From assembly GCF_003481705.1 (NCBI RefSeq), contig NZ_QULN01000007.1:29485-93484 (forward strand): DNA of 64,000 bases. The letters are read 5' to 3'. The position numbers and the translations under genes are program-made. Numbering within the stretch: the first letter of the stretch is position 1; the number at the start of each line of letters is the position of its first letter. Below are positions 1-64,000 of the stretch, one piece after another. The stretch comes from Butyricicoccus sp. OM04-18BH (GTDB lineage Bacteria; Bacillota; Clostridia; Oscillospirales; Butyricicoccaceae). The notes beneath the pieces were generated by a model. It was not told the DNA's origin. It worked only from the letters and a program-made list of their open reading frames with translations, and did no database searches.

Positions 1-1283
1 ACCTGCCTACCGTTTACCATGACCTTTGCGCTCGTGGGCTTTGCCGTCGCTGTCGCGGCAGGCTTTGCCGCCGGAGTGGTCGAGGGCTTGCTCGCAGCCT
101 GATTCGGGCCTGCGATCTGGAGAAAATCATAAAGATTGTCGCCGTATTCGCTCTTGTTGTACAGATCGCAGAACGGCGGAGTCGTGTGCGTATCGTATTC
201 GATACCGGCATCGCCCCATACCCACAGGCTGCCGTCCAACTTGACCGCCGCGCCGTGGCTGCGGTACGGTGCGCAGCCCAGCGACTTCACGCCGGTCAGC
301 GTCGTTTTGAACGGCGTGTCCGACCGCGAGTCCTCATTGTTGCCGACACCGCCGCTGTTTTGTACATCATTGCCGATCGACCACAGCTGACCATCCTCGG
401 TAACATAGACCAGCGCATTGCCGCAGTCGTCCGCCGCAACAACATGATCGGCGATCTTTTTCGGTGTTTCTACGATTTCGTTCGACCATGGCATCCGTCC
501 CCAGACCCACAGGCTGTTGTCGTTCTTGAGCACCATGCACATGCCGGCATCGCCGAAAATATCCTTTGCATCGTCCATCACCTTGATCGGCTTGTGACGG
601 CTTCCGTTTTCTTCGGCATCACCGAGCAGATAAAAGCCCTCCTGTCCATAAATCCAGACGCTGCCATCGGTTTTCAACAGCATGGTGGCAAGAGCTACAC
701 CTCGAGCTTTCTTCACATCAGTCATCATCTGCGTCGGCTTGATAACCTCGTAAATCTCCCACCAGTTATCTTTCGAAATAGAAGATGAGGGCAGAGTTTT
801 CGGCGCGACCGGGAACAGATCTCCACCCAGATCAAGACCCCAGCCCCATACAGTATCATCGGTCTTTACCACGAGGCCCAGCTTATCCGAAACATAGGAT
901 ATGCTGCGAACGTCAGAAAGCTTTTTCTTGTAGGCGGACGGATTGGCTGCATCCTTCATCGGCGCGATCCACAGCGTGTCATCATCCTTGATGATCGCGA
1001 TGTCCGTCGAAAAAGAGAAGTCTTTCACGTGATCCATGATCTTTGTGAACGGCGTGAAGTAGGTACCGATGGTGTCTGTGCCGCTGAGCCACAGACTGCC
1101 GTCCTCCTTGAGAACACCTTCCACGCTGCCTTTGACATTGACAGACGCGACCTTTCCTTCCGTAAATTCCTTCGGCAGGTTGCCGCGACCGTCCTCGAGC
1201 GCTCCTGCGAAGGGAACAGAGGATGTACACAGCATGGCCGCTGCCATCAGCGCGGCGAACTTTCTGTTTTTATATAAGAGCAT
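1..1283 (-). CDS. Secreted RCC1-like repeat protein with stalk domain (cut by window edge)
   Basis: The reading frame is open from an ATG at 1283 to the window's left edge (427 codons seen). AAAGGGG lies just upstream of the ATG, which decides the start. The N-terminus is a signal peptide (KNRK, then a hydrophobic run ending near FAGA). It is followed by about seven RCC1/YD-like units that each carry a K-D-G/N-S-L/V-W-hydrophobic-G core (LKEDGSLWLSG, LLKTDGSVWIYG, VLKNDNSLWVWG, VKLDGSLWVWG). A Pro/Ala/Thr/Lys linker then leads into SAKVMVNGRQ, the typical opening of a copper-amine-oxidase N-terminal (stalk) domain. The family is extracellular or cell-wall associated; the ligand is unknown. 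It follows a second stalk-domain gene on the same strand. The C-terminus is outside the window. Confidence 0.8.
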   Translation of the reverse strand, partial: MLLYKNRKFAALMAAAMLCTSSVPFAGALEDGRGNLPKEFTEGKVASVNVKGSVEGVLKEDGSLWLSGTDTIGTYFTPFTKIMDHVKDFSFSTDIAIIKDDDTLWIAPMKDAANPSAYKKKLSDVRSISYVSDKLGLVVKTDDTVWGWGLDLGGDLFPVAPKTLPSSSISKDNWWEIYEVIKPTQMMTDVKKARGVALATMLLKTDGSVWIYGQEGFYLLGDAEENGSRHKPIKVMDDAKDIFGDAGMCMVLKNDNSLWVWGRMPWSNEIVETPKKIADHVVAADDCGNALVYVTEDGQLWSIGNDVQNSGGVGNNEDSRSDTPFKTTLTGVKSLGCAPYRSHGAAVKLDGSLWVWGDAGIEYDTHTTPPFCDLYNKSEYGDNLYDFLQIAGPNQAASKPSTTPAAKPAATATAKPTSAKVMVNGRQ

Positions 1284-1303
1284 TGCATTTTCCCCTTTGG
1301 AAT

Positions 1304-1330
1304 GGCCTGCCCCTTGTACCGGGGCAGGCC
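1304..1330 (-). other. Intercistronic hairpin between two stalk-domain genes
   Basis: GGCCTGCCCC (1304-1313) pairs perfectly with GGGGCAGGCC (1321-1330) around a 7-nt loop. On the minus strand it lies between the stop of the 98-residue stalk gene and the start of the RCC1-like gene. No T-run follows in that direction, so it is more likely an mRNA-stabilising or partly terminating hairpin than a full terminator. Confidence 0.5.
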
Positions 1331-1339
1331 TGTTCTATT

Positions 1340-1636
1340 TTACTTTGCGCGCATATCTGCTACGCAGAAGCCATTTGCGATCTCATCATAAGTCGGCGTC
1401 TTGACGATGACAGCACGGACCGGCAGATACGTGGTATTGTCGACCGTAAACGGCTCAACGACCTTGCCGTTCGCGTCCTTCGGTGTGATCTGCTTGCCGT
1501 CCACAGTAATGTGGATACCGCTGTAATTTGCCTGGATCATGCGCGTGACGGAGTTCGCCGCCAGCGCTCCGGTAGTTACCAGACCGGCACACAGCGCAAG
1601 CGTGGTTAGACGTTTGAAAATATGAAGCTGCTTCAT
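1340..1636 (-). CDS. Small secreted stalk-domain (copper amine oxidase N-like) protein
   Basis: This is a 98-residue protein. Residues 1-27 form a signal peptide (basic MKQLHIFKR, hydrophobic LTTLALCAGLVTTG, cleavage after ALA). The mature part resembles one stalk-domain repeat: IHITVDGKQITPKDANGK, then VEPFTVDNTTYLPVRAV, the core of the copper-amine-oxidase N-terminal family. The domain is normally extracellular and structural. It sits directly upstream of the larger RCC1-like stalk protein and is probably co-transcribed with it. The Shine-Dalgarno is weak (AAGAGAG), and the ATG at 1636 is the only start that keeps the signal peptide. The family call is good; the function is unknown. Confidence 0.7.
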   Translation of the reverse strand: MKQLHIFKRLTTLALCAGLVTTGALAANSVTRMIQANYSGIHITVDGKQITPKDANGKVVEPFTVDNTTYLPVRAVIVKTPTYDEIANGFCVADMRAK

Positions 1637-2002
1637 TTTTTACACTCTCTTTTGCATCGTGAACCTATTATTTCTCTGCCGAAGTGGTATCCTCCTCCCC
1701 TTTTCTCGGCCTTTTCATTGAAATTTCCGCGAGCCTGCCGTGCCTTTCACGCAGAGCAGTCTCTCAGTTTCTTCCTGTTTACAGTATACGACTTGTCCGT
1801 TGGCATTGCAAGCATATAGCTTTCTTTTGGCGATCAACGAACCACTCCCGGCCGTAAAGTCCGAACCGCCCAATCCCCCCCTCTCTGAAAGGATCTGCGC
1901 AGGCCCTTTCTGTTTCTCCCCCATTTCGATCTATATATTATATCAGTAGAAGCTCCCGGAAATATTCCGGGGGCTTTAATTCTGCCCGAAAGGAGAAGCA
2001 AA
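1637..2002. other. Intergenic region between divergent operons, with one + strand hairpin
   Basis: There is no convincing gene here. A hairpin with an 11-bp arm (1951-1961 with 1965-1975, loop ATA) followed by TTTAATT reads as a plus-strand terminator. It sits only about 15 bp before the ribosome site of the next gene, so it may end a short upstream transcript or attenuate the operon. A minus-strand frame at 1715-1924 lacks a ribosome site and is not called. Confidence 0.4.
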
Positions 2003-2290
2003 ATGTTCGACAATCAAAAATTCCTAACGCGCGGCGTTATGGCCAAAATTCCATCATGGCTGACCAACCTCATGTGGCATATGGTTTTGACAATGGAAGT
2101 CGAGGAAAAAGATTATTTGCAGGTATTCACACTGACAAAAACGCCGACCGGTCAGCACATCGTTCATGAGCAGGAGCAGCCGCCCTACCGTTACGAGCTC
2201 AATGTGCCGTGTGACGATGCGGTCAACGCGAAGGTGTTCGTCATTGATGATTTAACACATTCTACTATGCTGCTTGCTGAAGAATATTGA
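2003..2290 (+). CDS. DUF960 family protein
   Basis: This is a 95-residue protein with a clear ribosome site (AAAGGAGAAG) 5 bp before the ATG. The start MFDNQKFLTRGV, the IPSWLTNLMWHMV segment, DYLQVFTLT and the IVHEQEQPPY region match the DUF960 pattern (a small protein family of Firmicutes, often on plasmids, phages and integrated elements). No catalytic residues are evident and the biochemical role is unknown. It is the first gene of the plus-strand operon that continues with the amidoligase 30 bp downstream, so its product may act with or regulate that enzyme pair. Confidence 0.7.
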   Translation: MFDNQKFLTRGVMAKIPSWLTNLMWHMVLTMEVEEKDYLQVFTLTKTPTGQHIVHEQEQPPYRYELNVPCDDAVNAKVFVIDDLTHSTMLLAEEY

Positions 2291-2320
2291 TATTAACCAA
2301 ACGAAATGGAGGAACAACCA

Positions 2321-3412
2321 ATGAAGGAAACAAAAATTTGTGCAAACTGCGGTACAGAACACGCAATCGAAGATATGTATCAAGTGGAAGGGGACTGGCT
2401 CTGCGAGGACTGCGCAGACCGGTTGACTGTCATCTGCGACCACTGCGCTGAGCGGTTTTATGAGGAGAATATCGTCGAGGATGATACGCACACGCTCTGC
2501 GAGCATTGCTTCGATGAGTATTACGTGCGCTGTGATGATTGTGGGCGTACTATCCACCGCGACCGCGCGTACTGGGACGGTGACGACAACGCTTACTGCG
2601 CGTCCTGCTGGGATGAGCACTGCGAGGTTATTCACGAGTACAGCTATACACCTGATCTCGTTTTCCACGGCAAGGGTTTGCGCCACTTCGGTGTAGAGCT
2701 CGAAATCGACGACGGCGGCACGGTCAACAGCAACGCGGAGAAGCTGTTAAACATCGCGAACGCCAACGCCGAAAACCTGTACATCAAAACCGATGGCAGC
2801 CTGGATGAGGGTCTTGAGCTCGTCACACACCCGATGACGCTCGAGTACCATTTGAATGAAATGCCGTGGGCGGAGGTGTTGCGTAAAGCGCAGAGCATAG
2901 GGTACCTCAGCCATGCGGCCGGAACCTGCGGACTTCACGTACATATTTCTCGCTTGGCCTTTGGCTGCACCTACGAACAGCAGGAAGCCGCGATTGCCCG
3001 TTTGCTCTACTTCGTGGAAAAGTTCTGGGCTGAGCTTCTGCGATTCAGCCGCCGCACTCAGTCTCAGATGAACCGCTGGGCGGCGCGGTACGGTATCCGT
3101 CTTACGCCGTCCGAGCAGATGAGCCACGCTAAAAACTCCTGTGCCGGACGATACACGGCGGTAAACCTCACGAACTCGGATACGGTCGAAATCCGTATGT
3201 TCCGCGGCACGCTCAAGCTGAATACCTTGAAAGCCACTTTGCAGATGGTCAACCATCTTGTCGAGGTGGCTGTTGCTATGTCCGACACAGCCGTGCAGGA
3301 GCTTAGCTGGTTCGATTTTCTCGATGAAATCACCGAGCCGGAACTTATCCAGTATCTCAAAGAACGCCGCTTGTACGTCAACGAGCCTGTCACCGCAAGC
3401 GAGGAGGAATGA
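2321..3412 (+). CDS. Amidoligase-family enzyme with N-terminal zinc-ribbon array
   Basis: The protein has 363 residues from the ATG at 2321, chosen because GGAGG lies 8 nt before it; an upstream ATG at 2306 overlaps that site. Residues 7-96 hold six CxxC pairs (7-10, 28-31, 39-42, 60-63, 71-74, 93-96), that is three zinc ribbons or treble clefs. From about residue 120 the Amidoligase_2 motifs follow: FGVELEID (123-130), DGSLDEGLELVTHP (158-171), CGLHVHIS (203-210), then RYTAVNLTNS and VEIRMFRGTL. The family is a COOH-NH2 ligase related to glutamine synthetase and gamma-glutamylcysteine ligase and uses ATP to join an amine to a carboxylate. The stop overlaps the next gene's ribosome region, and that gene is a glutamine amidotransferase, a natural ammonia source. 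The substrate is unknown; two tiny acidic peptides lie downstream. Confidence 0.82.
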   Translation: MKETKICANCGTEHAIEDMYQVEGDWLCEDCADRLTVICDHCAERFYEENIVEDDTHTLCEHCFDEYYVRCDDCGRTIHRDRAYWDGDDNAYCASCWDEHCEVIHEYSYTPDLVFHGKGLRHFGVELEIDDGGTVNSNAEKLLNIANANAENLYIKTDGSLDEGLELVTHPMTLEYHLNEMPWAEVLRKAQSIGYLSHAAGTCGLHVHISRLAFGCTYEQQEAAIARLLYFVEKFWAELLRFSRRTQSQMNRWAARYGIRLTPSEQMSHAKNSCAGRYTAVNLTNSDTVEIRMFRGTLKLNTLKATLQMVNHLVEVAVAMSDTAVQELSWFDFLDEITEPELIQYLKERRLYVNEPVTASEEE

Positions 3413-3414
3413 GT

Positions 3415-4353
3415 ATGTGCAGTTTATTTGGTTTAATTGATTTCAAGGAGTGTCTCAGCACTCACACGAAAAATAAAATTCTAAACACGTTAGCGCGTGA
3501 ATGCCAAATCCGTGGCACGGACGCGACCGGCATCGCCTATAACTTCAACGACCGCCTACGGATTTACAAGCGCCCCCTTCCCGCTCGGAAAATGAAAATT
3601 CATATTCCGCATGGCGTGAATGTGGTAATGGGACACACTCGTATGACTACACAGGGCAATGCGCAGTTTAACCAGAACAATCATCCGTTCCTTGGTCATG
3701 TTGACGGAAACAGCTTTGCGCTTGCTCACAACGGCGTTCTCTGGAACGACAAAGAGCTGCGCGCAGAAGAAAATCTGCCGATGACGAGTGTGGAAACGGA
3801 CAGCTACGTTGCGGTTCAGCTTCTTGAACAGCAGAAAACCCTCGACTTTGACAGCCTTAAAACCATGGCTGAAGCGGTCGAGGGTTCGTTTGTCTTTACG
3901 GTGCTGGATAAGGAGAACGCTATCTGGTTCGTTGTCGGGGACAATCCGCTCTGCGTGATGTTCTATGATGGCTTTCTGATTTATGCTTCCACGCAGGAAA
4001 TCCTCTGCAAGACGCTGAAAAAGCTGCGGTTAAAAGCGCCATCCGATATTCTGGAACCGCAGGAGGGCGAAATTATGAAAATCAACCGCAACGGCCGTAT
4101 CACTACCGGCACATTCACGCCGCATACGACATTCGAGCACTGGTGGCGAAAATATCCGTTCTACCGCAGCTACTACGAGGACACGCCGACTAGTTATGAC
4201 GATCTGTTCAGCGTGGCGAAAGCATTCGGCGTAACTGCCGACGAGGTGCAGGCGCTTCTCGACTACGGCTGCTCGGAAGAGGAAATCGAGGAAATGCTGT
4301 ACGACCCGGAACTCTTTCACGAGATGACCGGCGAACTGCTCTATGCGTACTGA
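3415..4353 (+). CDS. Stand-alone class II glutamine amidotransferase (Ntn-hydrolase)
   Basis: The protein has 312 residues. The ATG at 3415 is preferred over the one at 3409: GAGGAGG ends 7 nt before it, and it gives MCSLFG, so removal of Met exposes Cys2 as the N-terminal nucleophile. Other GATase-II landmarks are RGTDATG (33-39), GHTRMTTQGN (73-82), NNHPF (88-92), LAHNG (103-107) and ETDSY. These resemble the glutaminase half of GlmS, PurF and AsnB, but no synthase domain follows. The last 70 residues are acidic and probably helical. The expected reaction is glutamine to glutamate plus ammonia, which would feed the adjacent amidoligase. Pairing of the two families is known from phage and mobile-element loci. 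Confidence 0.85.
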   Translation: MCSLFGLIDFKECLSTHTKNKILNTLARECQIRGTDATGIAYNFNDRLRIYKRPLPARKMKIHIPHGVNVVMGHTRMTTQGNAQFNQNNHPFLGHVDGNSFALAHNGVLWNDKELRAEENLPMTSVETDSYVAVQLLEQQKTLDFDSLKTMAEAVEGSFVFTVLDKENAIWFVVGDNPLCVMFYDGFLIYASTQEILCKTLKKLRLKAPSDILEPQEGEIMKINRNGRITTGTFTPHTTFEHWWRKYPFYRSYYEDTPTSYDDLFSVAKAFGVTADEVQALLDYGCSEEEIEEMLYDPELFHEMTGELLYAY

Positions 4354-4372
4354 TTGAAAGGAGGCGATGCGC

Positions 4373-4459
4373 ATGATTGCACTCGGCCCAATCTTTCAGG
4401 CCGTCGGCGCAGTGGTTGATCTCATCATCGAGGCCGTCGAGAACTTTTCGGATGACTGA
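4373..4459 (+). CDS. Micropeptide 1, 28 residues, hydrophobic with acidic C-terminus
   Basis: This short frame has an excellent ribosome site (AAAGGAGGC) 7 nt before an ATG at 4373; an in-frame ATG at 4367 is too close. The peptide begins MIALGPIFQAVGAVV, continues DLIIEAV and ends ENFSDD. It has no Cys, Lys or Arg, so it is a hydrophobic, probably amphipathic helix with six acidic residues towards the end. It lies 19 bp after the amidotransferase and 14 bp before a second peptide of the same character. It could be a substrate of the amidoligase pair, a membrane-active peptide or a leader peptide. Coding is supported by the ribosome site and operon position only. Confidence 0.5.
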   Translation: MIALGPIFQAVGAVVDLIIEAVENFSDD

Positions 4460-4473
4460 AACGAGGTGAAAAT

Positions 4474-4548
4474 TTGAACCCAGGCAAAATCATTCTCGGC
4501 GTGCTGACTGTCATCAGTCTGCTTGCCGATATCATCGATAGCGATTGA
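4474..4548 (+). CDS. Micropeptide 2, 24 residues, hydrophobic with acidic C-terminus
   Basis: A TTG start at 4474 is preceded by GAGGTG with 5-nt spacing. The peptide begins MNPGKIILGVLTVI, continues SLLADI and ends IDSD. It shares its design with micropeptide 1: a short hydrophobic stretch, a D-I/L-I-D/E step and an acidic end. The non-ATG start and short length make this less certain than its neighbour. Spacing in the operon is compact (14 bp from the previous stop), and about 75 bp follow before the HTH gene. Confidence 0.4.
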   Translation: MNPGKIILGVLTVISLLADIIDSD

Positions 4549-4623
4549 CTATCTAATGAATGTATTCTTTCGCGCTATGTATAGTAATTCAAAGGCGTAC
4601 ACCTATAAATAGGAGGAAAATCC

Positions 4624-4968
4624 ATGTTCAATACACTCAAACAACGCCCTGAAATGCTTTCTGCCAACGACCTGCTGGAGATCTTCCCGATCTCTCGCAG
4701 CGGCATCTACGACCTGCTCCGTGAGCCCGGCTTTCCGTGCATCCACCTCGGCCGTCGTATCATTGTGCCGCGCGACGCGCTTATTGATTGGTTGGAAAAG
4801 CGTATGCAGGAGGACTTGAAAGAACTCAATACGCATGCAACTTCGCCGGCAGCTGATTGTGAAGAAGTCTCGCGCCAAATTGTCAAACCTCATGAAACCA
4901 TCGCCTGCGACGATGGCCTATATATCGAACTTCTGTCTCAGGACACAGACGGAGCCAGTGTAATCTGA
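4624..4968 (+). CDS. Excisionase/MerR-type helix-turn-helix DNA-binding protein (copy 1)
   Basis: The protein has 114 residues with AGGAGG 8 nt before the ATG. Residues 10-60 form an excisionase-family winged HTH: MLSANDLLEIFPISRSG, IYDLLREPGF, then HLGRRIIVPRDALIDWLEKR. The family usually binds DNA as a directionality factor or local regulator. Residues 10-52 are identical to the protein at 10270-10626, the middle differs, and the tail converges again (DGLYIELLSQD here, DGVYIKVLSRD there). It is the last gene of the amidoligase operon and is followed by a strong terminator. It probably regulates this operon or island excision. Confidence 0.8.
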   Translation: MFNTLKQRPEMLSANDLLEIFPISRSGIYDLLREPGFPCIHLGRRIIVPRDALIDWLEKRMQEDLKELNTHATSPAADCEEVSRQIVKPHETIACDDGLYIELLSQDTDGASVI

Positions 4969-4987
4969 TTATTGGCAGAATAGCGAT

Positions 4988-5015
4988 AAGGGCATGCGTG
5001 TATGCATGCCCTTTT
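4988..5015 (+). terminator. Intrinsic terminator of the amidoligase operon
   Basis: AAGGGCATGC (4988-4997) pairs perfectly with GCATGCCCTT (5004-5013) over a 6-nt loop and runs into TTTT. A related GCATGC hairpin follows the paralogous HTH gene at 10644. Confidence 0.85.
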
Positions 5016-5059
5016 GTTCTGTCATCCTCTTTTTTCTAGGTCTATCAGATTTAGGTCTC

Positions 5060-7096
5060 CTACTTAACTCGACATAAGACATCTCGAAGCCTAAATAATT
5101 TCTCTTGACTCTCCTTATACATAGTTGTTTGCAGTTTTTCCTCTAACAACATTTCAGGGAAATATTTACCTCGAAGTTGAAATGGCCGTGCTACATCATT
5201 TGAATACGGATATTCTGGCACCGAAATTGACTTCTCGGATGCTTTGCATTCTTTCAGACACCGACTCAGGAAATCTGAGTGAAAGCCATTATACCACGGA
5301 AGCGAACGCTGTTGTCTGTATTCTCGCAACCACCTCGGATGCAATTTAATCTGCCGATCAATATAATGATTCCAGCTTTTGTTCTCTAACAATGCATCTT
5401 GATCTTTCATCCAACGAAAGACTTCACTATGAGAGGGTTCTGCTTCTGGAAAACCCCAAATATCAAAATCGATCTCATTGTCCCAGCTTTCTACAAAACG
5501 TTCAATACGCCACCTATCCGCTGCATAGCTATCCGGGCATCCGTCAGTATCGATCATATAGGCGGCATTGTATCCCGTCATGTCACAAAACAAAGCGTCC
5601 CATGCTTTGGATATCGCATCAGCTGACAGCTTATCCCGCAGTTCAAATATATCCAAATGTGACAAAAAAAGCTCTCGCAATCGAATATAGAGCCCAATAT
5701 CCAGTCTGTCCCTGCTTGTAAACTTTCCGGATAGCGGTCTCGGTGCGCAGCACTCGTTCAAATTCCACGGTTTGCTGACAAACGACCTCAGTTGATGTGT
5801 ATCAGAATGCAGCATGGAATATACCACAAGCGGCGCGAGCGGGATATTCGCCTGTATCGCAAACAGATTGCTGTTGCACGCAAATTCGCATACCTGCAGC
5901 GCCGCCTCTTCACTCCACTCGATTTGCTTGGATTTACGATAAACTATTCGCGTCAGCGCATCGTGATACACTTTGACTATATTTCGCAGCTTCAAACTGG
6001 CCTCACGCAGCGATGTATCCTCAACAAACCCATCCAAAGGCCATTGTTTAAGCATAAATCGTGATGCATCATACTGTAATCTCGTTTTTTTGCCATATAA
6101 TAAGCAGGCGTCTATTTCCGTCAGATTCTTTATAATCTCCCCATGATTTTCAAAAATCTTCTGTTGTATATTTGCTGTATTCAGAAACTCATCTGATTGC
6201 CAATGAATCGATGGATTTTTCGGCAGCAATTCAATTTGTCCGCAAGAAAGGCGATTATCACGAAGCATCGCGTGCCGTATCGTCCGTCCATCCATCGTCT
6301 GTATGAAAACGCGCACCACCTTGCGAAGTAAATCCTCTACTGTAGTGATTCCATAATAGAAATGCTCCACTTGCAGCTTGCCTGATAGTTGCTCCGTAGT
6401 AATCCCTAACTGTTCTGTTAACCTTTGAAACAACTGGTACTGATTTCGTAAGTTCGGTCTTTTCTGCATAAATTGCCGAACCGCTGCACGCATCCCACTC
6501 GTCAATTTCTGAACCGTCAAATCGCAGATATTTCCTACTGCTTGATATATCTCTTGCACACGATGTACTCGCTGCAGTACACGCTTGGGCAGATGCTTGC
6601 TCGCCAAATTATCGTCTTCAAGGAAGGAGGCTGTTCCCGAAAAGAACGTCGCTGTATCTGTATCCACACCTAAGCCAATCGCAAAGTCCAAGGCGAATGT
6701 ATAATCCCTCTCGGCATATCGAAAAATATCGCCTCGATTTAAGTAAATCTCAGAAAATGACCATTGATCTTCGAGCCGCCACGGATCACTCAATTCGTAA
6801 AACAGAAACGTCCCTTGCCGGATCACATCAACAAATATCTCCTGCATTTTCTTCGATTTATCCTTATATTGATTCATTGTGTCAATCAGAGCGTGCGGCG
6901 AATAGATAATGCTGCACAAATCAGCATCTGGAAAGATTTTGGTAACGCGCTGCACGAAATGACGGCGCACCTCCTGTGCCGCATTCTCCTGTTTTGGCGA
7001 GGCCCTTTTTACTTTTCGTGTTTTTTTCGTGACGAGCTGCAAAAAACTATCGCCCTCCGCTGCACGTCTTACGTCAGTGTAAATACCTGCATCCAT
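5060..7096 (-). CDS. Large protein of unknown function in the island
   Basis: The protein has 678 residues; the ATG at 7096 is preceded by GGGGAG with 8-nt spacing. I do not recognise a family. There is no signal peptide, no obvious membrane segment, no P-loop and no clear nuclease or protease motif. The N-terminus is basic (TKKTRKVKRASPK) and the rest is rich in aromatic, charged and Leu residues, consistent with a soluble, mainly helical protein. Base composition is clearly lower in GC than the core genes to the right, a sign of transfer. It is transcribed away from the helicase operon, with a 279-bp shared upstream region, and converges on the HTH terminator at 5015. Its company (helicase, two HTH paralogues, integrase) suggests a mobile-element or defence role, but this is unproven. 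Confidence 0.7.
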   Translation of the reverse strand: MDAGIYTDVRRAAEGDSFLQLVTKKTRKVKRASPKQENAAQEVRRHFVQRVTKIFPDADLCSIIYSPHALIDTMNQYKDKSKKMQEIFVDVIRQGTFLFYELSDPWRLEDQWSFSEIYLNRGDIFRYAERDYTFALDFAIGLGVDTDTATFFSGTASFLEDDNLASKHLPKRVLQRVHRVQEIYQAVGNICDLTVQKLTSGMRAAVRQFMQKRPNLRNQYQLFQRLTEQLGITTEQLSGKLQVEHFYYGITTVEDLLRKVVRVFIQTMDGRTIRHAMLRDNRLSCGQIELLPKNPSIHWQSDEFLNTANIQQKIFENHGEIIKNLTEIDACLLYGKKTRLQYDASRFMLKQWPLDGFVEDTSLREASLKLRNIVKVYHDALTRIVYRKSKQIEWSEEAALQVCEFACNSNLFAIQANIPLAPLVVYSMLHSDTHQLRSFVSKPWNLNECCAPRPLSGKFTSRDRLDIGLYIRLRELFLSHLDIFELRDKLSADAISKAWDALFCDMTGYNAAYMIDTDGCPDSYAADRWRIERFVESWDNEIDFDIWGFPEAEPSHSEVFRWMKDQDALLENKSWNHYIDRQIKLHPRWLREYRQQRSLPWYNGFHSDFLSRCLKECKASEKSISVPEYPYSNDVARPFQLRGKYFPEMLLEEKLQTTMYKESQEKLFRLRDVLCRVK

Positions 7097-7375
7097 AATT
7101 ACTACTCCCCATAGCCGTACTTTATCGTGTTAAATCTAAATTCATATTGTACAAATCAACATAAATCCAGCTTATATTTTTTGTATGTATTGCATGCTAT
7201 CGGTTGCATGTTCTATTCCAATCCGCATTGAAAATTCATATTTATCCATTTCCTCTTGCTCCAAATATAATTTCTAGTGCCGTGCACCTAGTATACTTGG
7301 AGCAGATCGATCGTAAGAACGACGGCAGCGCACCGTAACATTTGTTCCCCGTATAGTGGAAAGGAGATATCTGAC
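7097..7375. promoter_or_regulatory. Divergent intergenic region between the unknown gene and the helicase operon
   Basis: This AT-rich 279-bp spacer lies between divergent starts. It contains short symmetric pieces (TGCATGCTATCGGTTGCATG around 7190, CGATCG near 7306) and a TATACT hexamer near 7291, about 60 bp before the plus-strand ribosome site AAAGGAGA (7361-7368). A matching -35 is not clear. Regulators of both operons, such as the HTH proteins, could bind here. Confidence 0.35.
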
Positions 7376-8983
7376 ATGAAGAAAATTTGCGAACTTCTCG
7401 CAGCCCTCTGGCTGACCCTGCTCGGCCAGCTGTCCACCACCGCTCCGGCAGATTCGATCTGCCACCGCATCACCCCGACCGGCGACCTCAAGGTCGCTCT
7501 CGACGATCTCGTTGCTGATCTCCACGATCGGAAGTTCGGCAAAATCCGTGTCTCGAAGCACGGAATCTGCCGTGACGAAAACGGCATTTGCGTACCCGCA
7601 ATTTGCTTGCGTGCAGGCGAAATACGGACGACCAGTGCGCTTTTCGTCAAGCACATTGTTTACGAACAATCCTGCAACTCACTACACCTTCTGCTCGTGC
7701 GCAGCGACTGCAAGACTCCGCTTCACCGTCTTTTCCCTTTGCTCGGAACCGCTCAGGACTGGCGTGTTCTTCAGAAATGCGAGAGTATTTTCTCCGCACC
7801 TCGCGGCTTTATCCGTAATTCCGTCCAGTGCATCACCGCGCAAGAAGCCGCTGCAAATGATGCAGCCGCTCAATACCTGCAAGCCGTCGGAATGATCAAC
7901 AGCACCGACCTCAACATTCTTGAGGGCATGGGTCCCGAGCGTCTGCAAATTCTCGACTGTGTGAACCTTTTTAACTTGTATCCGCACATTCCTGATATCA
8001 TTGTGCCCAATTTTGTACACGTGCTGCGAACTCGCACTACCGACGACTTGGACGAGCTGCGTCGCATTTTTAAGGCTGGTGCACTCTCGCCTACCGCAAG
8101 CGGACGTGATGTTCCGATTTACACGCTCAGCGGCAAAACCGCCTTCCAGGAATGGAAACGCTCGCTCACGAGCTGCCTGCTCACGTATGACAAAGCGGCC
8201 TTTGCACAGCTGCTCCTCAACGATGCGCAGCGGATTGAAGTAAATGGTACCTCGATGCGCAATTCGTATCCGACTCACCCCATCCTGGTCGGTACGACGA
8301 TCTGGAGTTCACGTGCCTGCGTCGAAATCGACATTCGAGGACTGCGTTTCAGCGATGAGGAGCTGCGAACCATCCGCAAATTCGCGGCAACCGTTTACGC
8401 CAGGCGCGATGTCCTGTTCGAAGGCATGGAACGCGGCTGGCGCGAATTTTGCAGGAGTGAGGATGCCGGTTTCACCGCCTACTCGACAGCATGGTTCCGC
8501 ACGTTCCACTACGCCCTCGCTGAAGTGTTATTTCCCGGATACGAAACTCGTTTTCGTTTCATCGATTTGTATCGTTCTGCTGATGCCGCTCGAGTGCGCC
8601 TGCGTGATGATCGCGCGGATCGTTACACCAAAGCACTGCACCTTCTCACCAATCTTACCGGCAACGAGGAGTGGATTTGCCCCAAGCCGCGCACTAAAGC
8701 AGATGCAATGACGCTCACTAGCAAGCGCAATGGTGCCTTTCTCCACAAGTTGGGTGGTACCACGGTTCTGGCGTTCTCCGCCAAATCGCTCATCGCGCGC
8801 ACCGGCATTGATCACGCCGAGTTCGATGATTTCATCCTGAAACTCAAGCAGAATCAGCTGATTATGCACAAAACCGAGCCTGTAACGTTCGCAAATCGTG
8901 AGCAGCAGCGGTTCACTTGCGTTGCTATCCCTCTGCTTACAGTTACAGCTGCACACGATGTAGAAGGAGGTGAAGAACAGTGA
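7376..8983 (+). CDS. Protein of unknown function, partner of the RecQ-like helicase
   Basis: The protein has 535 residues. The start is supported by AAAGGAGA 7 nt before the ATG at 7376. I do not recognise a domain. The N-terminal hydrophobic stretch (LCELLAALWLTLLG-like) is short and not a convincing signal peptide. The middle and C-terminal parts are charged and Arg-rich, and the last 90 residues (KRNGAFLHKLGG onward) could be a winged-helix-like fold, but this is only an impression. The stop overlaps the helicase GTG start by 4 bp, so the two proteins are translationally coupled and probably work together on DNA. Codon use is closer to the core genome than that of the divergent gene. Confidence 0.7.
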   Translation: MKKICELLAALWLTLLGQLSTTAPADSICHRITPTGDLKVALDDLVADLHDRKFGKIRVSKHGICRDENGICVPAICLRAGEIRTTSALFVKHIVYEQSCNSLHLLLVRSDCKTPLHRLFPLLGTAQDWRVLQKCESIFSAPRGFIRNSVQCITAQEAAANDAAAQYLQAVGMINSTDLNILEGMGPERLQILDCVNLFNLYPHIPDIIVPNFVHVLRTRTTDDLDELRRIFKAGALSPTASGRDVPIYTLSGKTAFQEWKRSLTSCLLTYDKAAFAQLLLNDAQRIEVNGTSMRNSYPTHPILVGTTIWSSRACVEIDIRGLRFSDEELRTIRKFAATVYARRDVLFEGMERGWREFCRSEDAGFTAYSTAWFRTFHYALAEVLFPGYETRFRFIDLYRSADAARVRLRDDRADRYTKALHLLTNLTGNEEWICPKPRTKADAMTLTSKRNGAFLHKLGGTTVLAFSAKSLIARTGIDHAEFDDFILKLKQNQLIMHKTEPVTFANREQQRFTCVAIPLLTVTAAHDVEGGEEQ

Positions 8984-10257
8984 AGGATAAAATGAAGATT
9001 ATCCCCAGTGTTCATTCCGGCGTAACTGAAATCACTCCCGATAAACAGGCTTTGCTCTGTAAACTCTTTCACTTCAAGGCACTACGCCCGCACCAGCTGG
9101 CCGCAGTTTCGGCAATGCATGCCGGACGCGATATCCTAATGACCGTCAACACCGGCGGCGGCAAAAGTGAAGCTATTCTTGGCGCGAAGCTTCTGAATCC
9201 GGAACATGGTCTGCACGTTCAGATTGAGCCGCTGCGTGCGCTGCAAGGAGATATGCGTGATCGCATGGCCGCACTCGGTATCCGAGTCGAAGTTCTGAAC
9301 TCCGATCTGTCCCCATTACAGTTTAGCACAGCGCTCCAGAAAATCAAGCACGGTGCCGTGGATTGCGTTCTGACCACGCCGGAGCAGCTTGAAAAAAGCG
9401 CTGTCTTCCATGCTTTGAACGAAATAAGTGTCAGCTTTCTTGCCGTTGATGAATGCCATTGCCTAGTCGAGTGGGGCGGAGAATTCCGCCCAGCTTACGA
9501 CCGAATCGGCTCATTTATCCAACACCTCGACAGCCGTCCTATTGTTGCAGCCTGCACAGCTACGCTCACGCCCGATGCCGAAAAAAAAGTCCGCAAATCG
9601 CTCCACCTCCGCGATCCCGTCCGCATTTGCGGCTCAATCGACCGTCCTGAGATTCGACAGCTAGCTGTTGAGATTGGCACCGACTTGACCGATCGTACTC
9701 TAATCCGCAAAGAACGCTTCAGCCGATTAAAATCTGTGCTAAAGGAGTACGCTAAAGACGGTAGCGTTATTGTCTACTGCACTTCCGTTACCCAGACTCG
9801 CGAGGTCACGGAGTGGCTCCAGCGTAAAGGATTCGACGCCGAACCCTTCTACGCAGCACTCCCCCACGCTGAAAAGGAGCGCATTCGGCAAAGATTCCGA
9901 ACGGAAAAGCGCATCATCATTGTCGGCACGTCAGCGTTCGGCATGGGCATAGACAAATCCAACATCCGTCTGGTTGTACATATGAGCATGCCGCTGAGTA
10001 TCGAGGATTACTGGCAGAAAACCGGCCGCGCCGGCCGTGATGGCAAAAAGTCCATCAGTTTGGTCCTGTGGCATCGTCTGGATTTCAACATCAATGCTGC
10101 TATTGTCGGTTATTCCGGCAAGAAGTATAAAAAATTGCAGCGACTCCGCGACTTTCTTCAGTGTAACCAATGTTTTGCACAGCAGTTGCGTAATTATTTC
10201 GGTCAATCTGAAGGAAAAACCTGTGGTCGCTGCAGCATCTGCAAACCCAAATTTTAA
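8980..10257 (+). CDS. Short RecQ-like superfamily 2 DNA helicase
   Basis: The protein has 425 residues from a GTG at 8980; GGAGG ends 9 nt upstream and the start overlaps the previous stop. RecQ signatures in order: motif 0 FHFKALRPHQ (30-39), motif I TGGGKS (58-63), motif II DECH (157-160) followed by the RecQ aromatic loop CLVEWGGEFRPAY, motif III TATLT (193-197), and motif VI QKTGRAGRDG. The end has the RecQ zinc site (CFAQQLRNYFG, then CGRCSIC) and stops there, without a full winged-helix or HRDC domain. It is therefore a minimal 3'-5' helicase core, shorter than housekeeping RecQ (about 600 residues). It is coupled to an unknown 535-residue partner and followed 12 bp later by an HTH gene. 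An accessory role in element replication or defence is likely. Confidence 0.85.
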   Translation: MKDKMKIIPSVHSGVTEITPDKQALLCKLFHFKALRPHQLAAVSAMHAGRDILMTVNTGGGKSEAILGAKLLNPEHGLHVQIEPLRALQGDMRDRMAALGIRVEVLNSDLSPLQFSTALQKIKHGAVDCVLTTPEQLEKSAVFHALNEISVSFLAVDECHCLVEWGGEFRPAYDRIGSFIQHLDSRPIVAACTATLTPDAEKKVRKSLHLRDPVRICGSIDRPEIRQLAVEIGTDLTDRTLIRKERFSRLKSVLKEYAKDGSVIVYCTSVTQTREVTEWLQRKGFDAEPFYAALPHAEKERIRQRFRTEKRIIIVGTSAFGMGIDKSNIRLVVHMSMPLSIEDYWQKTGRAGRDGKKSISLVLWHRLDFNINAAIVGYSGKKYKKLQRLRDFLQCNQCFAQQLRNYFGQSEGKTCGRCSICKPKF

Positions 10258-10269
10258 GGAGGAATTTTT

Positions 10270-10626
10270 ATGTCTATTTTTGCCAGCATCAAGAATAAGC
10301 CCGAAATGCTTTCCGCCAACGACCTGCTGGAGATCTTCCCGATCTCTCGCAGCGGCATCTACGACCTGCTCCGTGAGCCCGGTTTTCCGTGCATCCACCT
10401 CGGCCGCCGTATCATCGTACCGCGCGACGCGATGATCGAATGGCTTGAGAACCGTCTGCAGGAGGAGCTGAACAGCGCCGCGAAGAGCAGAGAGCCTACC
10501 GAGGTATCTGCTGCGCCGGAGACTGCGTCCGAAGCAGACACCGACCTGCCGGAGACCCAGGTCCGCGAGGACGGCGTTTACATCAAGGTTCTCTCCCGCG
10601 ACGCGAAGAAGCCGCAGGCGATTTGA
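10270..10626 (+). CDS. Excisionase/MerR-type helix-turn-helix DNA-binding protein (copy 2)
   Basis: The protein has 118 residues with AAGGAGGA before the ATG. It is a full-length paralogue of the protein at 4624-4968. The DNA block 10303-10431 matches 4651-4779 with only five differences in 129 bp, all silent third-base changes, so 43 residues of the HTH are identical. The linker has diverged and is rich in Ala, Glu and Ser; the tail keeps the DGVYIKVLSRD pattern. It closes the helicase operon as copy 1 closes the amidoligase operon. The two proteins may bind the same sites and co-ordinate both operons. Confidence 0.8.
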   Translation: MSIFASIKNKPEMLSANDLLEIFPISRSGIYDLLREPGFPCIHLGRRIIVPRDAMIEWLENRLQEELNSAAKSREPTEVSAAPETASEADTDLPETQVREDGVYIKVLSRDAKKPQAI

Positions 10627-10643
10627 AGCAGCTTAGCATTCGA

Positions 10644-10675
10644 AAGGGCGCATGCAAACCTGCATGCGCTCTTCT
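10644..10675 (+). terminator. Intrinsic terminator after the second HTH gene
   Basis: AAGGGCGCATGCA (10644-10656) pairs with TGCATGCGCTCTT (10661-10673, one G-T pair) over AACC, followed by CTCTT. It is similar in core (GCATGC) to the terminator after copy 1. Confidence 0.75.
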
Positions 10676-10676
10676 C

Positions 10677-10853
10677 TTACCTTACCTGTTTAATCCGAAG
10701 TTTTAGTACTTTTTGCTCTTTCATTTTTCTTGTTTCCATATCACACTCTTTTTCTTCTTTTATACTATAACTTGTGATGTATCCAATTCGCTCAAGATAT
10801 TTCGCAAAATCTTCATTTTTCGTTGTTAAAGGCAAACTAGCATAGACTTTCTT
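10677..10853 (-). pseudogene. AT-rich small reading frame or gene remnant
   Basis: A minus-strand frame of 58 sense codons is open between an in-frame TAG at 10854-10856 and a TAA at 10677-10679. It reads KKVYASLPLTTKN, then EDFAKYLERIGYI, and ends in a Lys-rich tail KVLKLRIKQVR. The amino-acid content looks protein-like and the base composition is far lower in GC than the neighbours. No ATG and no good ribosome site precede it; a TTG at the Leu of SLPL is the only plausible start. I read it as the tail of a decayed gene from a low-GC donor, or a small non-ATG gene. Confidence 0.3.
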
Positions 10854-10901
10854 CTAATTATTTGCAACAATTGGTTGAATTGACTTGTGTCAAACCAAAA
10901 T

Positions 10902-10925
10902 AACACCGCTCGATCGAGCGGTGTT
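10902..10925 (-). terminator. Perfect palindrome terminating the HipA-like gene
   Basis: A 24-bp perfect inverted repeat (AACACCGCTCGA and its complement) lies just beyond the stop of the HipA-like gene. On the minus strand it is followed by ATTTTGG, so it is a plausible intrinsic terminator. Confidence 0.7.
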
Positions 10926-10938
10926 CATATATAGCTAT

Positions 10939-12039
10939 TCAGTAAGAGTATCCTGTCTCTAATATTTTCAGTCTCTGTCCTTCCACGACATCCGACAGCG
11001 CCTCAAGCCGCCCTTTCGGCAGCTCGATCGTCGGATGCGGTACAAAGCGGAATCCATCCAGATTTTTCAGCTCCTGCCGGATTTCGTCCGTCAGCATTCC
11101 CTTTGCCATCTTGATGAAATCCACGCCGATACGCGGACGGCACTTGCCGACATACCATTCCGGCTTCACCAGCTGATCTTCATCAAGGTCGAACAGCAGA
11201 CTGCGGTTATGGTCGAACATCGGCGCGGCAGTCTTGACTTCCATCGTCTGATTGTCGAACAGGAAACCGAAATTACCGAGGTGGCGATCGGTATTCAAAA
11301 TCAGTGCATCGAGCACGAACATGCGCCGGAGCACATCCTCAGCTCCGAATTTTTCGTACAATTTCAGCAGTCCCGATATGCTATTCGGGCGGTCGGGAAA
11401 ATCGCTGATTTTCGCAAGGCCGTGCGCCTCATCCGTGAACAGGCGGCACTTGGAAATCAGTTTTTGATGATAGAACCCCAGATCGTAATGCACAGCCTGT
11501 GGACAAATCTGCTCCGCAAGCTGACACGCAAGGAACTCGGACAGCGGCTCAATCTCATAGGTATCGCTGCCGCTCTTGTACAGATAAATGCCGTCTGCCT
11601 CGCGCACCCAGCATTTCGCGTAATAGCCGTCTGTGCCGAACTCCGGCGAAGTGGAGGACAGCGCTTCTTCACTGATGATACCGCTGAATGCCGCCTGCGC
11701 GATAAGCGCATCAAACTCGTTCCGGTAAAGCGAAACCTCATCCCAGCAGAGCGTTTCCGACTCCGCTTTCACCCAAAACGTATCATTGAGCGACAGCGCA
11801 TGCGTCACACGCAGAAAGCCCTCCAGACCGACACAGCCGTACTGCTCGAGAAGCTGCTCGATGTGCTTACGATGCTTGGGTGCCTTGCGCTTTTCAAGCC
11901 ATGCCGTCAGCGATTGCAGGCCGATTGGCCGCAGGTCGGTATACCACTCGCGAAGAATAGCACTCTCCTCGCCAAATTCGTCCTGCTCGCAGGAGAACAG
12001 CGCACAGGGCACGTCTTTATTCATTAAAATGTAGTCCAT
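10939..12039 (-). CDS. HipA-like protein kinase, stand-alone
   Basis: The protein has 366 residues from the ATG at 12039 (MDYILMNKD), chosen because GGAGAGG lies 5 nt before it; a longer upstream frame has no ribosome site. The C-terminal half carries HipA-type kinase features: LDALILNTDRHLGNFGFL (catalytic Asp and Asn region) and APMFDHNRSLLF (metal-binding Asp). HipA-family Ser/Thr kinases act as toxins or regulators. There is no HipB-type antitoxin beside it, and the N-terminal region is not a standard HipA N-domain. It starts 13 bp after the integrase stop on the same strand and probably shares its transcript. The fold call is fairly good; the role is unknown. Confidence 0.65.
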   Translation of the reverse strand: MDYILMNKDVPCALFSCEQDEFGEESAILREWYTDLRPIGLQSLTAWLEKRKAPKHRKHIEQLLEQYGCVGLEGFLRVTHALSLNDTFWVKAESETLCWDEVSLYRNEFDALIAQAAFSGIISEEALSSTSPEFGTDGYYAKCWVREADGIYLYKSGSDTYEIEPLSEFLACQLAEQICPQAVHYDLGFYHQKLISKCRLFTDEAHGLAKISDFPDRPNSISGLLKLYEKFGAEDVLRRMFVLDALILNTDRHLGNFGFLFDNQTMEVKTAAPMFDHNRSLLFDLDEDQLVKPEWYVGKCRPRIGVDFIKMAKGMLTDEIRQELKNLDGFRFVPHPTIELPKGRLEALSDVVEGQRLKILETGYSY

Positions 12040-12052
12040 ATCGCCTCTCCTT

Positions 12053-13447
12053 TCACCTCTGCACCTTCTCAAACACCCGTTTCGCTACCGTCTCGCACTC
12101 CTCAGGCGTGCACCGAAACGAGCGGGTGCCGAAGGAGGCGCGAAACGTCTCGTACAGCATATTGCCGAGTGCTTCCGCATCCGTATGCGGCTCGAGCCGC
12201 CCTCCGATCGACTGGATTTCCTCCATGTACTCGTTGCAGTCCCCGAACTTCATCGGGTCCCACACGCGGATTTCATCAATAAGCGCCTTCGCAAGCTGTA
12301 AAAGATATTCCTTGCCTGCCTTTCGCCGTGCCTCGTCCGCGATTGCGGCCACGCCTTCGACCGCCTGCGTGTGCGTCTGGTCGAGCAGATGCGTGTAGAT
12401 TTTCTGCGTGGTGGCCGGTGTGGAATGGCCAAGTGCCTTGCCGATATTATACGCCGGAATGCCCGCCTGATTGGACAGCGACGCGAATGTATGCCGCAGC
12501 TCATGCAGCACGATCTTCGGCAGATCGTTATCCGCAAGGAACTTGCCGAACAGCTCAGACAGATAATTCGGCCGGAACGGCCTGCCGTCCTCCATCACAA
12601 CCACATAGTCGTTATCGTCATAGGCATTCTTATATTCTGCCCTGCACGCCTGCTGATGCTCCCTCGCTGCCTTCAGCATATCGCACAGTGTATCCGGCAG
12701 ATAAAGCGTGCGTGTCGAGGACGCCGTTTTCGTGCCCTTCTCTATTTCCTTTTTACCCGCCTGCGTGCGCGTATTCTCAATCGTGATAGTCTGGTGTTCA
12801 AGGTCAACATCGCTCCACCGCAGACCGCACAGCTCACCGCGCCGCAGTCCGAGATACGCGCAGATAAACACCGGCAGCTCGAGCCGCGTTCCGACAGCCT
12901 TGTCGAGCAGAATGCCAAGCTGTTCGGGCGTGTAGAACTTCGCCTCGCGCTGACGCTTTTTCGGCGGCGACACCGCACGCATCGGATTTTTCGTGATGTA
13001 CTCCTGCCGTTCCGCCGCGTTCAGCGTGTTCGTCAGCAGATTATGATGCTTGATGACCGTATTCGGCGACAGCTCTTTTTCGCCCATCAGCCAGGTGTAA
13101 TACTGCTGAATATCGCGTGCCGTCAGCTTTTGCAGCCGGATTTCGCCGAGCTGCGGCTTGAGGTAATTCTCGATCATGCCGCGGTAGCCGTATGCGGTCG
13201 TCTCCTCGATCTGCGGCAGGATGATGTCCTTGTACCAGTAGTCAAGCCACTGCGCGAATGTGTACTCGCTCGGCATGATCTGCGTCCCTTTGTCCATCTT
13301 GACCTTGTGCTCATTGAACGCACGGGTCGCGTCGCGTTTCGTGTCGAACGTCCGGTACTTGCGGACGCGATTTCCCTCGCGGTCAACGCCGTAGTCAAAG
13401 CACACGCGGTACTTGTCGCCGCGCTGTGTAATGCTGCCGTATGCCAT
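12053..13447 (-). CDS. Tyrosine recombinase (site-specific integrase) of the island
   Basis: The protein has 464 residues from the ATG at 13447 (GAGGTGAGG just upstream); a GTG nine bases earlier has no room for a ribosome site. Domains: N-terminal arm-binding AP2-like domain (GSITQRGDKYRVCFDYG, about 3-50), SAM-like core-binding domain (about 60-165), and catalytic domain with Arg in GLRRGELCGLRW, HELRHTF, GHS and the nucleophile Tyr near 351 (IYTHLL). About 90 residues follow the usual end, an unusual C-terminal extension. The gene starts about 155 bp from the 3' end of ssrA, so the tmRNA gene is the likely attachment site and the island extends leftwards. Confidence 0.92.
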   Translation of the reverse strand: MAYGSITQRGDKYRVCFDYGVDREGNRVRKYRTFDTKRDATRAFNEHKVKMDKGTQIMPSEYTFAQWLDYWYKDIILPQIEETTAYGYRGMIENYLKPQLGEIRLQKLTARDIQQYYTWLMGEKELSPNTVIKHHNLLTNTLNAAERQEYITKNPMRAVSPPKKRQREAKFYTPEQLGILLDKAVGTRLELPVFICAYLGLRRGELCGLRWSDVDLEHQTITIENTRTQAGKKEIEKGTKTASSTRTLYLPDTLCDMLKAAREHQQACRAEYKNAYDDNDYVVVMEDGRPFRPNYLSELFGKFLADNDLPKIVLHELRHTFASLSNQAGIPAYNIGKALGHSTPATTQKIYTHLLDQTHTQAVEGVAAIADEARRKAGKEYLLQLAKALIDEIRVWDPMKFGDCNEYMEEIQSIGGRLEPHTDAEALGNMLYETFRASFGTRSFRCTPEECETVAKRVFEKVQR

Positions 13448-13468
13448 GCTCCTCACCTCTGTGGCTTA

Positions 13469-13516
13469 ACGATACCACGGAATTTTGCGGCTGTCAATGG
13501 CTACAAATGGCTACAA
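13469..13516 (-). promoter_or_regulatory. Integrase promoter with tandem 10-bp repeats
   Basis: On the minus strand TTGACA (13492-13497) and TATCGT (13469-13474) are separated by 17 bp, a good sigma-70 promoter about 20 bp before the ribosome site. Overlapping and just upstream of the -35, ATGGCTACAA occurs twice in tandem (13497-13506 and 13507-13516). The one-turn spacing suggests binding sites for the integrase arm domain or an excisionase. Confidence 0.65.
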
Positions 13517-13564
13517 CCAGAAATCGCATTCTCATAAAAGTTATGATTTACCGTATATAAAAGC

Positions 13565-13592
13565 AAAACCGACGGTCTAAACCGTCGGTTTT
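13565..13592 (-). terminator. Terminator of the tmRNA gene
   Basis: AAAACCGACGGT (13565-13576) pairs perfectly with ACCGTCGGTTTT (13581-13592) over a 4-nt loop. It lies 10 bp beyond the mature 3' end of ssrA, and on the minus strand TTTTGCTTTT follows. Confidence 0.85.
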
Positions 13593-13602
13593 GTGTTAGT
13601 TT

Positions 13603-13956
13603 TGGTGGAGCCGAGGGGAGTTGAACCCCTGTCCGAAAGCGCATCCACAAGGACTTCTCCGGGCGCAGTTTGTCGATTAAGATTCCCGCCGCGGTACGCC
13701 GGCAAACAGGCTTACCGTTTTGGTAGAGTCATGTTACATGACGGAGGCAACTCTTACCCCGTACACGTTCACCACTGATCGACGCCGGGTCTCTGGGCCG
13801 TGGTCCTCCCTGAGCCGACGGGCTAAGCCTAATTAGGCAGCCTGAAGAGTATAATTGTTGTTGTTTAATTTATAAACAGTTGGAGCTTTTATCGCAGATC
13901 CCCGCTGCGGCCCGCTATCCCGGCTTCAACGCCCCCGTCGAACCCGTTACGGCCCC
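13603..13956 (-). ncRNA. ssrA: Transfer-messenger RNA (tmRNA)
   Basis: The minus strand begins GGGGCCGTAACGGGTTCGAC and ends GGCTCCACCA. The 5' GGGGCCG pairs with the 3' CGGCTCC as acceptor stem, and GGTTCAACTCCCC forms the T-arm; the length is about 354 nt. The tag reading frame ends GCT GCC TAA at 13833-13841 and reads backwards as NNNNYTLQAA; the exact resume codon is uncertain (a TAAAC precedes the second AAC). It tags proteins on stalled ribosomes for proteolysis. smpB, its partner, lies 17 bp upstream on the same strand. The 3' end is adjacent to the island integrase and is the inferred attachment site. Confidence 0.95.
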
Positions 13957-13972
13957 ATGAAAATGGGTAGAT

Positions 13973-14443
13973 TTAACGATTACGCTCTTTCATCGCGCGG
14001 TCGATCTCGCGTTTTGCATCGCGTGCCGCGATGCTGTCGCGCTTGTCGTGCAGCTTTTTGCCCTTGCACAGACCAATCTCCAGCTTTACACGAGAGCTTT
14101 TGAAGTAGACCGCAAGCGGAATGACCGAGTAGCCGTCCTGCTTGGTCTTGCTGAACAGCTGAATGATCTCCTTCTTGTGCATGAGCAGCTTTCGCACGCG
14201 AAGCGGGTCCTTGTTGAAGATATTGCCCTTTTCGTAGGGAGAAATGTGCATGCCGCGCACGAAAATCTCGCCGTCCTTAAAGGTGCAGTAGCTGTCCTTC
14301 AGGTTGATGTGTCCCTGACGGATGGACTTTACCTCGGTGCCTGCAAGTTCAATGCCTGCCTCGTATTTTTCCTCGACAAAGTAGTCATGCCATGCTTTTT
14401 TGTTCGCAGCGACCTGCTTTGTGCCTTTTTTATCAACAGCCAT
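13973..14443 (-). CDS. smpB: SsrA-binding protein SmpB
   Basis: The protein has 156 residues, the normal SmpB length. It shows the conserved blocks NKKAWHDYFVEEKYEAGI, LAGTEVKSIRQGHINLKDSY, the HISPYEKGN segment and a basic helical C-terminal tail (DAKREIDRAMKERNR). It binds tmRNA, mimics the missing anticodon arm and delivers tmRNA to stalled ribosomes. It lies immediately upstream of ssrA on the same strand, a common arrangement in Firmicutes. The gene is intact and unaffected by the island. Confidence 0.97.
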   Translation of the reverse strand: MAVDKKGTKQVAANKKAWHDYFVEEKYEAGIELAGTEVKSIRQGHINLKDSYCTFKDGEIFVRGMHISPYEKGNIFNKDPLRVRKLLMHKKEIIQLFSKTKQDGYSVIPLAVYFKSSRVKLEIGLCKGKKLHDKRDSIAARDAKREIDRAMKERNR

Positions 14444-14545
14444 GGCAAAACCTCCCTTACCGTGGTACAGTTTATGATACCACGTTTCGGGAGGTTTGTA
14501 AAGTTACTTCTGTGTTACAGTTTTCGCGGTTATATTACAGACAAG

Positions 14546-15196
14546 TTACGTCTCGCGCTCTCCGAGCGCCTTTCCGATGCCGATATCGGCGCAGACGAGC
14601 GCGCCGCAGAGCGGTTTCGAGGCTTTCGCAAAGTGCAGCGGCTTGGTGCAGTCGAACGTTACCGTCGCGTCAGCCTGCACCGCGCCCTCCGCGACCTCGC
14701 CGCTGTCGGCACTGACGCCGCTCGGCAGGTCAAGCGCGAGCACAAACGCGCCGCGTTCCCTTTCCCTGCCCATCAGCGCACACGCCGCTGCGCCGTCCGG
14801 GCGCAGTTCTCCGTGAAACCCCGTGCCGTACAGCGCGTCAACGACCGCATCCGCGCCGAACGCCGCCTGTTCCGTGTCGCGCACGATCTCCGCCGCCGTC
14901 TCTGCGAGCCGCGCGAGATTGGTTTTCGCGTCCGCCGTTTTCGGCTCGCCCTCCGCGAGCAGCACGCGCACCTGCACGCCCTCCTTCGCCGCGACGCGCG
15001 CCATCACAAAGCCGTCGCCGCCGTTATTGCCCTTTCCTGCAACGATCAGCAGACGCCGGAGCGCCGGAACACGCGCTTTCAGCTCTTTCCACGCCGCGCG
15101 TCCCGCGTTCTCCATCATCTGTATGTACAGCAGGCCAGCCTCATTCGCCGCCCGCTCGCGCTCCTTCATTTCTGCCGCCGTTACCGTTTTCGCCAT
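14546..15196 (-). CDS. nnrE: NAD(P)H-hydrate epimerase (YjeF N-terminal domain only)
   Basis: The protein has 216 residues. AGKGNNGGDGFVMAR is the diagnostic YjeF_N motif, followed by DAVVDALYGTGFHGEL and the DLPSGVSADSGEV metal/phosphate site. It converts the R epimer of damaged NAD(P)HX to the S epimer, so that a dehydratase can repair it. Many bacteria have a fusion with the dehydratase domain; here only the epimerase part is present, so the dehydratase must be elsewhere or absent. Its start lies 12 bp after the stop of the upstream DUF4317 gene, so the two are probably co-transcribed. Confidence 0.88.
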   Translation of the reverse strand: MAKTVTAAEMKERERAANEAGLLYIQMMENAGRAAWKELKARVPALRRLLIVAGKGNNGGDGFVMARVAAKEGVQVRVLLAEGEPKTADAKTNLARLAETAAEIVRDTEQAAFGADAVVDALYGTGFHGELRPDGAAACALMGRERERGAFVLALDLPSGVSADSGEVAEGAVQADATVTFDCTKPLHFAKASKPLCGALVCADIGIGKALGERET

Positions 15197-15208
15197 GTTC
15201 CTCGCTCC

Positions 15209-16462
15209 TTACAGCGGCAGATTTTTGCCGTTGACGCAGGCTTCCTCGTCATCCTCGATCGGAACGAGCAGACACTTTCTGCCCTCGACGATGCCCGTGC
15301 GGATGGAAGCCGCGCGCTCCTCCGGCACATGAAGCTCGATGTTGATGCTGCCGCCCGTCACCCACGGCACGTCGTCCTCGTCGGTTTCGTTCGCGGCGTG
15401 CTGCGCAAGCTCCTGCTGGAGCACCGCAACCTTCTGCTCGAGCGCGGCGGTGTGCGCGCGGACAGTCCCTTCCTCGACCAGACGGCTGTCCAGCACGTTA
15501 TGCGCCGCCGGAGGCTGCTCGCCGAAGGTATGCGCGTAGGACTTTTCAATCTGCTCGCGCACCTTTTCGGGTACTTCCGCCTCTGCGGCAAGGCCGGAGA
15601 CCGCCTCCGACGTCAGCTCGACCGGCGGCAGACTCTCGTCCTCCTCACGCTCCGCGACCATCGCGCTGATGGTGCGCTGCATCTTGAAAAACGCCTCGTC
15701 TGCCTGCTCCTCATCCTCGCCGAATGCGTCAATAACAACATTCCTGAACGCGAGCTTGTCCTCGGCGGCAGTGCGCTGCGAAATGCAGCCGAGCACGTTT
15801 TCGATGAACTCCGCGTGCGACGGACGGCCTGTGCGCACATAGTACATCACCGCGTTCACATCGCTGCCGCGGTCGGAGAACGCCGGATAGACAAAGCCGA
15901 GGTCAGGCAGGCCGACCACCCAGTCGCGGTCGCGCGCGCCGATGCGGTTTTCGTCCTCCTTGTAGCCGAGCGCAGGCTTGGCCAGATCGACCGGGCAGAC
16001 CGCGCACAGCAGGTACTCGTAGATCTCCTCAGACTCCTCCTGCTCCTCGCCCGAGGTCGCCTTGGACGGCACATCATAGATGTCGTGGTAGACCAGAATA
16101 AGGTAGTTGCCGGGATAGCTGTACTCCTCGATGACCTTTTCGTACAGGCGGTCGAGCAGCTCCTCATTCGCGAGCCTGCTGTCGCGCAGGGTCAGCAGAT
16201 AGGTGCGGCGCTCGTCGGACGCCTCGTTCCGGTCGAACTCAAGCTCGAGCAGATTGCTGCCGAGCGTGCCGGAAATCGTCTTTTTCGCGATTTCAAGGTA
16301 CTTGAAATACTCGTCCTCCTCCAGCTCGGAGAACATATCGGTAAATTTGAGCACGATCTGCTTGCCGCTGTTGACGTAGCAGCCGCACATGCGGTCAAAC
16401 GTGCACTCTTTCTTTTTCAGCCGGCGGCGCAGCTCCTGCACATCGCCCTTGGTAATATTCAT
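15209..16462 (-). CDS. DUF4317 family protein
   Basis: The protein has 417 residues, starting MNITKGDVQELRRRLKKKEC, then CTFDRMCGCYVN and KQIVLKF, which are typical of DUF4317. This family is found mainly in Clostridia and has no established biochemical role. No signal peptide or membrane segment is present. The sequence is acidic and probably cytoplasmic; the later part (about 330-370) has Glu/Gln/Ala-rich helices that could form a short coiled coil. GGAGAGAC precedes the ATG. It is the first gene of a run with nnrE, and its promoter region faces that of rlmB. Confidence 0.8.
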   Translation of the reverse strand: MNITKGDVQELRRRLKKKECTFDRMCGCYVNSGKQIVLKFTDMFSELEEDEYFKYLEIAKKTISGTLGSNLLELEFDRNEASDERRTYLLTLRDSRLANEELLDRLYEKVIEEYSYPGNYLILVYHDIYDVPSKATSGEEQEESEEIYEYLLCAVCPVDLAKPALGYKEDENRIGARDRDWVVGLPDLGFVYPAFSDRGSDVNAVMYYVRTGRPSHAEFIENVLGCISQRTAAEDKLAFRNVVIDAFGEDEEQADEAFFKMQRTISAMVAEREEDESLPPVELTSEAVSGLAAEAEVPEKVREQIEKSYAHTFGEQPPAAHNVLDSRLVEEGTVRAHTAALEQKVAVLQQELAQHAANETDEDDVPWVTGGSINIELHVPEERAASIRTGIVEGRKCLLVPIEDDEEACVNGKNLPL

Positions 16463-16637
16463 AAGAGCAGTCTCTCCTTATTATATATAGAACACAGGCT
16501 GCCGGAAAAACGCCCGTTCCGCGACAGCCCTATTATATAGTATACTATTTTCCCCGGCACAAACGCAAGCAAAAATCTCTCCGGTCCCTTTTCCCGTTAT
16601 TTTCTTTTGCTGTTCCGCATTTTCCGTCGTTTTGACG

Positions 16638-16667
16638 TTGAAAAGCGCATCGGTTATGTGCTATACT
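16638..16667 (+). promoter_or_regulatory. Sigma-70-type promoter of rlmB
   Basis: TTGAAA (16638-16643) and TATACT (16662-16667) have an 18-bp spacer and lie 47 bp before the chosen ATG. Confidence 0.65.
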
Positions 16668-16713
16668 TACTCTATCTGAGAATATCTGCATCAAACATGG
16701 AGTGTATGAAAAT

Positions 16714-17484
16714 ATGGCATATGAAAAGAACCGCCGCCGCCCTCCGCAGGAGGATGACGGCACGCTGATCGAGGGCCGCAACGCCGTCCTCGAGACTCTG
16801 CGCTCGGGACGCGCGGTAGACAAGATCTTCCTCGCTGAGGGCGCGCATCTCGCAGACGTCGCCGCCGAGGCGAAAAAGCACGGCGTACCGACCGTGACCT
16901 GCGACCGCCGCAAGCTCGATCACATGAGCGTCACCGGCACGCATCAGGGCGTCATCGCGCAGACCGCCGCACAGGAATATGTCTCACTCGACGACATCTT
17001 CCGCGTCGCGGAGGAGCGCGGCGAAACGCCGCTCATCGTCGTCTGCGACGGCATCGAGGACCCGCATAACCTCGGCGCGATCATCCGTTCCGCGGAGACC
17101 GCCGGTGCGCACGGCGTCATCATCCCCAAGCGCCGCGCTGTCGGTCTGACGGCGGCAGTCGCCCGCTCGGCAGCCGGTGCGCTCGCCTACGTCGGCGTAC
17201 ACAAGGCAAACAACCTCGCCTCCACCCTCGACGAGCTTAAGGAGCGCGGCGTCTGGCTGTTCGGCGCGGAAGCCGACGGCACGGTAGACCTGTACGAAGC
17301 GCCGTTCGACCGCGCGACCGCGATCGTCATCGGCTCGGAGGGTCAGGGCCTCAGCCGCCTGACGCGCGACAAGTGCGACTATATCGTCAGCATTCCCATG
17401 CGCGGCCGCGTCAACTCACTCAACGCCTCCAATGCCGCAGCGGTCCTGCTGTTCGAAGCGCTCCGCCGCCGTCTGGGACACTAA
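16714..17484 (+). CDS. rlmB: 23S rRNA 2'-O-ribose methyltransferase, TrmH/SpoU family (RlmB-like)
   Basis: The protein has 256 residues from the ATG at 16714 (MAYEKNRRR), which has GGAG about 11 nt upstream; a GTG at 16702 overlaps that site. After a basic tail it shows the substrate-binding domain (LIEGRNAVLETLRSGRAVDK) and the SPOUT catalytic motifs: DGIEDPHNLGAIIRSAETAG (motif 1), IVIGSEGQGLSRL (motif 2) and SIPMRGRVNSLNASNAAAVL (motif 3). It methylates a ribose in 23S rRNA (G2251 in E. coli) or a related RNA. It is followed 21 bp later by the P-type-ATPase-like gene. Confidence 0.9.
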   Translation: MAYEKNRRRPPQEDDGTLIEGRNAVLETLRSGRAVDKIFLAEGAHLADVAAEAKKHGVPTVTCDRRKLDHMSVTGTHQGVIAQTAAQEYVSLDDIFRVAEERGETPLIVVCDGIEDPHNLGAIIRSAETAGAHGVIIPKRRAVGLTAAVARSAAGALAYVGVHKANNLASTLDELKERGVWLFGAEADGTVDLYEAPFDRATAIVIGSEGQGLSRLTRDKCDYIVSIPMRGRVNSLNASNAAAVLLFEALRRRLGH

Positions 17485-17505
17485 ACAGATAAAAGAGGTC
17501 ACATC

Positions 17506-19689
17506 ATGGATAAGAAAGATGAATTTAATCTGGACGAGTTCAAGGATCTGCTGAACGACGTTCCGGATGCCGGTGATTTCGACCTTGAGTCGATCATCGC
17601 CGAGGTAGAGGGCCGTGCCCCTGCCGAACCCAAGGCCGAGCCGGTGCACAGCGAGCCGGTACACAGCGAGCCTGCCCCTGCCGCCGCAGAGCCGGTGCGC
17701 GAGCAGCCTCCGGTAAAGACCGCGCCGAAAACCAGGGACAAGGCTGTGCCGGCCGAGCCTGACGCCGCTCCCGAGGCAGAGCCCGAGGACCCGCGTGCCG
17801 CACGCATTGCCGCGCGCGAGGCCAAAGCCGCAGAGCACGAGCAGAAGGCTGCGGAAAAACGTGCCGAAAAACGTGCTAAACGCGAGGAAAAGCTCGCAGA
17901 ACGCGAAGAAAAGCAGGCAGAAAAGGCCGCAAAGGCCGCTGCCGCTCCCCAGAAGGAAAAGGCGGAGCGCGTCTCGCGCAAGCAGGCCCGCGCCGCACGC
18001 ATCGCCGCCGAGCAGGAGGAGGAGAACGAGGACATCGAGGTGCTCGACCCTGACCAGTCCTTCCGTGTGTTCCGCCGCCGCAGCCGCGGTCTGAACGCGC
18101 GCTCCATCCTTGTGCTGATCCTCGCCGCAGCAGCCGCCTACCTGTCGCTCGCGCCGAGCTTCACGCAGCTCCCCCTGCCCTCGCTCGTCGACATTGTCGC
18201 AAACCCGACGCTCGGCATCGGCTCGCTGCTCGTCCTGCAGATCCTCGCCATCCTTATCGGCGTCGACATTTTCAGTCTCGGCTTTTCCGAGCTGTTCCAC
18301 GGCCGTCCGTGCCGCGAGACGCTGGTCTCGGTCGCGATCGTCGCGGCCATCCTGCACAGCGTTTCCCTGCTCGTATTCCCCGAGCAGAACGGTGTCACCA
18401 CGCCCTACATCGCCGCGTCCATCCTCATGCTCTACGCCATGATGCGCGAGGACCGCGGCCGCTACGCCGCCCGTGCGCGCTCGTACAAGGCAGTCGCGCA
18501 GGCCGACCAGCTGCTTGCAGTCTACAGCCATTACGATGACGTTGACGACGCCTGCCGCGCCGCAAAGGGCCCGCTTTTCAACAAAAACGACTTTTTGACC
18601 GAGCTGGAACGTCCGGACACCGTAGACCGTTTTTCCATGATCTACGCGCCCCTCGCGCTCGCGCTCAGCATCATTTTCGCGCTCGTCTCCTCTCTCGGCA
18701 GAGGTGAGCCGGTCCGCTTCTTCTGGGCGTTCTCGTCCATCACCATCGTCGCCGCTCCGATCGGTCTGCTCTGCGCTTTCGGCGCAGGCTACAAGAACAT
18801 CGCGCGCCGCCTGCTGGCCTCCGGCGCTGCGCTCGCCGGTGCGCGTCAGGCAAATCTGCTGCGCGGCACGGAGGAGGTCGTGCTCGCGGAGAACGACCTG
18901 TTCCCGACCGGCTCGATCGAGCTCGAGAGCATCAAGGCGGTCGGTCAGCTCGACGAAACGCGCATTCTCTCCTGCGCTGCGGCACTCGCAGATGCGGCAG
19001 GTCTTGAGCTTGGCCGCGCGCTGAGCGAAGCCGCCCGGGCGCATTCGGCGCTCCCCCTCACCGCCCACGACCTCCGCGTCGTTGACGGCGGTCTGACCGG
19101 CCACGTCGGCAGCAGCTACATGGTGCTCGGCACGGGCGCGCTCATGGTCAACATGGGCGTCACCATCCCGGCTGAACGCGACAGTCAGGTCGCGATGTAT
19201 CTGCTCGCGGATAATCAGCTTGCCGGTGTGATCACGCTGCGCTACCTGCCCACCAAGCACACCTACAAGGCAATGCGTCTGATGCGCCGCATGCACATGA
19301 ACGCCGTTATCGCCGCACGCGATTTCAACGTTTCCCCGGCGATGGTCGAGGAGGAATTCGATCTGCGCCGCGGCTTCGCCGACCAGCCCGATCCGGCAGG
19401 CGTTGCCCGCCTGCTCGACCCGCGCTACGCCAAGGGCGACGCTCCGGCCGCTGTCCTGACCCGCGAGGGCGCAGGCCCGTTCATGCAGGTGCTTCGCTGC
19501 GCCGACAAGCTCGCCGGTGCGGTACGCTCTGCGCTGACGCTCAGCACATTCGCCGGTCTGTTCGGCATGCTGATCGTGTTCTATCTCGTGTTCCAGAACC
19601 AGGCAGCCGCGCTGCCCGTGCAGCATCTGCTGCTGTACCTGCTCATCTGGTACATTCCGGTATTTGTCATCAATCAGCAGACGCACTGA
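17506..19689 (+). CDS. Membrane protein resembling a P-type ATPase that lacks its phosphorylation site
   Basis: The protein has 727 residues. Residues 1-180 are highly charged and Ala/Glu/Lys-rich (disordered or coiled coil), including many AEKRAEKRAKREEK-type repeats. About six membrane segments follow between roughly 195 and 435, and two more lie at the C-terminus. The order matches heavy-metal P-type ATPases: a TM helix with TIVAAPIGLLCAF where CPC is expected, then GARQANLLRGTEEVVLAEND, where the normal D-K-T-G-T has become LFPTG. An N/P-domain-like part follows (GGLTGHVGSSYMVLGTGALM, then LADNQLAGVITLRYLP), with no TGD or GDGxND loop. It cannot form the aspartyl phosphate, so it is a pseudo-ATPase or sensor. 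Co-transcribed with rlmB. Confidence 0.65.
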   Translation: MDKKDEFNLDEFKDLLNDVPDAGDFDLESIIAEVEGRAPAEPKAEPVHSEPVHSEPAPAAAEPVREQPPVKTAPKTRDKAVPAEPDAAPEAEPEDPRAARIAAREAKAAEHEQKAAEKRAEKRAKREEKLAEREEKQAEKAAKAAAAPQKEKAERVSRKQARAARIAAEQEEENEDIEVLDPDQSFRVFRRRSRGLNARSILVLILAAAAAYLSLAPSFTQLPLPSLVDIVANPTLGIGSLLVLQILAILIGVDIFSLGFSELFHGRPCRETLVSVAIVAAILHSVSLLVFPEQNGVTTPYIAASILMLYAMMREDRGRYAARARSYKAVAQADQLLAVYSHYDDVDDACRAAKGPLFNKNDFLTELERPDTVDRFSMIYAPLALALSIIFALVSSLGRGEPVRFFWAFSSITIVAAPIGLLCAFGAGYKNIARRLLASGAALAGARQANLLRGTEEVVLAENDLFPTGSIELESIKAVGQLDETRILSCAAALADAAGLELGRALSEAARAHSALPLTAHDLRVVDGGLTGHVGSSYMVLGTGALMVNMGVTIPAERDSQVAMYLLADNQLAGVITLRYLPTKHTYKAMRLMRRMHMNAVIAARDFNVSPAMVEEEFDLRRGFADQPDPAGVARLLDPRYAKGDAPAAVLTREGAGPFMQVLRCADKLAGAVRSALTLSTFAGLFGMLIVFYLVFQNQAAALPVQHLLLYLLIWYIPVFVINQQTH

Positions 19690-19696
19690 ATACAGC

Positions 19697-19729
19697 AAGG
19701 CTTCGAACTCCGGTTCGGAGCCTTTTTCT
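19697..19729 (+). terminator. Terminator of the rlmB operon
   Basis: AAGGCTTCGAAC (19697-19708) pairs with GTTCGGAGCCTT (19713-19724, one G-T pair), followed by TTTCTT. It lies 8 bp after the stop codon. Confidence 0.85.
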
Positions 19730-19769
19730 TTACCCTCAGCAGAGGGTGAGCAGCTTGCCGCCGCAGGCG

Positions 19770-19945
19770 ATGAGTGGCCGCCGTCCGGCGGCCGGAATGC
19801 ACCGTGTCCACGGCGGAGGAATGCCGGGCTCTCCCGGCGGAGACAAGAGGGGACAGGGCACCGATGGTTCCCTTTCCCCTCTTGACACCCCAGACCCTCC
19901 TTTGCGCCGCGACTTCCTTCGGTCGCGCGGCGAAATGGGGGTTGC
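19770..19945 (+). repeat. Structured intergenic repeat, family B, left copy
   Basis: It begins TGGCCGCC-GGCGGCC (hairpin) and continues with ACGGCGG. A long hairpin follows (CAAGAGGGGACAGGG with CCCTTTCCCCTCTTG), then CTTGACACCCCAGAC and CGCGACTTCCTTCGGTCGCGCG. The inverted copy at 20105-20275 has the same order of blocks with changed stems and loops. No coding gene is credible in either strand. Confidence 0.65.
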
Positions 19946-20104
19946 GGGGGCTCGGTTCCGTGCGTCGGACAGGTTATGGGATGCTTTACTGCCCTGAATT
20001 TTTCTTGCGTAAACCGCCGCGCATAACAGTGCGCGGCCATCCGGTGCAGAGCGCTTGATTTGCGCTGCGAAAAACTCCGCTTCCATCAAGAGCGTTCTCT
20101 TGGA
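19946..20104. other. Centre of the family B region: hairpin-rich, non-coding
   Basis: This short central stretch between the two inverted B copies holds several small hairpins (CCGCGCA with GTGCGCGG near 20020, AGCGC with GCGCT near 20050, CAAGAG with CTCTTG near 20087). No gene or promoter could be supported here. Confidence 0.4.
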
Positions 20105-20275
20105 GCACCAGACGCCCCTGTGGGCCCCCGCTTTTTAGACGCGCGACCGCAGGGAGTCGCGTCCTAAGGAAAGTTTGGGGAGTTAAGAGGGGAAAGAAAA
20201 CCTTGGTTGTCTTTCCCCTCTTGCCCCCGCCGTGGGGACGGCATTCCCTGGCCGCCGAAGGCGGCCAATGTCCAC
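20105..20275 (-). repeat. Structured intergenic repeat, family B, right (inverted) copy
   Basis: Read on the minus strand it has the same blocks as the left copy: TGGCCGCCTTCGGCGGCC, ACGGCGGGGG, the hairpin CAAGAGGGGAAAGA with TCTTTCCCCTCTT, CTTAACTCCCCAAAC and CGCGACTCCCTGCGGTCGCGCG. Pairing in each hairpin is kept although bases differ. Confidence 0.65.
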
Positions 20276-20478
20276 ACCCTCCGAGGGCGTAAACTCGCCT
20301 CCAGCGGTGCACCGCTGTATCGGCGGAAGGTCTGCCGTCAGCAGGCGGTAAAGAATTCAAGAGGGCGATGCCCCTTGGCAACATATCTTAAATTCCGACT
20401 GTCGCGTACACGATTTTATAAAACTATACAAAAATCTCGCTCCCGGCCCCGCGCCGCGCACGGATTGCAAATGAACGC

Positions 20479-20507
20479 TTGTGAGAAGCGCGCGAACGTG
20501 TTATAAT
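20479..20507 (+). promoter_or_regulatory. Promoter of lepA-hemW
   Basis: TTGTGA (20479-20484) and TATAAT (20502-20507) with a 17-bp spacer lie 34 bp before the lepA ATG; the ribosome site is AAGGAG. Confidence 0.7.
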
Positions 20508-20541
20508 AATGGCATATTCAATCAGATAAGGAGCTTTCGAC

Positions 20542-22353
20542 GTGAAAAATCGTGAGCAAATTCGCAATTTCTCTATTATTGCACATATTGACCACGGCAA
20601 ATCCACCCTTGCCGACCGTCTGCTCGAGCAGTGCAAGGCGGTCTCCGTCCGCGAGATGGAGGAGCAGCTGCTCGACAACATGGACCTCGAGCGCGAGCGC
20701 GGCATCACCATCAAGGCGCGCGCCGTCCGCATGGAATATCAGGCCGATGACGGCAGGACCTACGAGATGAACCTCATCGACACCCCGGGTCATGTCGACT
20801 TCAACTACGAGGTCTCCCGCTCTCTCGCGGCCTGCGAGGGCGCGCTGCTCGTCGTCGACGCGGCGCAGGGCATCGAGGCACAGACCCTCGGCAACACCTA
20901 CCTCGCCATCGACGCCGGACTTGAAGTCGTGCCGGTCATCAACAAGATCGACCTGCCGGCCGCTGACGCGCCGCGCGTCAAGAAGGAGATTGAGGACATC
21001 ATCGGCATCCCGGCCGAGGACTCCCCCGAGATCTCCGCGAAAATGAACATCAACATCCACGAGGTCCTCGAGCGCATCGTCTCCGACGTTCCGGCGCCTG
21101 TCGGCGACCCCGATGCGCCGCTCCGCGCGCTCATCTTCGACAGCCAGTACGACCCCTACAAGGGCGTTATCGTTTATATGCGCCTGCTCGACGGTACCAT
21201 CCGCCCGGGCATGAAGGTCAAAATGATGGCGACCGGCGCCGAGTTTCAGGTGCTCGAATGCGGCTATATGCTGCCGTTCGGCCTGTCTCCGCAGCAGGAG
21301 CTGTGCGCGGGCGAGGTCGGCTACTTCACTGCCTCCATCAAAAAGGTCTCGGACACCCGTGTCGGCGATACCGTCACCGAGTCCGACCGCCCCACGCCCG
21401 AGGCGCTCCCCGGCTACCGTCCGGCGCGCCCCATGGTCTTCTGCGGCATCTATACCGAGGACGGCTCCAAGTATCCCGATCTGCGCGATGCACTTGAAAA
21501 GCTCCAACTGAACGACGCCGCGCTGTCCTTCGAGCCGGAGAGTTCGGTCGCGCTCGGCTTCGGCTTCCGCTGCGGCTTCCTCGGCATGCTCCACATGGAG
21601 ATCATTCAGGAGCGCCTCGAGCGCGAGTTCGACCTCGACCTTGTCACCACGCTCCCCTCCGTCACCTACGAGATCGTCAAGACCGACGGCACGGTCGTTC
21701 AGTGTCACAACCCGCACGATTACCCCGACCCGGCGGTCATCGAGGAGGCGCGCGAGCCCTACGTCAAGGCCTCCATCATGACGCCGCAGGAGTTTGTCGG
21801 CAACATCATGCCGATGTGCCAGGACCGCCGCGGCATCTTCAAGGATATGCAGTACCTCGACGCAAACCTTGTCGAGCTGCACTACGAAATGCCGACCGGC
21901 GAGATTATCTACGACTTTTTCGACGCGCTCAAGGCACGCACCAAGGGCTATGCGTCGCTCGACTACGAATTTCTCGACTATCGAAAGAGCGACCTCGTCA
22001 AGGTCGATATGCTGCTCAACGGCGATCAGGTCGACGCGCTTTCGTTCATCGTCCACCGCGACAAATCCTACGGCCGCGCCCGCCGCATCTGCGAAAAGCT
22101 CAAGGAGAATATCCCGCGTCAGCTGTTCGAGGTACCCATTCAGGCGGCCATCGGCGGCAAGGTCATCGCACGCGAGACCGTAAAGGCGATGCGCAAGGAC
22201 GTTCTCGCCAAGTGCTACGGCGGCGACATCAGCCGAAAGAAAAAGCTGCTCGAAAAGCAGAAGGAAGGCAAAAAGAAGATGCGTGCGCTCGGTACGGTCC
22301 AGATGCCGACCGAGGCCTTCATGGCTGTGCTCAAGCTGGACGAGGAGTCATGA
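20542..22353 (+). CDS. lepA: Elongation factor 4 (LepA), ribosome back-translocating GTPase
   Basis: The protein has 603 residues, the standard LepA length. GTPase motifs: [14 protein letters not shown] (G1), RGITIKA (G2), DTPGHVDF (G3), NKIDLP (G4). The EF4-specific C-terminal domain is present ([19 protein letters not shown], then [21 protein letters not shown] and a Lys-rich end [15 protein letters not shown]). It acts on stalled or wrongly translocated ribosomes. It overlaps the hemW start by 4 bp (ATGA), a lepA-hemW pairing common in Firmicutes. Confidence 0.97.
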
Positions 22354-23474
22354 TCACGCCCCGCCCGCTCGGCCTGTATCTGCATATCCCGTTCTGCGTG
22401 AAAAAGTGCGCCTACTGCGACTTTTATTCGATCACGGACGTCTCGCGCATGGACGCCTATACGAGCGCCCTCATCCGCTCCATCCGCGAGTACGGCGAAA
22501 AAAGCGCAGGCCGCACGACCGACACGGTCTACCTCGGCGGCGGCACGCCGTCGTATCTGGGCGGCGTGCGTCTCGAACGCATCCTTCACGCGGTCCGCGA
22601 GAGCTTTGCTCTGGCAGAGGACACGGAAATAACGGTCGAATGCAACCCGGAGAGCACGGACGCGGCGCTCCTCGACGCGCTGCGGCGCGGCGGCGCAAAC
22701 CGGCTTTCCTTCGGCGTGCAGGCCGCGCATGATAACGAGCTGCGCCGCATCGGGCGCATCCACGACTTCGCGAGGGCAAGGAGTGCCGTTCTGCTCGCAC
22801 ACGAGCACGGATTTTCCAACATCAGCCTGGATCTGATGTACGGTCTGCCCGGTCAGACGCAGGATATGTTTCTCGACTCGCTTTCGCAATGTCTTGCGCT
22901 CGAGCCGACCCACCTTTCCTGCTACGGCCTCAAGCTCGAGCCCATGACGGAAATGGGGCGCGAGGCTCCCGTCCTCCCGGACGATGATGCGCAGGCGGAC
23001 ACCTATCTCGCCCTGTGCCGCGTCCTGAGTCAGCACGGCTTTGAACACTACGAGATTTCGAATTTTGCCCTGCCCGGCTTCCGCTCGCGGCACAACAGCA
23101 AATACTGGGATCTTTCCGAATACATCGGTCTCGGCCCGGGCGCCCACTCGCTTTTTGACGGGCGCAGGTTTGCGTTCCCGCGCGACATCGCCGCCTTTAC
23201 AGACGGCACGGCCGCCGTGCGGAACGAGGAGGAAGTCCCCGACTTCGAGCGGCAGAACGAGTACCTTATGCTTCGTCTGCGCACCTCGGACGGCGTGGAG
23301 CTCCGCGACCTCGAGGAACGCTACCATGTCGACCCCGCCCCTTATGAGGCCGTGTTCCGCGCGCTGGCAAAGCCCGGTCTGACCGAGCTGAACGGCACGC
23401 GCTGGCATCTGACCGAAGCTGGCTTTCTCGTCTCAAACAGCATCATCAACATGATAACGGACGCCGCGACTTGA
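22350..23474 (+). CDS. hemW: Radical SAM haem chaperone HemW (coproporphyrinogen-oxidase-like)
   Basis: The protein has 374 residues from the ATG at 22350, which overlaps the lepA stop; the frame stays open further upstream but that part is lepA read out of frame. The radical SAM cluster motif is [10 protein letters not shown] (CxxxCxxC) near residue 17, after LYLHIPF. Other HemN/HemW blocks are [38 protein letters not shown] and YEISNFA. Members lacking the extra N-terminal Cys of true HemN act as haem-insertion chaperones. Co-translated with lepA. Confidence 0.92.
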
Positions 23475-23527
23475 CTTTCCAATTCGTCAGCAAAAAATTC
23501 ACATATACGCAAAATGGAGGAACTATT

Positions 23528-23797
23528 ATGCGCGCAGTAATCACAGTAACCGGCAAGGACCGCACCGGCATCATCGCCAAGATCTCGGCAACGCTTTATG
23601 AGCATCAGGTCAACATCGTCGACATCTCCCAGAACGTCATGGAGGATATGTTCGCCATGGTCATGCTCGTGAACATCGACAAGTGCACCGTTGACTTCAA
23701 CACCCTGATCGACCTGCTCGACAAGGACGGCGAGGAGCTCGGCATGAAGATCCACACCATGCACGAGGACATCTTCGACGCAATGCACAAAATCTGA
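23528..23797 (+). CDS. ACT-domain protein (UPF0237 type)
   Basis: The protein has 89 residues from the ATG at 23528, with GGAGG 8 nt upstream; the longer upstream frame has no ribosome site. It is a single ACT fold: RAVITVTGKDRTGIIAKIS (strand-helix, with the Gly that lines amino-acid ligands), HQVNIVDISQNVM, and the end GMKIHTMHEDIFDAMHKI. ACT domains bind small ligands, often amino acids. It stands 31 bp before a PFL/UPF0210 gene, the usual pair in Firmicutes, and may regulate that enzyme-like protein. The ligand is unknown. Confidence 0.88.
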   Translation: MRAVITVTGKDRTGIIAKISATLYEHQVNIVDISQNVMEDMFAMVMLVNIDKCTVDFNTLIDLLDKDGEELGMKIHTMHEDIFDAMHKI

Positions 23798-23828
23798 GCC
23801 GTTTCGGGCAAGCGAGGTTAACTGAATT

Positions 23829-25193
23829 ATGTCTATGATCAACACGAAAGATATTCTGGAAACCATCAAGATGATCGAGGAGGAGCACCTTGACATCCGC
23901 ACCATCACGATGGGCATTTCGCTGCGCGATCTCGCGGCGGACGACATCAATGTGCTCGCGGACAAGATTTACGACAAGGTAACGCGCCGTGCAGAAAAGC
24001 TCGTCGCGACCGGCGAGCAGATCGAGCGCGAACTGGGCATTCCGATCATCAACAAGCGCATTTCCGTCACCCCGATCGCCATGGTCGGCGCGACCTCCTC
24101 GGCAAACAGCTATGTTCCGCTCGCAAAGGCGCTCGACCGCGCGGCCGACACCACCGGCGTCAACTTCGTCGGCGGCTTCTCTGCCCTCGTGCAGAAGGGC
24201 TTCGCCAAGGGCGACGAGATCCTCATCAACTCCATTCCGGAGGCCATGGCGGAGACCAATCTGGTCTGCTCCTCGGTAAACGTCGCCTCCACTAAGGCCG
24301 GTGTCAACCTCGACGCGATCGGTCTGATGGGCCGCATCATCAAGCAGACCGCAGAGCTGACGAAGGACAACGACTCCATGGGCTGCTCCAAGCTGGTCGT
24401 TTTCGCCAACGCCGTAGACGACAACCCGTTCATGGCGGGCGCATTCCACGGCATCGGTGAGCCGGAGACCGTCATCAACGTCGGCGTTTCCGGTCCGGGC
24501 GTTGTCCAGTCGGCCATCCGCCGCGCAGGTGACTGCTCGATCGGCGAGGTCGCGGACGTTATCAAGAAAACTGCGTTCAAGATCACCCGCATGGGTCAGC
24601 TCGTCGGCGCGCTGGCGAGCCAGCGTCTCGGCGTGCCGTTCGGCATCGTCGACCTGTCCCTCGCGCCGACCCCGGCCATCGGCGACTCGGTCGCGCGCAT
24701 CCTGGAAGAGGTCGGTCTCGAGGTCTGCGGCGGCTGCGGCACGACCGCGATCCTCGCCATGCTGAACGACGCGGTCAAGAAGGGCGGCGTCATGGCGTCC
24801 TCGAGTGTCGGCGGTCTGTCCGGCGCATTCATCCCGGTATCCGAGGACGAAGGCATGATCGCGGCCGCACAGGCAGGTGCGCTCACGCTCGAAAAGCTCG
24901 AGGCCATGACCGCTGTCTGCTCGGTCGGCATCGACATGGTAGCTGTTCCGGGCGACACCACCGCGGAGGTCATCTCCGGTCTGATCGCGGACGAGATCGC
25001 CATCGGCGTTGTCAACACCAAGACCACCGCCGTCCGCGTCATCCCGGCCATCGGCAAGAAGGTCGGCGACATGGTCGAATTCGGCGGCCTGCTCGGCGCC
25101 GCTCCGATCATGCCCATCAAGACCGGCTCCCCGGCGAAGTTCATTGGTCGCGGCGGCCGCATCCCGGCCCCGATCCAGAGCCTCAAGAACTGA
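23829..25193 (+). CDS. PFL family protein (UPF0210/DUF711)
   Basis: The protein has 454 residues and is conserved throughout: [51 protein letters not shown] blocks and [13 protein letters not shown] at the end. The family resembles pyruvate-formate-lyase-like barrels in fold predictions but has no proven reaction. It is cytoplasmic, with no signal peptide. It is paired with the ACT protein directly upstream and followed by a strong terminator, so the two form a bicistronic unit. Confidence 0.9.
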
Positions 25194-25219
25194 TTTTGCA
25201 GTCAGATCAAAACTGCCTC

Positions 25220-25266
25220 ATCCGCGCAGCGCGAACACAGAGTTTGCGCTGCGCGGATATTTTTTG
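25220..25266 (+). terminator. Terminator of the ACT-PFL operon
   Basis: ATCCGCGCAGCGC (25220-25232) pairs with GCGCTGCGCGGAT (25246-25258), followed by ATTTTTTG. Confidence 0.85.
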
Positions 25267-25285
25267 CAGTCAGCGAAAAAAGTTC

Positions 25286-25314
25286 TTGCATTTTGCCTCG
25301 TGCGGCGTTATACT
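25286..25314 (+). promoter_or_regulatory. Promoter of the riboflavin operon
   Basis: TTGCAT (25286-25291) and TATACT (25309-25314) with a 17-bp spacer lie about 55 bp before the FMN riboswitch. Confidence 0.65.
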
Positions 25315-25367
25315 GTACCCAGAGTGAGCGGCGAGCCGCTCTTCCCCATCGCAAAACCGAATACCAT

Positions 25368-25490
25368 GTTCTTCAGGGCAGGGTGAAATTCCCTACCGGC
25401 GGTAAAGCCCGCGAGCGAGTGTCGATTTTCGGCATGAGCATGATCTGGTGAAACTCCAGGGCCGACAGTAAAGTCTGGATAAAAGAAGAA
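25368..25490 (+). ncRNA. FMN riboswitch (RFN element)
   Basis: The classic sequence blocks are present in order: TTCTTCAGGGCAGGGTGAAA, TCCCTACCGGCGGTAAAGCC, GCGAGCG, GATCTGGTGAAACTCCAG, GGGCCGACAGTAAAGTCTGG and AAAAGAAGAATG, whose end pairs with the TTCTTC start. It binds FMN and represses riboflavin synthesis. A terminator at 25584 completes the expression platform. It lies upstream of ribD-ribE-ribBA-ribH, as in many Firmicutes. Confidence 0.97.
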
Positions 25491-25583
25491 TGCACGGAAA
25501 GCGTTTTCCGTTTATTTACTGTTCTGAAATGTCGCTTGATGTTTCAGATTTTTTGTTTTTACGACAAATCCACTGCATTTTCC

Positions 25584-25617
25584 ACGTCCCGAGGAATTTT
25601 CCCCGGGACGTTTTTAT
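25584..25617 (+). terminator. FMN riboswitch expression-platform terminator
   Basis: ACGTCCCG (25584-25591) pairs with CGGGACGT (25604-25611), and the inner GGAA pairs with TTCC; a T-rich run TTTTATTTTT follows. It lies between the aptamer and the ribD ribosome site. A smaller hairpin (ACGGAAA with TTTCCGT near 25495-25511) may take part in the antiterminator switch. Confidence 0.85.
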
Positions 25618-25637
25618 TTTTCACCGAGGTGATTTTG

Positions 25638-26723
25638 ATGCCGGATCAAAAAGAATACTATATGCGCCGTGCTCTGGCGCTCGCCGCACGCGGCGCGGGT
25701 CATGTAGACCCCAACCCCATGGTCGGCTGCGTCATTGTCAAGGACGGCCGCATCATCGCTGAGGGCTGGCACGAGCACATCGGCGGCCTTCACGCCGAGC
25801 GCAACGCCTTCGCGCACTGCACCGAGGATGCAGCCGGAGCCGATCTTTACGTCACGCTGGAGCCGTGCTGCCACTGGGGCCGCACTCCTCCCTGCACAGA
25901 CGCGATCCTCGAGCACCGCATCCGCCGCGTGTTCGTCGGCTGTCTTGACCCCAATCCTCTCGTCGCCGGAAAGGGTGCGCAGATCCTGCGCGATGCCGGC
26001 ATCGCGGTCGAAACCGGCGTGTGCGAGGCCGAGTGCCGCGAGATCAACGAGGTGTTTTTCCACTATATCACCCACAAGACCCCGTTCGTCGTACTCAAGT
26101 ACGCGATGACGCTCGACGGCAAGATCGCCGCCCACACCGGCGACAGCCGCTGGGTCACGGGCGAAGCCGCGCGGCGCCACGTTCATGAAACGCGAAACCG
26201 CCTGTCCGGCATCATGGTCGGCGTCGGCACCGTGCTCGCGGACGATCCGCTCCTCACCTGCCGCATCGACGGCGGCCGCAATCCCGTCCGCATCGTCTGC
26301 GACAGTCACGCACGCACGCCGCTCGGCAGTCAGCTCGTGCAGACGGCGAATGAAATTCCGACTTACGTCGCGGTCACGGCGCGCAGCGAGCGCACGGCGG
26401 CGCTCGAAGAAAAGGGCGTGCGCATTCTGGTCTGCGGCGAGACGGACGGTCACGTTGACCTCACCGACCTGATGCAGCAGCTCGGCAGCGCCGGCATCAA
26501 CGGCATCCTGCTCGAGGGCGGCTCGTCGCTCGCCTTCTCGGCGCTGAAGGCCGGTATCGTCCGCCGCGTGCAGGCGTACATCGCCCCCAAGCTGATCGGC
26601 GGCGAGGACGCGAAGAGCCCGGTCGGCGGCGAAGGTCTCGCAAAAATGGCGGACGCGCTCGCGCTGAAAAACGTCCGCTGCACGCCACTCAGCGAAGATT
26701 TCCTGATCGAAGGGAGATTATGA
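25638..26723 (+). CDS. ribD: Bifunctional pyrimidine deaminase/reductase RibD
   Basis: The protein has 361 residues from the ATG at 25638 (CGAGGTGA 5 nt before); the frame is open upstream through the leader but that part is not translated. The N-terminal deaminase zinc site is HAERNAF plus PCCHWGRTPPC. The reductase half starts near residue 150 (VVLKYAMTLDGKIAAHTGDS, RWVTGEAARR, MVGVGTVLADDPLLT, and LLEGGSSLAFS). It carries out two consecutive steps of riboflavin synthesis after GTP cyclohydrolase II. The stop is 1 bp before the ribE TTG start. Confidence 0.96.
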   Translation: MPDQKEYYMRRALALAARGAGHVDPNPMVGCVIVKDGRIIAEGWHEHIGGLHAERNAFAHCTEDAAGADLYVTLEPCCHWGRTPPCTDAILEHRIRRVFVGCLDPNPLVAGKGAQILRDAGIAVETGVCEAECREINEVFFHYITHKTPFVVLKYAMTLDGKIAAHTGDSRWVTGEAARRHVHETRNRLSGIMVGVGTVLADDPLLTCRIDGGRNPVRIVCDSHARTPLGSQLVQTANEIPTYVAVTARSERTAALEEKGVRILVCGETDGHVDLTDLMQQLGSAGINGILLEGGSSLAFSALKAGIVRRVQAYIAPKLIGGEDAKSPVGGEGLAKMADALALKNVRCTPLSEDFLIEGRL

Positions 26724-26724
26724 T

Positions 26725-27363
26725 TTGTTTACAGGCATTATTGAAGAAATCGGCACGGTTCGCCGCATCGAGCACGGCGCGAAGGGCGCGCGGCTGACGA
26801 TACAGGCGAATACCGTGCTCGAGGATACCAGAATAGGCGACAGCATCGCGACGAACGGCGTGTGTCTGACCGTGGTCTCCATGACGGGCGACAGCTTTTC
26901 CGCCGATGTCATGGCGGAGAGCCTGCGGCGCTCGTCGCTCGGCACGCTTCAGGGCGGCTCGCCGGTCAATCTTGAGCGCGCGATGGCGGCAAACGGCCGC
27001 TTCGGCGGTCACATCGTCTCCGGCCACATCGACGGCACGGGCACGATTGCCTCGCAGAAGCGCGAGGACAACGCGGTCTGGGTCAAGATCAAGACCCCCG
27101 CTCCCCTGCTGCGCTACATCGTCGAAAAAGGCTCGATCGCCATTGACGGTGTCAGCCTGACGGTCGCGGCGGTGACGGACACAGACTTCTCGGTCTCCAT
27201 CATTCCGCACACCGGCGCGCAGACCATCCTGCTCGGCAAAAAGCCGGGCGAACCGGTGAACCTCGAATGCGACGTCATCGGAAAATATGTTGAAAAGCTC
27301 ACTGCGCCGCACAAAACCGGCGGAATCAGCACGAATTTTCTTGCAGAAAACGGATTTCTGTAA
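26725..27363 (+). CDS. ribE: Riboflavin synthase, alpha subunit
   Basis: The protein has 212 residues. The start is TTG at 26725 with AGGGAG 8 nt before; it gives [10 protein letters not shown], the invariant N-terminus of the family. Two homologous lumazine-binding halves are visible: the first has CLTVVSM and [16 protein letters not shown], the second GVSLTVAAV and [17 protein letters not shown]. The enzyme dismutates two 6,7-dimethyl-8-ribityllumazine molecules to riboflavin. It is coupled to ribD and 17 bp before ribBA. Confidence 0.96.
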
Positions 27364-27380
27364 TCAACGGAGGAATTAAC

Positions 27381-28589
27381 ATGGCAGCAAACTACAGCAC
27401 GATCGAGCAGGCTCTTGAGGAGCTGCGCGCCGGTCATCTCATCATGGTCATCGACGACCCCGACCGCGAGAACGAGGGCGACCTCATCTGCGCGGCGCAG
27501 TTCGCGACCACCCAGAACGTCAACTTCATGGCGGCGAAGGCCAAGGGCCTCATCTGCACGCCGATGAGCGAGCAGGTCGCAAAGCACCTCGGCCTCGAGC
27601 AGATGGTCAAGGTCAACACCGACAACCACCACACCGCCTTCACGGTCTCCATCGACCATGTCGACACCACGACCGGCATTTCCGCAGAGGAGCGCGGCCT
27701 CACCTGCCGCAAGTGCGTCGACCCGAACACCAAGCCGGAGGATCTGCGCCGTCCGGGTCACGTATTCCCGCTCATCGCGCGCCGCGGCGGCGTGCTGACG
27801 CGCAACGGCCACACGGAGGCGACCGTTGATCTGTGCCGTCTGGCCGGTCTGGAGCAGTGCGGTCTGTGCTGCGAGATCATGCGCGACGACGGCACGATGA
27901 TGCGCACCGCCGAGCTGCTCGACAAGGCCGAGGAGTGGGGTCTCGCCGTCATCACCATCAAGGATCTTCAGGACTACTGCCGCCGCCATGACAAGCACGT
28001 CGTGCGCGAGGCGAACGCCAAGATGCCCACCCGCTTCGGTGAGTTCCGCATCATGGGCTACGTCAACGACCTGACCGGCGAGCATCATGTCGCGCTCGTC
28101 AAGGGCGACATCGGCGACGGCCGCGACCTGCTCTGCCGCGTGCACTCCGAGTGCCTGACCGGCGACGTATTCGGCTCGCGCCGCTGCGACTGCGGCCAGC
28201 AGCTTGCCGCTGCGATGCAGCAGATCGAGAAGGAAGGCCGCGGCGTACTGCTCTATATGCGCCAGGAGGGCCGCGGTATCGGCCTGATCAACAAGCTCAA
28301 GGCCTACGAGCTTCAGGAGCAGGGCTTCGACACGGTCGAGGCAAACGTCAAGCTCGGCTTCGCGCCCGACCTGCGCGAATACTGGATCGGCGCGCAGATC
28401 CTGCAGGACCTCGGCGCGAAGGAGCTGCGTCTGCTGACCAACAATCCGGAAAAGATCTACGGTCTGGACGGCTTCGGCGTCGAGATCAAGGAGCGCGTCC
28501 CGATCGAGATCGCGCCGCAGGAGGACGATGCGTTCTATCTGCGCACGAAAAAGATCAAAATGGGCCATCTGTTCAGCGAAAAGCTGTGA
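27381..28589 (+). CDS. ribBA: Bifunctional DHBP synthase / GTP cyclohydrolase II (RibBA)
   Basis: The protein has 402 residues. The N-terminal DHBP synthase has [15 protein letters not shown] (metal and phosphate site), HTAFTVSID and [16 protein letters not shown] motifs. From about residue 205 GTP cyclohydrolase II follows: zinc cysteines in [18 protein letters not shown], then [10 protein letters not shown] and LLTNNPEKI. It supplies both precursors, the four-carbon unit and the pyrimidine, of riboflavin. GGAGGAA precedes the ATG. Confidence 0.97.
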
Positions 28590-28632
28590 TTTTCAATAAC
28601 TGACTGAAATTATCTGAAAGGACGAACAAAAA

Positions 28633-29094
28633 ATGAAGGTACTCGAAGGAAAACTGGTAGCAGGCAAGGGCAAATTTGCGATCGTTGGCGCACGCTTCAA
28701 CGAATTCATCGTCTCCAAGCTGATCTCCGGTGCGGAGGACACGCTGGTCCGCCACGGCGTAGACACGGACGACATCACGCTTGTCTGGGTTCCGGGCGCG
28801 TTTGAGATTCCGCTGGCAGCACAGAAGCTCGCGCAGAGCGGCAAGTATGACGCAGTCATCTGCCTCGGCGCGGTCATCCGCGGCTCGACGAGCCACTACG
28901 AGCTGGTATGCAGCGAGACGGCCAAGGGCATCGCGCAGGTCGGCCTCCAGACCGGCGTACCGGTAACGTTCGGCGTTATCACGACCGAGAACATCGAGCA
29001 GGCGATCGAGCGTGCCGGCACGAAGGCAGGCAACAAGGGCGCAGACGCGGCGATGGCGGCGCTCGAACTCTCTAACCTGCTGCCGCAGCTTTGA
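28633..29094 (+). CDS. ribH: 6,7-dimethyl-8-ribityllumazine synthase
   Basis: The protein has 153 residues. Conserved blocks: [72 protein letters not shown] and [12 protein letters not shown]. It condenses the RibD and RibBA products to the lumazine, usually as a 60-subunit shell or pentamer. It is the last gene of the operon; a family A repeat starts 3 bp after its stop codon. Confidence 0.97.
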
Positions 29095-29096
29095 GT

Positions 29097-29379
29097 CTAA
29101 GGGGGACGCTGTCCCCCTTAGATACGCCCCCGGTTTCTCCGGAACCGGGGGCGATAACCCCCTCGCCCCTGCACAGCAGGGGCGGCTCGGGACACAAGGT
29201 GAATTGCCCCGAAGGGGCAAGAGAAGGTGCCCTGGGGTACGCGTCCCGAGGCAGCGGAGTAAAAGTCAGGTACACGCCCCGACTTTTACGGGGAATTTTA
29301 CGCGGCCTGCTGCGGCAGGCCTGTCCGCCCTCCCTGCCGAAGGCAGGATTGGGCGGAAATAGCGCCCCTTCGGGGCGCT
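29097..29379 (+). repeat. Structured multi-hairpin repeat, family A, copy 1
   Basis: This is an array of hairpins joined by conserved strands: CTAAGGGGGACGCTGTCCCC, GATACG, the stem CCCCCGGTT/AACCGGGGG, the stem CGCCCCTG/CAGGGGCG, the conserved GGTGAATTGCCCCGAAGGGG and GAGAAGGTGCCCTGGGGTAC, GTCAGGTACACGCCCCGAC, GGCCTGC-TGCG-GCAGGCC, CCTGCC-GAA-GGCAGG and AGCGCCCC/GGGGCGCT. Copy 2 at 34745 has the same order with compensated stem changes. It lies in the 3' region of the riboflavin operon. Confidence 0.8.
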
Positions 29380-29520
29380 TTCCTTTTACCCGTAGGGCGG
29401 GATGACTTCATCCCGCCGTCCGACAAATCTGCAAACACTCTCCGGAACAGGAAAAGGCACGCCAACGGCGTGCCTTTCTTTACCTTATATAAATGTATGA
29501 GCGCAAACGTTTGCGACAGC
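29380..29520. other. Spacer with hairpins between repeat A1 and the TIM-barrel gene
   Basis: It contains one strong hairpin (GGCGGGATGA with TCATCCCGCC, 29397-29418) and the terminator at 29453. No gene is seen. Confidence 0.5.
29453..29477 (+). terminator. Terminator after repeat A1
   Basis: AAAGGCACGCC and GGCGTGCCTTT form a perfect stem over AAC, followed by CTTTA. An almost identical hairpin follows repeat A2 at 35038. It also serves the convergent minus-strand gene. Confidence 0.8.
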
Positions 29521-30450
29521 TTATTCGATATTCAGAGCTTCGCGCAGAACATGCAGGCTTGCAAGGTGGCCGTCGAGCATGGAAAGCGTCAGATCCTCCA
29601 TTTCGAGCGAAACCTCCTCGTCATAGCCCGACATACGGACGACCGAGAAGAACTCCTTCCACCACTTCGCATCATGGCCCGCGCCGACGGCGACATAGTT
29701 CCACGCGCGGCGTGCAAAGGCGTCGATCGGCTTGGTATCCAGCATGCCGTTCGGCTGCCAGTACCGGCGCTCCGGGCGCGAATCCTTGCCGTGGATATGA
29801 TAGATCGCGCCGTGCTCGCCGAGCACACGCGCCGCCTCGATCGGGTCGCCGCCCATCCAGAACAGATGGCTCGGGTCGAGGTTCATGCCGACCATCGGGC
29901 CGACCGCCTCGCGCAGGCGGAGCAGCGTCTCCGGATTATACACAAGCTGCATACCGTGATTTTCGAGCGCGATCCGCTCGATGCCGCAGTCCTCCGCCAT
30001 CTTTACGATGTCCTTCCATACCGGGATCGCGACCTCATTCCACTGATAATCGAGGATTTCCTGCGTCTCGGGCGGCCACGAGGTCGTGATCCAGACCGGA
30101 GTCTTATCGCCCCTGCATCCGGCCGGCAGGCCGCTCATCATGACGATTTTCTTGACGCCGAGCATCTGCGCGAGCTCGAACGTCTTTTTCGTGACGTCCA
30201 TTTCCTTTTCATAGGCGAGCGGATTGCCCGAGCAGTTGAGCGCACACAGCTCGAGGCCCTTCGCGCGCATCGCGTCATACCATTTTTCCCGCGCGGTCCT
30301 GTCGCTCACGAGCAGGTCGAGGTCGCAGTGCGGCGCGCCCGACCAGTTGCCCGTGCCAATCTCGATCGCGGCTATCTTCTGAGATACGCAGAAATCAAGC
30401 ATCTCCTCATACGGCATATCTAATGTGCAGGTCTTAATGGCCAGTTTCAT
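29521..30450 (-). CDS. Sugar phosphate isomerase/epimerase, xylose-isomerase-like TIM barrel
   Basis: The protein has 309 residues with no signal peptide. It follows the AP-endonuclease-2/IolE-type pattern: KTCTLDMPYEEMLDFC, GTGNWSGAPHCDLD, GLELCALNCSGNPL, metal ligands in IALENHGMQL (Glu), VGMNLDPSHLFW (Asp, His) and YHIHGKDSRP (His). Such proteins isomerise, epimerise or dehydrate sugars and inositols. It is divergent from the ABC uptake operon and close to a Gfo/Idh/MocA dehydrogenase, so it probably belongs to the same catabolic pathway. The exact substrate cannot be told. Confidence 0.85.
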   Translation of the reverse strand: MKLAIKTCTLDMPYEEMLDFCVSQKIAAIEIGTGNWSGAPHCDLDLLVSDRTAREKWYDAMRAKGLELCALNCSGNPLAYEKEMDVTKKTFELAQMLGVKKIVMMSGLPAGCRGDKTPVWITTSWPPETQEILDYQWNEVAIPVWKDIVKMAEDCGIERIALENHGMQLVYNPETLLRLREAVGPMVGMNLDPSHLFWMGGDPIEAARVLGEHGAIYHIHGKDSRPERRYWQPNGMLDTKPIDAFARRAWNYVAVGAGHDAKWWKEFFSVVRMSGYDEEVSLEMEDLTLSMLDGHLASLHVLREALNIE

Positions 30451-30926
30451 TTTGACTTTCCTTCTCTCGTTCTTTGCTGTTTGGATCTTCAGAGGGAGAT
30501 GCGCGTTTTTCGCAGGACTTTTCTCACAAAAAAGCGCAGACTCCCCCCTGTTTCATCAAGGCAATTTTACCATACTGTAACCTGAATATGCAAGAGATAA
30601 TCTCATAATATGCCCAAATTCTTCCCTCTCATACCTCGAAAAACTGCGAATTATGTCCAGAAAAGTGTCAATTTGCACAATGCACAGATGGCGGTTTTTA
30701 TATCCTCGATACGTTATTGTCAACCTGCACAAAGCGTCAGGGGCATTCCTCGCCATTACCGACAAAATTGTCAACAACCCCTTGTCAAACAGTATTCTTT
30801 GCATTAAAATATTACCAGAACGTTGGAGCGTTCGTTATACCGCATCAGGCGGTGAAACCGAATGACAGACTGACCGGCCCTTTTCGGTGTGGACAGACTG
30901 TACGAAAAAGGAGAGAGGTTTTTATT
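30451..30926. promoter_or_regulatory. Divergent control region of the sugar cluster
   Basis: There is no gene. On the minus strand TTGCAT (30588-30593) and TAAAAT (30564-30569) with 18 bp form a promoter for the isomerase. On the plus strand TTGTCA (30782-30787) and TAAAAT (30805-30810) with 17 bp form a promoter for the binding protein. Between them TGTCAANNTGCACAA occurs twice as direct repeats (30666-30680, 30718-30732), candidate regulator sites. Confidence 0.6.
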
Positions 30927-31943
30927 ATGAAGAAGAGATTACTTGCTATGCTGATGACCGGCGCTATGGTTGCAAGCCTCGCAGCTTGCGGTGGCGGTTC
31001 CACTGGCGGCGACACCAAGACCGGCGGCGACACCAAGACCGGCGGCGATACCGCTTCTGGCTGCTCTGTTGACGTCATCCTGAAGACCACCGCTTCCGAG
31101 TACTGGAGCTACGTTAAGGCCGGCGCAGAGGCTTACAGCAAGGATAACCCGGACGTACAGGTCGAGGTTAAGGGCGCTACCTCCGAGACCGCTTACGACG
31201 AGCAGCAGAACATGATCGAGACCGACCTGAACTCCGGCGCTTACGACGCATTCGTAATCGCTCCGCTGCAGGCTGATCTGGTTAAGACCCTGATCGCCGG
31301 CAAGACCGACCCGATCATCGCTGTTGACACCAACATCGACGCTCCCGAGGTACTTTCCTTCGTCGGTACCGGCAACGAGGATGCAGCTGCAATGGGCGGC
31401 AAGGCTGCTGTAGAGGCTGCTAAGGCTGCAGGCTGGGATAAGGTTCAGGCTATCGCAATTTCCGGCGTACAGGGCGACGGCACCGCTATGGCTCGTCTGA
31501 ACGGTTACGAGAAGGGCATCACCGAAGCTGGCGGCGAGTTCCTGAAGGGCGAGATCCAGTACGCTGACGCTGTTGCTGATAAGGCTGCAACCTCGATGGA
31601 AGCTATCATGCAGAACCATCCGGATGGCGTTGCAATCATCGTCTGCAACAACGACGATATGGCAATGGCAGCAGCTCGCGCAGCAAAGGGCAACGCAGCT
31701 TACGCGAAGACCATCTTCGTTGGCTTCGACGGCATCCAGTCTGCATGCAACGCTATCCTCGCTGGCGAGGAGACCATGTCCGTTGCACAGGAAGCTTACG
31801 ACATGGGCTACAAGGCTGTTGAGGCTGCTGTAAAGGCTGTTAACGGCGAGACCCTGGATAAGTTCATCGACTCCGGCTGTGACGTTATCAACAAGGATAA
31901 CGCTCAGAAGCGCCTGGATACCCTGAAGGGCTACATCGGCTAA
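30927..31943 (+). CDS. Sugar ABC transporter substrate-binding lipoprotein (RbsB family)
   Basis: The protein has 338 residues from the ATG at 30927 (AAAGGAGAGAGG before it). The signal MKKRLLAMLMTGAMVASLAAC carries a lipobox LAAC, so the mature protein is a lipid-anchored surface receptor. A Gly/Thr/Lys linker contains three GGDT units. The rest is periplasmic-binding type 1: VDVILKTTASEYWSYVKAGA, FVIAPLQADLVKTL, PIIAVDTNID, ISGVQGDGTAMARLNGY, IIVCNNDDMAMAA and IFVGFDGIQSACNAI. Codons are strongly biased (GCT, GTT, GAC), unlike neighbours, which suggests very high expression. Confidence 0.93.
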   Translation: MKKRLLAMLMTGAMVASLAACGGGSTGGDTKTGGDTKTGGDTASGCSVDVILKTTASEYWSYVKAGAEAYSKDNPDVQVEVKGATSETAYDEQQNMIETDLNSGAYDAFVIAPLQADLVKTLIAGKTDPIIAVDTNIDAPEVLSFVGTGNEDAAAMGGKAAVEAAKAAGWDKVQAIAISGVQGDGTAMARLNGYEKGITEAGGEFLKGEIQYADAVADKAATSMEAIMQNHPDGVAIIVCNNDDMAMAAARAAKGNAAYAKTIFVGFDGIQSACNAILAGEETMSVAQEAYDMGYKAVEAAVKAVNGETLDKFIDSGCDVINKDNAQKRLDTLKGYIG

Positions 31944-32010
31944 TCAACAGGCGTTTTTTAGTACGCGAGTGGTTTTCCATTTGTTCTTAGCATTTAAGTG
32001 AACGAGAAGA

Positions 32011-32049
32011 AACCCCTGCAAGATTTGAACAGGATCTGATGCAGGGGTT
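32011..32049 (+). terminator. Hairpin between binding protein and ATPase genes
   Basis: AACCCCTGCA (32011-32020) pairs with TGCAGGGGTT (32040-32049), followed by CTCTTTTC. It is probably a partial terminator or RNA stabiliser that keeps the binding protein in excess over the membrane components. Confidence 0.6.
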
Positions 32050-32214
32050 CTCTTTTCGAAGAGTAAGTTTTCGATTTTTCGAAAAAGTCATTCTCCCGCG
32101 AGACGAGATCGGCAGGAGCTATTGTTGCGGCAAACCTCCTCCTTTTTGCAACTGAACCGAGAACAGTTTACTTTGTCCCGCACTTCATCTCGGAGAAGAA
32201 AAGGTGATATGCAA

Positions 32215-33712
<1,498 letters not shown>

Positions 33713-33720
<8 letters not shown>

Positions 33721-34696
33721 ATCGAAGAAATCCAGCAATTTGATGACTTATGCTGGTACGTTTGGCGCACTGGTAATCCTTTGTGTAGTTCTGGCAATCG
33801 CATCGCCGAACTTCTTTAAGTATTCGAACATGATGTCCATTCTCAAGCAGACGTCGTTCAATGCACTGGTTTCCACCGGCATGCTGCTCTGCCTGATCAC
33901 CGCCGGCATCGACCTTTCCGTAGGCGCTAACGCAACGTTCGCAGCCTGCCTCGCCGGTATGCTGATGAACAAGGGCATGACCAATCCGGTCGTTCTTCTG
34001 CTCGTCGCAATCGTCGGCGGCACCCTGATCGGCTGGGTCAACGGTATGCTCCTCACCCGTCTGCACCTCCCCCATCCGTTCGTATCTACCCTCGGTATGA
34101 AGAACGTACTCTGGGGCGGCGCGCTGATCGTTACCAACTCTCAGATGGTATCCTTCTCCGGCAATGACGCTGTTATGTGGCTCGGCTCCGCTACCGTAGG
34201 CGGCTTCCCGATCTCCTTCATCGTTGTTATCGCGATCTACATCGTAATGCACATCCTGCTGACCAAGACCGCTCTGGGTCGTTCCATCTACTGTGTAGGC
34301 GGCAACCCGGAAGCAGCTCGTCTGTCCGGTATCAACTCCGCTAACGTGCTGACCTTCTGCTACACCCTGTCCGGTTTCATGGCAGCTCTGGCTGGCATCG
34401 TATCCATCGGTCGTTCCGGTATCTGCAACGGCGTTAACGCTATTCAGCCGTACGATACCGACGCTATCGCAGCCTGCATCATCGGCGGCGCATCCTTCAT
34501 GGGCGGCAAGGGCACCATGGTTGGTACCATGCTCGGCGCTCTGATCATCGCAGTTCTGCGTAACGGCTTCTCGCTGCTGTCCGTTTCGTCCGCAGTTCAG
34601 AACCTGGTTCTCGGCCTCGTTATCATCGGCGCCGTACTGCTCGACGTTACCCGTGAGCGCATGGAAGCTAAGGCTCGCCGTCTGGCTACCAAGTAA
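33713..34696 (+). CDS. Sugar ABC transporter permease (RbsC family)
   Basis: The protein has 327 residues with about 8-10 membrane segments. Family blocks: TGMLLCLITAGIDLSVGANA, NPVVLLLVAIVGGTLIGWVNG, TLGMKNVLWG, GRSIYCVGGNPEAARLSGIN (cytoplasmic EAA-like loop) and CIIGGASFMGGKGTMVG. It is expected to dimerise and pair with the ATPase upstream. Strong codon bias, as in the binding protein gene. The substrate is unknown but probably ribose-, inositol- or related-type by context. Confidence 0.94.
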
Positions 34697-34700
34697 AACG

Positions 34701-34740
34701 CAAGAAAAAAAATCGCTGCTTCGGCAGCGATTTTTTCTTG
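34701..34740 (+). terminator. Terminator of the sugar ABC operon
   Basis: CAAGAAAAAA-ATCGCTGC pairs with GCAGCGAT-TTTTTTCTTG over a TTCG loop, a very strong intrinsic terminator 5 bp after the stop. Confidence 0.92.
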
Positions 34741-34744
34741 CTTG

Positions 34745-35036
34745 TATCCAAGGGGGACGCTGTCCCCCCTGGATACGTTTCCGGTTCCGAAGAAACCGGA
34801 AACGATACCCCCCTCTCGTCCGCACAGCGGACGAGGCCGCGCCGCCGCAAGGTGAATTGCCCCGAAGGGGCAAGAGAAGGTGCCCTGGGGTACGGCGCGG
34901 GCAGAGGTAAGAAAGTCAGGTACACGCCCCGACTTTCTTGGGGAATTTTACGCGGCGCACTGCGGTGCGCCTGTCCGTCCTCCTTGCCGAAGGCAAGATC
35001 GGGCGGAAATAGCGTTCCATGCAACGCATGGAACGC
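34745..35036 (+). repeat. Structured multi-hairpin repeat, family A, copy 2
   Basis: It has the same module order as the copy at 29097. The linkers are nearly identical (GGTGAATTGCCCCGAAGGGG, GAGAAGGTGCCCTGGGGTAC, GTCAGGTACACGCCCCGAC). Stems are different but still paired: GTTTCCGGTT/AAACCGGAAAC, CTCGTCCGC/GCGGACGAG, GGCGCAC-TGCG-GTGCGCC, CTTGCC-GAA-GGCAAG and GCGTTCCATGC/GCATGGAACGC. It lies downstream of the ABC operon in the same direction. Confidence 0.8.
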
Positions 35037-35037
35037 G

Positions 35038-35064
35038 AAAAGGCACGCCAACGGCGTGCCTTTT
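35038..35064 (+). terminator. Terminator after repeat A2
   Basis: AAAAGGCACGCC and GGCGTGCCTTTT form a perfect stem over AAC. The core is identical to the hairpin after repeat A1. It is bidirectional, so it can also end the LacI gene. Confidence 0.8.
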
Positions 35065-35088
35065 CTTTCGGGAAGATTTCGCTTTTTC

Positions 35089-36102
35089 TCAGAGCATTTC
35101 CTTGCAGACCAGTGTCAGGTCGGTATAATAGGCGGTTTCCTTTGGGGTGATATTGCGGGCAAGGAGCTGATACATGGCGATAACGGCGCGAAAGGACTCC
35201 TGCCAGAAGGACTGGCCGATAACGAAATCCACCGTGCCCTCCTTGAGGTAGCGCTTCGCGGCCGGGGTAAGGTCGTTGCAAACGACATGCACGCCCGAAC
35301 CGACGCCCGCGCGGCGCAGTCCTGCGATGCAGCCAGAAACCGGCTGCGTGGACATATATACCGCGCGGATCTGACGGTCCTCTGAGATCGCCCGCGCGAC
35401 AAGCTCCTCGGTCAGCGAATGCATCTCGTTGGTCTCGATGATATGGTAAGCGTCCGAGGGGAAGCCAAGCTCACACAGATGGCTGCAAAAGCCGTCCACA
35501 CGGCCCTTGTGCGCCTCCATACGCATATTGCCGGTCACGACAAGCACGTGCTCGGAGTAGCGTATCAGCCGCGCCATGACCCCGGCGGCGATCGCGCCGG
35601 CCTTCATGAGATCCTGTCCGACAAAGCACACGCGGCCGCTGTCCGGAATATCGCCGTCATAGGTAATGACGCGGATGCCCTTATCAAGCGCCTGGCGGAT
35701 GGCCAGATAGACCTCGGGCGTGTTCTCCGCGCGGACGATCAGCCCGTCCACACCGTTCTCTACCTGCTGCCCGATCGCGCCGACAAGCTCCTGACTCGTC
35801 ATCGTGCGCAGCGGCACCTCGAGCAGCTCGAACGAATCGTCCGCGATATAGCGCAGCGCTCGGCGGATGCCGCTGATGACCTGCCGGTTGAAATAGGTAT
35901 CCGTCCACTGCGGAATCAGAATGGCGGCGCGGTGCCGCGGCGCGGACGCGGCCTTTTTGCAGCGGTATCCCAGCTTTTCCGCTGCACGGAGCACTTTTTC
36001 GCGCACGACTGCATTGACATTCGGCCTGCCGTGCAGGACACGGTCCACCGTGCCGCGCGATACACCCGCAAGCTCCGCCACCTGCTGCATTGTTACTGCC
36101 AT
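35089..36102 (-). CDS. LacI-family transcriptional regulator of the sugar cluster
   Basis: The protein has 337 residues from the ATG at 36102 (AAGGAGAG 7 nt before); the longer frame upstream is not used. The N-terminal HTH is TMQQVAELAGVSRGTVDRVL, with the hinge NAVVREKVLRAAEKLGY. The ligand domain follows the type 1 periplasmic-binding fold (AILIPQWTDTYFNRQVISGI, GLIVRAENTPE, VCFVGQDLMKAGAIAAGVM). It presumably senses the imported sugar and controls the ABC operon, the isomerase and the divergent dehydrogenase gene. Confidence 0.92.
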   Translation of the reverse strand: MAVTMQQVAELAGVSRGTVDRVLHGRPNVNAVVREKVLRAAEKLGYRCKKAASAPRHRAAILIPQWTDTYFNRQVISGIRRALRYIADDSFELLEVPLRTMTSQELVGAIGQQVENGVDGLIVRAENTPEVYLAIRQALDKGIRVITYDGDIPDSGRVCFVGQDLMKAGAIAAGVMARLIRYSEHVLVVTGNMRMEAHKGRVDGFCSHLCELGFPSDAYHIIETNEMHSLTEELVARAISEDRQIRAVYMSTQPVSGCIAGLRRAGVGSGVHVVCNDLTPAAKRYLKEGTVDFVIGQSFWQESFRAVIAMYQLLARNITPKETAYYTDLTLVCKEML

Positions 36103-36442
36103 CTGCTGACTCTCCTTCCATCTATCCGGCGGCAAAACCGCCTTGCGCTGTCATCTCTCCGCCGCTGCAAATCCCTGCCGCGGCCGAACAGAAATCATTA
36201 TACCCGCAAATGCTTTTTCCGTCAAGAATCTCCGTGCACAGCGCACAATCATGTGTTTGCATCCGCCCCCTCTGTTCCCTCTCATTCTGCGCAAAACCAA
36301 AGCCACTTTTTAGGCAGGATAACAATGTTGCGCAGTGGATATTGACCTTGCGGCCGCGGCAGAGTATGATTAACTCATAATAGGAAACAGGCTGCGGACA
36401 CCGCTTCGCAGTTCATAATACGATCCAAAAGGAGAATACGCT
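36103..36442. promoter_or_regulatory. Divergent region between lacI-type regulator and dehydrogenase, with + promoter
   Basis: TTGACC (36342-36347) and TATGAT (36365-36370) with 17 bp form a good plus-strand promoter for the dehydrogenase. The remaining 200 bp show no gene. A convincing palindromic LacI operator was not identified by eye. Confidence 0.6.
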
Positions 36443-37450
36443 ATGCTGAACATTGGTGTGATCGGCTGCGGCGCCATCGGCCGCGACCATATCCGTCGTC
36501 TGACCGACATCGTTCCGGGCTGCCAGGTCGTTGCCTGCGCAGACTACTTCGAAGAATCCGCAAACAAGGTTGCTGCACAGTACGAGGGCATGAAGGCCTA
36601 TAAGACCGGCGAGGAGCTCATCCACGCCCCCGAGGTACAGGCTGTCGTCATCACCTCGTCCGACCCGAGCCACGCAGGCTACGTGCTCGAGGCGCTGAAG
36701 GCAGGCAAATTCATTTTCTGCGAAAAGCCGCTCGCACAGAACGCAGGCGACTGCGAGAAGATCATCGCAGCCGAGACTGCTCATGGCAAGCGTCTGCTTC
36801 AGGTCGGCTTCATGCGCCGCTATGACCGCGGCTACGCGGAAATGAAGCGCATCATCGACTCTGGCGAGCTTGGTGCGCCGCTCATGATCCACGCCTGCCA
36901 CCGCAACGTTTCCCAGCCGGACGGCTTCCAGACCGAGATGGGCGTATCCAACGTTGCTATCCACGAGCTCGACATCTGCCGCTGGCTGCTCGGTGACGAG
37001 TATGAGAGCGCTCAGGTGCTCAAGGTCCGTCAGTCCGCCTGCTCGACCAAGGGCTATGACAATCCGCAGATCGTTCTGCTCGAGACCAAGTCCGGCGCAC
37101 GCATCGACGTCGAGGTACAGGTCGCTGACGCCTACGGCTACGACATCCAGTGCCAGGTCGTCTGCGAAAAGGGCACGGTCAACCTGCCCGATCCCTATGC
37201 CGTTGTCAAGCGCGCGAACGCAAGCCGTTCCTTCCCCATCCTCACCGACTGGAAGGACCGCTTTATCGAGGCATATGACATCGAGCTGACCCATTGGGTC
37301 AAGACCCTCGAGGAAAAGGGCGAGCCGGACGGCCCGTCCGCATGGGACGGCTACGCAGCCTGCGTTGCGGCCGACGCCCTCAACCGCTCCCGCGGCACGG
37401 GCAGATTCCTGCCGGTCGAGACCATGGAGAAGCCGGAGCTGTACAGATAA
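36443..37450 (+). CDS. Gfo/Idh/MocA family oxidoreductase (inositol 2-dehydrogenase-like)
   Basis: The protein has 335 residues. The Rossmann motif GVIGCGAIGRDHIRRL lies at the N-terminus, the conserved FCEKPLAQNAGD near residue 95, and the catalytic HELDICRWLLGDE near 170 has the Asp-x-x-x-His-type arrangement of inositol dehydrogenases (the His of VAIHELD). It oxidises a sugar or cyclitol with NAD(P). It is divergent from the LacI regulator and next to the ABC importer, consistent with use of myo-inositol or a similar polyol; the substrate is not certain. A strong terminator follows. Confidence 0.88.
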   Translation: MLNIGVIGCGAIGRDHIRRLTDIVPGCQVVACADYFEESANKVAAQYEGMKAYKTGEELIHAPEVQAVVITSSDPSHAGYVLEALKAGKFIFCEKPLAQNAGDCEKIIAAETAHGKRLLQVGFMRRYDRGYAEMKRIIDSGELGAPLMIHACHRNVSQPDGFQTEMGVSNVAIHELDICRWLLGDEYESAQVLKVRQSACSTKGYDNPQIVLLETKSGARIDVEVQVADAYGYDIQCQVVCEKGTVNLPDPYAVVKRANASRSFPILTDWKDRFIEAYDIELTHWVKTLEEKGEPDGPSAWDGYAACVAADALNRSRGTGRFLPVETMEKPELYR

Positions 37451-37565
37451 ACCGGTCTCTCGCTAACCCTTGTCCTCTCTTTTTTTCATAGAATGTCCCT
37501 GACATGCGAGTCGAGGGGAACCTCCATATCGCAGTTCTCCCATTTTGCGGTATGGAAAGTAAAGT

Positions 37566-37615
37566 CCTCCGCACACCGTGTTTCTCCCAGATCACGGTGT
37601 GCGGAGGGCTTTTTT
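37566..37615 (+). terminator. Bidirectional terminator between the dehydrogenase and citrate synthase
   Basis: CCTCCGCACACCGTG (37566-37580) and CACGGTGTGCGGAGG (37593-37607) are fully complementary, followed by TTTTTT. It also ends the convergent minus-strand gene. Confidence 0.9.
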
Positions 37616-37618
37616 ATG

Positions 37619-38989
37619 TTACTCTCGGAATCGAAGCGGCGTATATTCCTCGTGCTCACGCACGCAGCGGTATGCCGGACGGATGATCTTATCCGTATTG
37701 ACCAGCTCCTCCAGACGGTGTGCACTCCAGCCGACGATACGCGCGATGGCGAACACCGGCGTATACAGCTCGGGCGGCAGGCCGAGCATGGAATACACGA
37801 AGCCCGAATAGAAATCCACATTGACCGAGACGCCCTTGTAGATGCGACGCTCCTCGGCGATCGCGACCGGTGCGAGGCGCTCGACCATCTGATAGAGCGC
37901 GAAATCCGCGTCTCTGCCCTTTTCATGCGCCAGCTGACCGACAAACGACTTGAACAGCTGTGCGCGCGGATCGGAGACCGAATAGACCGCATGGCCGACG
38001 CCGTAGATCAGACCCTTGCGGTCGAAGGCCTCTCTGCGCAGCAGCTTTTTGAGGTATTCCGTGACCTCCGCCTCATCGGTCAAGTCGCTGACCTCGCGCT
38101 TCATATCCTCGAACATCTGCACGACCTTGTAGTTCGCGCCGCCATGCTTGGGGCCCTTGAGCGAGCCGAGCGCTGCCGAGATGACCGAATAGGTATCCGT
38201 GCCCGAGGAGGTCACGACGTGCGTCGTAAACGAGGAATTGTTGCCGCCGCCGTGCTCCATGTGCAGCACGAGCGCCAGATCGAGCACACTCGCCTCGAGC
38301 GGCGTATACTGCATATCCGGGCGCAGCATCCGCAGCAGATTGGAGGCGGTAGACAGGCTGTCCGAGGGGTAATGGATGTACATGCTTGCGCCGCACTCAT
38401 AGTGGTTGTAGGCATGGTAGGAGTAGACCGCGAGCATGGGGAACACCGCAATGAGCATGAGACACTGCCGCAGCACGTTCGGCAGGCTGATGTCGTCCGC
38501 GTTCTCGTCATAGGAGGCAAGCGTCAGCACGCTGCGGGACAGGCTGTTCATCATGTCGCGCGTCGGCGCCTTCATGATAACGTCGCGCGTGAAATTGGTC
38601 GGCAGCATGCGCCCCTGCGCGAGCAGGCTCTTGAAGCTGCCGAGCTCCTTTGCGTCGGGCAGTCTGCCGAACAGCAGCAGATATGCGACTTCCTCGTAGC
38701 CCTTGCGTCCCTCGCGCACAAAGCCCTGCACGAGCTCCTCAATGCGTATGCCGCGGTAGTACAGCTCGCCCGGGCACGGCTGCAAAATGCCGTCCACCTC
38801 GCGCTGTGCAATGATGTCCGAGATGTTGGTCAGTCCGGCCAGCACGCCCTTGCCGTTTACGTCGCGCAGGCCGCGCTTTACATCATATTCCCGATAAAGT
38901 CCCGCCTCGATGAGGCTATTGCTGCGGCAGAGCGATGCAAGCTCCTCCATGCGCGGCGTGACGATCAAAATGTTGTTTTCCGGCGTCAT
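37619..38989 (-). CDS. gltA: Citrate synthase (citrate/2-methylcitrate synthase family)
   Basis: The protein has 456 residues from the ATG at 38989 (AAGGAAGG and GAGAGG upstream). The catalytic triad regions are visible: His in GPKHGGANY, His in YGVGHAVYS and Asp in NVDFYSGFVY. Blocks YRGIRIEELVQ and MHMEHGGGNNSSF are typical of the family branch common in Clostridia. It condenses oxaloacetate with acetyl-CoA, the entry to glutamate synthesis by a partial TCA route. It is a single-gene unit: a terminator on each side. The stereospecificity (Si or Re) cannot be judged, but the sequence is the ordinary Si-type family. Confidence 0.92.
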   Translation of the reverse strand: MTPENNILIVTPRMEELASLCRSNSLIEAGLYREYDVKRGLRDVNGKGVLAGLTNISDIIAQREVDGILQPCPGELYYRGIRIEELVQGFVREGRKGYEEVAYLLLFGRLPDAKELGSFKSLLAQGRMLPTNFTRDVIMKAPTRDMMNSLSRSVLTLASYDENADDISLPNVLRQCLMLIAVFPMLAVYSYHAYNHYECGASMYIHYPSDSLSTASNLLRMLRPDMQYTPLEASVLDLALVLHMEHGGGNNSSFTTHVVTSSGTDTYSVISAALGSLKGPKHGGANYKVVQMFEDMKREVSDLTDEAEVTEYLKKLLRREAFDRKGLIYGVGHAVYSVSDPRAQLFKSFVGQLAHEKGRDADFALYQMVERLAPVAIAEERRIYKGVSVNVDFYSGFVYSMLGLPPELYTPVFAIARIVGWSAHRLEELVNTDKIIRPAYRCVREHEEYTPLRFRE

Positions 38990-39090
38990 CCTCTCGCCTT
39001 CCTTCCTTTGATTTAGATATTTTATTGTACCAGATCGGAAGGAGCTATTCTGCATAAATTCGGAAACATTTTGTGAATTTTTCGTGAACA

Positions 39091-39124
39091 AAAAAGAGCC
39101 TGTACGCTGTGTACAGACTCTTTT
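39091..39124 (-). terminator. Terminator between foldase and citrate synthase genes
   Basis: AAAAGAGCCTGTAC pairs with GTACAGACTCTTTT (one internal mismatch) over GCTGT, with T-runs on both sides, downstream of the foldase gene. Confidence 0.8.
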
Positions 39125-39135
39125 CATGATTGACT

Positions 39136-40290
39136 TTACTGAGCGGACTGCTCGGTCGCAGACTGATCCGCGTCGCTCTGCTGTGCGTCAGACTGCTCGC
39201 TCTCCTCACCCGGACGGGTTATGAGGGTCTGAACGTCCTGCGGCAGATAATCGTAGACATTTTCATAGGTGATGCTGCTGTACAGATCGGTGGTCTCGAC
39301 CTGCGCCTCATCTATCCACTGCTTGAGCAGCTCGTCCATCGAGCCGGAGATTGCGGAAACGATGTCGCTCTTGAAGTTGTCGAACTGGCTGTCGTCCAGC
39401 TTGACGCGCTTGATGATATGGTAGCCATAGCTGCTCTTAACGAGCTCGGAAACCTCGTCCTCAGCCAGAGCCTTCGCGCCGTCGTAGAACTCGGTGAGCA
39501 TCTGACCCTCGGTGAAGGTGTAGCCGTTCGGGTTGTTGGACAGGCCGGTATCCTCGCTGTACTGGTTCATCAGCGTGTCGAAGTCCTCGCCTGCGTTGAT
39601 GCGGTCGAGGATGGACTGCGCTTCCTTCTTCGCTTCCTCATCGGTGCGCTTGGTCTCGCCGGAAGCCGGATCAACGGTCGTGATGAGGATGTGCTTTGCG
39701 GTGATGTAGTTATCCTCGTAGTACTTCTGAATGTCCTCATCAGACGGGGTGTTGACACCGTTCTCGCCAAAATAGTAATCGTTCAGCGCCTGATAGCACT
39801 GGCTGATATACATGAAGTTCTGGTAGGTCTGGTCAGAAAAACCGAACTGCGCGATCTGGTTCAGATAAGCGTCCTTGGTGGTGTTCGCGATGCTGTTGCG
39901 GCGAACGGACGCCATCTCCTTCTGCTCGTTGTAGCTGAGCTTGAGACCGAGCTCGTTGAACTTCTGCATGACGACGCGCGCATAGATCGCCTGCTGCTCC
40001 GCTGCCTCCGGCATGGAAGCGCCGAGCGACTTGGCCATGTCCTTGTTCGACCACAGGTCGGTCAGACCCATCTGCGCATACATGCTGGCGTAATACTGCA
40101 TATTGTAGAGCATGTAGCCCGAGTATTCGTCGGCAGCTACTGCATCGCCGTTTACGGTCAGCACGGTCTCCGCGCCTTCGTTCAGCGGCTTATAGTGGAT
40201 CATCATGCTCGACACGCCGCCGATGGTCGCGCCCAGTACAACGGCGGTCATGGCAACCATTGCAGCAAGACGCTGTACTAATTTGCTCAT
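39136..40290 (-). CDS. Parvulin-type peptidyl-prolyl isomerase, membrane-anchored (PrsA/SurA-like)
   Basis: The protein has 384 residues. The N-terminal hydrophobic segment (LAAMVAMTAVVLGATIGG) acts as a signal anchor; there is no lipobox Cys. A SurA-N-like helical part follows (about 40-195). A rotamase domain begins at ITAKHILITTVDP, with the family pattern DFDTLMNQYSEDTG, and ends SSYGYHIIKRVK. The C-terminus is Gln/Ser/Glu-rich and probably flexible. It assists folding of exported proteins at the outer face of the membrane. Monocistronic. Confidence 0.88.
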   Translation of the reverse strand: MSKLVQRLAAMVAMTAVVLGATIGGVSSMMIHYKPLNEGAETVLTVNGDAVAADEYSGYMLYNMQYYASMYAQMGLTDLWSNKDMAKSLGASMPEAAEQQAIYARVVMQKFNELGLKLSYNEQKEMASVRRNSIANTTKDAYLNQIAQFGFSDQTYQNFMYISQCYQALNDYYFGENGVNTPSDEDIQKYYEDNYITAKHILITTVDPASGETKRTDEEAKKEAQSILDRINAGEDFDTLMNQYSEDTGLSNNPNGYTFTEGQMLTEFYDGAKALAEDEVSELVKSSYGYHIIKRVKLDDSQFDNFKSDIVSAISGSMDELLKQWIDEAQVETTDLYSSITYENVYDYLPQDVQTLITRPGEESEQSDAQQSDADQSATEQSAQ

Positions 40291-40405
40291 GTTACTCCTA
40301 TCTCCTTACATTTAACAGACTTTAATCAGTATAACACCATTTGCCCTCGGTGACAAGAAAAATCACAGAATCGACACAAAAACAGCGGTACGGTCTGCAT
40401 GTGCG

Positions 40406-41320
40406 TCAGCTTTTCGAGGAAGCCGCGGCGGAATTTGCCAGCGCGATGCCGCCGCTGACGAGCAGGAGCGACAGCAGATTGCGCACGGTCATGATATTCT
40501 CCCCGAGCACGAGCGCGGAAAAGACCGCGCCGAAAACCGGGATGAGGAAGCCGAACAGGCTGACACGGCCGACCGGGAAACGGCCGAGCAGCGCGGTCCA
40601 GATCGTGAAGGCCGCCGCCGAGAGCACGATCATGTAGCCGAGCAGCGCCGCGCCGGCGACGGTCACGCTGCCGAGGGCGCCGCCGCCGACCCTGCCGAGC
40701 AGGCCGAGGAACGTGCCGCCGAGGGCGAGCTGCCAGCCGGTGAGCAGCATCGGGTCGCGGCCCGGCGTATAGATGCGCGAGACGAGCGCCCCGGCGCCTG
40801 CCGAGACCGCAGAGAGCAGAATCAGGCCGTCGCCGTGCAGACGGAAGCCGTCCAGACCGCCGAAGCCGAGCACGAGCACGCCGGCAAAGCCGAGCACGCA
40901 GCCGAGCGTTTTCCGTCTCGTGAGCCGGTCATTTTTCAGCAGAGCGTGCGCGAGCAGCAGCGCAAAGAAGGTCTGCGTGCCCGAGAGGACCGAGGCCTTC
41001 GTGCCGGTCGTACCAGCGAGACCGATATAGTAGCAGACGTACTGGAGCATGCTCTGGAACAGGCTGATCATAAAGATCGCCCTGTATTCGCCGCGCTTCG
41101 GACGAATGCGGTGTCCCATGCAGGCCGCGACGAGCAGCACGAGCACGCCTGCGAGCGTGAAGCGCCATCCGGCGAACACCAGCTGCGAGAACGAGTCCCC
41201 TGCCGCGATCTCGAACAGCTCGTATCCCTTTTTGACGCAGGGCGCGGCGCTGCCCCAGAGCGCGGTGCACAGAACCGCCGGCAGAACAAGCGAGAGAAGC
41301 GTATTGTTTTTCCTTTTCAT
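40406..41320 (-). CDS. EamA/DMT-family permease
   Basis: The protein has 304 residues from the ATG at 41320 (AGGA about 9 nt before); the frame starting further upstream is not supported. Ten hydrophobic segments form two EamA halves (first: LPAVLCTALWGSAAPCVKKG, second: ILLSAVSAGAGALVSRIYTP). The C-terminal half carries FGFLIPVFGAVFSALVLGE, a typical repeat motif. DMT transporters export or import small metabolites such as amino acids, sugars or drugs; no substrate can be given. Confidence 0.88.
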   Translation of the reverse strand: MKRKNNTLLSLVLPAVLCTALWGSAAPCVKKGYELFEIAAGDSFSQLVFAGWRFTLAGVLVLLVAACMGHRIRPKRGEYRAIFMISLFQSMLQYVCYYIGLAGTTGTKASVLSGTQTFFALLLAHALLKNDRLTRRKTLGCVLGFAGVLVLGFGGLDGFRLHGDGLILLSAVSAGAGALVSRIYTPGRDPMLLTGWQLALGGTFLGLLGRVGGGALGSVTVAGAALLGYMIVLSAAAFTIWTALLGRFPVGRVSLFGFLIPVFGAVFSALVLGENIMTVRNLLSLLLVSGGIALANSAAASSKS

Positions 41321-41405
41321 ATCTATATTCCTACCCCTTGAAAATTTATGCAGCAGGTTCAGTATAGCAGTTTTTTCGCCCTTCCGCAACAAATCCGGGC
41401 AAAAG

Positions 41406-41446
41406 AAAGGAACTTCCGATGCATTTCGCGTTTCGGAAGTTCCTTC
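41406..41446 (-). terminator. Terminator of the 34-residue small protein gene
   Basis: GAAGGAACTTCCGA pairs with TCGGAAGTTCCTT on the minus strand and is followed by TCTTTTG. Confidence 0.8.
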
Positions 41447-41513
41447 ACTGTGATTCTTCGGTTGTTGACATCAGTCTGTTCTGCTCCTTTGAAATTCCCT
41501 GTATTCGCTGTCC

Positions 41514-41618
41514 TTAGCGAGCACGGCGGGAATTTCTCAGAGTCTTAGCATCGATGCGTTCGCTCTCAAGCTCCATAGTACGAGCAGCTACCAGACCGTT
41601 AAAGAAACCCTTCATCAT
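41514..41618 (-). CDS. Small basic protein of 34 residues with its own promoter and terminator
   Basis: The frame runs from the ATG at 41618 (AAAAGGAGT, 9-nt spacing) to TAA at 41514-41516. The protein begins MMKGFFNGLVAARTM, continues ELESERIDAKT and ends LRNSRRAR. It has an amphipathic N-terminus and a basic tail and no known family. Codons are of the highly expressed type (GGT, GCT, CGT, GTA), unlike the neighbours. A promoter (TTGTTT-17-TATTAT), a leader hairpin (GAGATC/GATCTC) and a terminator surround it. It is a probable real small protein; the function is unknown. Confidence 0.7.
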   Translation of the reverse strand: MMKGFFNGLVAARTMELESERIDAKTLRNSRRAR

Positions 41619-41682
41619 GATTCATGCACTCCTTTTCAGTGTTTGTATTTTCCTGAGATCGTCTTTCCTGATCTCTGGTATT

Positions 41683-41711
41683 ATAATACACCGCGGGGCA
41701 CAGAAAAACAA
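41683..41711 (-). promoter_or_regulatory. Promoter of the 34-residue gene
   Basis: On the minus strand TTGTTT (41706-41711) and TATTAT (41683-41688) are 17 bp apart; an overlapping TATAAT lies three bases further. A 6-bp leader hairpin (41655-41660 with 41670-41675) lies between promoter and ribosome site. Confidence 0.6.
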
Positions 41712-41909
41712 GAGTGAGTTTTTATGAATGTTGCACATCGTCAGTGCAATTTTATTGTGCATATTGACGAGGATGCTTGCGCAGTTTGCACATAGTTAAT
41801 ATTTTGTTTTTATTCAGTTTACACAATGAAGTGAAAGCAAAATAATGTGAACCGGAAAAGGAAAACAACAGCCGCGCGGTAATGCTTGACGTATTACCGT
41901 GGTGTTGCC
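41712..41909. other. AT-rich spacer with a TTGTGCA-type motif and a hairpin
   Basis: It contains TTGTGCATATTGACG (about 41754-41768), the reverse complement of CGTCAATATGCACAA, close to the repeated motif upstream of the sugar operon. A hairpin CGCGGTAAT/ATTACCG(T)G near 41876-41903 may end the aminotransferase transcript. No gene is seen. Confidence 0.4.
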
Positions 41910-43097
41910 TTAAATTTTATATTCCTCCGCGAGCTTTTTGAACAGCGGCAGTGCCTTCTCGACGGTCTCGGTCTTGACGCAGTAGGAGATTCTCATATGT
42001 CCAGGAGCGCCGAAGTCCGAGCCGGGAACGAGCAGCAGGTCATATTTCTTCGCCCGCTCGCAGAACGCGCGGTCATCCGCCTCCAGCGTGCGCGGGAACA
42101 GATAGAACGCGCCCTCCGGCTTGACACAGGTATAGCCCATTTCCGTCAGACCGCTGTACAGCAGGTCGCGATTGGTCCTGTACACCGCAATATCGCTCGT
42201 CAGGTCGGCACAGCGGGCCGCGACGCGCTGGAACAGGCTCGGCGCGCAGACATAGCCGAGCGCACGGCCTGCGCCGCAGACCGCCGCATACAGGTCGGCG
42301 CTGTCCGCAGCCTTCGGCGGCACCAGCACATAGCCGATGCGCTCGCCGGGGAGCGAGAGCGACTTGGAGTAGGAGTAGCAGACGATGGTGTCGTCATAAT
42401 AGTTCGGCACGAATGGGATGGTCACGTTATCGTAAACGATCTCGCGGTACGGCTCGTCCGAGATCAGATAGATCGGATGGCCATACTCGTTTTCCTTTTC
42501 GCGCAGGAACTCCGCAAGGCGGCGGATGGTCTGCTCGGAGTAGACCGCACCGGAGGGGTTGTTCGGGGAGTTGATGACGACCGCCTTGGTGTGCTCGCTG
42601 ACGCGCTGCGCAAAGGCGTCGAAGTCTATCTGGAAATCCTCGATGGACGGCGGAACGAGCACGCACTTCGCGCCTGCGCCGCTCTCGATGAACATCTTAT
42701 ATTCCGGGAAGAAGGGCGCGAACACGACGAACTCGTCCCCCTCGCACGCGAGCGCACGGAAGGCGCACATGAGCGCGGCCGCCGCGCCTGCGGTCAGATA
42801 CAGGCTGTCGCCGGTATAATCCGTGCCGAAACGGCGGTTGAGGCTGTCCGCGAGCGTTCTGCGCACGTCCGGCGCACCCGGCGCGGAGGTATAGCCGTGG
42901 ATCGCGACCGGATCGCCCGCGGCCTCCGCGAGAATAGCCTGACGCACCTCATCCGGCGCCGGCACGTTCGGATTGCCGAGCGAAAAGTCGAGGACGTTTT
43001 CGCGTCCGACGATCGCGGCGCGCTGATTGCCGTATTCAAAGATCTCACGAATGGTCGAGCGGTGACTTCCCAGCTCGTACATCTGTCTGTTTATCAC
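41910..43097 (-). CDS. Pyridoxal-phosphate aminotransferase, class I/II
   Basis: The protein has 395 residues from a GTG at 43097 (AAAGGGG 8 nt before). Fold type I features: LDFSLGNPNVPAPDEV, INSPNNPSGAVYSEQT, YLISDEPYREIVYDN, then the PLP lysine in CYSYSKSLSLPGERIG and the C-terminal GHMRISYC with the substrate-carboxylate Arg. It resembles aspartate/aromatic aminotransferases of Clostridia. The specific amino donor is not clear. It is the downstream member of a run that includes the acetyltransferase gene on the same strand. Confidence 0.9.
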   Translation of the reverse strand: MINRQMYELGSHRSTIREIFEYGNQRAAIVGRENVLDFSLGNPNVPAPDEVRQAILAEAAGDPVAIHGYTSAPGAPDVRRTLADSLNRRFGTDYTGDSLYLTAGAAAALMCAFRALACEGDEFVVFAPFFPEYKMFIESGAGAKCVLVPPSIEDFQIDFDAFAQRVSEHTKAVVINSPNNPSGAVYSEQTIRRLAEFLREKENEYGHPIYLISDEPYREIVYDNVTIPFVPNYYDDTIVCYSYSKSLSLPGERIGYVLVPPKAADSADLYAAVCGAGRALGYVCAPSLFQRVAARCADLTSDIAVYRTNRDLLYSGLTEMGYTCVKPEGAFYLFPRTLEADDRAFCERAKKYDLLLVPGSDFGAPGHMRISYCVKTETVEKALPLFKKLAEEYKI

Positions 43098-43178
43098 AGG
43101 TATCGCCCCTTTCAGATAGGCTTTATTATAGCACGGCTTTATCCGTCTGTCGATAAAGTCGATTTTTTCACGGTCGGC

Positions 43179-43760
43179 TTAGAGGATGCGCCTTACCGGC
43201 TTCTCCTCGACCGCCTTGACCGGCGCGCACGGGTTGCCGTAGGCGAGCCAGCCGGCCGGAACGTCCTTCGTCACGACGCTGCCGGCGCCGATGACCGCAT
43301 TGTCTCCGATCGTGACGCCCGGGCAGATCTGCACGCCCATGCCGATCCAGACATTGCTGCCGATGGTGATGGACTTCGCGTACTCGAGTCCCTCGTTGCG
43401 CAGACGCGCCTCGAAGGGGTGACCGGCGGTCGAAATCGTGCAGTTCGGGCCGATAAAGACGTTGTTGCCGATGGTGACGGTCGCGCCGTCCAGAATAACG
43501 AGGTTGTGGTTCGCATAGAAGCCGCGGCCGATGCAGATGTTCTTGCCGTAGTCCACGTAGAACGGCGGCTCGATCACCGCGTCCTCGCCGCAGATGCCGA
43601 GCAGCTCCTGCAAAAGCGCCGTGCGCTTCGCCCCCTCGTCCCAGCGCAGCTGATTGTACTCCATGCACAGGTTTTTCGCCCATGTGCGCTTGTTCAGCAG
43701 CTGCGGGTCGTGGTTTGCGTTATAAAGCTGACCCAGCTGAGCCTTTTCACTCTCTGTCAT
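43179..43760 (-). CDS. Sugar O-acetyltransferase (maltose/galactoside acetyltransferase type)
   Basis: The protein has 193 residues. A left-handed beta-helix with hexapeptide repeats is visible from about residue 70 (ICIGRGFYANHNLVIL, GATVTIGNNVFIGPNC), then the active-site ISTAGHPFEA with His, NVWIGMGVQICPGVTIGDNA and VIGAGSVVTKDVPAGWLAYG. The N-terminal mac domain (MTESEKAQLGQLYNANHDPQLL) is typical. It transfers acetyl from acetyl-CoA to a sugar hydroxyl. AAGGAGAG precedes the ATG. It follows a DUF6472 gene with 15 bp between. Confidence 0.93.
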   Translation of the reverse strand: MTESEKAQLGQLYNANHDPQLLNKRTWAKNLCMEYNQLRWDEGAKRTALLQELLGICGEDAVIEPPFYVDYGKNICIGRGFYANHNLVILDGATVTIGNNVFIGPNCTISTAGHPFEARLRNEGLEYAKSITIGSNVWIGMGVQICPGVTIGDNAVIGAGSVVTKDVPAGWLAYGNPCAPVKAVEEKPVRRIL

Positions 43761-43775
43761 AGTCTGTATCTCTCC

Positions 43776-43949
43776 TTAGTTCTGATGTCGTACAAGCTCA
43801 TAGTCGTCGCCCGAGCGGTAATAAGGGCAGGCTCCGCCGCGGGTCTGCACGCGGTAGAACTCGTCCTCGTCGAGATATGCCTCGCAGACATACTCGTCCA
43901 TCTCGTCGTCGTAAACATTATAAGCGCAGTCCTCACAGGTTCCTGTCAT
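43776..43949 (-). CDS. DUF6472-like small Cys-containing protein
   Basis: The protein has 57 residues from the ATG at 43949 (GAGGTG upstream). It reads CEDCAYNVYDDEMDEYVCE, AYLDEDEFYRVQTRGG and ACPYYRSGDDYELVRHQN. The four cysteines (CxxC, then YVCE and ACPYY) suggest a small metal or redox centre. This matches the widespread short clostridial family DUF6472 of unknown function, which is often next to unrelated genes. It is co-transcribed with the acetyltransferase gene. Confidence 0.75.
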   Translation of the reverse strand: MTGTCEDCAYNVYDDEMDEYVCEAYLDEDEFYRVQTRGGACPYYRSGDDYELVRHQN

Positions 43950-44131
43950 GCGCGCACCTCATTTCTCTCATTGCTGCTATCAGCATATCATATTTTATCC
44001 CGCTTGTCGACAAACCGTGCCCACAAAACTTCCCCGTCAACCTGTCAGTTTTTCAATTCCATGCTTTTTATTTTTTGCAGACTGTGCTATGATACAGATA
44101 GATAAAATCCACCCCCAGGAGCGTGAACACT

Positions 44132-45022
44132 ATGAAACTGTATACCTTTGATAATGGTGACGGCGTAAAGCGCGTCGGCGTAGAGCTTTCCGGCTTTCCG
44201 GGCCTCATCCGTGATGTGCGTGATTTCGGCCTTCCGTACCGCGATATGACCGACCTCATCCGTCACATCACCCCGTCCGAAAAGGAGCGCATCTCGGATC
44301 CCGAGGCCGCGCTCGACGGCCATCCGCTGCGCCTGTCCGCCGTCCGCGTCTGCTCGCCTATTCCCCATCCCGAGCAGGACATCATCTGCCTCGGCGTAAA
44401 CTACGCCGCGCACGCCGACGAAAGCGCCCAGTTCGACCGCAAGGCCTTTCTGCTCGACCGCAAGAAGGCGACCTATTTCAGCAAGCGCGCATATCAGACA
44501 AGCGGCCCGGACGACCTCATCCCCTCCTACCCTGAGCTCGTGACCAGCCTCGACTACGAAGCAGAGCTCGCCGTCATCATCGGCCGCGACTGCAAAAACG
44601 TCCGCGAGCGCGACGTTGCGGCCTGCATCTTCGGCTACACCGTGATGAACGATGTCTCCGCACGCAATCTTCAGACCGAGCACAACCAGTGGTATTTCGG
44701 CAAGTCGCTCGACGGCTTCACCCCGATGGGACCGTGCATCGTCACCGAGGACGAGGTCCCCTATCCCCCGGCGCTCTCCATCTCCTCTACGGTCAACGGC
44801 GAGCTGCGCCAGAACAGCAATACGAAATACCTGCTGCATTCCATCTCCGAGATCATCGCCGAGCTGTCGCAGGGCATGACCCTGCTCGCCGGTACGATCA
44901 TCGCGACCGGCACCCCCGCCGGTGTCGGCATGGGCTTCAACCCGCCGAAATTCCTCAAATCCGGCGACATCGTCACCTGCGAGATTGAGAAGATCGGCAG
45001 GCTCACCAACATGGTAAAGTAA
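44132..45022 (+). CDS. Fumarylacetoacetate hydrolase family protein
   Basis: The protein has 296 residues from the ATG at 44132 (AGGAG 10 nt before; a GTG at 44123 is too close). The C-terminal FAH domain has IICLGVNYAAHADE, SLDYEAELAVIIGRD, VMNDVSARNLQTEHNQW, FTPMGPCIVTEDEV and AGTIIATGTPAGVGMG. These hold the metal Glu/Asp residues and the His of the family. Members hydrolyse or decarboxylate 2-oxo acids with two carbonyls. The precise substrate is not clear. It is followed 15 bp later by a YbaK-type gene. Confidence 0.9.
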   Translation: MKLYTFDNGDGVKRVGVELSGFPGLIRDVRDFGLPYRDMTDLIRHITPSEKERISDPEAALDGHPLRLSAVRVCSPIPHPEQDIICLGVNYAAHADESAQFDRKAFLLDRKKATYFSKRAYQTSGPDDLIPSYPELVTSLDYEAELAVIIGRDCKNVRERDVAACIFGYTVMNDVSARNLQTEHNQWYFGKSLDGFTPMGPCIVTEDEVPYPPALSISSTVNGELRQNSNTKYLLHSISEIIAELSQGMTLLAGTIIATGTPAGVGMGFNPPKFLKSGDIVTCEIEKIGRLTNMVK

Positions 45023-45037
45023 AGGGGCGCGGCAGAA

Positions 45038-45529
45038 ATGGCAAAGAAATCGGCCTCCGAAAAGACTAACGTCATGCGCGTGCTCGAGCAGCACAAAATC
45101 GCCTATACCCCCCACGAGTACCCCCACGGCAAGGAAGCGGTGGACGGCGCATCGGTCGCGCACCTGCTCGGCCAGGACCCGGCGCAGGTGTTCAAGACGC
45201 TGGTCGCGCGCGGAAAATCCGGCGGCTTCCATGTGTTCGTCATCCCGGTCGAGAAGGAGCTTGACCTCAAAAAAGCCGCCAAAGCCTCGGGCGAAAAGTC
45301 GGTCGAGATGGTGCATGTCAAGGAACTGCTCGGCCTGACCGGCTATGTGCGCGGCGGCTGCTCGCCGGTCGGCATGAAAAAAGCCTTTCCGACCGTGTTC
45401 GACGAGAGCGTACTGAACGTTCCGACCGTCATGGTCTCCGCCGGAAAAATCGGCTATCAGGTCGAGTGCGCCCCGGCCGACCTCATCGGCCTTGTCCGCG
45501 CCCAGACCGCAGCCATCACGACGGAATAA
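45038..45529 (+). CDS. ybaK: Cys-tRNA(Pro)/Cys-tRNA deacylase (YbaK/EbsC)
   Basis: The protein has 163 residues. YbaK-type blocks: TNVMRVLEQHKIAYTPHEY, QDPAQVFKTLVARGKSGG (with the catalytic Lys of the family), VIPVEKELDLKKAAKASGEK, LLGLTGYVRGGCSPVG and PTVFDESVLNVPTVMVSAG. It hydrolyses Cys mischarged on tRNA-Pro. Convergent with the next gene: their ends overlap by 14 bp. Confidence 0.94.
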   Translation: MAKKSASEKTNVMRVLEQHKIAYTPHEYPHGKEAVDGASVAHLLGQDPAQVFKTLVARGKSGGFHVFVIPVEKELDLKKAAKASGEKSVEMVHVKELLGLTGYVRGGCSPVGMKKAFPTVFDESVLNVPTVMVSAGKIGYQVECAPADLIGLVRAQTAAITTE

Positions 45530-46283
45530 GCCCGGCCGCGTCCGGATACAGCGCGAACACGGTCTGCACGCCGCAGCCGGTGAGCTGCGCGAGCTTCGCC
45601 GCGAGCGTATCCGCGTCGTCGAACAGCACGAAGTGCGCCGCGCCCTCGCGGTCTGTGTAGGTAAAGTACCGCGCACACAGTTCGTGCGAGAAAAATACCT
45701 GTGCGCCGGTCTCGGCAAGCAGCGCCGCCCGTGCGGCGGCGGAAAGCGGCTTTCCGTCCGGCGAGGCAGAGGGCAGGGTAAAATCCTGCGACACCGGCTG
45801 AAGGAACGCCGCGACGCGGTGCGCCCCGTAAATGCCCTGCAATGAGGAAAAATATGCGGTCAGGCTGCCGCCCGAAAGCGCGGTCGAAACGGTCAGCACC
45901 GCATGCTCCAGATCGCGCCCGATGTTCACCGGAACATAGAGCGGGATGCCGTCCTCCGCGAGCGCTTCATCAAAGGCGCGCAGCAGCGCGAGGGTCTGCG
46001 CCGTCTCGCGCTCGAAATCCGCGAACACACCGGGCGCGTTTACGCGCTTCGCCTCAAAGGCGAGGTCGAGAGCGAGACGCTCGGGACTGCACAGCCGCAG
46101 CCCGCGCGGCGGATCGCACAAGCCGAGAAAGCAGCCGCGCTGCATCGCCGGGAGCTGTCTGCGCTCGAGCGCTCCGTTTTCGCTCAGCCCGAGGCACAGA
46201 TGAAGCACCTGCATTCCCTGCGCGGCGGCGCGCACGGCGTCCCGTCCGGCGCACACAGCTACCAGATTTTTGGTATATACCAT
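45516..46283 (-). CDS. Conserved-looking protein of unknown function
   Basis: The protein has 255 residues. It reads as a soluble alpha/beta protein (MVYTKNLVAVCAGRDAV, LYVPVNIGRDLEHAVLTV, YFSSLQGIYGAHRVAAFLQP, FALYPDAAGLIPS). The pattern of short strands and helices suggests a TIM-barrel-like glycoside-hydrolase fold, but I found no catalytic motif. There is no signal peptide. Its 3' end overlaps ybaK by 14 bp, a tight convergent arrangement. Coding is supported by codon bias in frame rather than by family. Confidence 0.6.
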   Translation of the reverse strand: MVYTKNLVAVCAGRDAVRAAAQGMQVLHLCLGLSENGALERRQLPAMQRGCFLGLCDPPRGLRLCSPERLALDLAFEAKRVNAPGVFADFERETAQTLALLRAFDEALAEDGIPLYVPVNIGRDLEHAVLTVSTALSGGSLTAYFSSLQGIYGAHRVAAFLQPVSQDFTLPSASPDGKPLSAAARAALLAETGAQVFFSHELCARYFTYTDREGAAHFVLFDDADTLAAKLAQLTGCGVQTVFALYPDAAGLIPS

Positions 46284-46477
46284 GAAAAACGACTCCTTTA
46301 CATTATCGTGACGTCACTCTGGACTTTTACGGTAAATTCCTTTACACTATACGCAGGGAGCCGCATTTTCATGAGCCTGCCAGGGCGTTCCCACCCGGAC
46401 TTTTTTATCGGCAGACCAAATGTCTCCTGCAAAAATCCCGAACGTTCCTTTTCCGTTCGTTCAGAAAGAGTGTACGA

Positions 46478-46987
46478 ATGAGCAAATTCATACCCGATTA
46501 CGTTTTCGACTCGATATACGACATCACGCCCGAGATCCTGCAAAGCCACGGCATCCGCGCCGCGCTGATCGATCTGGACGGCACGATGGTCTCGCACAAG
46601 ACCGCCCTGCCCACTGAGGAGGTCGCGGCCTTCCTCCGCCGTCTGGAGGGCAACGGCATTCATGTTGTCGTCTTTTCCAACAACAACGCGAACCGCGTCG
46701 GCACGTTCTGCGAGCCGCTCGGCGTGGATTTCATCAGCCGCGCCCACAAGCCGTTCGCGCGCGCTTATGCACAGGCTGTGGAAAAGCTCGGCCTGCCGAT
46801 CGACCAGATCGCGGTCATCGGCGACCAGATCTACACCGATGTGTTCGGCGGCAACCGCGCCGGTGCGCTGACCTGCTATGTTGAGACGCTTGACCGCCGT
46901 TTTTTCTGGATCAACGTCCGCTACCAGCTTGAGCGCGGCTTTATCGCGCGCGGACGGCGCAGAATGGAGGCGAAACGCCATGGCTGA
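46478..46987 (+). CDS. YqeG-family HAD-IIIA phosphatase
   Basis: The protein has 169 residues. HAD motifs: AALIDLDGTMVSHKT (Asp nucleophile and the second Asp), VVVFSNNNANRVGTF (motif II), HKPFARAYAQAV (Lys, motif III) and IAVIGDQIYTDVFGGNRAG (acidic motif IV). It is a small cytoplasmic phosphatase of the PGP/YqeG group; the substrate is not established, possibly a phosphatidylglycerophosphate-like or nucleotide phosphate. The stop overlaps the next ATG by 8 bp, so it heads an operon with the TIM-barrel enzyme, aroQ and the M24 peptidase, as YqeG does in many Firmicutes. Confidence 0.9.
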   Translation: MSKFIPDYVFDSIYDITPEILQSHGIRAALIDLDGTMVSHKTALPTEEVAAFLRRLEGNGIHVVVFSNNNANRVGTFCEPLGVDFISRAHKPFARAYAQAVEKLGLPIDQIAVIGDQIYTDVFGGNRAGALTCYVETLDRRFFWINVRYQLERGFIARGRRRMEAKRHG

Positions 46988-47840
46988 GCCCCGTTTCGGC
47001 CCTGCCGGAAATTCCGAGTCCTTCGCAGCCGCCGGCTTCAAGAAAAGCGAGGACGCGCCCGCATGGCTCGCGCAGATGGGCCTTACCGCCTTCGAGTATC
47101 AGTGCGGCCGCGGCGTGCGCTGCGGCGAGGAGACCGCGCTGAAGATCGGCGCGGCGGCAAAACAGCACGGCATCCGCATGAGCATCCATGCGCCGTACTT
47201 CATCAACCTCTCCTCCGAGGAGAGCGAACGCATGGAGAAAAATGTCGGCTATGTACTCGAGACCGCCCGTCTCGCCGTGCCGCTCGGCGCGACGCGCATG
47301 GTCGTCCACTGCGGCGGTCAGGGCAAGCTGACGCGCGACCGCGCCATGCGAAATTCTCACGCGAACGTAAAAAATATCCTGCGTGCGCTCGATGAGGCGC
47401 ATCTCACCGGCTGCACGGTCTGTCTCGAGACCATGGGCAAGAAGAGCGTCCTCGGCACGGCAGAGGAGGTCTGTGAGCTGGTCGCTGCGGACGACCGTCT
47501 GCTGCCCTGCATCGACTTCGGCCACCTCAACTGCCGCACCGGCGGCCGTATGAACACGCGCGAGGAGGTGGCGGCGCTGTTCGACCTGATGGAAAACACC
47601 ATCGGCCGCGAGCGCACCGCAAAGCTCCACGCCCATTTCTCGCACATCGAATACAACGACAAGGGCGAGGTGCGCCACCTCACCTTCGCGGACACGGTCT
47701 ACGGCCCGGATTTTGCGCCGGTCGCCGCAGAGACCGCTGCGCGCGGCTACACGCCGACCTTCATCTGCGAGTCCGCCGGGACACAGGCCGAGGACGCGCT
47801 GGCCATGAAGCGCTGCTATCAAACCTGCAAAGGGGAATAA
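46980..47840 (+). CDS. TIM-barrel protein of the endonuclease IV/AP-endonuclease-2 family
   Basis: The protein has 286 residues from the ATG at 46980 (GGAGG 9 nt before). EndoIV-like metal-site blocks are SIHAPYFINLSS (His), MVVHCGGQG (His), CLETMGKKSVLG (Glu), CIDFGHLNC (Asp, His), HAHFSHIEY (His) and FICESAG (Glu). Such proteins bind three zinc ions; true endonuclease IV nicks abasic DNA, whereas others are sugar isomerases. The motif set suggests the DNA-repair type, but the protein is slightly divergent. Confidence 0.78.
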   Translation: MAEPRFGPAGNSESFAAAGFKKSEDAPAWLAQMGLTAFEYQCGRGVRCGEETALKIGAAAKQHGIRMSIHAPYFINLSSEESERMEKNVGYVLETARLAVPLGATRMVVHCGGQGKLTRDRAMRNSHANVKNILRALDEAHLTGCTVCLETMGKKSVLGTAEEVCELVAADDRLLPCIDFGHLNCRTGGRMNTREEVAALFDLMENTIGRERTAKLHAHFSHIEYNDKGEVRHLTFADTVYGPDFAPVAAETAARGYTPTFICESAGTQAEDALAMKRCYQTCKGE

Positions 47841-47844
47841 CGAT

Positions 47845-48279
47845 ATGAAAAAAGTATTACTCATCCACGGACCCAACCTCAATCTGACGGGCATGCGCGA
47901 GCCGGGCATCTACGGCACGGACACCCTCGCCTCCATCAATGCCGAGGTCGTCCAGAAATGCGAGCGGCTCGGCATGGACTGCTCGGTATTCCAGTCCAAC
48001 TCCGAGGGCGCGCTCATCGACCGCATCCATGCGGCCCGTGAGGACTGTGACGCGATCATCATGAATGCCGGCGCGTACACGCATTACAGCTACGCCATTC
48101 GCGACGCCATCGCGGCGGTGCGCCTGCCCTGCGTCGAGGTTCATATGTCCAATGTCCACGCACGCGAGGAATTCCGCCACAAGTCGGTCATCGGCCCGGT
48201 CTGCGCCGGCGTGATCGCCGGCTTCGGCAGGCAGAGCTACCTGCTCGCGGTCGACGCGGTCAAGTCTATCATCGGTTAA
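47845..48279 (+). CDS. aroQ: Type II 3-dehydroquinate dehydratase
   Basis: The protein has 144 residues, the right size for type II. Motifs: LLIHGPNLNLTGMREPGIYG (flexible lid with the catalytic Arg-Tyr region), FQSNSEGALIDRIHAA, NAGAYTHYSYAIRDAI and EVHMSNVHAREEFRHKSV. It dehydrates 3-dehydroquinate in the shikimate pathway, acting as a dodecamer. It is the third gene of the yqeG operon, directly followed by the M24 peptidase. Confidence 0.96.
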   Translation: MKKVLLIHGPNLNLTGMREPGIYGTDTLASINAEVVQKCERLGMDCSVFQSNSEGALIDRIHAAREDCDAIIMNAGAYTHYSYAIRDAIAAVRLPCVEVHMSNVHAREEFRHKSVIGPVCAGVIAGFGRQSYLLAVDAVKSIIG

Positions 48280-48292
48280 GAGGCGAAAACAC

Positions 48293-49357
48293 ATGAAACG
48301 AGACGATTTAAGAGCTTTTCTCGCAGAAAAGCCGTATGACGCGATGGTGCTGACGAGCGAGATCAGCCGCCGCTACGCGACCGGCTTCCACTCCACCGCA
48401 GGCGCGGTCTACCTCTCCGCGAAGCAGGCCGTTTTCTTCACGGACTTCCGCTATGCCGAGGCGGCGCGCGCGGCCATCTCGGATTTCGAGGTGCGCGAGA
48501 TCAAGGCAGGACAGAGCTATTCCTCCCTCATCAACGGGCTGATCGAGGAGGACGGCGCGAAAAAGGTCGCGCTCGAGGACAAAACGCTGACCTACGCGGA
48601 GTTTATGTCGTGGTCCACCGCGCTCCACGCGACGGCGGTCCGTCTCGAGGACGGCGTGGAAAGCCTGCGCATGATGAAGGAGGACACCGAGGTCGAAAAG
48701 ATCGTTGCGGCGCAGCGTATCGCCGAGCAGGCGCTCGAGGAGGTGCTGAACGACATCAGGATCGGTGTGACCGAAAAGGAGATCGCCGCCCGCCTGACCT
48801 ACCTCATGCTGCACTACGGCGCGGAAAATATGTCGTTCGACCCGATCGTTGTTTCCGGCGCGAACAGCTCCAAACCGCACGGTGTGCCCACCGAAAAGAC
48901 CATCGAGGCAGGCGATTTCGTCACGATGGACTTCGGCTGCATCTATGACGGCTACTGCTCGGACATGACACGCACGGTCGCGGTCGATCATGTGACCGAT
49001 GAAATGCGTCTCGTCTACGACACCGTGCTGAACGCGCAGCTCGCAGGCATCGCATGCTGCAAGGCAGGAGTTTCCGGACGTGACGTCGATGCGGCAGGCC
49101 GCCGCATCATCGAGCAGGCCGGTTACGGCGACGCCTTCGGCCACGGATTCGGCCACGGCGTCGGTCTGGAGATCCATGAGGCGCCGACGGCTTCGCCGCG
49201 CGGCGACAGCCTTCTCCCCGCCGGCAGCATCGTCACCGCCGAGCCGGGCATCTATCTCCCGGGCAGATTCGGCGTGCGCATCGAGGATATGCTGTACGTC
49301 ATCGAGGACGGCTGCATCGACCTCACCGACGCGCCGAAATCGCTGCTCATCCTCTAA
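48293..49357 (+). CDS. M24-family Xaa-Pro aminopeptidase
   Basis: The protein has 354 residues. A creatinase N-terminal domain (residues 1-120) is followed by the pita-bread domain with metal ligands: Asp in TMDFGCIYDGYCSDM, His in GHGFGHGVGLEIHEAP, Glu in TAEPGIYLPG and Glu in RIEDMLYV. It removes N-terminal residues before proline in peptides. The order aroQ, M24 peptidase (then often efp) is a common Firmicute operon; here efp is not in the window and a terminator follows directly. Confidence 0.93.
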   Translation: MKRDDLRAFLAEKPYDAMVLTSEISRRYATGFHSTAGAVYLSAKQAVFFTDFRYAEAARAAISDFEVREIKAGQSYSSLINGLIEEDGAKKVALEDKTLTYAEFMSWSTALHATAVRLEDGVESLRMMKEDTEVEKIVAAQRIAEQALEEVLNDIRIGVTEKEIAARLTYLMLHYGAENMSFDPIVVSGANSSKPHGVPTEKTIEAGDFVTMDFGCIYDGYCSDMTRTVAVDHVTDEMRLVYDTVLNAQLAGIACCKAGVSGRDVDAAGRRIIEQAGYGDAFGHGFGHGVGLEIHEAPTASPRGDSLLPAGSIVTAEPGIYLPGRFGVRIEDMLYVIEDGCIDLTDAPKSLLIL

Positions 49358-49372
49358 AACAGCGCAAAAGTT

Positions 49373-49402
49373 AAGGGTATCTGCCTATGCAGATACCCTT
49401 TT
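49373..49402 (+). terminator. Terminator of the yqeG-aroQ-peptidase operon
   Basis: AAGGGTATCTGC (49373-49384) pairs with GCAGATACCCTT (49389-49400), with TTTT after. It is also suitable for the convergent AI-2E-family gene. Confidence 0.9.
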
Positions 49403-49403
49403 G

Positions 49404-50759
49404 TCATACTTTTTCGTCGTTTTCGGTTTTACTCTGCTCCTTCGCCTTTGCGGCGGCGCGGCGCTCGCGCGCGCTCACCGGCGGAACATTGCTCGACACA
49501 TGTACAAACTGCCTCGTTCCCGCATCAAGCCGCTTGTCGCCGCGGTAGTCGTTCGTGTCCTCGGACAGACCGCGGTTATGCAGCAGATGGTTGATGCACT
49601 CGGAAACGATGCTGTAAATGACCGCGAACAGCGGTACGCCGATCGCCATGCCGACAAAGCCGAACAGGCCGCCGAAGATCAGAATGGCAAACATGACCCA
49701 GAAGCTCGAAAGGCCGGTCGAGTTGCCGAGGATCTTCGGGCCGAGGATATTGCCGTCGATCTGCTGAAGAATGATGATGAAGATAACGAAGTACAGCGCC
49801 TGAAGCGGACTTGTGACCATGATCAGGATCGCGCTCGGAATAGCGCCGATAAACGGGCCGAAGAACGGGATAATGTTCGTAACACCGATAATGACCGAGA
49901 TCAGCAGCGCGAAGGACGACTCGATGGTCAGCAGCCCCACCGACATCATGACGCGCATACCGATGAAGCACAGCACGCCGATGATGAGCGAGTCGATGAG
50001 CTTGCCGGTGATGAAGCCGCCAAACACGCGGTGAATGTATGCGACGCGCTCGATGATCGAGTTCGCCCGCTCGATGGAGAACAGGCTGTACGTCATCTTT
50101 TTGGCCTGCGCGCAGAAGGTCTCCTTGCCGTTCAGAATATAAAGAGCGATGATGATGCCGATCAGAATATCAACGACGACCGAAACCGTCGTAACGACGC
50201 CCGTCATCATGGTGACGAGGTGCGGCAGCGCGATGTTCTGCACCCAGTTGACCAGCTGTTCGGAAAACTGCTCATAGACCTGCATGAAGTTGCGCGCGAT
50301 GACCGGGTTGTCCTTCAGAAGTCCCGTCACCCAGTTCGACACGTCGTTCATATAGGTATCCGCTGACTCGACGATGGAAAAAATGCTGACGACGAGCTGC
50401 GGCAGCACCATCCAGAGCAGGCCCGCCACAACGGCGAGACCGATGATCAGCGTCAGCAGGCTGCTGATGCCCTTGGCGATGCGCGTTCCGTGGGCGAATT
50501 TTCTCGACATCGGCGGCTCGATGCGCCGGTAAAGCATATTAAAGACCGGCATGAGCAGATACGCCATGACAAAGCCGTAAATAAACGGACTGAGCGCGCC
50601 GAACAGCTTTTTCACCACGTTCCAGATGAACGGGAGCTTGATCAGCACGAACGCCACGAGAACGCAGCAGCCGATAACGCAGAAAGCGGTCAGTCCCCAC
50701 TGAAAATAGTGGGGCTGCTCGCTGAATTTTGACTTTTTGGGTTCGTTTGGATTCTCCAT
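49404..50759 (-). CDS. AI-2E family transporter (PerM-type membrane protein)
   Basis: The protein has 451 residues with about eight membrane segments: two or three near the N-terminus (GLTAFCVIGCCVLVAFVLIK, FIYGFVMAYLLMPVFNML) and the rest after 190. The central extracellular loop and FINGPK-type FFGPFIGAIPSAILIMVTSP and QIDGNILGPKILGNSTGLS are family hallmarks. The tail is charged and cytoplasmic (SARERRAAAKAKEQSK). Members include AI-2 exporters and Na+/H+ antiporters; the substrate is unknown. It is the last gene of a four-gene run on this strand. Confidence 0.9.
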   Translation of the reverse strand: MENPNEPKKSKFSEQPHYFQWGLTAFCVIGCCVLVAFVLIKLPFIWNVVKKLFGALSPFIYGFVMAYLLMPVFNMLYRRIEPPMSRKFAHGTRIAKGISSLLTLIIGLAVVAGLLWMVLPQLVVSIFSIVESADTYMNDVSNWVTGLLKDNPVIARNFMQVYEQFSEQLVNWVQNIALPHLVTMMTGVVTTVSVVVDILIGIIIALYILNGKETFCAQAKKMTYSLFSIERANSIIERVAYIHRVFGGFITGKLIDSLIIGVLCFIGMRVMMSVGLLTIESSFALLISVIIGVTNIIPFFGPFIGAIPSAILIMVTSPLQALYFVIFIIILQQIDGNILGPKILGNSTGLSSFWVMFAILIFGGLFGFVGMAIGVPLFAVIYSIVSECINHLLHNRGLSEDTNDYRGDKRLDAGTRQFVHVSSNVPPVSARERRAAAKAKEQSKTENDEKV

Positions 50760-50862
50760 AAATTCATTCCTTTCCTGCCCGCTCCGGACGGGCGCAAGCC
50801 GGAGAAAACCGCTCAGGACAAAGCCGCATCACGGAACAGGCGCGGCCTCCGGCGGCGCGGTC

Positions 50863-51165
50863 TTACTCCTCCTCGTCGAAGAAGATCCGCCAGAGCATAT
50901 ACAGCCAGCTCGCCGCGAACGCCACAAAGAACAGCGTGCGCAGCTTTTTGAAGCACTTGGAAAAGCAGGTGCCGAGCCACAGGCCGAGCGAGAGCAGGCA
51001 GGTCTCGAAAATCGCGAAATCGAACAGCGAGAAGCCGTGCGCCTTTTCTACGGCATGATTGGTCCAGCGGCTCGCGGTGCCGCGCGCCTCGTCGGCGTAA
51101 TGGAGCATCTGCTCTGCACGGGCGCGGAGCGCTTCGCGGTCAACGTTTTCCAGATAGTTTTTCAT
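50863..51165 (-). CDS. Small membrane protein of unknown function
   Basis: The protein has 100 residues; GAAGGAGAG is 8 nt before the ATG. A soluble helical N-terminus (residues 1-45, charged) precedes a hydrophobic segment FAIFETCLLSLGLWLG, then a short basic loop (KCFKKLR) and a second segment TLFFVAFAASWLYMLWRIFF with an acidic end (DEEE). It looks like a two-span hairpin membrane protein. No family is recognised. It lies between the exonuclease gene and the AI-2E-family gene on the same strand. Confidence 0.65.
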   Translation of the reverse strand: MKNYLENVDREALRARAEQMLHYADEARGTASRWTNHAVEKAHGFSLFDFAIFETCLLSLGLWLGTCFSKCFKKLRTLFFVAFAASWLYMLWRIFFDEEE

Positions 51166-51183
51166 AGCGTGTCTCTCCTTCTG

Positions 51184-51819
51184 TTACAGATTGCGTTTTG
51201 CAGGAGTCCTGCGTTTTTCGATCGTATTCTTTGCGATGCTGCACGGCGTTTTCCCCATCGAGGAAATGCGGCCCATGCGCATGCCGATCGTATCGGCAAG
51301 CACGGCAGCGTCCGGGGCGCCGGTCTCGCGGAGCGCGGCCTGCAGGATCAGACCGGCGGCTCTCGCGTCCGAGCCGGCCTCATGATGGTCGAGCGTGATG
51401 CCGAGATAATCGGATACGGTATCCAGTTTATGATTGGCAAGGTCCGGCCATACACGCTGCGAGACCTTTACCGTGCATACATAGCGGCATTCCGGCATCG
51501 GCAGCCCGTAATGCGCCAGACAGGCGCACAGCACGCCGGTGTCGAACATCGCGTTGTGCGCGACGAGGACGCTCCCCTCTGCGAGGGGCGCAAGCTCGCG
51601 CCAGAACGACGCGAACGACGGCGCATCCTGCACCATGTTTTCCTTGATGTGGTTGACGCGGACGTTGCCCCAGTGAAATTTGCCGGCGCAGGCGGGCGGC
51701 CTCAGCAGCGAAACGCGCTCTCCGACCAGCCTGCCGTCCTCGAAAATGCTGACGCCGAGCGCACAGGCGCTGAGCGGCGAGGCGTTTCCGGTCTCGAAAT
51801 CGAGTGCGAAGTATCTCAC
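51184..51819 (-). CDS. 3'-5' exonuclease, DnaQ/DEDDh-like
   Basis: The protein has 211 residues from a GTG at 51819 (GGAGG 7 nt before); the longer frame upstream covers the neighbouring gene. DEDDh motifs: ALDFETGNA (Exo I Asp-Glu), LVAHNAMFDTGVL (Exo II Asp), and HHEAGSDARAAG (Exo III His-Asp). The last part has SSMGKTPCSIAKNTIEKRR, a basic tail seen in Firmicute homologues. It is a small proofreading or RNA-trimming-type nuclease without a polymerase domain. The start overlaps the DUF2461 stop by 4 bp. Confidence 0.9.
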   Translation of the reverse strand: MRYFALDFETGNASPLSACALGVSIFEDGRLVGERVSLLRPPACAGKFHWGNVRVNHIKENMVQDAPSFASFWRELAPLAEGSVLVAHNAMFDTGVLCACLAHYGLPMPECRYVCTVKVSQRVWPDLANHKLDTVSDYLGITLDHHEAGSDARAAGLILQAALRETGAPDAAVLADTIGMRMGRISSMGKTPCSIAKNTIEKRRTPAKRNL

Positions 51820-52532
51820 AGGCGCACCTCCCGGCCGGCGGCCGCGCGTTCCTTGCCCGCGAGCAGAAAACGGTAAAAGGGCGCGAGCTTTTTCATGGTC
51901 TCGAGCATCGGTCCGACGAACGAGCCGTCGAGCACAGGCGCGAAGTCCTCGCCTTCGCGAAAATCCACACCGATCTCCTTGCGGTTCAGCCACGACTGGT
52001 ATTCCGGCTTCGCGTCGGGGTATTTCGGGCGCTTGTACAGCTCGCCTGCAAGCGTCACCTCCGGGCAGCGCTTCACCGCCTCAAAGGCGTCGAGGAACAG
52101 TCTGTCCTCGTGCAGGATCATGTCGCGCAGCGCCTGCATCTCGCCCGTGCCCCATGCGCCCCAGCAGCCCCACGCCCAGTATTCGGGGTGCAGCTCAAAA
52201 TAATAGCACGGCATGCTTTCGTGCTGCCGGCGCGCTCTGCGGAAGAAAAGCCACAGATTTGCGCGGTAAAGCGTCTTGTCCCTGGTATAGCGGGTATCGC
52301 GCCGCACGCGCGAGACCATGCGCGAGGGCACGGTGACGAACTGTGCGTCGATCTGCTGCATGACGGGCGTCATCTGCTCGATCAGCTCATAAAACGGCGT
52401 GATGGCGAGTTTCTTGATCTCGTTTTTATGTTCTTCGTAAAATTCCTTGCTGTTTTGCAGGCGGTTAAGCTGAAGCAGGTCGACGCCTGCTGCGGAAAAG
52501 CCTGTGAATGCCATAATATCTGTCTGTTCCAC
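51816..52532 (-). CDS. DUF2461 domain protein
   Basis: The protein has 238 residues as called, or 232 if the ATG at 52514 (MAFTGFS) is the start; neither has a good ribosome site. It shows DUF2461 features: LNRLQNSKEFYEEHKNEIKK, RDTRYTRDKTLYRANLW and YYFELHPEYWAWGCW. The family is of unknown role in many bacteria. No membrane segment is seen. It is the first gene of a four-gene minus-strand run ending with the AI-2E-family transporter. Confidence 0.85.
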   Translation of the reverse strand: MEQTDIMAFTGFSAAGVDLLQLNRLQNSKEFYEEHKNEIKKLAITPFYELIEQMTPVMQQIDAQFVTVPSRMVSRVRRDTRYTRDKTLYRANLWLFFRRARRQHESMPCYYFELHPEYWAWGCWGAWGTGEMQALRDMILHEDRLFLDAFEAVKRCPEVTLAGELYKRPKYPDAKPEYQSWLNRKEIGVDFREGEDFAPVLDGSFVGPMLETMKKLAPFYRFLLAGKERAAAGREVRL

Positions 52533-52666
52533 CTTTGTCTTGATCCGCAGGAAGCAAAAAAACGTGCTTCCTGCCTTATTATATTTTAACCCCTCGTGTA
52601 TGGTAAAGCAAGGAGAATTTCGCCTTGAAGATGTTAAGAAAATATGTCCGCGCGCTTCGCTTTATT

Positions 52667-52708
52667 TTGACAAGTCCCTTCTCTGCGGTGTATAATACAG
52701 TATTATAC
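52667..52708 (+). promoter_or_regulatory. Promoter of the Lrp-type regulator gene with overlapping palindrome
   Basis: TTGACA (52667-52672) and TATAAT (52691-52696) have an 18-bp spacer. A perfect inverted repeat GTATAATA-CAG-TATTATAC (52690-52708) overlaps the -10, about 30 bp before the gene, a likely autoregulatory operator. Confidence 0.7.
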
Positions 52709-52737
52709 TAAAAAAATATACCGGGAGGCTGATTATT

Positions 52738-53229
52738 ATGAAGAACCCCGAAAAACTGCTCGACCTGCTCAGCCAGGACGCCCGTCTTTCGACCGCCCAG
52801 CTCGCCGCCATGACCGGCTTTTCTGAGGACGAGGTCGTATCTCAGCTCAAGCACTATGAAAAGAACGGCACCATTCTCGGCTACAAGGCTCTCGTCGACT
52901 GGGACAAGACCGACCGCGAGAGCGTTACCGCGCTCATCGAGGTCAAGATCACGCCGCAGAAGGGCATGGGCTTCGACGAGATCGCCCGTCAGATCTACTC
53001 GCACCATCAGGTCGAGAGCGTTTATCTGATGAGCGGCGGCTTCGACCTGACCGTCATCATCAAGGACCGCACCATGCGCGAGGTCGCGCGCTTCGTCGCC
53101 GAGCAGCTCGCGCCGATGGAGAACGTTCTCTCCACCGGAACCCACTTCATCCTCAAAAAGTACAAGGACTACGGCGTTGAATATAACCCCTCCGAAAAAG
53201 ATAAAAGAGAGGTCATGATGTCATGGTAA
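52738..53229 (+). CDS. Lrp/AsnC-family transcriptional regulator
   Basis: The protein has 163 residues; GGGAGG lies 8 nt before the ATG. The N-terminal HTH (LLDLLSQDARLSTAQLAAMTGFSEDEVVSQL part) is followed by the RAM/ACT-like ligand domain (VTALIEVKITPQKGMGFDE, then VYLMSGGFDLTVIIKDRTMREVARFV). It probably senses an amino acid and controls itself and the aminotransferase gene that overlaps its end by 7 bp. The pair is typical of Firmicutes. Confidence 0.92.
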   Translation: MKNPEKLLDLLSQDARLSTAQLAAMTGFSEDEVVSQLKHYEKNGTILGYKALVDWDKTDRESVTALIEVKITPQKGMGFDEIARQIYSHHQVESVYLMSGGFDLTVIIKDRTMREVARFVAEQLAPMENVLSTGTHFILKKYKDYGVEYNPSEKDKREVMMSW

Positions 53230-54407
53230 ACTACGATCAGATGCTTTCTGACCGCGTCAAAGTAGTCAAACCTTCGGGCATCCGCCGTTTTTTCGAAATG
53301 GCAGCCAAAATGCCCCACGCGATCTCGCTCGGCGTCGGCGAACCGGATTTCGAGACCCCGTGGCAGATCCGGCGCGCCGGCATCCAGTCGCTTGAGAAGG
53401 GTCAGACCTTCTATACCTCCAACTGGGGTCTTGCCGAGCTGCGCAGCCAGATCGCCGCGCTCGCGCGCCGCAAGTACCAGCTGTGCTACGACGCGGACAA
53501 GGAGATCCTCGTCACCGTCGGCGGCTCCGAGGCCATCGACAATACCATCCGCGCCCTCGTCAATCCCGGCGAAGAGGTGCTCATTCCCGAGCCGAGCTTT
53601 GTCTGCTACACGCCGCTCACGCAGATGGCCGGCGGCGTTCCCGTGCCGCTTCCGACCCGCGTCGAGGACAGCTTCAAGCTGACCCCCGAGGCGCTCCGCG
53701 CCGCCATCACGCCGCGCACCAAGCTGCTCATTCTCCCCTATCCGAACAACCCGACCGGCGCCATCATGAACCGCGACGAGCTTCAGGCGATCGCGAACGT
53801 CATCCGCGAGACCAACATCATGGTGCTCTCCGACGAGATCTACAACAGCCTGACCTACGGTCCCGACCGCCATGTATGCTTCGCGGAAATCGAGGGCATG
53901 AAGGAGCGCACCATCGTCGTGGACGGCTTCTCCAAGTCCTACGCCATGACCGGCTGGCGTCTCGGCTGGGCGATGGGCCCGAAGGAGCTTATGCGCCACA
54001 TCTGCAAGATCCATCAGTTCGGCATCATGTCCGCCCCGACGACCGCGCAGTTCGCCGGCATCGAGGCCATCCGCACGGGCGACGACGACATCGCGCGCAT
54101 GCGCGACCAGTACGACCTGCGCCGCCGCTTCCTGCTCGGCGAGCTCCGCTCGATGGGACTCGACTGCTTCGAACCCGAGGGCGCGTTCTATATCTTCCCC
54201 TCCATCGAGTCCACCGGACTCACCTCCGAGGAGTTCTGCGAGCGCCTGCTGCACGAGCAGGAGGTCGCGGTCATCCCCGGCAGCGCGTTCGGCGCGAGCG
54301 GCGAGGGCCACGTGCGCATCTCCTACTCCTATTCAATGAAGCACCTGCGCGAGGCCTGCTCGCGTATGCGCAAGTTCCTCGAAAACCTGAAGCAGGAACA
54401 GAAATAA
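53223..54407 (+). CDS. Aminotransferase class I/II, probably aspartate or aromatic type
   Basis: The protein has 394 residues; the start overlaps the regulator stop. The fold type I pattern is clear: ISLGVGEPDFETPWQIRRAG, YPNNPTGAIMNRDEL, DEIYNSLTYG, the PLP Lys in VDGFSKSYAMTGWRLGWA, and the carboxylate Arg in GHVRISYSYS. It belongs to the MalY/AspC-like clade of Clostridia. The exact amino acid is not known, but regulation by the coupled Lrp protein suggests amino-acid-responsive expression. Confidence 0.93.
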   Translation: MVNYDQMLSDRVKVVKPSGIRRFFEMAAKMPHAISLGVGEPDFETPWQIRRAGIQSLEKGQTFYTSNWGLAELRSQIAALARRKYQLCYDADKEILVTVGGSEAIDNTIRALVNPGEEVLIPEPSFVCYTPLTQMAGGVPVPLPTRVEDSFKLTPEALRAAITPRTKLLILPYPNNPTGAIMNRDELQAIANVIRETNIMVLSDEIYNSLTYGPDRHVCFAEIEGMKERTIVVDGFSKSYAMTGWRLGWAMGPKELMRHICKIHQFGIMSAPTTAQFAGIEAIRTGDDDIARMRDQYDLRRRFLLGELRSMGLDCFEPEGAFYIFPSIESTGLTSEEFCERLLHEQEVAVIPGSAFGASGEGHVRISYSYSMKHLREACSRMRKFLENLKQEQK

Positions 54408-54410
54408 CAA

Positions 54411-54457
54411 AAAAGAGACCCGATACAGTAAAAACAATCTGTATCGGGTCTTTTTTT
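54411..54457 (+). terminator. Terminator of the Lrp-aminotransferase operon
   Basis: GACCCGATACAG (54417-54428) pairs with CTGTATCGGGTC (54439-54450); AAAAGA and TCTTTTTTT extend it on both sides. Bidirectional with pyrE. Confidence 0.9.
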
Positions 54458-54466
54458 CTGCAAATT

Positions 54467-55129
54467 TTAGAATACGCAGTACTGCTTCATGTAGGCGTCC
54501 ATCAGCGGCAGGAGGTGTGCGTACTCCGCCTTGTCCGCAAGATACTCACGGATGTCCTGAACGGTCACGAGGGCGTGCACCTTGATGCCGAATTCCTCAC
54601 CGACCTCCATGACAGCGGTCTTGCCGGGATTCTGGCCGACCTCGCAGCGGTTGACCGAGATGAACATATCGGTTACCTTGACGTCCGCGCAGCTCTTGAG
54701 CACCGGCATGGTCTCGCGGATCGCGGTGCCTGCGGTGATAACGTCCTCGATGATGATGACGCGGTCGCCGTCCTGCGGCTTGTAGCCGACGATGTTGCCG
54801 CCCTCGCCGTGGTCCTTCGCTTCCTTGCGGTTGAAGAAGAACGGCTTGTCGATGCCGTAGTTGCGGGCGAGCGCACCGGAAACCGAGGTCGCGAGCGGAA
54901 TGCCCTTGTATGCCGGGCCGAACATCGCGTCGAAGTTGTCGCCTACCGTCTCCTTGACGAGAGCGGCATAGAACTCGCCCAGACGGGAGTTCTGCATACC
55001 GGTCTTATAGTTGCCGGTGTTGACAAAATACGGGGTCTTGCGGCCGGACTTGGTCGTGAAGTCGCCGAAACGCAGAACGTCCGCGCTCATCATAAACTCG
55101 ATAAATTTCTTCTTCGCTTCAGTCAGCAT
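54467..55129 (-). CDS. pyrE: Orotate phosphoribosyltransferase
   Basis: The protein has 220 residues. The PRPP-binding motif is VIIIEDVITAGTAIRETM. Other blocks are LRFGDFTTKSGRKTPYFVNTG, MFGPAYKGIPLATSVSGAL, and the Lys/Arg-rich loop FFFNRKEAKDHGEGG, which closes over the active site. It converts orotate and PRPP to OMP in pyrimidine synthesis. Alone on this strand, with terminators on both sides. Confidence 0.95.
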   Translation of the reverse strand: MLTEAKKKFIEFMMSADVLRFGDFTTKSGRKTPYFVNTGNYKTGMQNSRLGEFYAALVKETVGDNFDAMFGPAYKGIPLATSVSGALARNYGIDKPFFFNRKEAKDHGEGGNIVGYKPQDGDRVIIIEDVITAGTAIRETMPVLKSCADVKVTDMFISVNRCEVGQNPGKTAVMEVGEEFGIKVHALVTVQDIREYLADKAEYAHLLPLMDAYMKQYCVF

Positions 55130-55194
55130 GGGGATTACCGTCCTTTATTCTCGTTTTGTTATTATCAGTATAGCAAATTGGATGGGATATGTAA

Positions 55195-55220
55195 AGAGGC
55201 ACGCCCTGCGACGTGCCTCT
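55195..55220 (-). terminator. Terminator of ilvD
   Basis: AGAGGCACG (55195-55203) pairs with CGTGCCTCT (55212-55220), with TTTACAT following on the minus strand. The flanking GAGTTTGTCG resembles the sequence next to the hairpin at 63821. Confidence 0.7.
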
Positions 55221-55253
55221 GAGTTTGTCGGACAAACGAAGTTTTTCGACAGC

Positions 55254-56915
55254 TTATCGAACTACCGCACCCTGGTCGGCCGAGGTGACCAGACGGGAGT
55301 AGCGGTACAGCCAGCCGGACTTGACGTTCGGCTCACGCGGAACGTACTTTGCACGGCGCGCCTCCATCTCCTCGTCCGAGATGTTGACGTTTATCTTGCT
55401 GTTCGGAATGTCGATGGAGATGATGTCGCCCTCCTCGACCAGACCGATCTCGCCGCCGGAGGCAGCCTCCGGGGAGACATGGCCGATGGATGCGCCGCGG
55501 GATGCGCCGGAGAAACGGCCGTCGGTGATGAGTGCGACCGTGGTGTCGAGCTTCATGCCGGCGAGCGCAGAGGTCGGGTTGAGCATCTCACGCATGCCGG
55601 GGCCGCCCTTCGGACCCTCGTAGCGGATGACGACAACGTCGCCCGGAACGATCTTTCCGTTATAGATAGCGGAAATCGCGTCCTCCTCGCAGTCGAATAC
55701 GCGAGCCGGGCCCTCGTGCACCATCATTTCCGGCGCGACAGCGCTGCGCTTGACAACGCAGCCGTTCTTTGCAATGTTGCCCCACAGGACCGCGATGCCG
55801 CCGGTCTGGGAGTACGGATTTTCGAGCGGACGAACAACCTCGGGGTTGCGATTGACCACGCCCTCCAGGTTCTCACCGACCGTCCTGCCGGTGCAGGTGA
55901 TGAGCGAGAGGTCGAGGAAGCCGCCCTTCGTCAGCTCCTTCATGATGGCCGGAACGCCGCCCGCCATGTAAAGCTGCTCGATATGGTGCGGACCTGCCGG
56001 AGCGAGGTGGCAGATATTCGGCACCTTGCCGGAGAGCTCGTTGAGCGTCTCAAGCTGGAGCGGAACGCCTGCTTCGTTCGCGATCGCGAGCAGATGCAGA
56101 ACCGAGTTGGTCGAGCAGCCGATCGCCATCTCGCAGGTCAGTGCGTTGCGGAATGCAGCCGGGGTCAGAATATCGCGCGGCTTGATGTCCTTCTCGATCA
56201 GCTCCATGATCTTCATGCCGGCGTGCTTTGCCAGATGGATGCGTGCCGCGGAAACCGCCGGCGTCGTGCCGTTGCCGGGCAGCGCCATGCCGATGGCCTC
56301 GGACAGGCAGTTCATCGAGTTTGCGGTGTACATGCCGGCGCACGAGCCGCAGCCCGGGCAGGAATTGCACTCAGCTTCGTAGAACGTCGCCTCGTCCATC
56401 ATGCCGGCCTTGTATGCGCCGACCGCCTCGAAGGTCTTGGACAGCGAAACCTCCTCGCCGCCGAAATGGCCTGCGAGCATCGGGCCGCCGGAAACCAGAA
56501 TGGACGGGATGTTCAGGCGTGCCGCTGCCATCAGCATGCCCGGGACGATCTTGTCGCAGTTCGGGATGAGCACCAGACCATCGAGCTGATGCGCCTGTGC
56601 GAGCGTCTCTACGCTGTCCGCGATGAGCTCGCGGCTCGCCAGAGAATACTTCATGCCGATGTGACCCATTGCGATGCCGTCGCAGACGCCAATTGCCGGA
56701 ACGAGCACCGGCGTGCCGCCTGCCATGCGAACGCCGGCCTTGACTGCGTCCGCGATCTTGTCGAGGTTGATGTGACCCGGGATGATCTCGGAATATGCGG
56801 AAACGACGCCGATGATCGGCTGCTTCATCTCCTCGTCGGTCATGCCGCAGGCGCGCAGCAGAGAACGGTTCGGCATACGCTCGGGGCCTGCGGTGATGTT
56901 GTCACTTCTTCTCAC
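55254..56915 (-). CDS. ilvD: Dihydroxy-acid dehydratase
   Basis: The protein has 553 residues from a GTG at 56915 (AAAGGAGG 8 nt before); the longer upstream frame is not supported. Family blocks: [57 protein letters not shown] (Fe-S Cys residues), [21 protein letters not shown] and [13 protein letters not shown]. It dehydrates dihydroxy-isovalerate and -methylvalerate in branched-chain amino acid synthesis and carries a [2Fe-2S] or [4Fe-4S] cluster. It is downstream of ilvB-N-C on the same strand but separated by a repeat and a terminator. Confidence 0.95.
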
Positions 56916-56963
56916 GGGGATTTCCTCCTTTAAAAGCAGTCCAGCAGACTGCCTGATAGAAAA

Positions 56964-56995
56964 AACGGGCGGACGGGAAAATCCGTCCGCCCGTT
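56964..56995 (-). terminator. Terminator between ilvC and ilvD
   Basis: AACGGGCGGACGG (56964-56976) pairs perfectly with CCGTCCGCCCGTT (56983-56995). On the minus strand TTTTTCTATC follows, about 45 bp before the ilvD ribosome site. It may end the ilvBNC transcript or attenuate ilvD. Confidence 0.8.
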
Positions 56996-57029
56996 CGGGG
57001 TAGCTGTAAATGACACACACACTGCACCG

Positions 57030-57223
57030 ACCCTCCCCTGTGGGGAACCGCAGCATTCGCTGCGGCATCAAATCGGCACACGAAGTGCGCCGTAAAAACC
57101 CGCGACATGCGCGTGGGTTTTTACACCCCGACTCAGCGCCCGTGGGGCGCGTCGTTCGGGTATCGAAAAGCGGTTTCTACGGAACCGCTTTTCGTATATA
57201 GGGGGCTTTTGAAGCCCCCTATA
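57030..57223 (-). repeat. Structured multi-hairpin repeat, family A, copy 3 (divergent)
   Basis: Read on the minus strand it starts TAGGGGGCTTCAAAAGCCCC and ATATACG, then GAAAAGCGGTT-CCGTAGAAACCGCTTTTC-GATACCC, homologous to copy 2's GTTTCCGGTT-CCGAAGAAACCGGAAAC-GATACCC, followed by CGCCCCACGGGCG and further hairpins (ACGGCGCACTTCGTGTGCCG). The middle conserved linker of copies 1 and 2 is missing. It lies between ilvC and ilvD in the direction of transcription. Confidence 0.6.
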
Positions 57224-57249
57224 GAAATAATGAGAAGCTACGCTTCGAA

Positions 57250-58299
<1,050 letters not shown>

Positions 58300-58336
58300 T
58301 CAGCGGTCAGGTGGCCGTCAATTAAGCGGAATGAAA

Positions 58337-58813
58337 TTATCTGCGGATCGCGGTGACGCCCGAGCGGCTCATCTCCACGATCTCGAAGTTGGAAATGACG
58401 TCGAGGAAGGCGTCGATGCGGCTCGGCACATTCGCCAGCTCCACGATCAGCTCGTCCTCGGTCGAGTCAACGATGCGGCCCTCGTACAGGCTGCACAGCT
58501 GACGGATGTCGTCTCTCGTCGAGGGAGCCTGCGCGTGCAGCTTGACAAAGACAAGCTCGCTGCATACCGAGTCATGCTCCTCGATGTGGTCGACGCGCAT
58601 GACCTCTTCCAGCTTATCGAGCTGCTTGATGATCTGCTCGAGGATGACCTCGTCGCCCTGCACGATGATCGACATACGCGAAACGCGCGGATCATTGGTC
58701 GCGGAAACGGTCAGAGAGTCGATGTTGTAGCCGCGGCGGCCGAACAGGCTGGAAACGCGCGCCAGAACACCGGCGTTATTCTGTACGGTAACAGAAAGGA
58801 TAAACTTCTGCAT
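58337..58813 (-). CDS. ilvN: Acetolactate synthase regulatory small subunit
   Basis: The protein has 158 residues with an N-terminal ACT domain (FILSVTVQNNAGVLARVSS, then RRGYNIDSLTVSAT and RMSIIVQGDE). The C-terminal half (residues 80-158) is the ALS-small-subunit domain (ELVFVKLHAQAPSTRDDI part). It binds valine-type feedback inhibitors and activates the large subunit. Its start is 20 bp after the ilvB stop. Confidence 0.95.
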   Translation of the reverse strand: MQKFILSVTVQNNAGVLARVSSLFGRRGYNIDSLTVSATNDPRVSRMSIIVQGDEVILEQIIKQLDKLEEVMRVDHIEEHDSVCSELVFVKLHAQAPSTRDDIRQLCSLYEGRIVDSTEDELIVELANVPSRIDAFLDVISNFEIVEMSRSGVTAIRR

Positions 58814-58832
58814 TGGTCTATTTTCCCCTTTC

Positions 58833-60497
58833 TCAGTCGGTTACGAGATCGTCGATCGTACCGCCTGCCGGGATCATCGGCAGAACGCGCTCGTCCTTGT
58901 CGATCTGACAGTCGATGAGTACCGGGCCGTCGCTCTGCTGCGCCTTGCGCAGCGCCTCGCGCAGCTCCGCGATGTTGGACGCGCGGTAGCCGACTGCGCC
59001 GAACGCATCGGCGAGCTTGACGTAATCGGTCTTGCGGTGCGGGTCGGTCTGCGAATAGCGGCTGCCGTAGAACATGGTCTGCCACTGACGGACGTTACCG
59101 AGCACGCGGTTGTTCATGATGACCGTGATGATCGGCAGCCTGTAGGAGACTGCGGTGCAGATCTCGTTGAGGTTCATGTGGAACGAGCCGTCGCCCGTGA
59201 TATGGACCACGGTGCGACCCGGGAAGGCGGTCTGTGCGCCAATCGCGGCGCCGTAGCCGAAGCCCATCGTGCCGAGGCCGCCCGAGGTCAGGAACTGACG
59301 CGGATGTCTGCGGCCGTTGTACTGTGCGCTCCAGAGCTGATGCTGACCGACGTCGGTCGCGATGATGGTATCCTCCGGCGTCTCCTCTGCGACCGTGCGG
59401 AGCAGCTGATGCGGATGGATAACGCTTTCGTCGTCCTTTGCGCGGTAGTCGAGCTTCTGCCGCCACTCGGCGATCTGCGCGAGCCATGCGGTGTGCTTGT
59501 TTTCCTTGACGTACGGCAGAACCTTTTCAAGGAAGGTCTTTGCGTCGGAAACGACCGAATAGGTCGTGTCGATGTTCTTGTTGATCTCCGCCGCGTCGAT
59601 GTCCACATGGATGATGCGCGCGCCGGGGGCGAAATGGCCGGTGTTGGTGGCAACGCGGTCAGAGAAGCGCGCGCCGATGCAGATCAGCAGGTCGCTGCGC
59701 TCGACCGCCCAGTCAGCCGAAACCGTGCCGTGCATGCCGATCATGCCGAGGCTCAGCTCGTCATCATCGGGCACGCAGCCGATCGCCATCATGGTGTGCG
59801 CAGACGGGACTTCCGCCTTGCGCATCAGGGCGAGCAGCTCGCTGCCTGCGTCCGAGATTTCGACGCCGCCGCCGTAGTAGATGAACGGGCGCTCAGCCTT
59901 GTCGATCATGTCCGCGACGGTCTTCAGCTGTTCCTCGCTGATGTCGTAGGTCTCATGCACCTCGACCCTGCCCTTCGGGGTGAACTCGGTCGTCGCGGCG
60001 GTGACATCCTTCGGAATGTCGATGAGCACCGGACCCGGACGTCCGGACTGCGCGATGCGGAACGCCTCGCGGACGGTATCCGCGAGCTCCTCTACGTGGC
60101 GTACCACGAAATTGTGCTTGGTGATCGGCATGGTGATGCCGGCGATGTAGACCTCCTGGAAGGAGTCTCGACCGATCAGGCTCGTGCCGACGTTGCCGGT
60201 GATGGCGACCATCGGGATGGAGTCCATATAAGCCGTTGCGATGCCGGTGACGAGGTTGGTCGCGCCCGGGCCGCTCGTTGCGAGGCACACGCCAACCTTG
60301 CCGGTCGAACGGGCATAGCCGTCCGCCGCATGAGCCGCGCCCTGTTCATGTGCCGTCAAAATGTGATGAATGCGGTCGCTGTTTTTATAAAGTGCGTCGT
60401 AGATATTGAGAACCGCGCCGCCCGGGTAGCCGAAAATGGTGTCTACGCCCTGCTCTACGAGCGCGTCGATCAGGATCTCCGAACCGTTCTTTACCAT
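58833..60497 (-). CDS. ilvB: Acetolactate synthase large subunit
   Basis: The protein has 554 residues from the ATG at 60497 (MVKNGSEIL; AAGGAGG 9 nt before); longer frames run into the leader. Domains: PYR domain (TIFGYPGGAVLNIYDALY, HEQGAAHAADGYARSTGKVG, with the catalytic Glu), central FAD/DHS-like domain, and PP domain with GDGSFHMNLNEICTAV and IVMNN-like IMNNRVLGNVRQWQ. It forms acetolactate or acetohydroxybutyrate from pyruvate and oxo acids with thiamine diphosphate. First gene of the ilvBNC run, under a T-box leader. Confidence 0.96.
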   Translation of the reverse strand: MVKNGSEILIDALVEQGVDTIFGYPGGAVLNIYDALYKNSDRIHHILTAHEQGAAHAADGYARSTGKVGVCLATSGPGATNLVTGIATAYMDSIPMVAITGNVGTSLIGRDSFQEVYIAGITMPITKHNFVVRHVEELADTVREAFRIAQSGRPGPVLIDIPKDVTAATTEFTPKGRVEVHETYDISEEQLKTVADMIDKAERPFIYYGGGVEISDAGSELLALMRKAEVPSAHTMMAIGCVPDDDELSLGMIGMHGTVSADWAVERSDLLICIGARFSDRVATNTGHFAPGARIIHVDIDAAEINKNIDTTYSVVSDAKTFLEKVLPYVKENKHTAWLAQIAEWRQKLDYRAKDDESVIHPHQLLRTVAEETPEDTIIATDVGQHQLWSAQYNGRRHPRQFLTSGGLGTMGFGYGAAIGAQTAFPGRTVVHITGDGSFHMNLNEICTAVSYRLPIITVIMNNRVLGNVRQWQTMFYGSRYSQTDPHRKTDYVKLADAFGAVGYRASNIAELREALRKAQQSDGPVLIDCQIDKDERVLPMIPAGGTIDDLVTD

Positions 60498-60550
60498 GCG
60501 AAACCGCCTCCTTTCTCTGTCATACATACATAATTGCTGTCATCGCAAAT

Positions 60551-60838
60551 AAAAAAAGCCTTCATCTCTTTATAAAGAGACAAAGACTTACTCTGCGGTA
60601 CCACTCTTTTTGCCCTGTGCGCCGTGCGCACAAAGCCGCTCGTTCCGATCCTTTAACGCTGATCCTGCGGAGCAGATTACGCCTGGGCCCTGTTTCATCC
60701 CATTTCACCTGCCCGGCTCCCGGAGGACTTTCGCTCTTTCCTTTCCCCACCGTCTTTCACCGACCGACGGCTCTCTCTAAAGGGGCTTCGGGACGCTACT
60801 TTTCCATTCATCGCCGTTACCTTTTTATTGAAGTGTTA
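60551..60838 (-). promoter_or_regulatory. T-box leader of the ilv operon
   Basis: On the minus strand the T-box core AGAGTGGTACCGCAG is at 60593-60607, preceded by a long structured stem I region (AAAAGTAGCGTCCCG, AGAGAGAGCCGTC, GGTGAAAGACGGTGGGG) and followed by a terminator hairpin (AGTCTTTGTCTCTTTA with TAAAGAGATGAAGGCT, then TTTTTTT). It senses uncharged tRNA and allows read-through. The specifier codon could not be assigned; CUC (Leu) and GUC (Val) are candidates in GCGAAAGTCCTCCGGGAG. Confidence 0.92.
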
Positions 60839-60843
60839 TACCT

Positions 60844-60872
60844 ATTATAAAGCGGAAAAGCCGCCTTGTCAA
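60844..60872 (-). promoter_or_regulatory. Promoter of the ilv operon
   Basis: TTGACA (60867-60872 on the plus coordinates) and TATAAT (60844-60849) with a 17-bp spacer, a consensus sigma-70 promoter immediately upstream of the T-box leader. Confidence 0.85.
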
Positions 60873-60980
60873 CGATTATTTCCGACAGATTTATATCTTT
60901 TGTCCGCTTATATTTTGCGCACTTTGGCATCATACTAAAACACACCCGACAGAATAATCCAACTGAAAGGGGAGGTTTTC

Positions 60981-61655
60981 ATGTCCGTGCCTCTCGTGCG
61001 CACACTCGTGCTGTATTTCGCGGTCATCTGCGCGGTGCGGCTGATGGGAAAGCGCCAGCTCGGAGAGATGGACCCGGCCGAGCTCGTCGTGACCATTCTC
61101 GTCAGCGACCTTGCCGCCGTGCCCATGCAGGATCTCGGCATTCCGCTGTTTTTCGGTCTTGTGCCGATCGCTGCGCTCGTCACGCTCGAGGTGCTGCTCA
61201 GCATCCTCTCGCTCAAGAGCCGTTTCTTCCGCCGTCTGCTCAACGGACAGCCTGCCATCATCATCCGCAAGGGACAGCTCGACCTGTCCAAGCTGCGCCA
61301 GCTGCGGCTCACGACCGAGGATCTGGTCGTGGCGCTGCGCAAGCAGAGCGTCGCCTCGGTCAGCGACGTGAAATACGGCGTGATCGAGCCGGACGGCTCG
61401 CTGACCATCGTGCTCTACCCGCAGCAGCAGCCGGTCACGGCGGAAATGCTGTCCCTCTCGCCAAAGGATACCGGACTCCCGCTCGTCGTCATCTCGGACG
61501 GACAGCTGGTCGAACGCTCGCTCAGTCTGCTGCGGCTCGACCGGGACGCCGTTGTCAACCGGCTCAGGAACAGAGGGCTGCGCCCTGAGGAGGTCTTTCT
61601 GATGACGCTTGACGACTGCGGCAATATGTTCGTGCAGAAAAAGGAGGGAGCGTAA
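60981..61655 (+). CDS. DUF421 (YetF-type) membrane protein
   Basis: The protein has 224 residues; GGGGAGG lies 8 nt before the ATG. Three N-terminal membrane segments (LVRTLVLYFAVICAVRLMG, AELVVTILVSDLAAVP, IPLFFGLVPIAALVTLEVLL) carry the family pattern GKRQLGEMDPAELVV. The C-terminal soluble domain has PAIIIRKGQLDLSKLRQLRLT, EDLVVALRKQ, VKYGVIEPDGSLTIVL and FLMTLDDCGNMFVQK. The family in spore formers is linked to the membrane and sporulation (YetF, YkjA, YrbG), with no proven activity. Its stop overlaps the next gene by 1 bp. Confidence 0.9.
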   Translation: MSVPLVRTLVLYFAVICAVRLMGKRQLGEMDPAELVVTILVSDLAAVPMQDLGIPLFFGLVPIAALVTLEVLLSILSLKSRFFRRLLNGQPAIIIRKGQLDLSKLRQLRLTTEDLVVALRKQSVASVSDVKYGVIEPDGSLTIVLYPQQQPVTAEMLSLSPKDTGLPLVVISDGQLVERSLSLLRLDRDAVVNRLRNRGLRPEEVFLMTLDDCGNMFVQKKEGA

Positions 61656-61990
61656 TGCGGCGGCTGACTGCGGCGCTCGTGCTGCTCGCGCTCCTGCTCA
61701 CCGGCTGCGTCTGGAGTCGGCGCTCGGTCGAAAAGGTCTGCACCGAGGCCGCCGAGGCGCTGCACGCAGGCGAGCTCGACCGCGCCCGTGCGATCTGGGA
61801 GGAGGCGCAGCCGCTGCTCGGCGCTCTGCTCCCTCACGAGGAGATCGACGAGACCGGTCTGCTCTTCGAGCGGCTTGCGGCAGCGCATGACGGAACGGGC
61901 GACGAAAATCTGCTCGACCGTGCGGAGCTGCTCGCCCGGCTGCACCATCTTCCCGAGATGGAAAAGGCGTCCTTGCGCAATATACTGTAA
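61655..61990 (+). CDS. DUF4363 family lipoprotein
   Basis: The protein has 111 residues with a signal peptide ending in a lipobox (ALLLTGC, Cys18), so it is probably lipid-anchored outside the membrane. The mature part is helical: EKVCTEAAEALHAGELDRA, RAIWEEAQPLLGALLPHEEI and LARLHHLPEMEKASLRNIL, typical of DUF4363. It usually follows a DUF421 gene, as here, and the two products may form a complex in spore-forming Firmicutes. Confidence 0.85.
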   Translation: MRRLTAALVLLALLLTGCVWSRRSVEKVCTEAAEALHAGELDRARAIWEEAQPLLGALLPHEEIDETGLLFERLAAAHDGTGDENLLDRAELLARLHHLPEMEKASLRNIL

Positions 61991-62078
61991 AGCCTGCCGA
62001 AAAAACTGCGCTTTCCGGCAGGCCCTGTATTGCGAAAACGCAGGAAAGATGGTATGCTCTTGTCAGAGGTGACTGATT

Positions 62079-62573
62079 ATGCGCAGAAAAGACAGAGAAA
62101 TTACCGGACGGGAAAATATCGAGCCCATCCTCCGTGCATGCAAAACCTGCCGCGTGGCGATGATCGCGGACGGCGCGCCCTATGTCGTGCCGCTCAACTT
62201 CGGCTATACGTGGGACGACGACGGCCTGACGCTGTATTTCCACAGCGGCCTCAAGGGTAAGAAGATCGACGCGCTGCGCGCCGACCCGCGTGTCTGCTTT
62301 GAGCTCGACACCGAGCAGGGCGTGACCGGCGAGGGCGACATCGCCTGCCGATACAGCTTCGCCTTCTCCTCCATCGTCGGCTACGGCAGCATGGAGTTCG
62401 CGAAAACGCCCGATGAAAAGCGAAAGGGCTTTGACGTCATCATGCAGCACCAGACCGGCCGCAGCGGCTTCACCTATAACGATGCGTCGCTGTCCGTTGC
62501 CGAGGTGTTCCATGTCCGCGCGGACTCGTTCGAGGCCTCGCGCAAGGCCCTGCGCCCTCGCAAGCCGGAATGA
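62079..62573 (+). CDS. Pyridoxamine-phosphate-oxidase-like flavin protein (nitroreductase/NimA type)
   Basis: The protein has 164 residues; GAGGTG precedes the ATG. A split-barrel FMN-binding fold is indicated by MIADGAPYVVPLNFGY, LTLYFHSGLKGKKIDALR, RVCFELDT and SSIVGYGSMEFA, the latter two being typical of the Nim/PNPOx-2 group. It may reduce nitro compounds or bind haem or flavin in detoxification; no firm substrate is known. The last base pairs overlap the next start (ATGA). Confidence 0.88.
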   Translation: MRRKDREITGRENIEPILRACKTCRVAMIADGAPYVVPLNFGYTWDDDGLTLYFHSGLKGKKIDALRADPRVCFELDTEQGVTGEGDIACRYSFAFSSIVGYGSMEFAKTPDEKRKGFDVIMQHQTGRSGFTYNDASLSVAEVFHVRADSFEASRKALRPRKPE

Positions 62574-63811
62574 GCGCGCTCAAAAAGCTGGTCTCGGCGC
62601 TGCTCGTGCTGACGCTCGCCGTTTCCGGCGGCCTGCTCGCCTGGCACGGCCTGCACCGCACGAGCGCCGCTCCGCCCGTCGGGCAGACACAGACGCCCAC
62701 CGTCCCGGCGCCGCCCGCGTCCGTGCCCGACACGGTCTCCACGCTGTGCGTCGCCGGCGACCTTGTCATGCACATTCCCATCATCAATTCCTGCCGCACA
62801 GACGACGGCTATGACTTCACCGGCCTGTTCGACGAGGCGCGGCCGTATTACGAAAGCGCCGACTATGCCGCCGCCTGCATCGAAACCACGTTCAACGGCC
62901 CTCCCTACTCAGGGTTTCCGCAGTTCTGCGCGCCCGACCAGCTTGCAGGCGACCTCAAGAGCGTCGGCCTTGATCTGCTCTCGACCGCGAGCAATCACAG
63001 TCTGGACACCTGGTTTTCCGGCCTGACGCGCACGCTCGATGTGCTCGACGGCGCCGGTCTCGACCATGTCGGCACCTACCGCACGCAGGAGGAGCGCGAC
63101 ACGGTGAAGGTCATCGACGTCGGCGGCATCCGTCTCGCCGTCCTCGCCTATACCTACGGCACGAACGGCCTGCCGAAGGATGAGCATCCGTACTGCGTCA
63201 ATGTTTTTACGACTGATTACATGACAAACTGCGGCGAAATCGACTATGAGCTGCTGAAAAGCGACCTTGCACGCGCCCGTCAGACCGACGCGGACGCCAT
63301 CGCGGTCTTTATGCACTGGGGACAGGAATACGCGACCTCCCCCTCCGCCCAGCAGCGCGAGCTGGCGGATTTTCTGTTCGAGAACGGCGCGACGCTTGTG
63401 CTCGGCGGCCATGTCCATGTGCCGCAGCCGATGGAGCTGCGCGAGCTGCCCGACGGACGCACCGGCTTTCTGTGCTACTGTCTCGGCAATCTGATCTCCA
63501 ACCAGCACGACCGCTACACCAATCTCACCGCCGCGGTCAGCCTCGAGCTGACGAAGGACGGCGAGACCGGCGCGGTCACGGTCTCCGATGCCGAATATGT
63601 GCCGATGTATATGCTGCATCCGGACGCCTCGGCCGACGGACGCTACCATCTGCTCGATCTGAACCGGAGCATCGCAGACTGCGAGAGCGGAGATCATACG
63701 GTCGTACCGACCGCCGTTCTCCCGGCACTCAGGCAGGGTCTTGCGGACGCGCACAGCATTTTCGGCGCGGAGGAGAAATTACAATTATCCCCCGCCGAAA
63801 AGGCCGCATAA
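62570..63811 (+). CDS. CapA/PgsA-family exported metallophosphatase-like protein
   Basis: The protein has 413 residues. A hydrophobic N-terminal anchor (KLVSALLVLTLAVSGGLLAW) is followed by a Pro/Thr-rich linker and a CapA domain: LCVAGDLVMHIPI (Asp), ACIETTFNGP (family motif with Glu and Asn region), TASNHSLDTW (Asn-His), VFMHWGQEYA (His) and VLGGHVHVPQPME (His-x-His). The fold is calcineurin-like and is linked to polyglutamate or capsule synthesis and to cell-wall metabolism in Firmicutes. Co-transcribed with the flavin-protein gene by a 4-bp overlap. Confidence 0.92.
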   Translation: MSALKKLVSALLVLTLAVSGGLLAWHGLHRTSAAPPVGQTQTPTVPAPPASVPDTVSTLCVAGDLVMHIPIINSCRTDDGYDFTGLFDEARPYYESADYAAACIETTFNGPPYSGFPQFCAPDQLAGDLKSVGLDLLSTASNHSLDTWFSGLTRTLDVLDGAGLDHVGTYRTQEERDTVKVIDVGGIRLAVLAYTYGTNGLPKDEHPYCVNVFTTDYMTNCGEIDYELLKSDLARARQTDADAIAVFMHWGQEYATSPSAQQRELADFLFENGATLVLGGHVHVPQPMELRELPDGRTGFLCYCLGNLISNQHDRYTNLTAAVSLELTKDGETGAVTVSDAEYVPMYMLHPDASADGRYHLLDLNRSIADCESGDHTVVPTAVLPALRQGLADAHSIFGAEEKLQLSPAEKAA

Positions 63812-63820
63812 CACGAAAAA

Positions 63821-63846
63821 AGAGCTGACTTTTACCGGTCAGCTCT
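63821..63846 (-). terminator. Hairpin terminator, minus direction, after capA-like gene
   Basis: AGAGCTGAC (63821-63829) pairs with GTCAGCTCT (63838-63846). On the minus strand it is followed by TTTTTTCG, so it ends a transcript coming from beyond the right edge, and it lies at the 3' end of repeat A4. On the plus strand there is no clear T-run. Confidence 0.7.
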
Positions 63847-63869
63847 CAGTTTGTCGATAAAGTCCGTTT

Positions 63870-64000
63870 TCACGATACAGGCACTGCCGCGCGGCAGCGC
63901 GCATGAAAAAGCGTTTGCTGCGCAAACGCATCAAAACCGGGGGCGTGTACCTCGGTTTTGATACTTTAAGAGGGAGAAAGTTTCCGTATGGGAACTTTCG
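63870..64000 (-). repeat. Structured multi-hairpin repeat, family A, copy 4 (partial, cut by edge)
   Basis: On the minus strand it reads GAAAGTTCCC-ATACGGAAACTTTC, then CAAAACCGAGGTACACGCCC-CCGGTTTTG, matching the GTCAGGTACACGCCCCGAC module of copies 1 and 2 with a different paired stem, then GCGTTTGCGCAGCAAACGC and a GCGCGCTGCCGCGCGGCAG hairpin. The 5' part lies outside the window. Confidence 0.6.

Follow-up and report, generated by a model that had tools for sequence, protein, structure and literature searches.

Nested palindromic repeats behind genes of Butyricicoccus and its relatives: probable mobile DNA of a REP-like kind

IS200/IS605-type single-strand transposons have hairpin ends and insert without duplicating their target. 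REP sequences and BIMEs are repeated intergenic palindromes, part of them close behind stop codons; in E. coli, 446 of 4,072 REPs have a stop codon no more than 15 nt upstream according to the excerpts of PMC12306157 used here. In the sections of PMC3733652 consulted, REPs are also documented inside ORFs and inside longer palindromes, Rickettsia palindromic elements (RPE) occur as in-frame palindromes inside protein genes, and MITEs such as NEMIS and ERIC are described as non-coding, repeated, gene-adjacent and co-transcribed.

The repeats described here share features with each of these systems. The first, family A, comes from a 64,000-nt stretch of Butyricicoccus DNA (the window). Like REPs and BIMEs it is palindromic, repeated and often close behind stop codons, but it consists of six or seven different, near-perfect palindromes in a fixed order with conserved linkers (about 200–290 bp), it is less numerous (at most 27 copies counted per genome, with 35 candidates scored), and no RAYT link was found. 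A GTAG or CGTC tag was not found at the start of its copies, which mostly begin TCTAAGG, TCCAAGG, TATAGGG or TCTAGGG. The 290-bp unit is itself composite, with a separate module M nested in its fourth stem (S4), a point overlooked by the earlier note on this DNA. Module M can lie in frame inside protein genes, as RPEs do, or inside longer palindromes, as REPs occasionally do, but it differs from RPEs in its length (43–46 nt), its two hairpins in tandem and its fixed linkers, in being found mainly in Clostridia and in preferring hairpin tips. Unlike MITEs, M shows no target-site duplication. Hairpins and absent duplication are also IS200/IS605 traits; here, however, no enzyme could be linked and the second hairpin of M forms its very end.

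The window holds two full family A copies, one related copy on the minus strand and one fragment (Table 1). Copies 1 and 2 can be aligned end to end (mean column identity 84%), and both fold far better than dinucleotide shuffles (z -9.1 with 0/200 as good, and z -10.8 with 0/100 as good). A covariance model, R1, built from 13 relatives without module M, matches at 29096 (117.9 bits), at 34747 (100.9 bits) and at 57089-57223 on the minus strand (51.2 bits), and it scores weakly on the opposite strand at the S1 palindromes of copy 1 and copy 2 (24.0 and 21.4 bits). The repeat that the earlier note had placed at 29097 and 34745 is thus real, its linkers are nearly identical and its stem differences preserve pairing as claimed, and the divergent relative at 57030-57223 corresponds to copy 3, in which S1, S2, S5 and two more hairpins were located. 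A further relative proposed at 63870-64000 stands in part: it shares only S5- and S6-like hairpins, at 63886-63963, and R1 does not match it in the window search. A possible module M at 60360 was dropped as a chance match.

Table 1. Positions of the repeats, their parts and the neighbouring features in the window
Feature	Position	Strand	Remark
ribH (lumazine synthase), 5' of copy 1	28633..29094	+	Pfam PF00885, 203.8 bits
Family A copy 1	29096..29357	+	begins 1 nt past ribH stop codon
Copy 1 hairpins S1-S3	S1 29096-29122, S2 29125-29153, S3 29165-29183	+	
Copy 1 stem S4 arms	29186-29194 / 29242-29250	+	
Module M (45 nt) in copy 1	29195..29239	+	nested in S4 tip
Copy 1 hairpins S5-S7	S5 29259-29289, S6 29304-29321, S7 29324-29357	+	
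Terminator-like hairpin and T-rich tail, 3' of copy 1	29361..29387	+	terminator scan site 29361-29379
GTAG-tagged REP-like palindrome, 3' of copy 1	29389..29417	+	label by resemblance to the GTAG class in the sections of PMC3733652 consulted
Second terminator site past copy 1	29453-29477	+	scan
ABC transporter permease (BPD_transp_2), 5' of copy 2	33713..34696	+	Pfam PF02653, 126.1 bits
Intrinsic terminator, permease stop codon to copy 2	34707..34736	+	scan
Family A copy 2	34745..35036	+	
Copy 2 hairpins S1-S3	S1 34745-34775, S2 34776-34804, S3 34815-34835	+	
Copy 2 stem S4 arms	34837-34847 / 34893-34900	+	
Module M in copy 2	34848..34892	+	S4 tip; identical to copy 1 module despite differing surrounding stems
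Copy 2 hairpins S5-S7	S5 34910-34938, S6 34954-34971, S7 34974-35007	+	
Copy 2 additional hairpin	35012-35036	+	
Terminator-like hairpin 3' of copy 2	35038..35068	+	by eye; absent from scan list
Family A copy 3, subtype A2	57048..57223	-	without module M; 26 nt past ilvC stop codon
ilvC (ketol-acid reductoisomerase), 5' of copy 3	57250..58245	-	Pfam PF07991 and PF01450
Family A fragment	63886..63963	-	S5-like, S6-like and one more hairpin
Fragment S5-like hairpin	63929-63963	-	AGGTACACGCCCCC loop
Fragment S6-like hairpin	63911-63929	-	
Fragment third hairpin	63886-63902	-	
Terminator-like sites near copy 3 and fragment	56996-56963, 63929-63911, 63847-63820	-	scan

The three copies that can be assessed do lie downstream of a same-strand gene (ribH, the ABC permease and ilvC). 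A terminator 3' of every copy, also reported earlier, is borne out by the scan at copy 1 and seen by eye, outside the scan list, at copy 2, while the others have terminator-like sites nearby; such sites are at chance level in 28000-36000 (9 vs 7.9±3.5) and above it in 56500-64000 (13 vs 6.2±2.3). Copy 2 sits past its operon's own terminator (34707-34736), which had not been remarked upon. Rfam gave no gathering-level match at the family A copies in the window, and all 18 weak matches obtained around copy 1 at E<=10 are far below threshold; a known RNA family was rejected on these grounds. As for the suggested link to transposon-guided nucleases, no tnpB/iscB-type gene was recognised by eye among the 24 largest groups of flanking proteins.

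Of 87 Agathobaculum-family genomes, 30 contain family A relatives, and the alignment of these relatives has 91 rows from 90 places (L259 contributes two overlapping rows on opposite strands). Two-sided compensated changes occur in 39 of the 44 pairs, 97.2% of the pair cells are paired, and the covariation score is 0.548 against 0.144±0.006 for shuffled alignments (0/500 reach it), although relatedness alone can exceed shuffles. Covariation, on which the proposal of a folded RNA was founded, is therefore present. The further step, that it implies selection for such an RNA, is not supported: compensated stem changes are also expected of DNA palindromes. A selected RNA helix should contain more G.U than A.C. 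Over all 44 pairs the counts are 106 and 42, but the excess is confined to two pairs; without the U.G pair they become 42 and 42, and without pair 222-240 as well, 21 and 42. In the same family of genomes an FMN riboswitch, the single control and a small one (28 distinct sequences, 8 variable pairs), gives 20 and 3 (Fisher p 1.6e-3 against 42:42 and 1.6e-5 against 21:42). Since G.U lies below A.C outside two pairs, a DNA palindrome is suggested. Two-sided changes also outnumber one-sided, still-paired changes, even among copies at the same junction (792:103, 411:29 and 33:0). Both observations suggest that palindromic DNA fits better than an RNA helix, although a plain MAFFT/RNAalifold alignment runs contrary (G.U 69, A.C 42, other mismatches 132). 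A CCCC/GGGG pseudoknot considered in S5 was dropped because GGGG is missing from several relatives.

Of the 88 copies whose orientation could be determined, 76 are sense to the upstream gene, and 65 of these have their start at -5 to 15 nt relative to the stop codon of that gene; a pure DNA explanation requires neither feature. They favour a reading of family A as a functional mRNA element, a 3'-UTR or intercistronic RNA selected for its fold and governing termination, decay or the next gene's expression, which we regard as possible but on balance rather unlikely. The near-complete pairing of the stems speaks for it too, as does persistence at operon junctions: 13 copies lie at rplW-rplB, 11 at infB-rbfA (8 with rbfA called), four each at frr-uppS and thiI-cinA, and more at others, and the nearest relative of 33 out of 53 copies is at the same junction, so that many have been inherited in place. 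Yet both orientations are seen at the infB-rbfA, rplW-rplB and iscS-iscU junctions, copy 2 follows a terminator, family A is absent from all 30 ribH loci fetched from relatives, and G.U does not exceed A.C outside the two pairs. Replication-strand bias, considered as a source of the sense bias, is not favoured, on the small numbers of one genome (G009, a single 4.0-Mb contig): leaving out two matches that overlap the copy at 626226 on the other strand, 10 of 14 copies match the leading strand in direction and 12 of 14 match the gene. Both copies at fork-opposed genes follow the gene rather than the fork (2/2); two more follow neither.

Module M has the layout B-AAGGTGAATT-hairpin-AAGAGAAG-B'-hairpin; its purine-rich linkers hardly vary and its stems covary. 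Where family A relatives lack it, the S4 tip reads GGGACACGCGTCCC or GGGACACGTGTCCC, and empty and filled forms of this tip differ, nearly or fully, by M alone. The module occurs in 22 host groups from 60 sites, or 20 from 66, depending on the grouping rule. Most of these contexts are palindromes and some are coding sequence; two protein genes, for a cytosine methyltransferase and an ABC exporter, carry M in frame, and their relatives lack its 15 codons. M is the sole difference between empty and filled sites, with no target-site duplication seen, in a CATGT hairpin, a Lutispora repeat and an Agathobaculum REP. One genome has M reversed within its family A-like repeats (by eye). Among phages the module was met in one record and among viral contigs in two; the plasmid and E. 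coli collections gave no match (E 1e-5). The phage contig L078 was rejected as an empty-site comparison, its relatives differing by a larger block, and four rows (L134, L160, L173 and L236) were dropped as chance matches, taking the distinct forms from 48 to 44. Pairing between the two flanks of M is stronger than between re-dealt flanks (-10.2 vs -7.0±0.54 kcal/mol, 0/302), and 49 of the 51 distinct forms show pairing of base -1 with an inner base (C:G 36, G:C 11, T:A 2). A pairing of position 37 with the last base was discarded: it is broken in all 14 forms that have a base other than G at position 37, and in 13 of them position 37 pairs with base -1.

The pairing of base -1 would fit either guide-to-flank pairing by a Y1 transposase or an intramolecular pair of M. 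That both repeats derive from IS200/IS605- or RAYT-type elements, mobilised by a Y1 transposase that works on single-stranded DNA, is unlikely in our view: the hairpins with preserved foot sequences, the lack of target duplication and the base preferences where insertion occurs, close to hairpin tips, would agree with it, but no enzyme that could mobilise them was found, Y1 transposases are rarer in genomes with family A (5/30) than in the others (26/57), and Y1_Tnp was not found (E<=1e-3) in G001, G010, G012, G015, G017, G029 and G032, all of which carry family A or M copies. Quite improbable is that M is an immobile conserved RNA or protein-binding motif which recombining REP-like repeats spread within hairpins, for while its invariant linkers and covarying stems, the base -1 pairing and the majority of palindromic contexts resemble a folded motif, in-frame copies in two proteins whose relatives are uninterrupted and reversed copies in one genome argue against it.

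We therefore somewhat favour the view that family A and module M are REP-like mobile DNA repeats, nested and non-autonomous. A mobile non-coding RNA was among the earlier proposals, and family A does behave as a mobile non-coding element, behind genes and mostly in sense. It would insert, or persist, just past stop codons, mostly in the sense orientation, and its arms would be kept alike at the DNA level by hairpin-templated 'quasi-palindrome' correction, by a mobilising factor that recognises the DNA hairpin, or by both; the stems would then stay perfect because their arms are matched in DNA and not through selection on an RNA helix. Module M would be a second, independent element, inserted into the tip of stem 4 and, likewise without target duplication, into tips of unrelated palindromes and some coding sequences. 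When transcribed, an array some 5 nt past a stop codon would be expected to form a stable mRNA structure, which by analogy with some E. coli REPs may slow termination or decay. More tentatively, M may be among the smallest precisely inserting elements: about 45 nt, two hairpins and non-coding, it would target hairpin tips in single-stranded DNA or RNA without target duplication, could add 15 in-frame codons, and would be moved by some enzyme, or through reverse splicing followed by copying back, while riding a host repeat tied to stop codons.

Compensated changes in bacterial hairpins are thus, by themselves, no proof of a functional RNA, and the G.U versus A.C count offers a simple strand test. 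The empty and filled sites across genomes provide a comparative system for the entry of tiny elements into hairpin tips and proteins, and the same system bears on why palindromes cluster past stop codons.

Copies 1 and 2 of family A, which the earlier note had placed at 29097 and 34745 as repeats of one family, are indeed full relatives of each other; each carries the hairpins S1 to S7 in succession and folds better than its shuffles do. The divergent relatives proposed at 57030-57223 and 63870-64000 stood in part: the first corresponds to copy 3, a related subtype (A2) without the nested 45-nt double-hairpin module M, while the second has only S5/S6-like hairpins in common with the family. 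No gathering-score match to Rfam was obtained at the repeats in the window, and a lax Rfam search of the copy 1 region gave weak matches only, all far below threshold. Two 173-base stretches, 90% identical to each other, are spaced 5652 apart, nearly equal to the spacing of copies 1 and 2 (5650-5653).

Repeats and other features located in the window
Feature	Position	Strand	Remark
173-base stretch	4648-4820		inside small ORF 4624-4968
173-base stretch	10300-10472		inside small ORF 10270-10626
tmRNA	13603-13956	-	
FMN riboswitch	25365-25494	+	used as control
Family A copy 1	29096-29357	+	behind ribH
Module M	29195-29239		in S4 tip of copy 1
Family A copy 2	34745-35036	+	
Module M	34848-34892		in S4 tip of copy 2
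Family A copy 3	57048-57223	-	subtype A2, behind ilvC
T-box leader	60573-60820	-	
Family A fragment	63886-63963	-	S5/S6-like hairpins

A DNA search with copy 1 gave matches in 29 of the 87 genomes of the Agathobaculum family (up to 8 candidates scored per genome), which fell largely into separate blocks (query bases ~5-105 and ~104-150), an early hint of a composite repeat. With a covariance model (R1) built from 13 family A copies lacking M, 30 of the 87 genomes were matched, with up to 27 copies in one genome (up to 35 candidates scored per genome). Searching 88 sources (about 60 regions around listed matches, further loci and the window) provided 92 aligned matches, representing 91 distinct rows and 90 places. 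Subtype A2 copies were observed at loci L274, L322, L324, L329, L333, L334 and L276, most with a GTCGA..TCGAC-type hairpin directly 5'.

Paired covariation, claimed earlier for the repeat, was recovered in the 91 rows as two-sided changes at 39 of 44 pairs. The paired state occupies 97.2% of pair cells and the covariation score is 0.548 compared to 0.144±0.006 in shuffles (0/500 as high) and 0.03-0.11 in slid controls, figures which are biased towards structure since the alignment was fitted to the model and kinship alone can beat shuffles without structure. A selected RNA helix is expected to tolerate G.U more than A.C, whereas a palindrome kept in DNA would treat both alike. All 44 pairs together include 106 G.U and 42 A.C cells, the former for the most part at two pairs, 110-168 (most often U.G) and 222-240 (21 cells). 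Without the U.G pair alone the counts are 42 G.U vs 42 A.C; without both pairs, there are 3435 Watson-Crick, 21 G.U, 42 A.C and 58 other cells. For the FMN riboswitch control, 30 loci from that genome family together with the window supplied 28 distinct sequences. Their 27 pairs, 8 of which vary, include 20 G.U vs 3 A.C cells (compared with family A by Fisher's test, p is 1.6e-3 for 42:42 and 1.6e-5 for 21:42). The main caution on this strand test is a MAFFT/RNAalifold alignment of family A, which is less clear (69 G.U, 42 A.C and 132 other mismatches). When copies from one operon junction are compared with each other, compensated changes on both sides exceed changes on one side that keep the pair, as counted over sequence pairs rather than events: 792:103 for rplW-rplB, 411:29 for infB-rbfA and 33:0 for iscS-iscU, and also in the remaining four junctions tested. 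Hairpin-templated correction of quasi-palindromes would change both arms in concert. The concerted arm changes are what such correction would give; other possible sources are strong selection and exchange among copies.

Module M extends beyond family A. In genome_contigs, 17 stretches contain a 23-mer taken from copy 1, nine from a Lutispora MAG, five from A. butyriciproducens and one each from a Halioglobus MAG, a Candidatus Faecalibacterium MAG and Flavonifractor An10; across these differing surroundings the constant part is the same ~45 nt. The Halioglobus MAG copy (L011) lies in a contig labelled gammaproteobacterial, reflecting true spread or mis-binning. With up to 3 mismatches, a 22-mer is present at 1 to 21 places per genome in the five genomes matching the 23-mer, and its reversed pattern at no place in the same five. 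Stricter gapped patterns matched few genomes, 2 of the 291 in the class (neither of them new) and 10 of the 345 in the order, indicating that M is patchy. The 44 distinct M sequences form two covarying hairpins with 92.6% of cells paired (covariation score 0.379 vs 0.149±0.014 in shuffles); 8 pairs changed on both sides, a number reached by 42/500 shuffles. Base -1 has an inner base as its partner in 49 of the 51 distinct M forms (C:G 36, G:C 11, T:A 2) and, judged from these pairings, is part of the unit.

The flanks of M pair mutually better than re-dealt flanks (22 host groups), and M thus tends to sit at hairpin tips; flank pairing is weak in a few contexts (L078, L090, L113 and L068). On the L078 phage contig, ETAVSWG / GAIPGACAGE-type peptides are repeated in several ORFs at about 4300-5500, apparently another repeat element. 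In three hosts, namely the Agathobaculum REP, the Lutispora repeat and a CATGT hairpin, the only difference between empty and filled forms is the M unit, and no duplication accompanies it. At the S4 tip of family A, one empty form, GGGACACGTGTCCC, is one base off the filled flanks and another, GGGACACGCGTCCC (L049, L059), shows zero differences. In genome G032, M is reversed and, by eye, occupies the S2-S3 interval of family A-like repeats. It also occurs in frame in an ABC exporter (FSY-[15 codons]-EKDEVLHG), whose relative in G040 (FAYNEEEVLHG) is shorter by exactly 45 nt, and in a cytosine methyltransferase, where among 120 homologues listed out of 7,986 three have the insert (including the query's own 100% match and one 99% identical), 110 fit the uninterrupted-site pattern and 7 fit neither. 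The window's two M copies are identical despite differing surrounding stems, suggesting that M reached the same site later or that gene conversion took place. Other repeats were seen at these loci: the Lutispora MAG (L001, L003, L004, L005, L006, L009, L010, L015, L016) carries a multi-arm palindromic repeat, TTGAACGAGACTT...GTTCAGTGATAAA, in which two separate sites each occur with or without M, and L289, L290, L348, L115, L076 and L064 carry another hairpin family with the conserved centre CCGGGAGCATGTATCACGG and relatives, an M target in some genomes.

The further claim that copies lie downstream of a same-strand gene extends to the relatives: a simple gene caller placed the gene upstream on the repeat's strand for 76 of 91 rows and on the other strand for 12, with 3 undetermined (binomial p 1.6e-12 for 76 vs 12, too strong a value as related copies are treated as independent). 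Of the 76, 65 begin at -5 to 15 nt relative to the stop codon (median 5); by a separate check, 62 of the 91 rows have a stop on their own strand no more than 30 nt away. Manual reading by junction gave 52 groups: 40 with sense copies alone, 6 with antisense copies alone, 3 with both and 3 undetermined; the orientation at a given junction can differ between species. Recurrent junctions, with gene names assigned by eye from protein sequences, are rplW-rplB (13), infB-rbfA (11, rbfA being called in 8), iscS-iscU, iolB-iolD, ctsR-mcsA, frr-uppS, thiI-cinA and cdsA-dxr. For 53 junction rows, the closest relative sits at the corresponding junction of a different genome in 33, within the same genome in 9 and elsewhere in 11; much of family A is therefore inherited in place. 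In G009, a single 4.0-Mb contig, 12 of 14 copies are oriented like the gene, and 10 of 14 agree with the leading strand, as inferred from GC skew. Behind ribH, R1 gave no match at E<=1e-3 in any of the 30 loci fetched, out of 48 genomes with a ribH match (the L381 contig stops at the gene and stop-codon reading ran past the gene in several loci). The window ribH is 87% identical to that of A. butyriciproducens (G001, the genome of locus L002), and L353, the closest relative at 87% identity, has a plain terminator after its ribH stop.

Y1_Tnp was detected in 31 of the 87 genomes (29 above cut-off), 5 of the 30 with family A (one below cut-off) vs 26 of the 57 without (p 0.009). Since it is rarer in family A genomes, a resident Y1 enzyme is not likely to drive family A. 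The nearest parallel to family A is provided by E. coli REPs. REPs have been described within ORFs, and REP dimers as parts of longer palindromes (PMC3733652). A survey of human microbiomes yielded thousands of candidate RNAs, 250 of 3,161 being palindromic (PMC8040213), and its candidate tables could contain family A. Among the titles and abstracts listed, no paper on family A or M appeared, and of 41 papers containing a short string of either element, the 15 listed were all unrelated by title. An earlier description in print is possible, and the repeats could be a variant of REP-like palindromic repeats.
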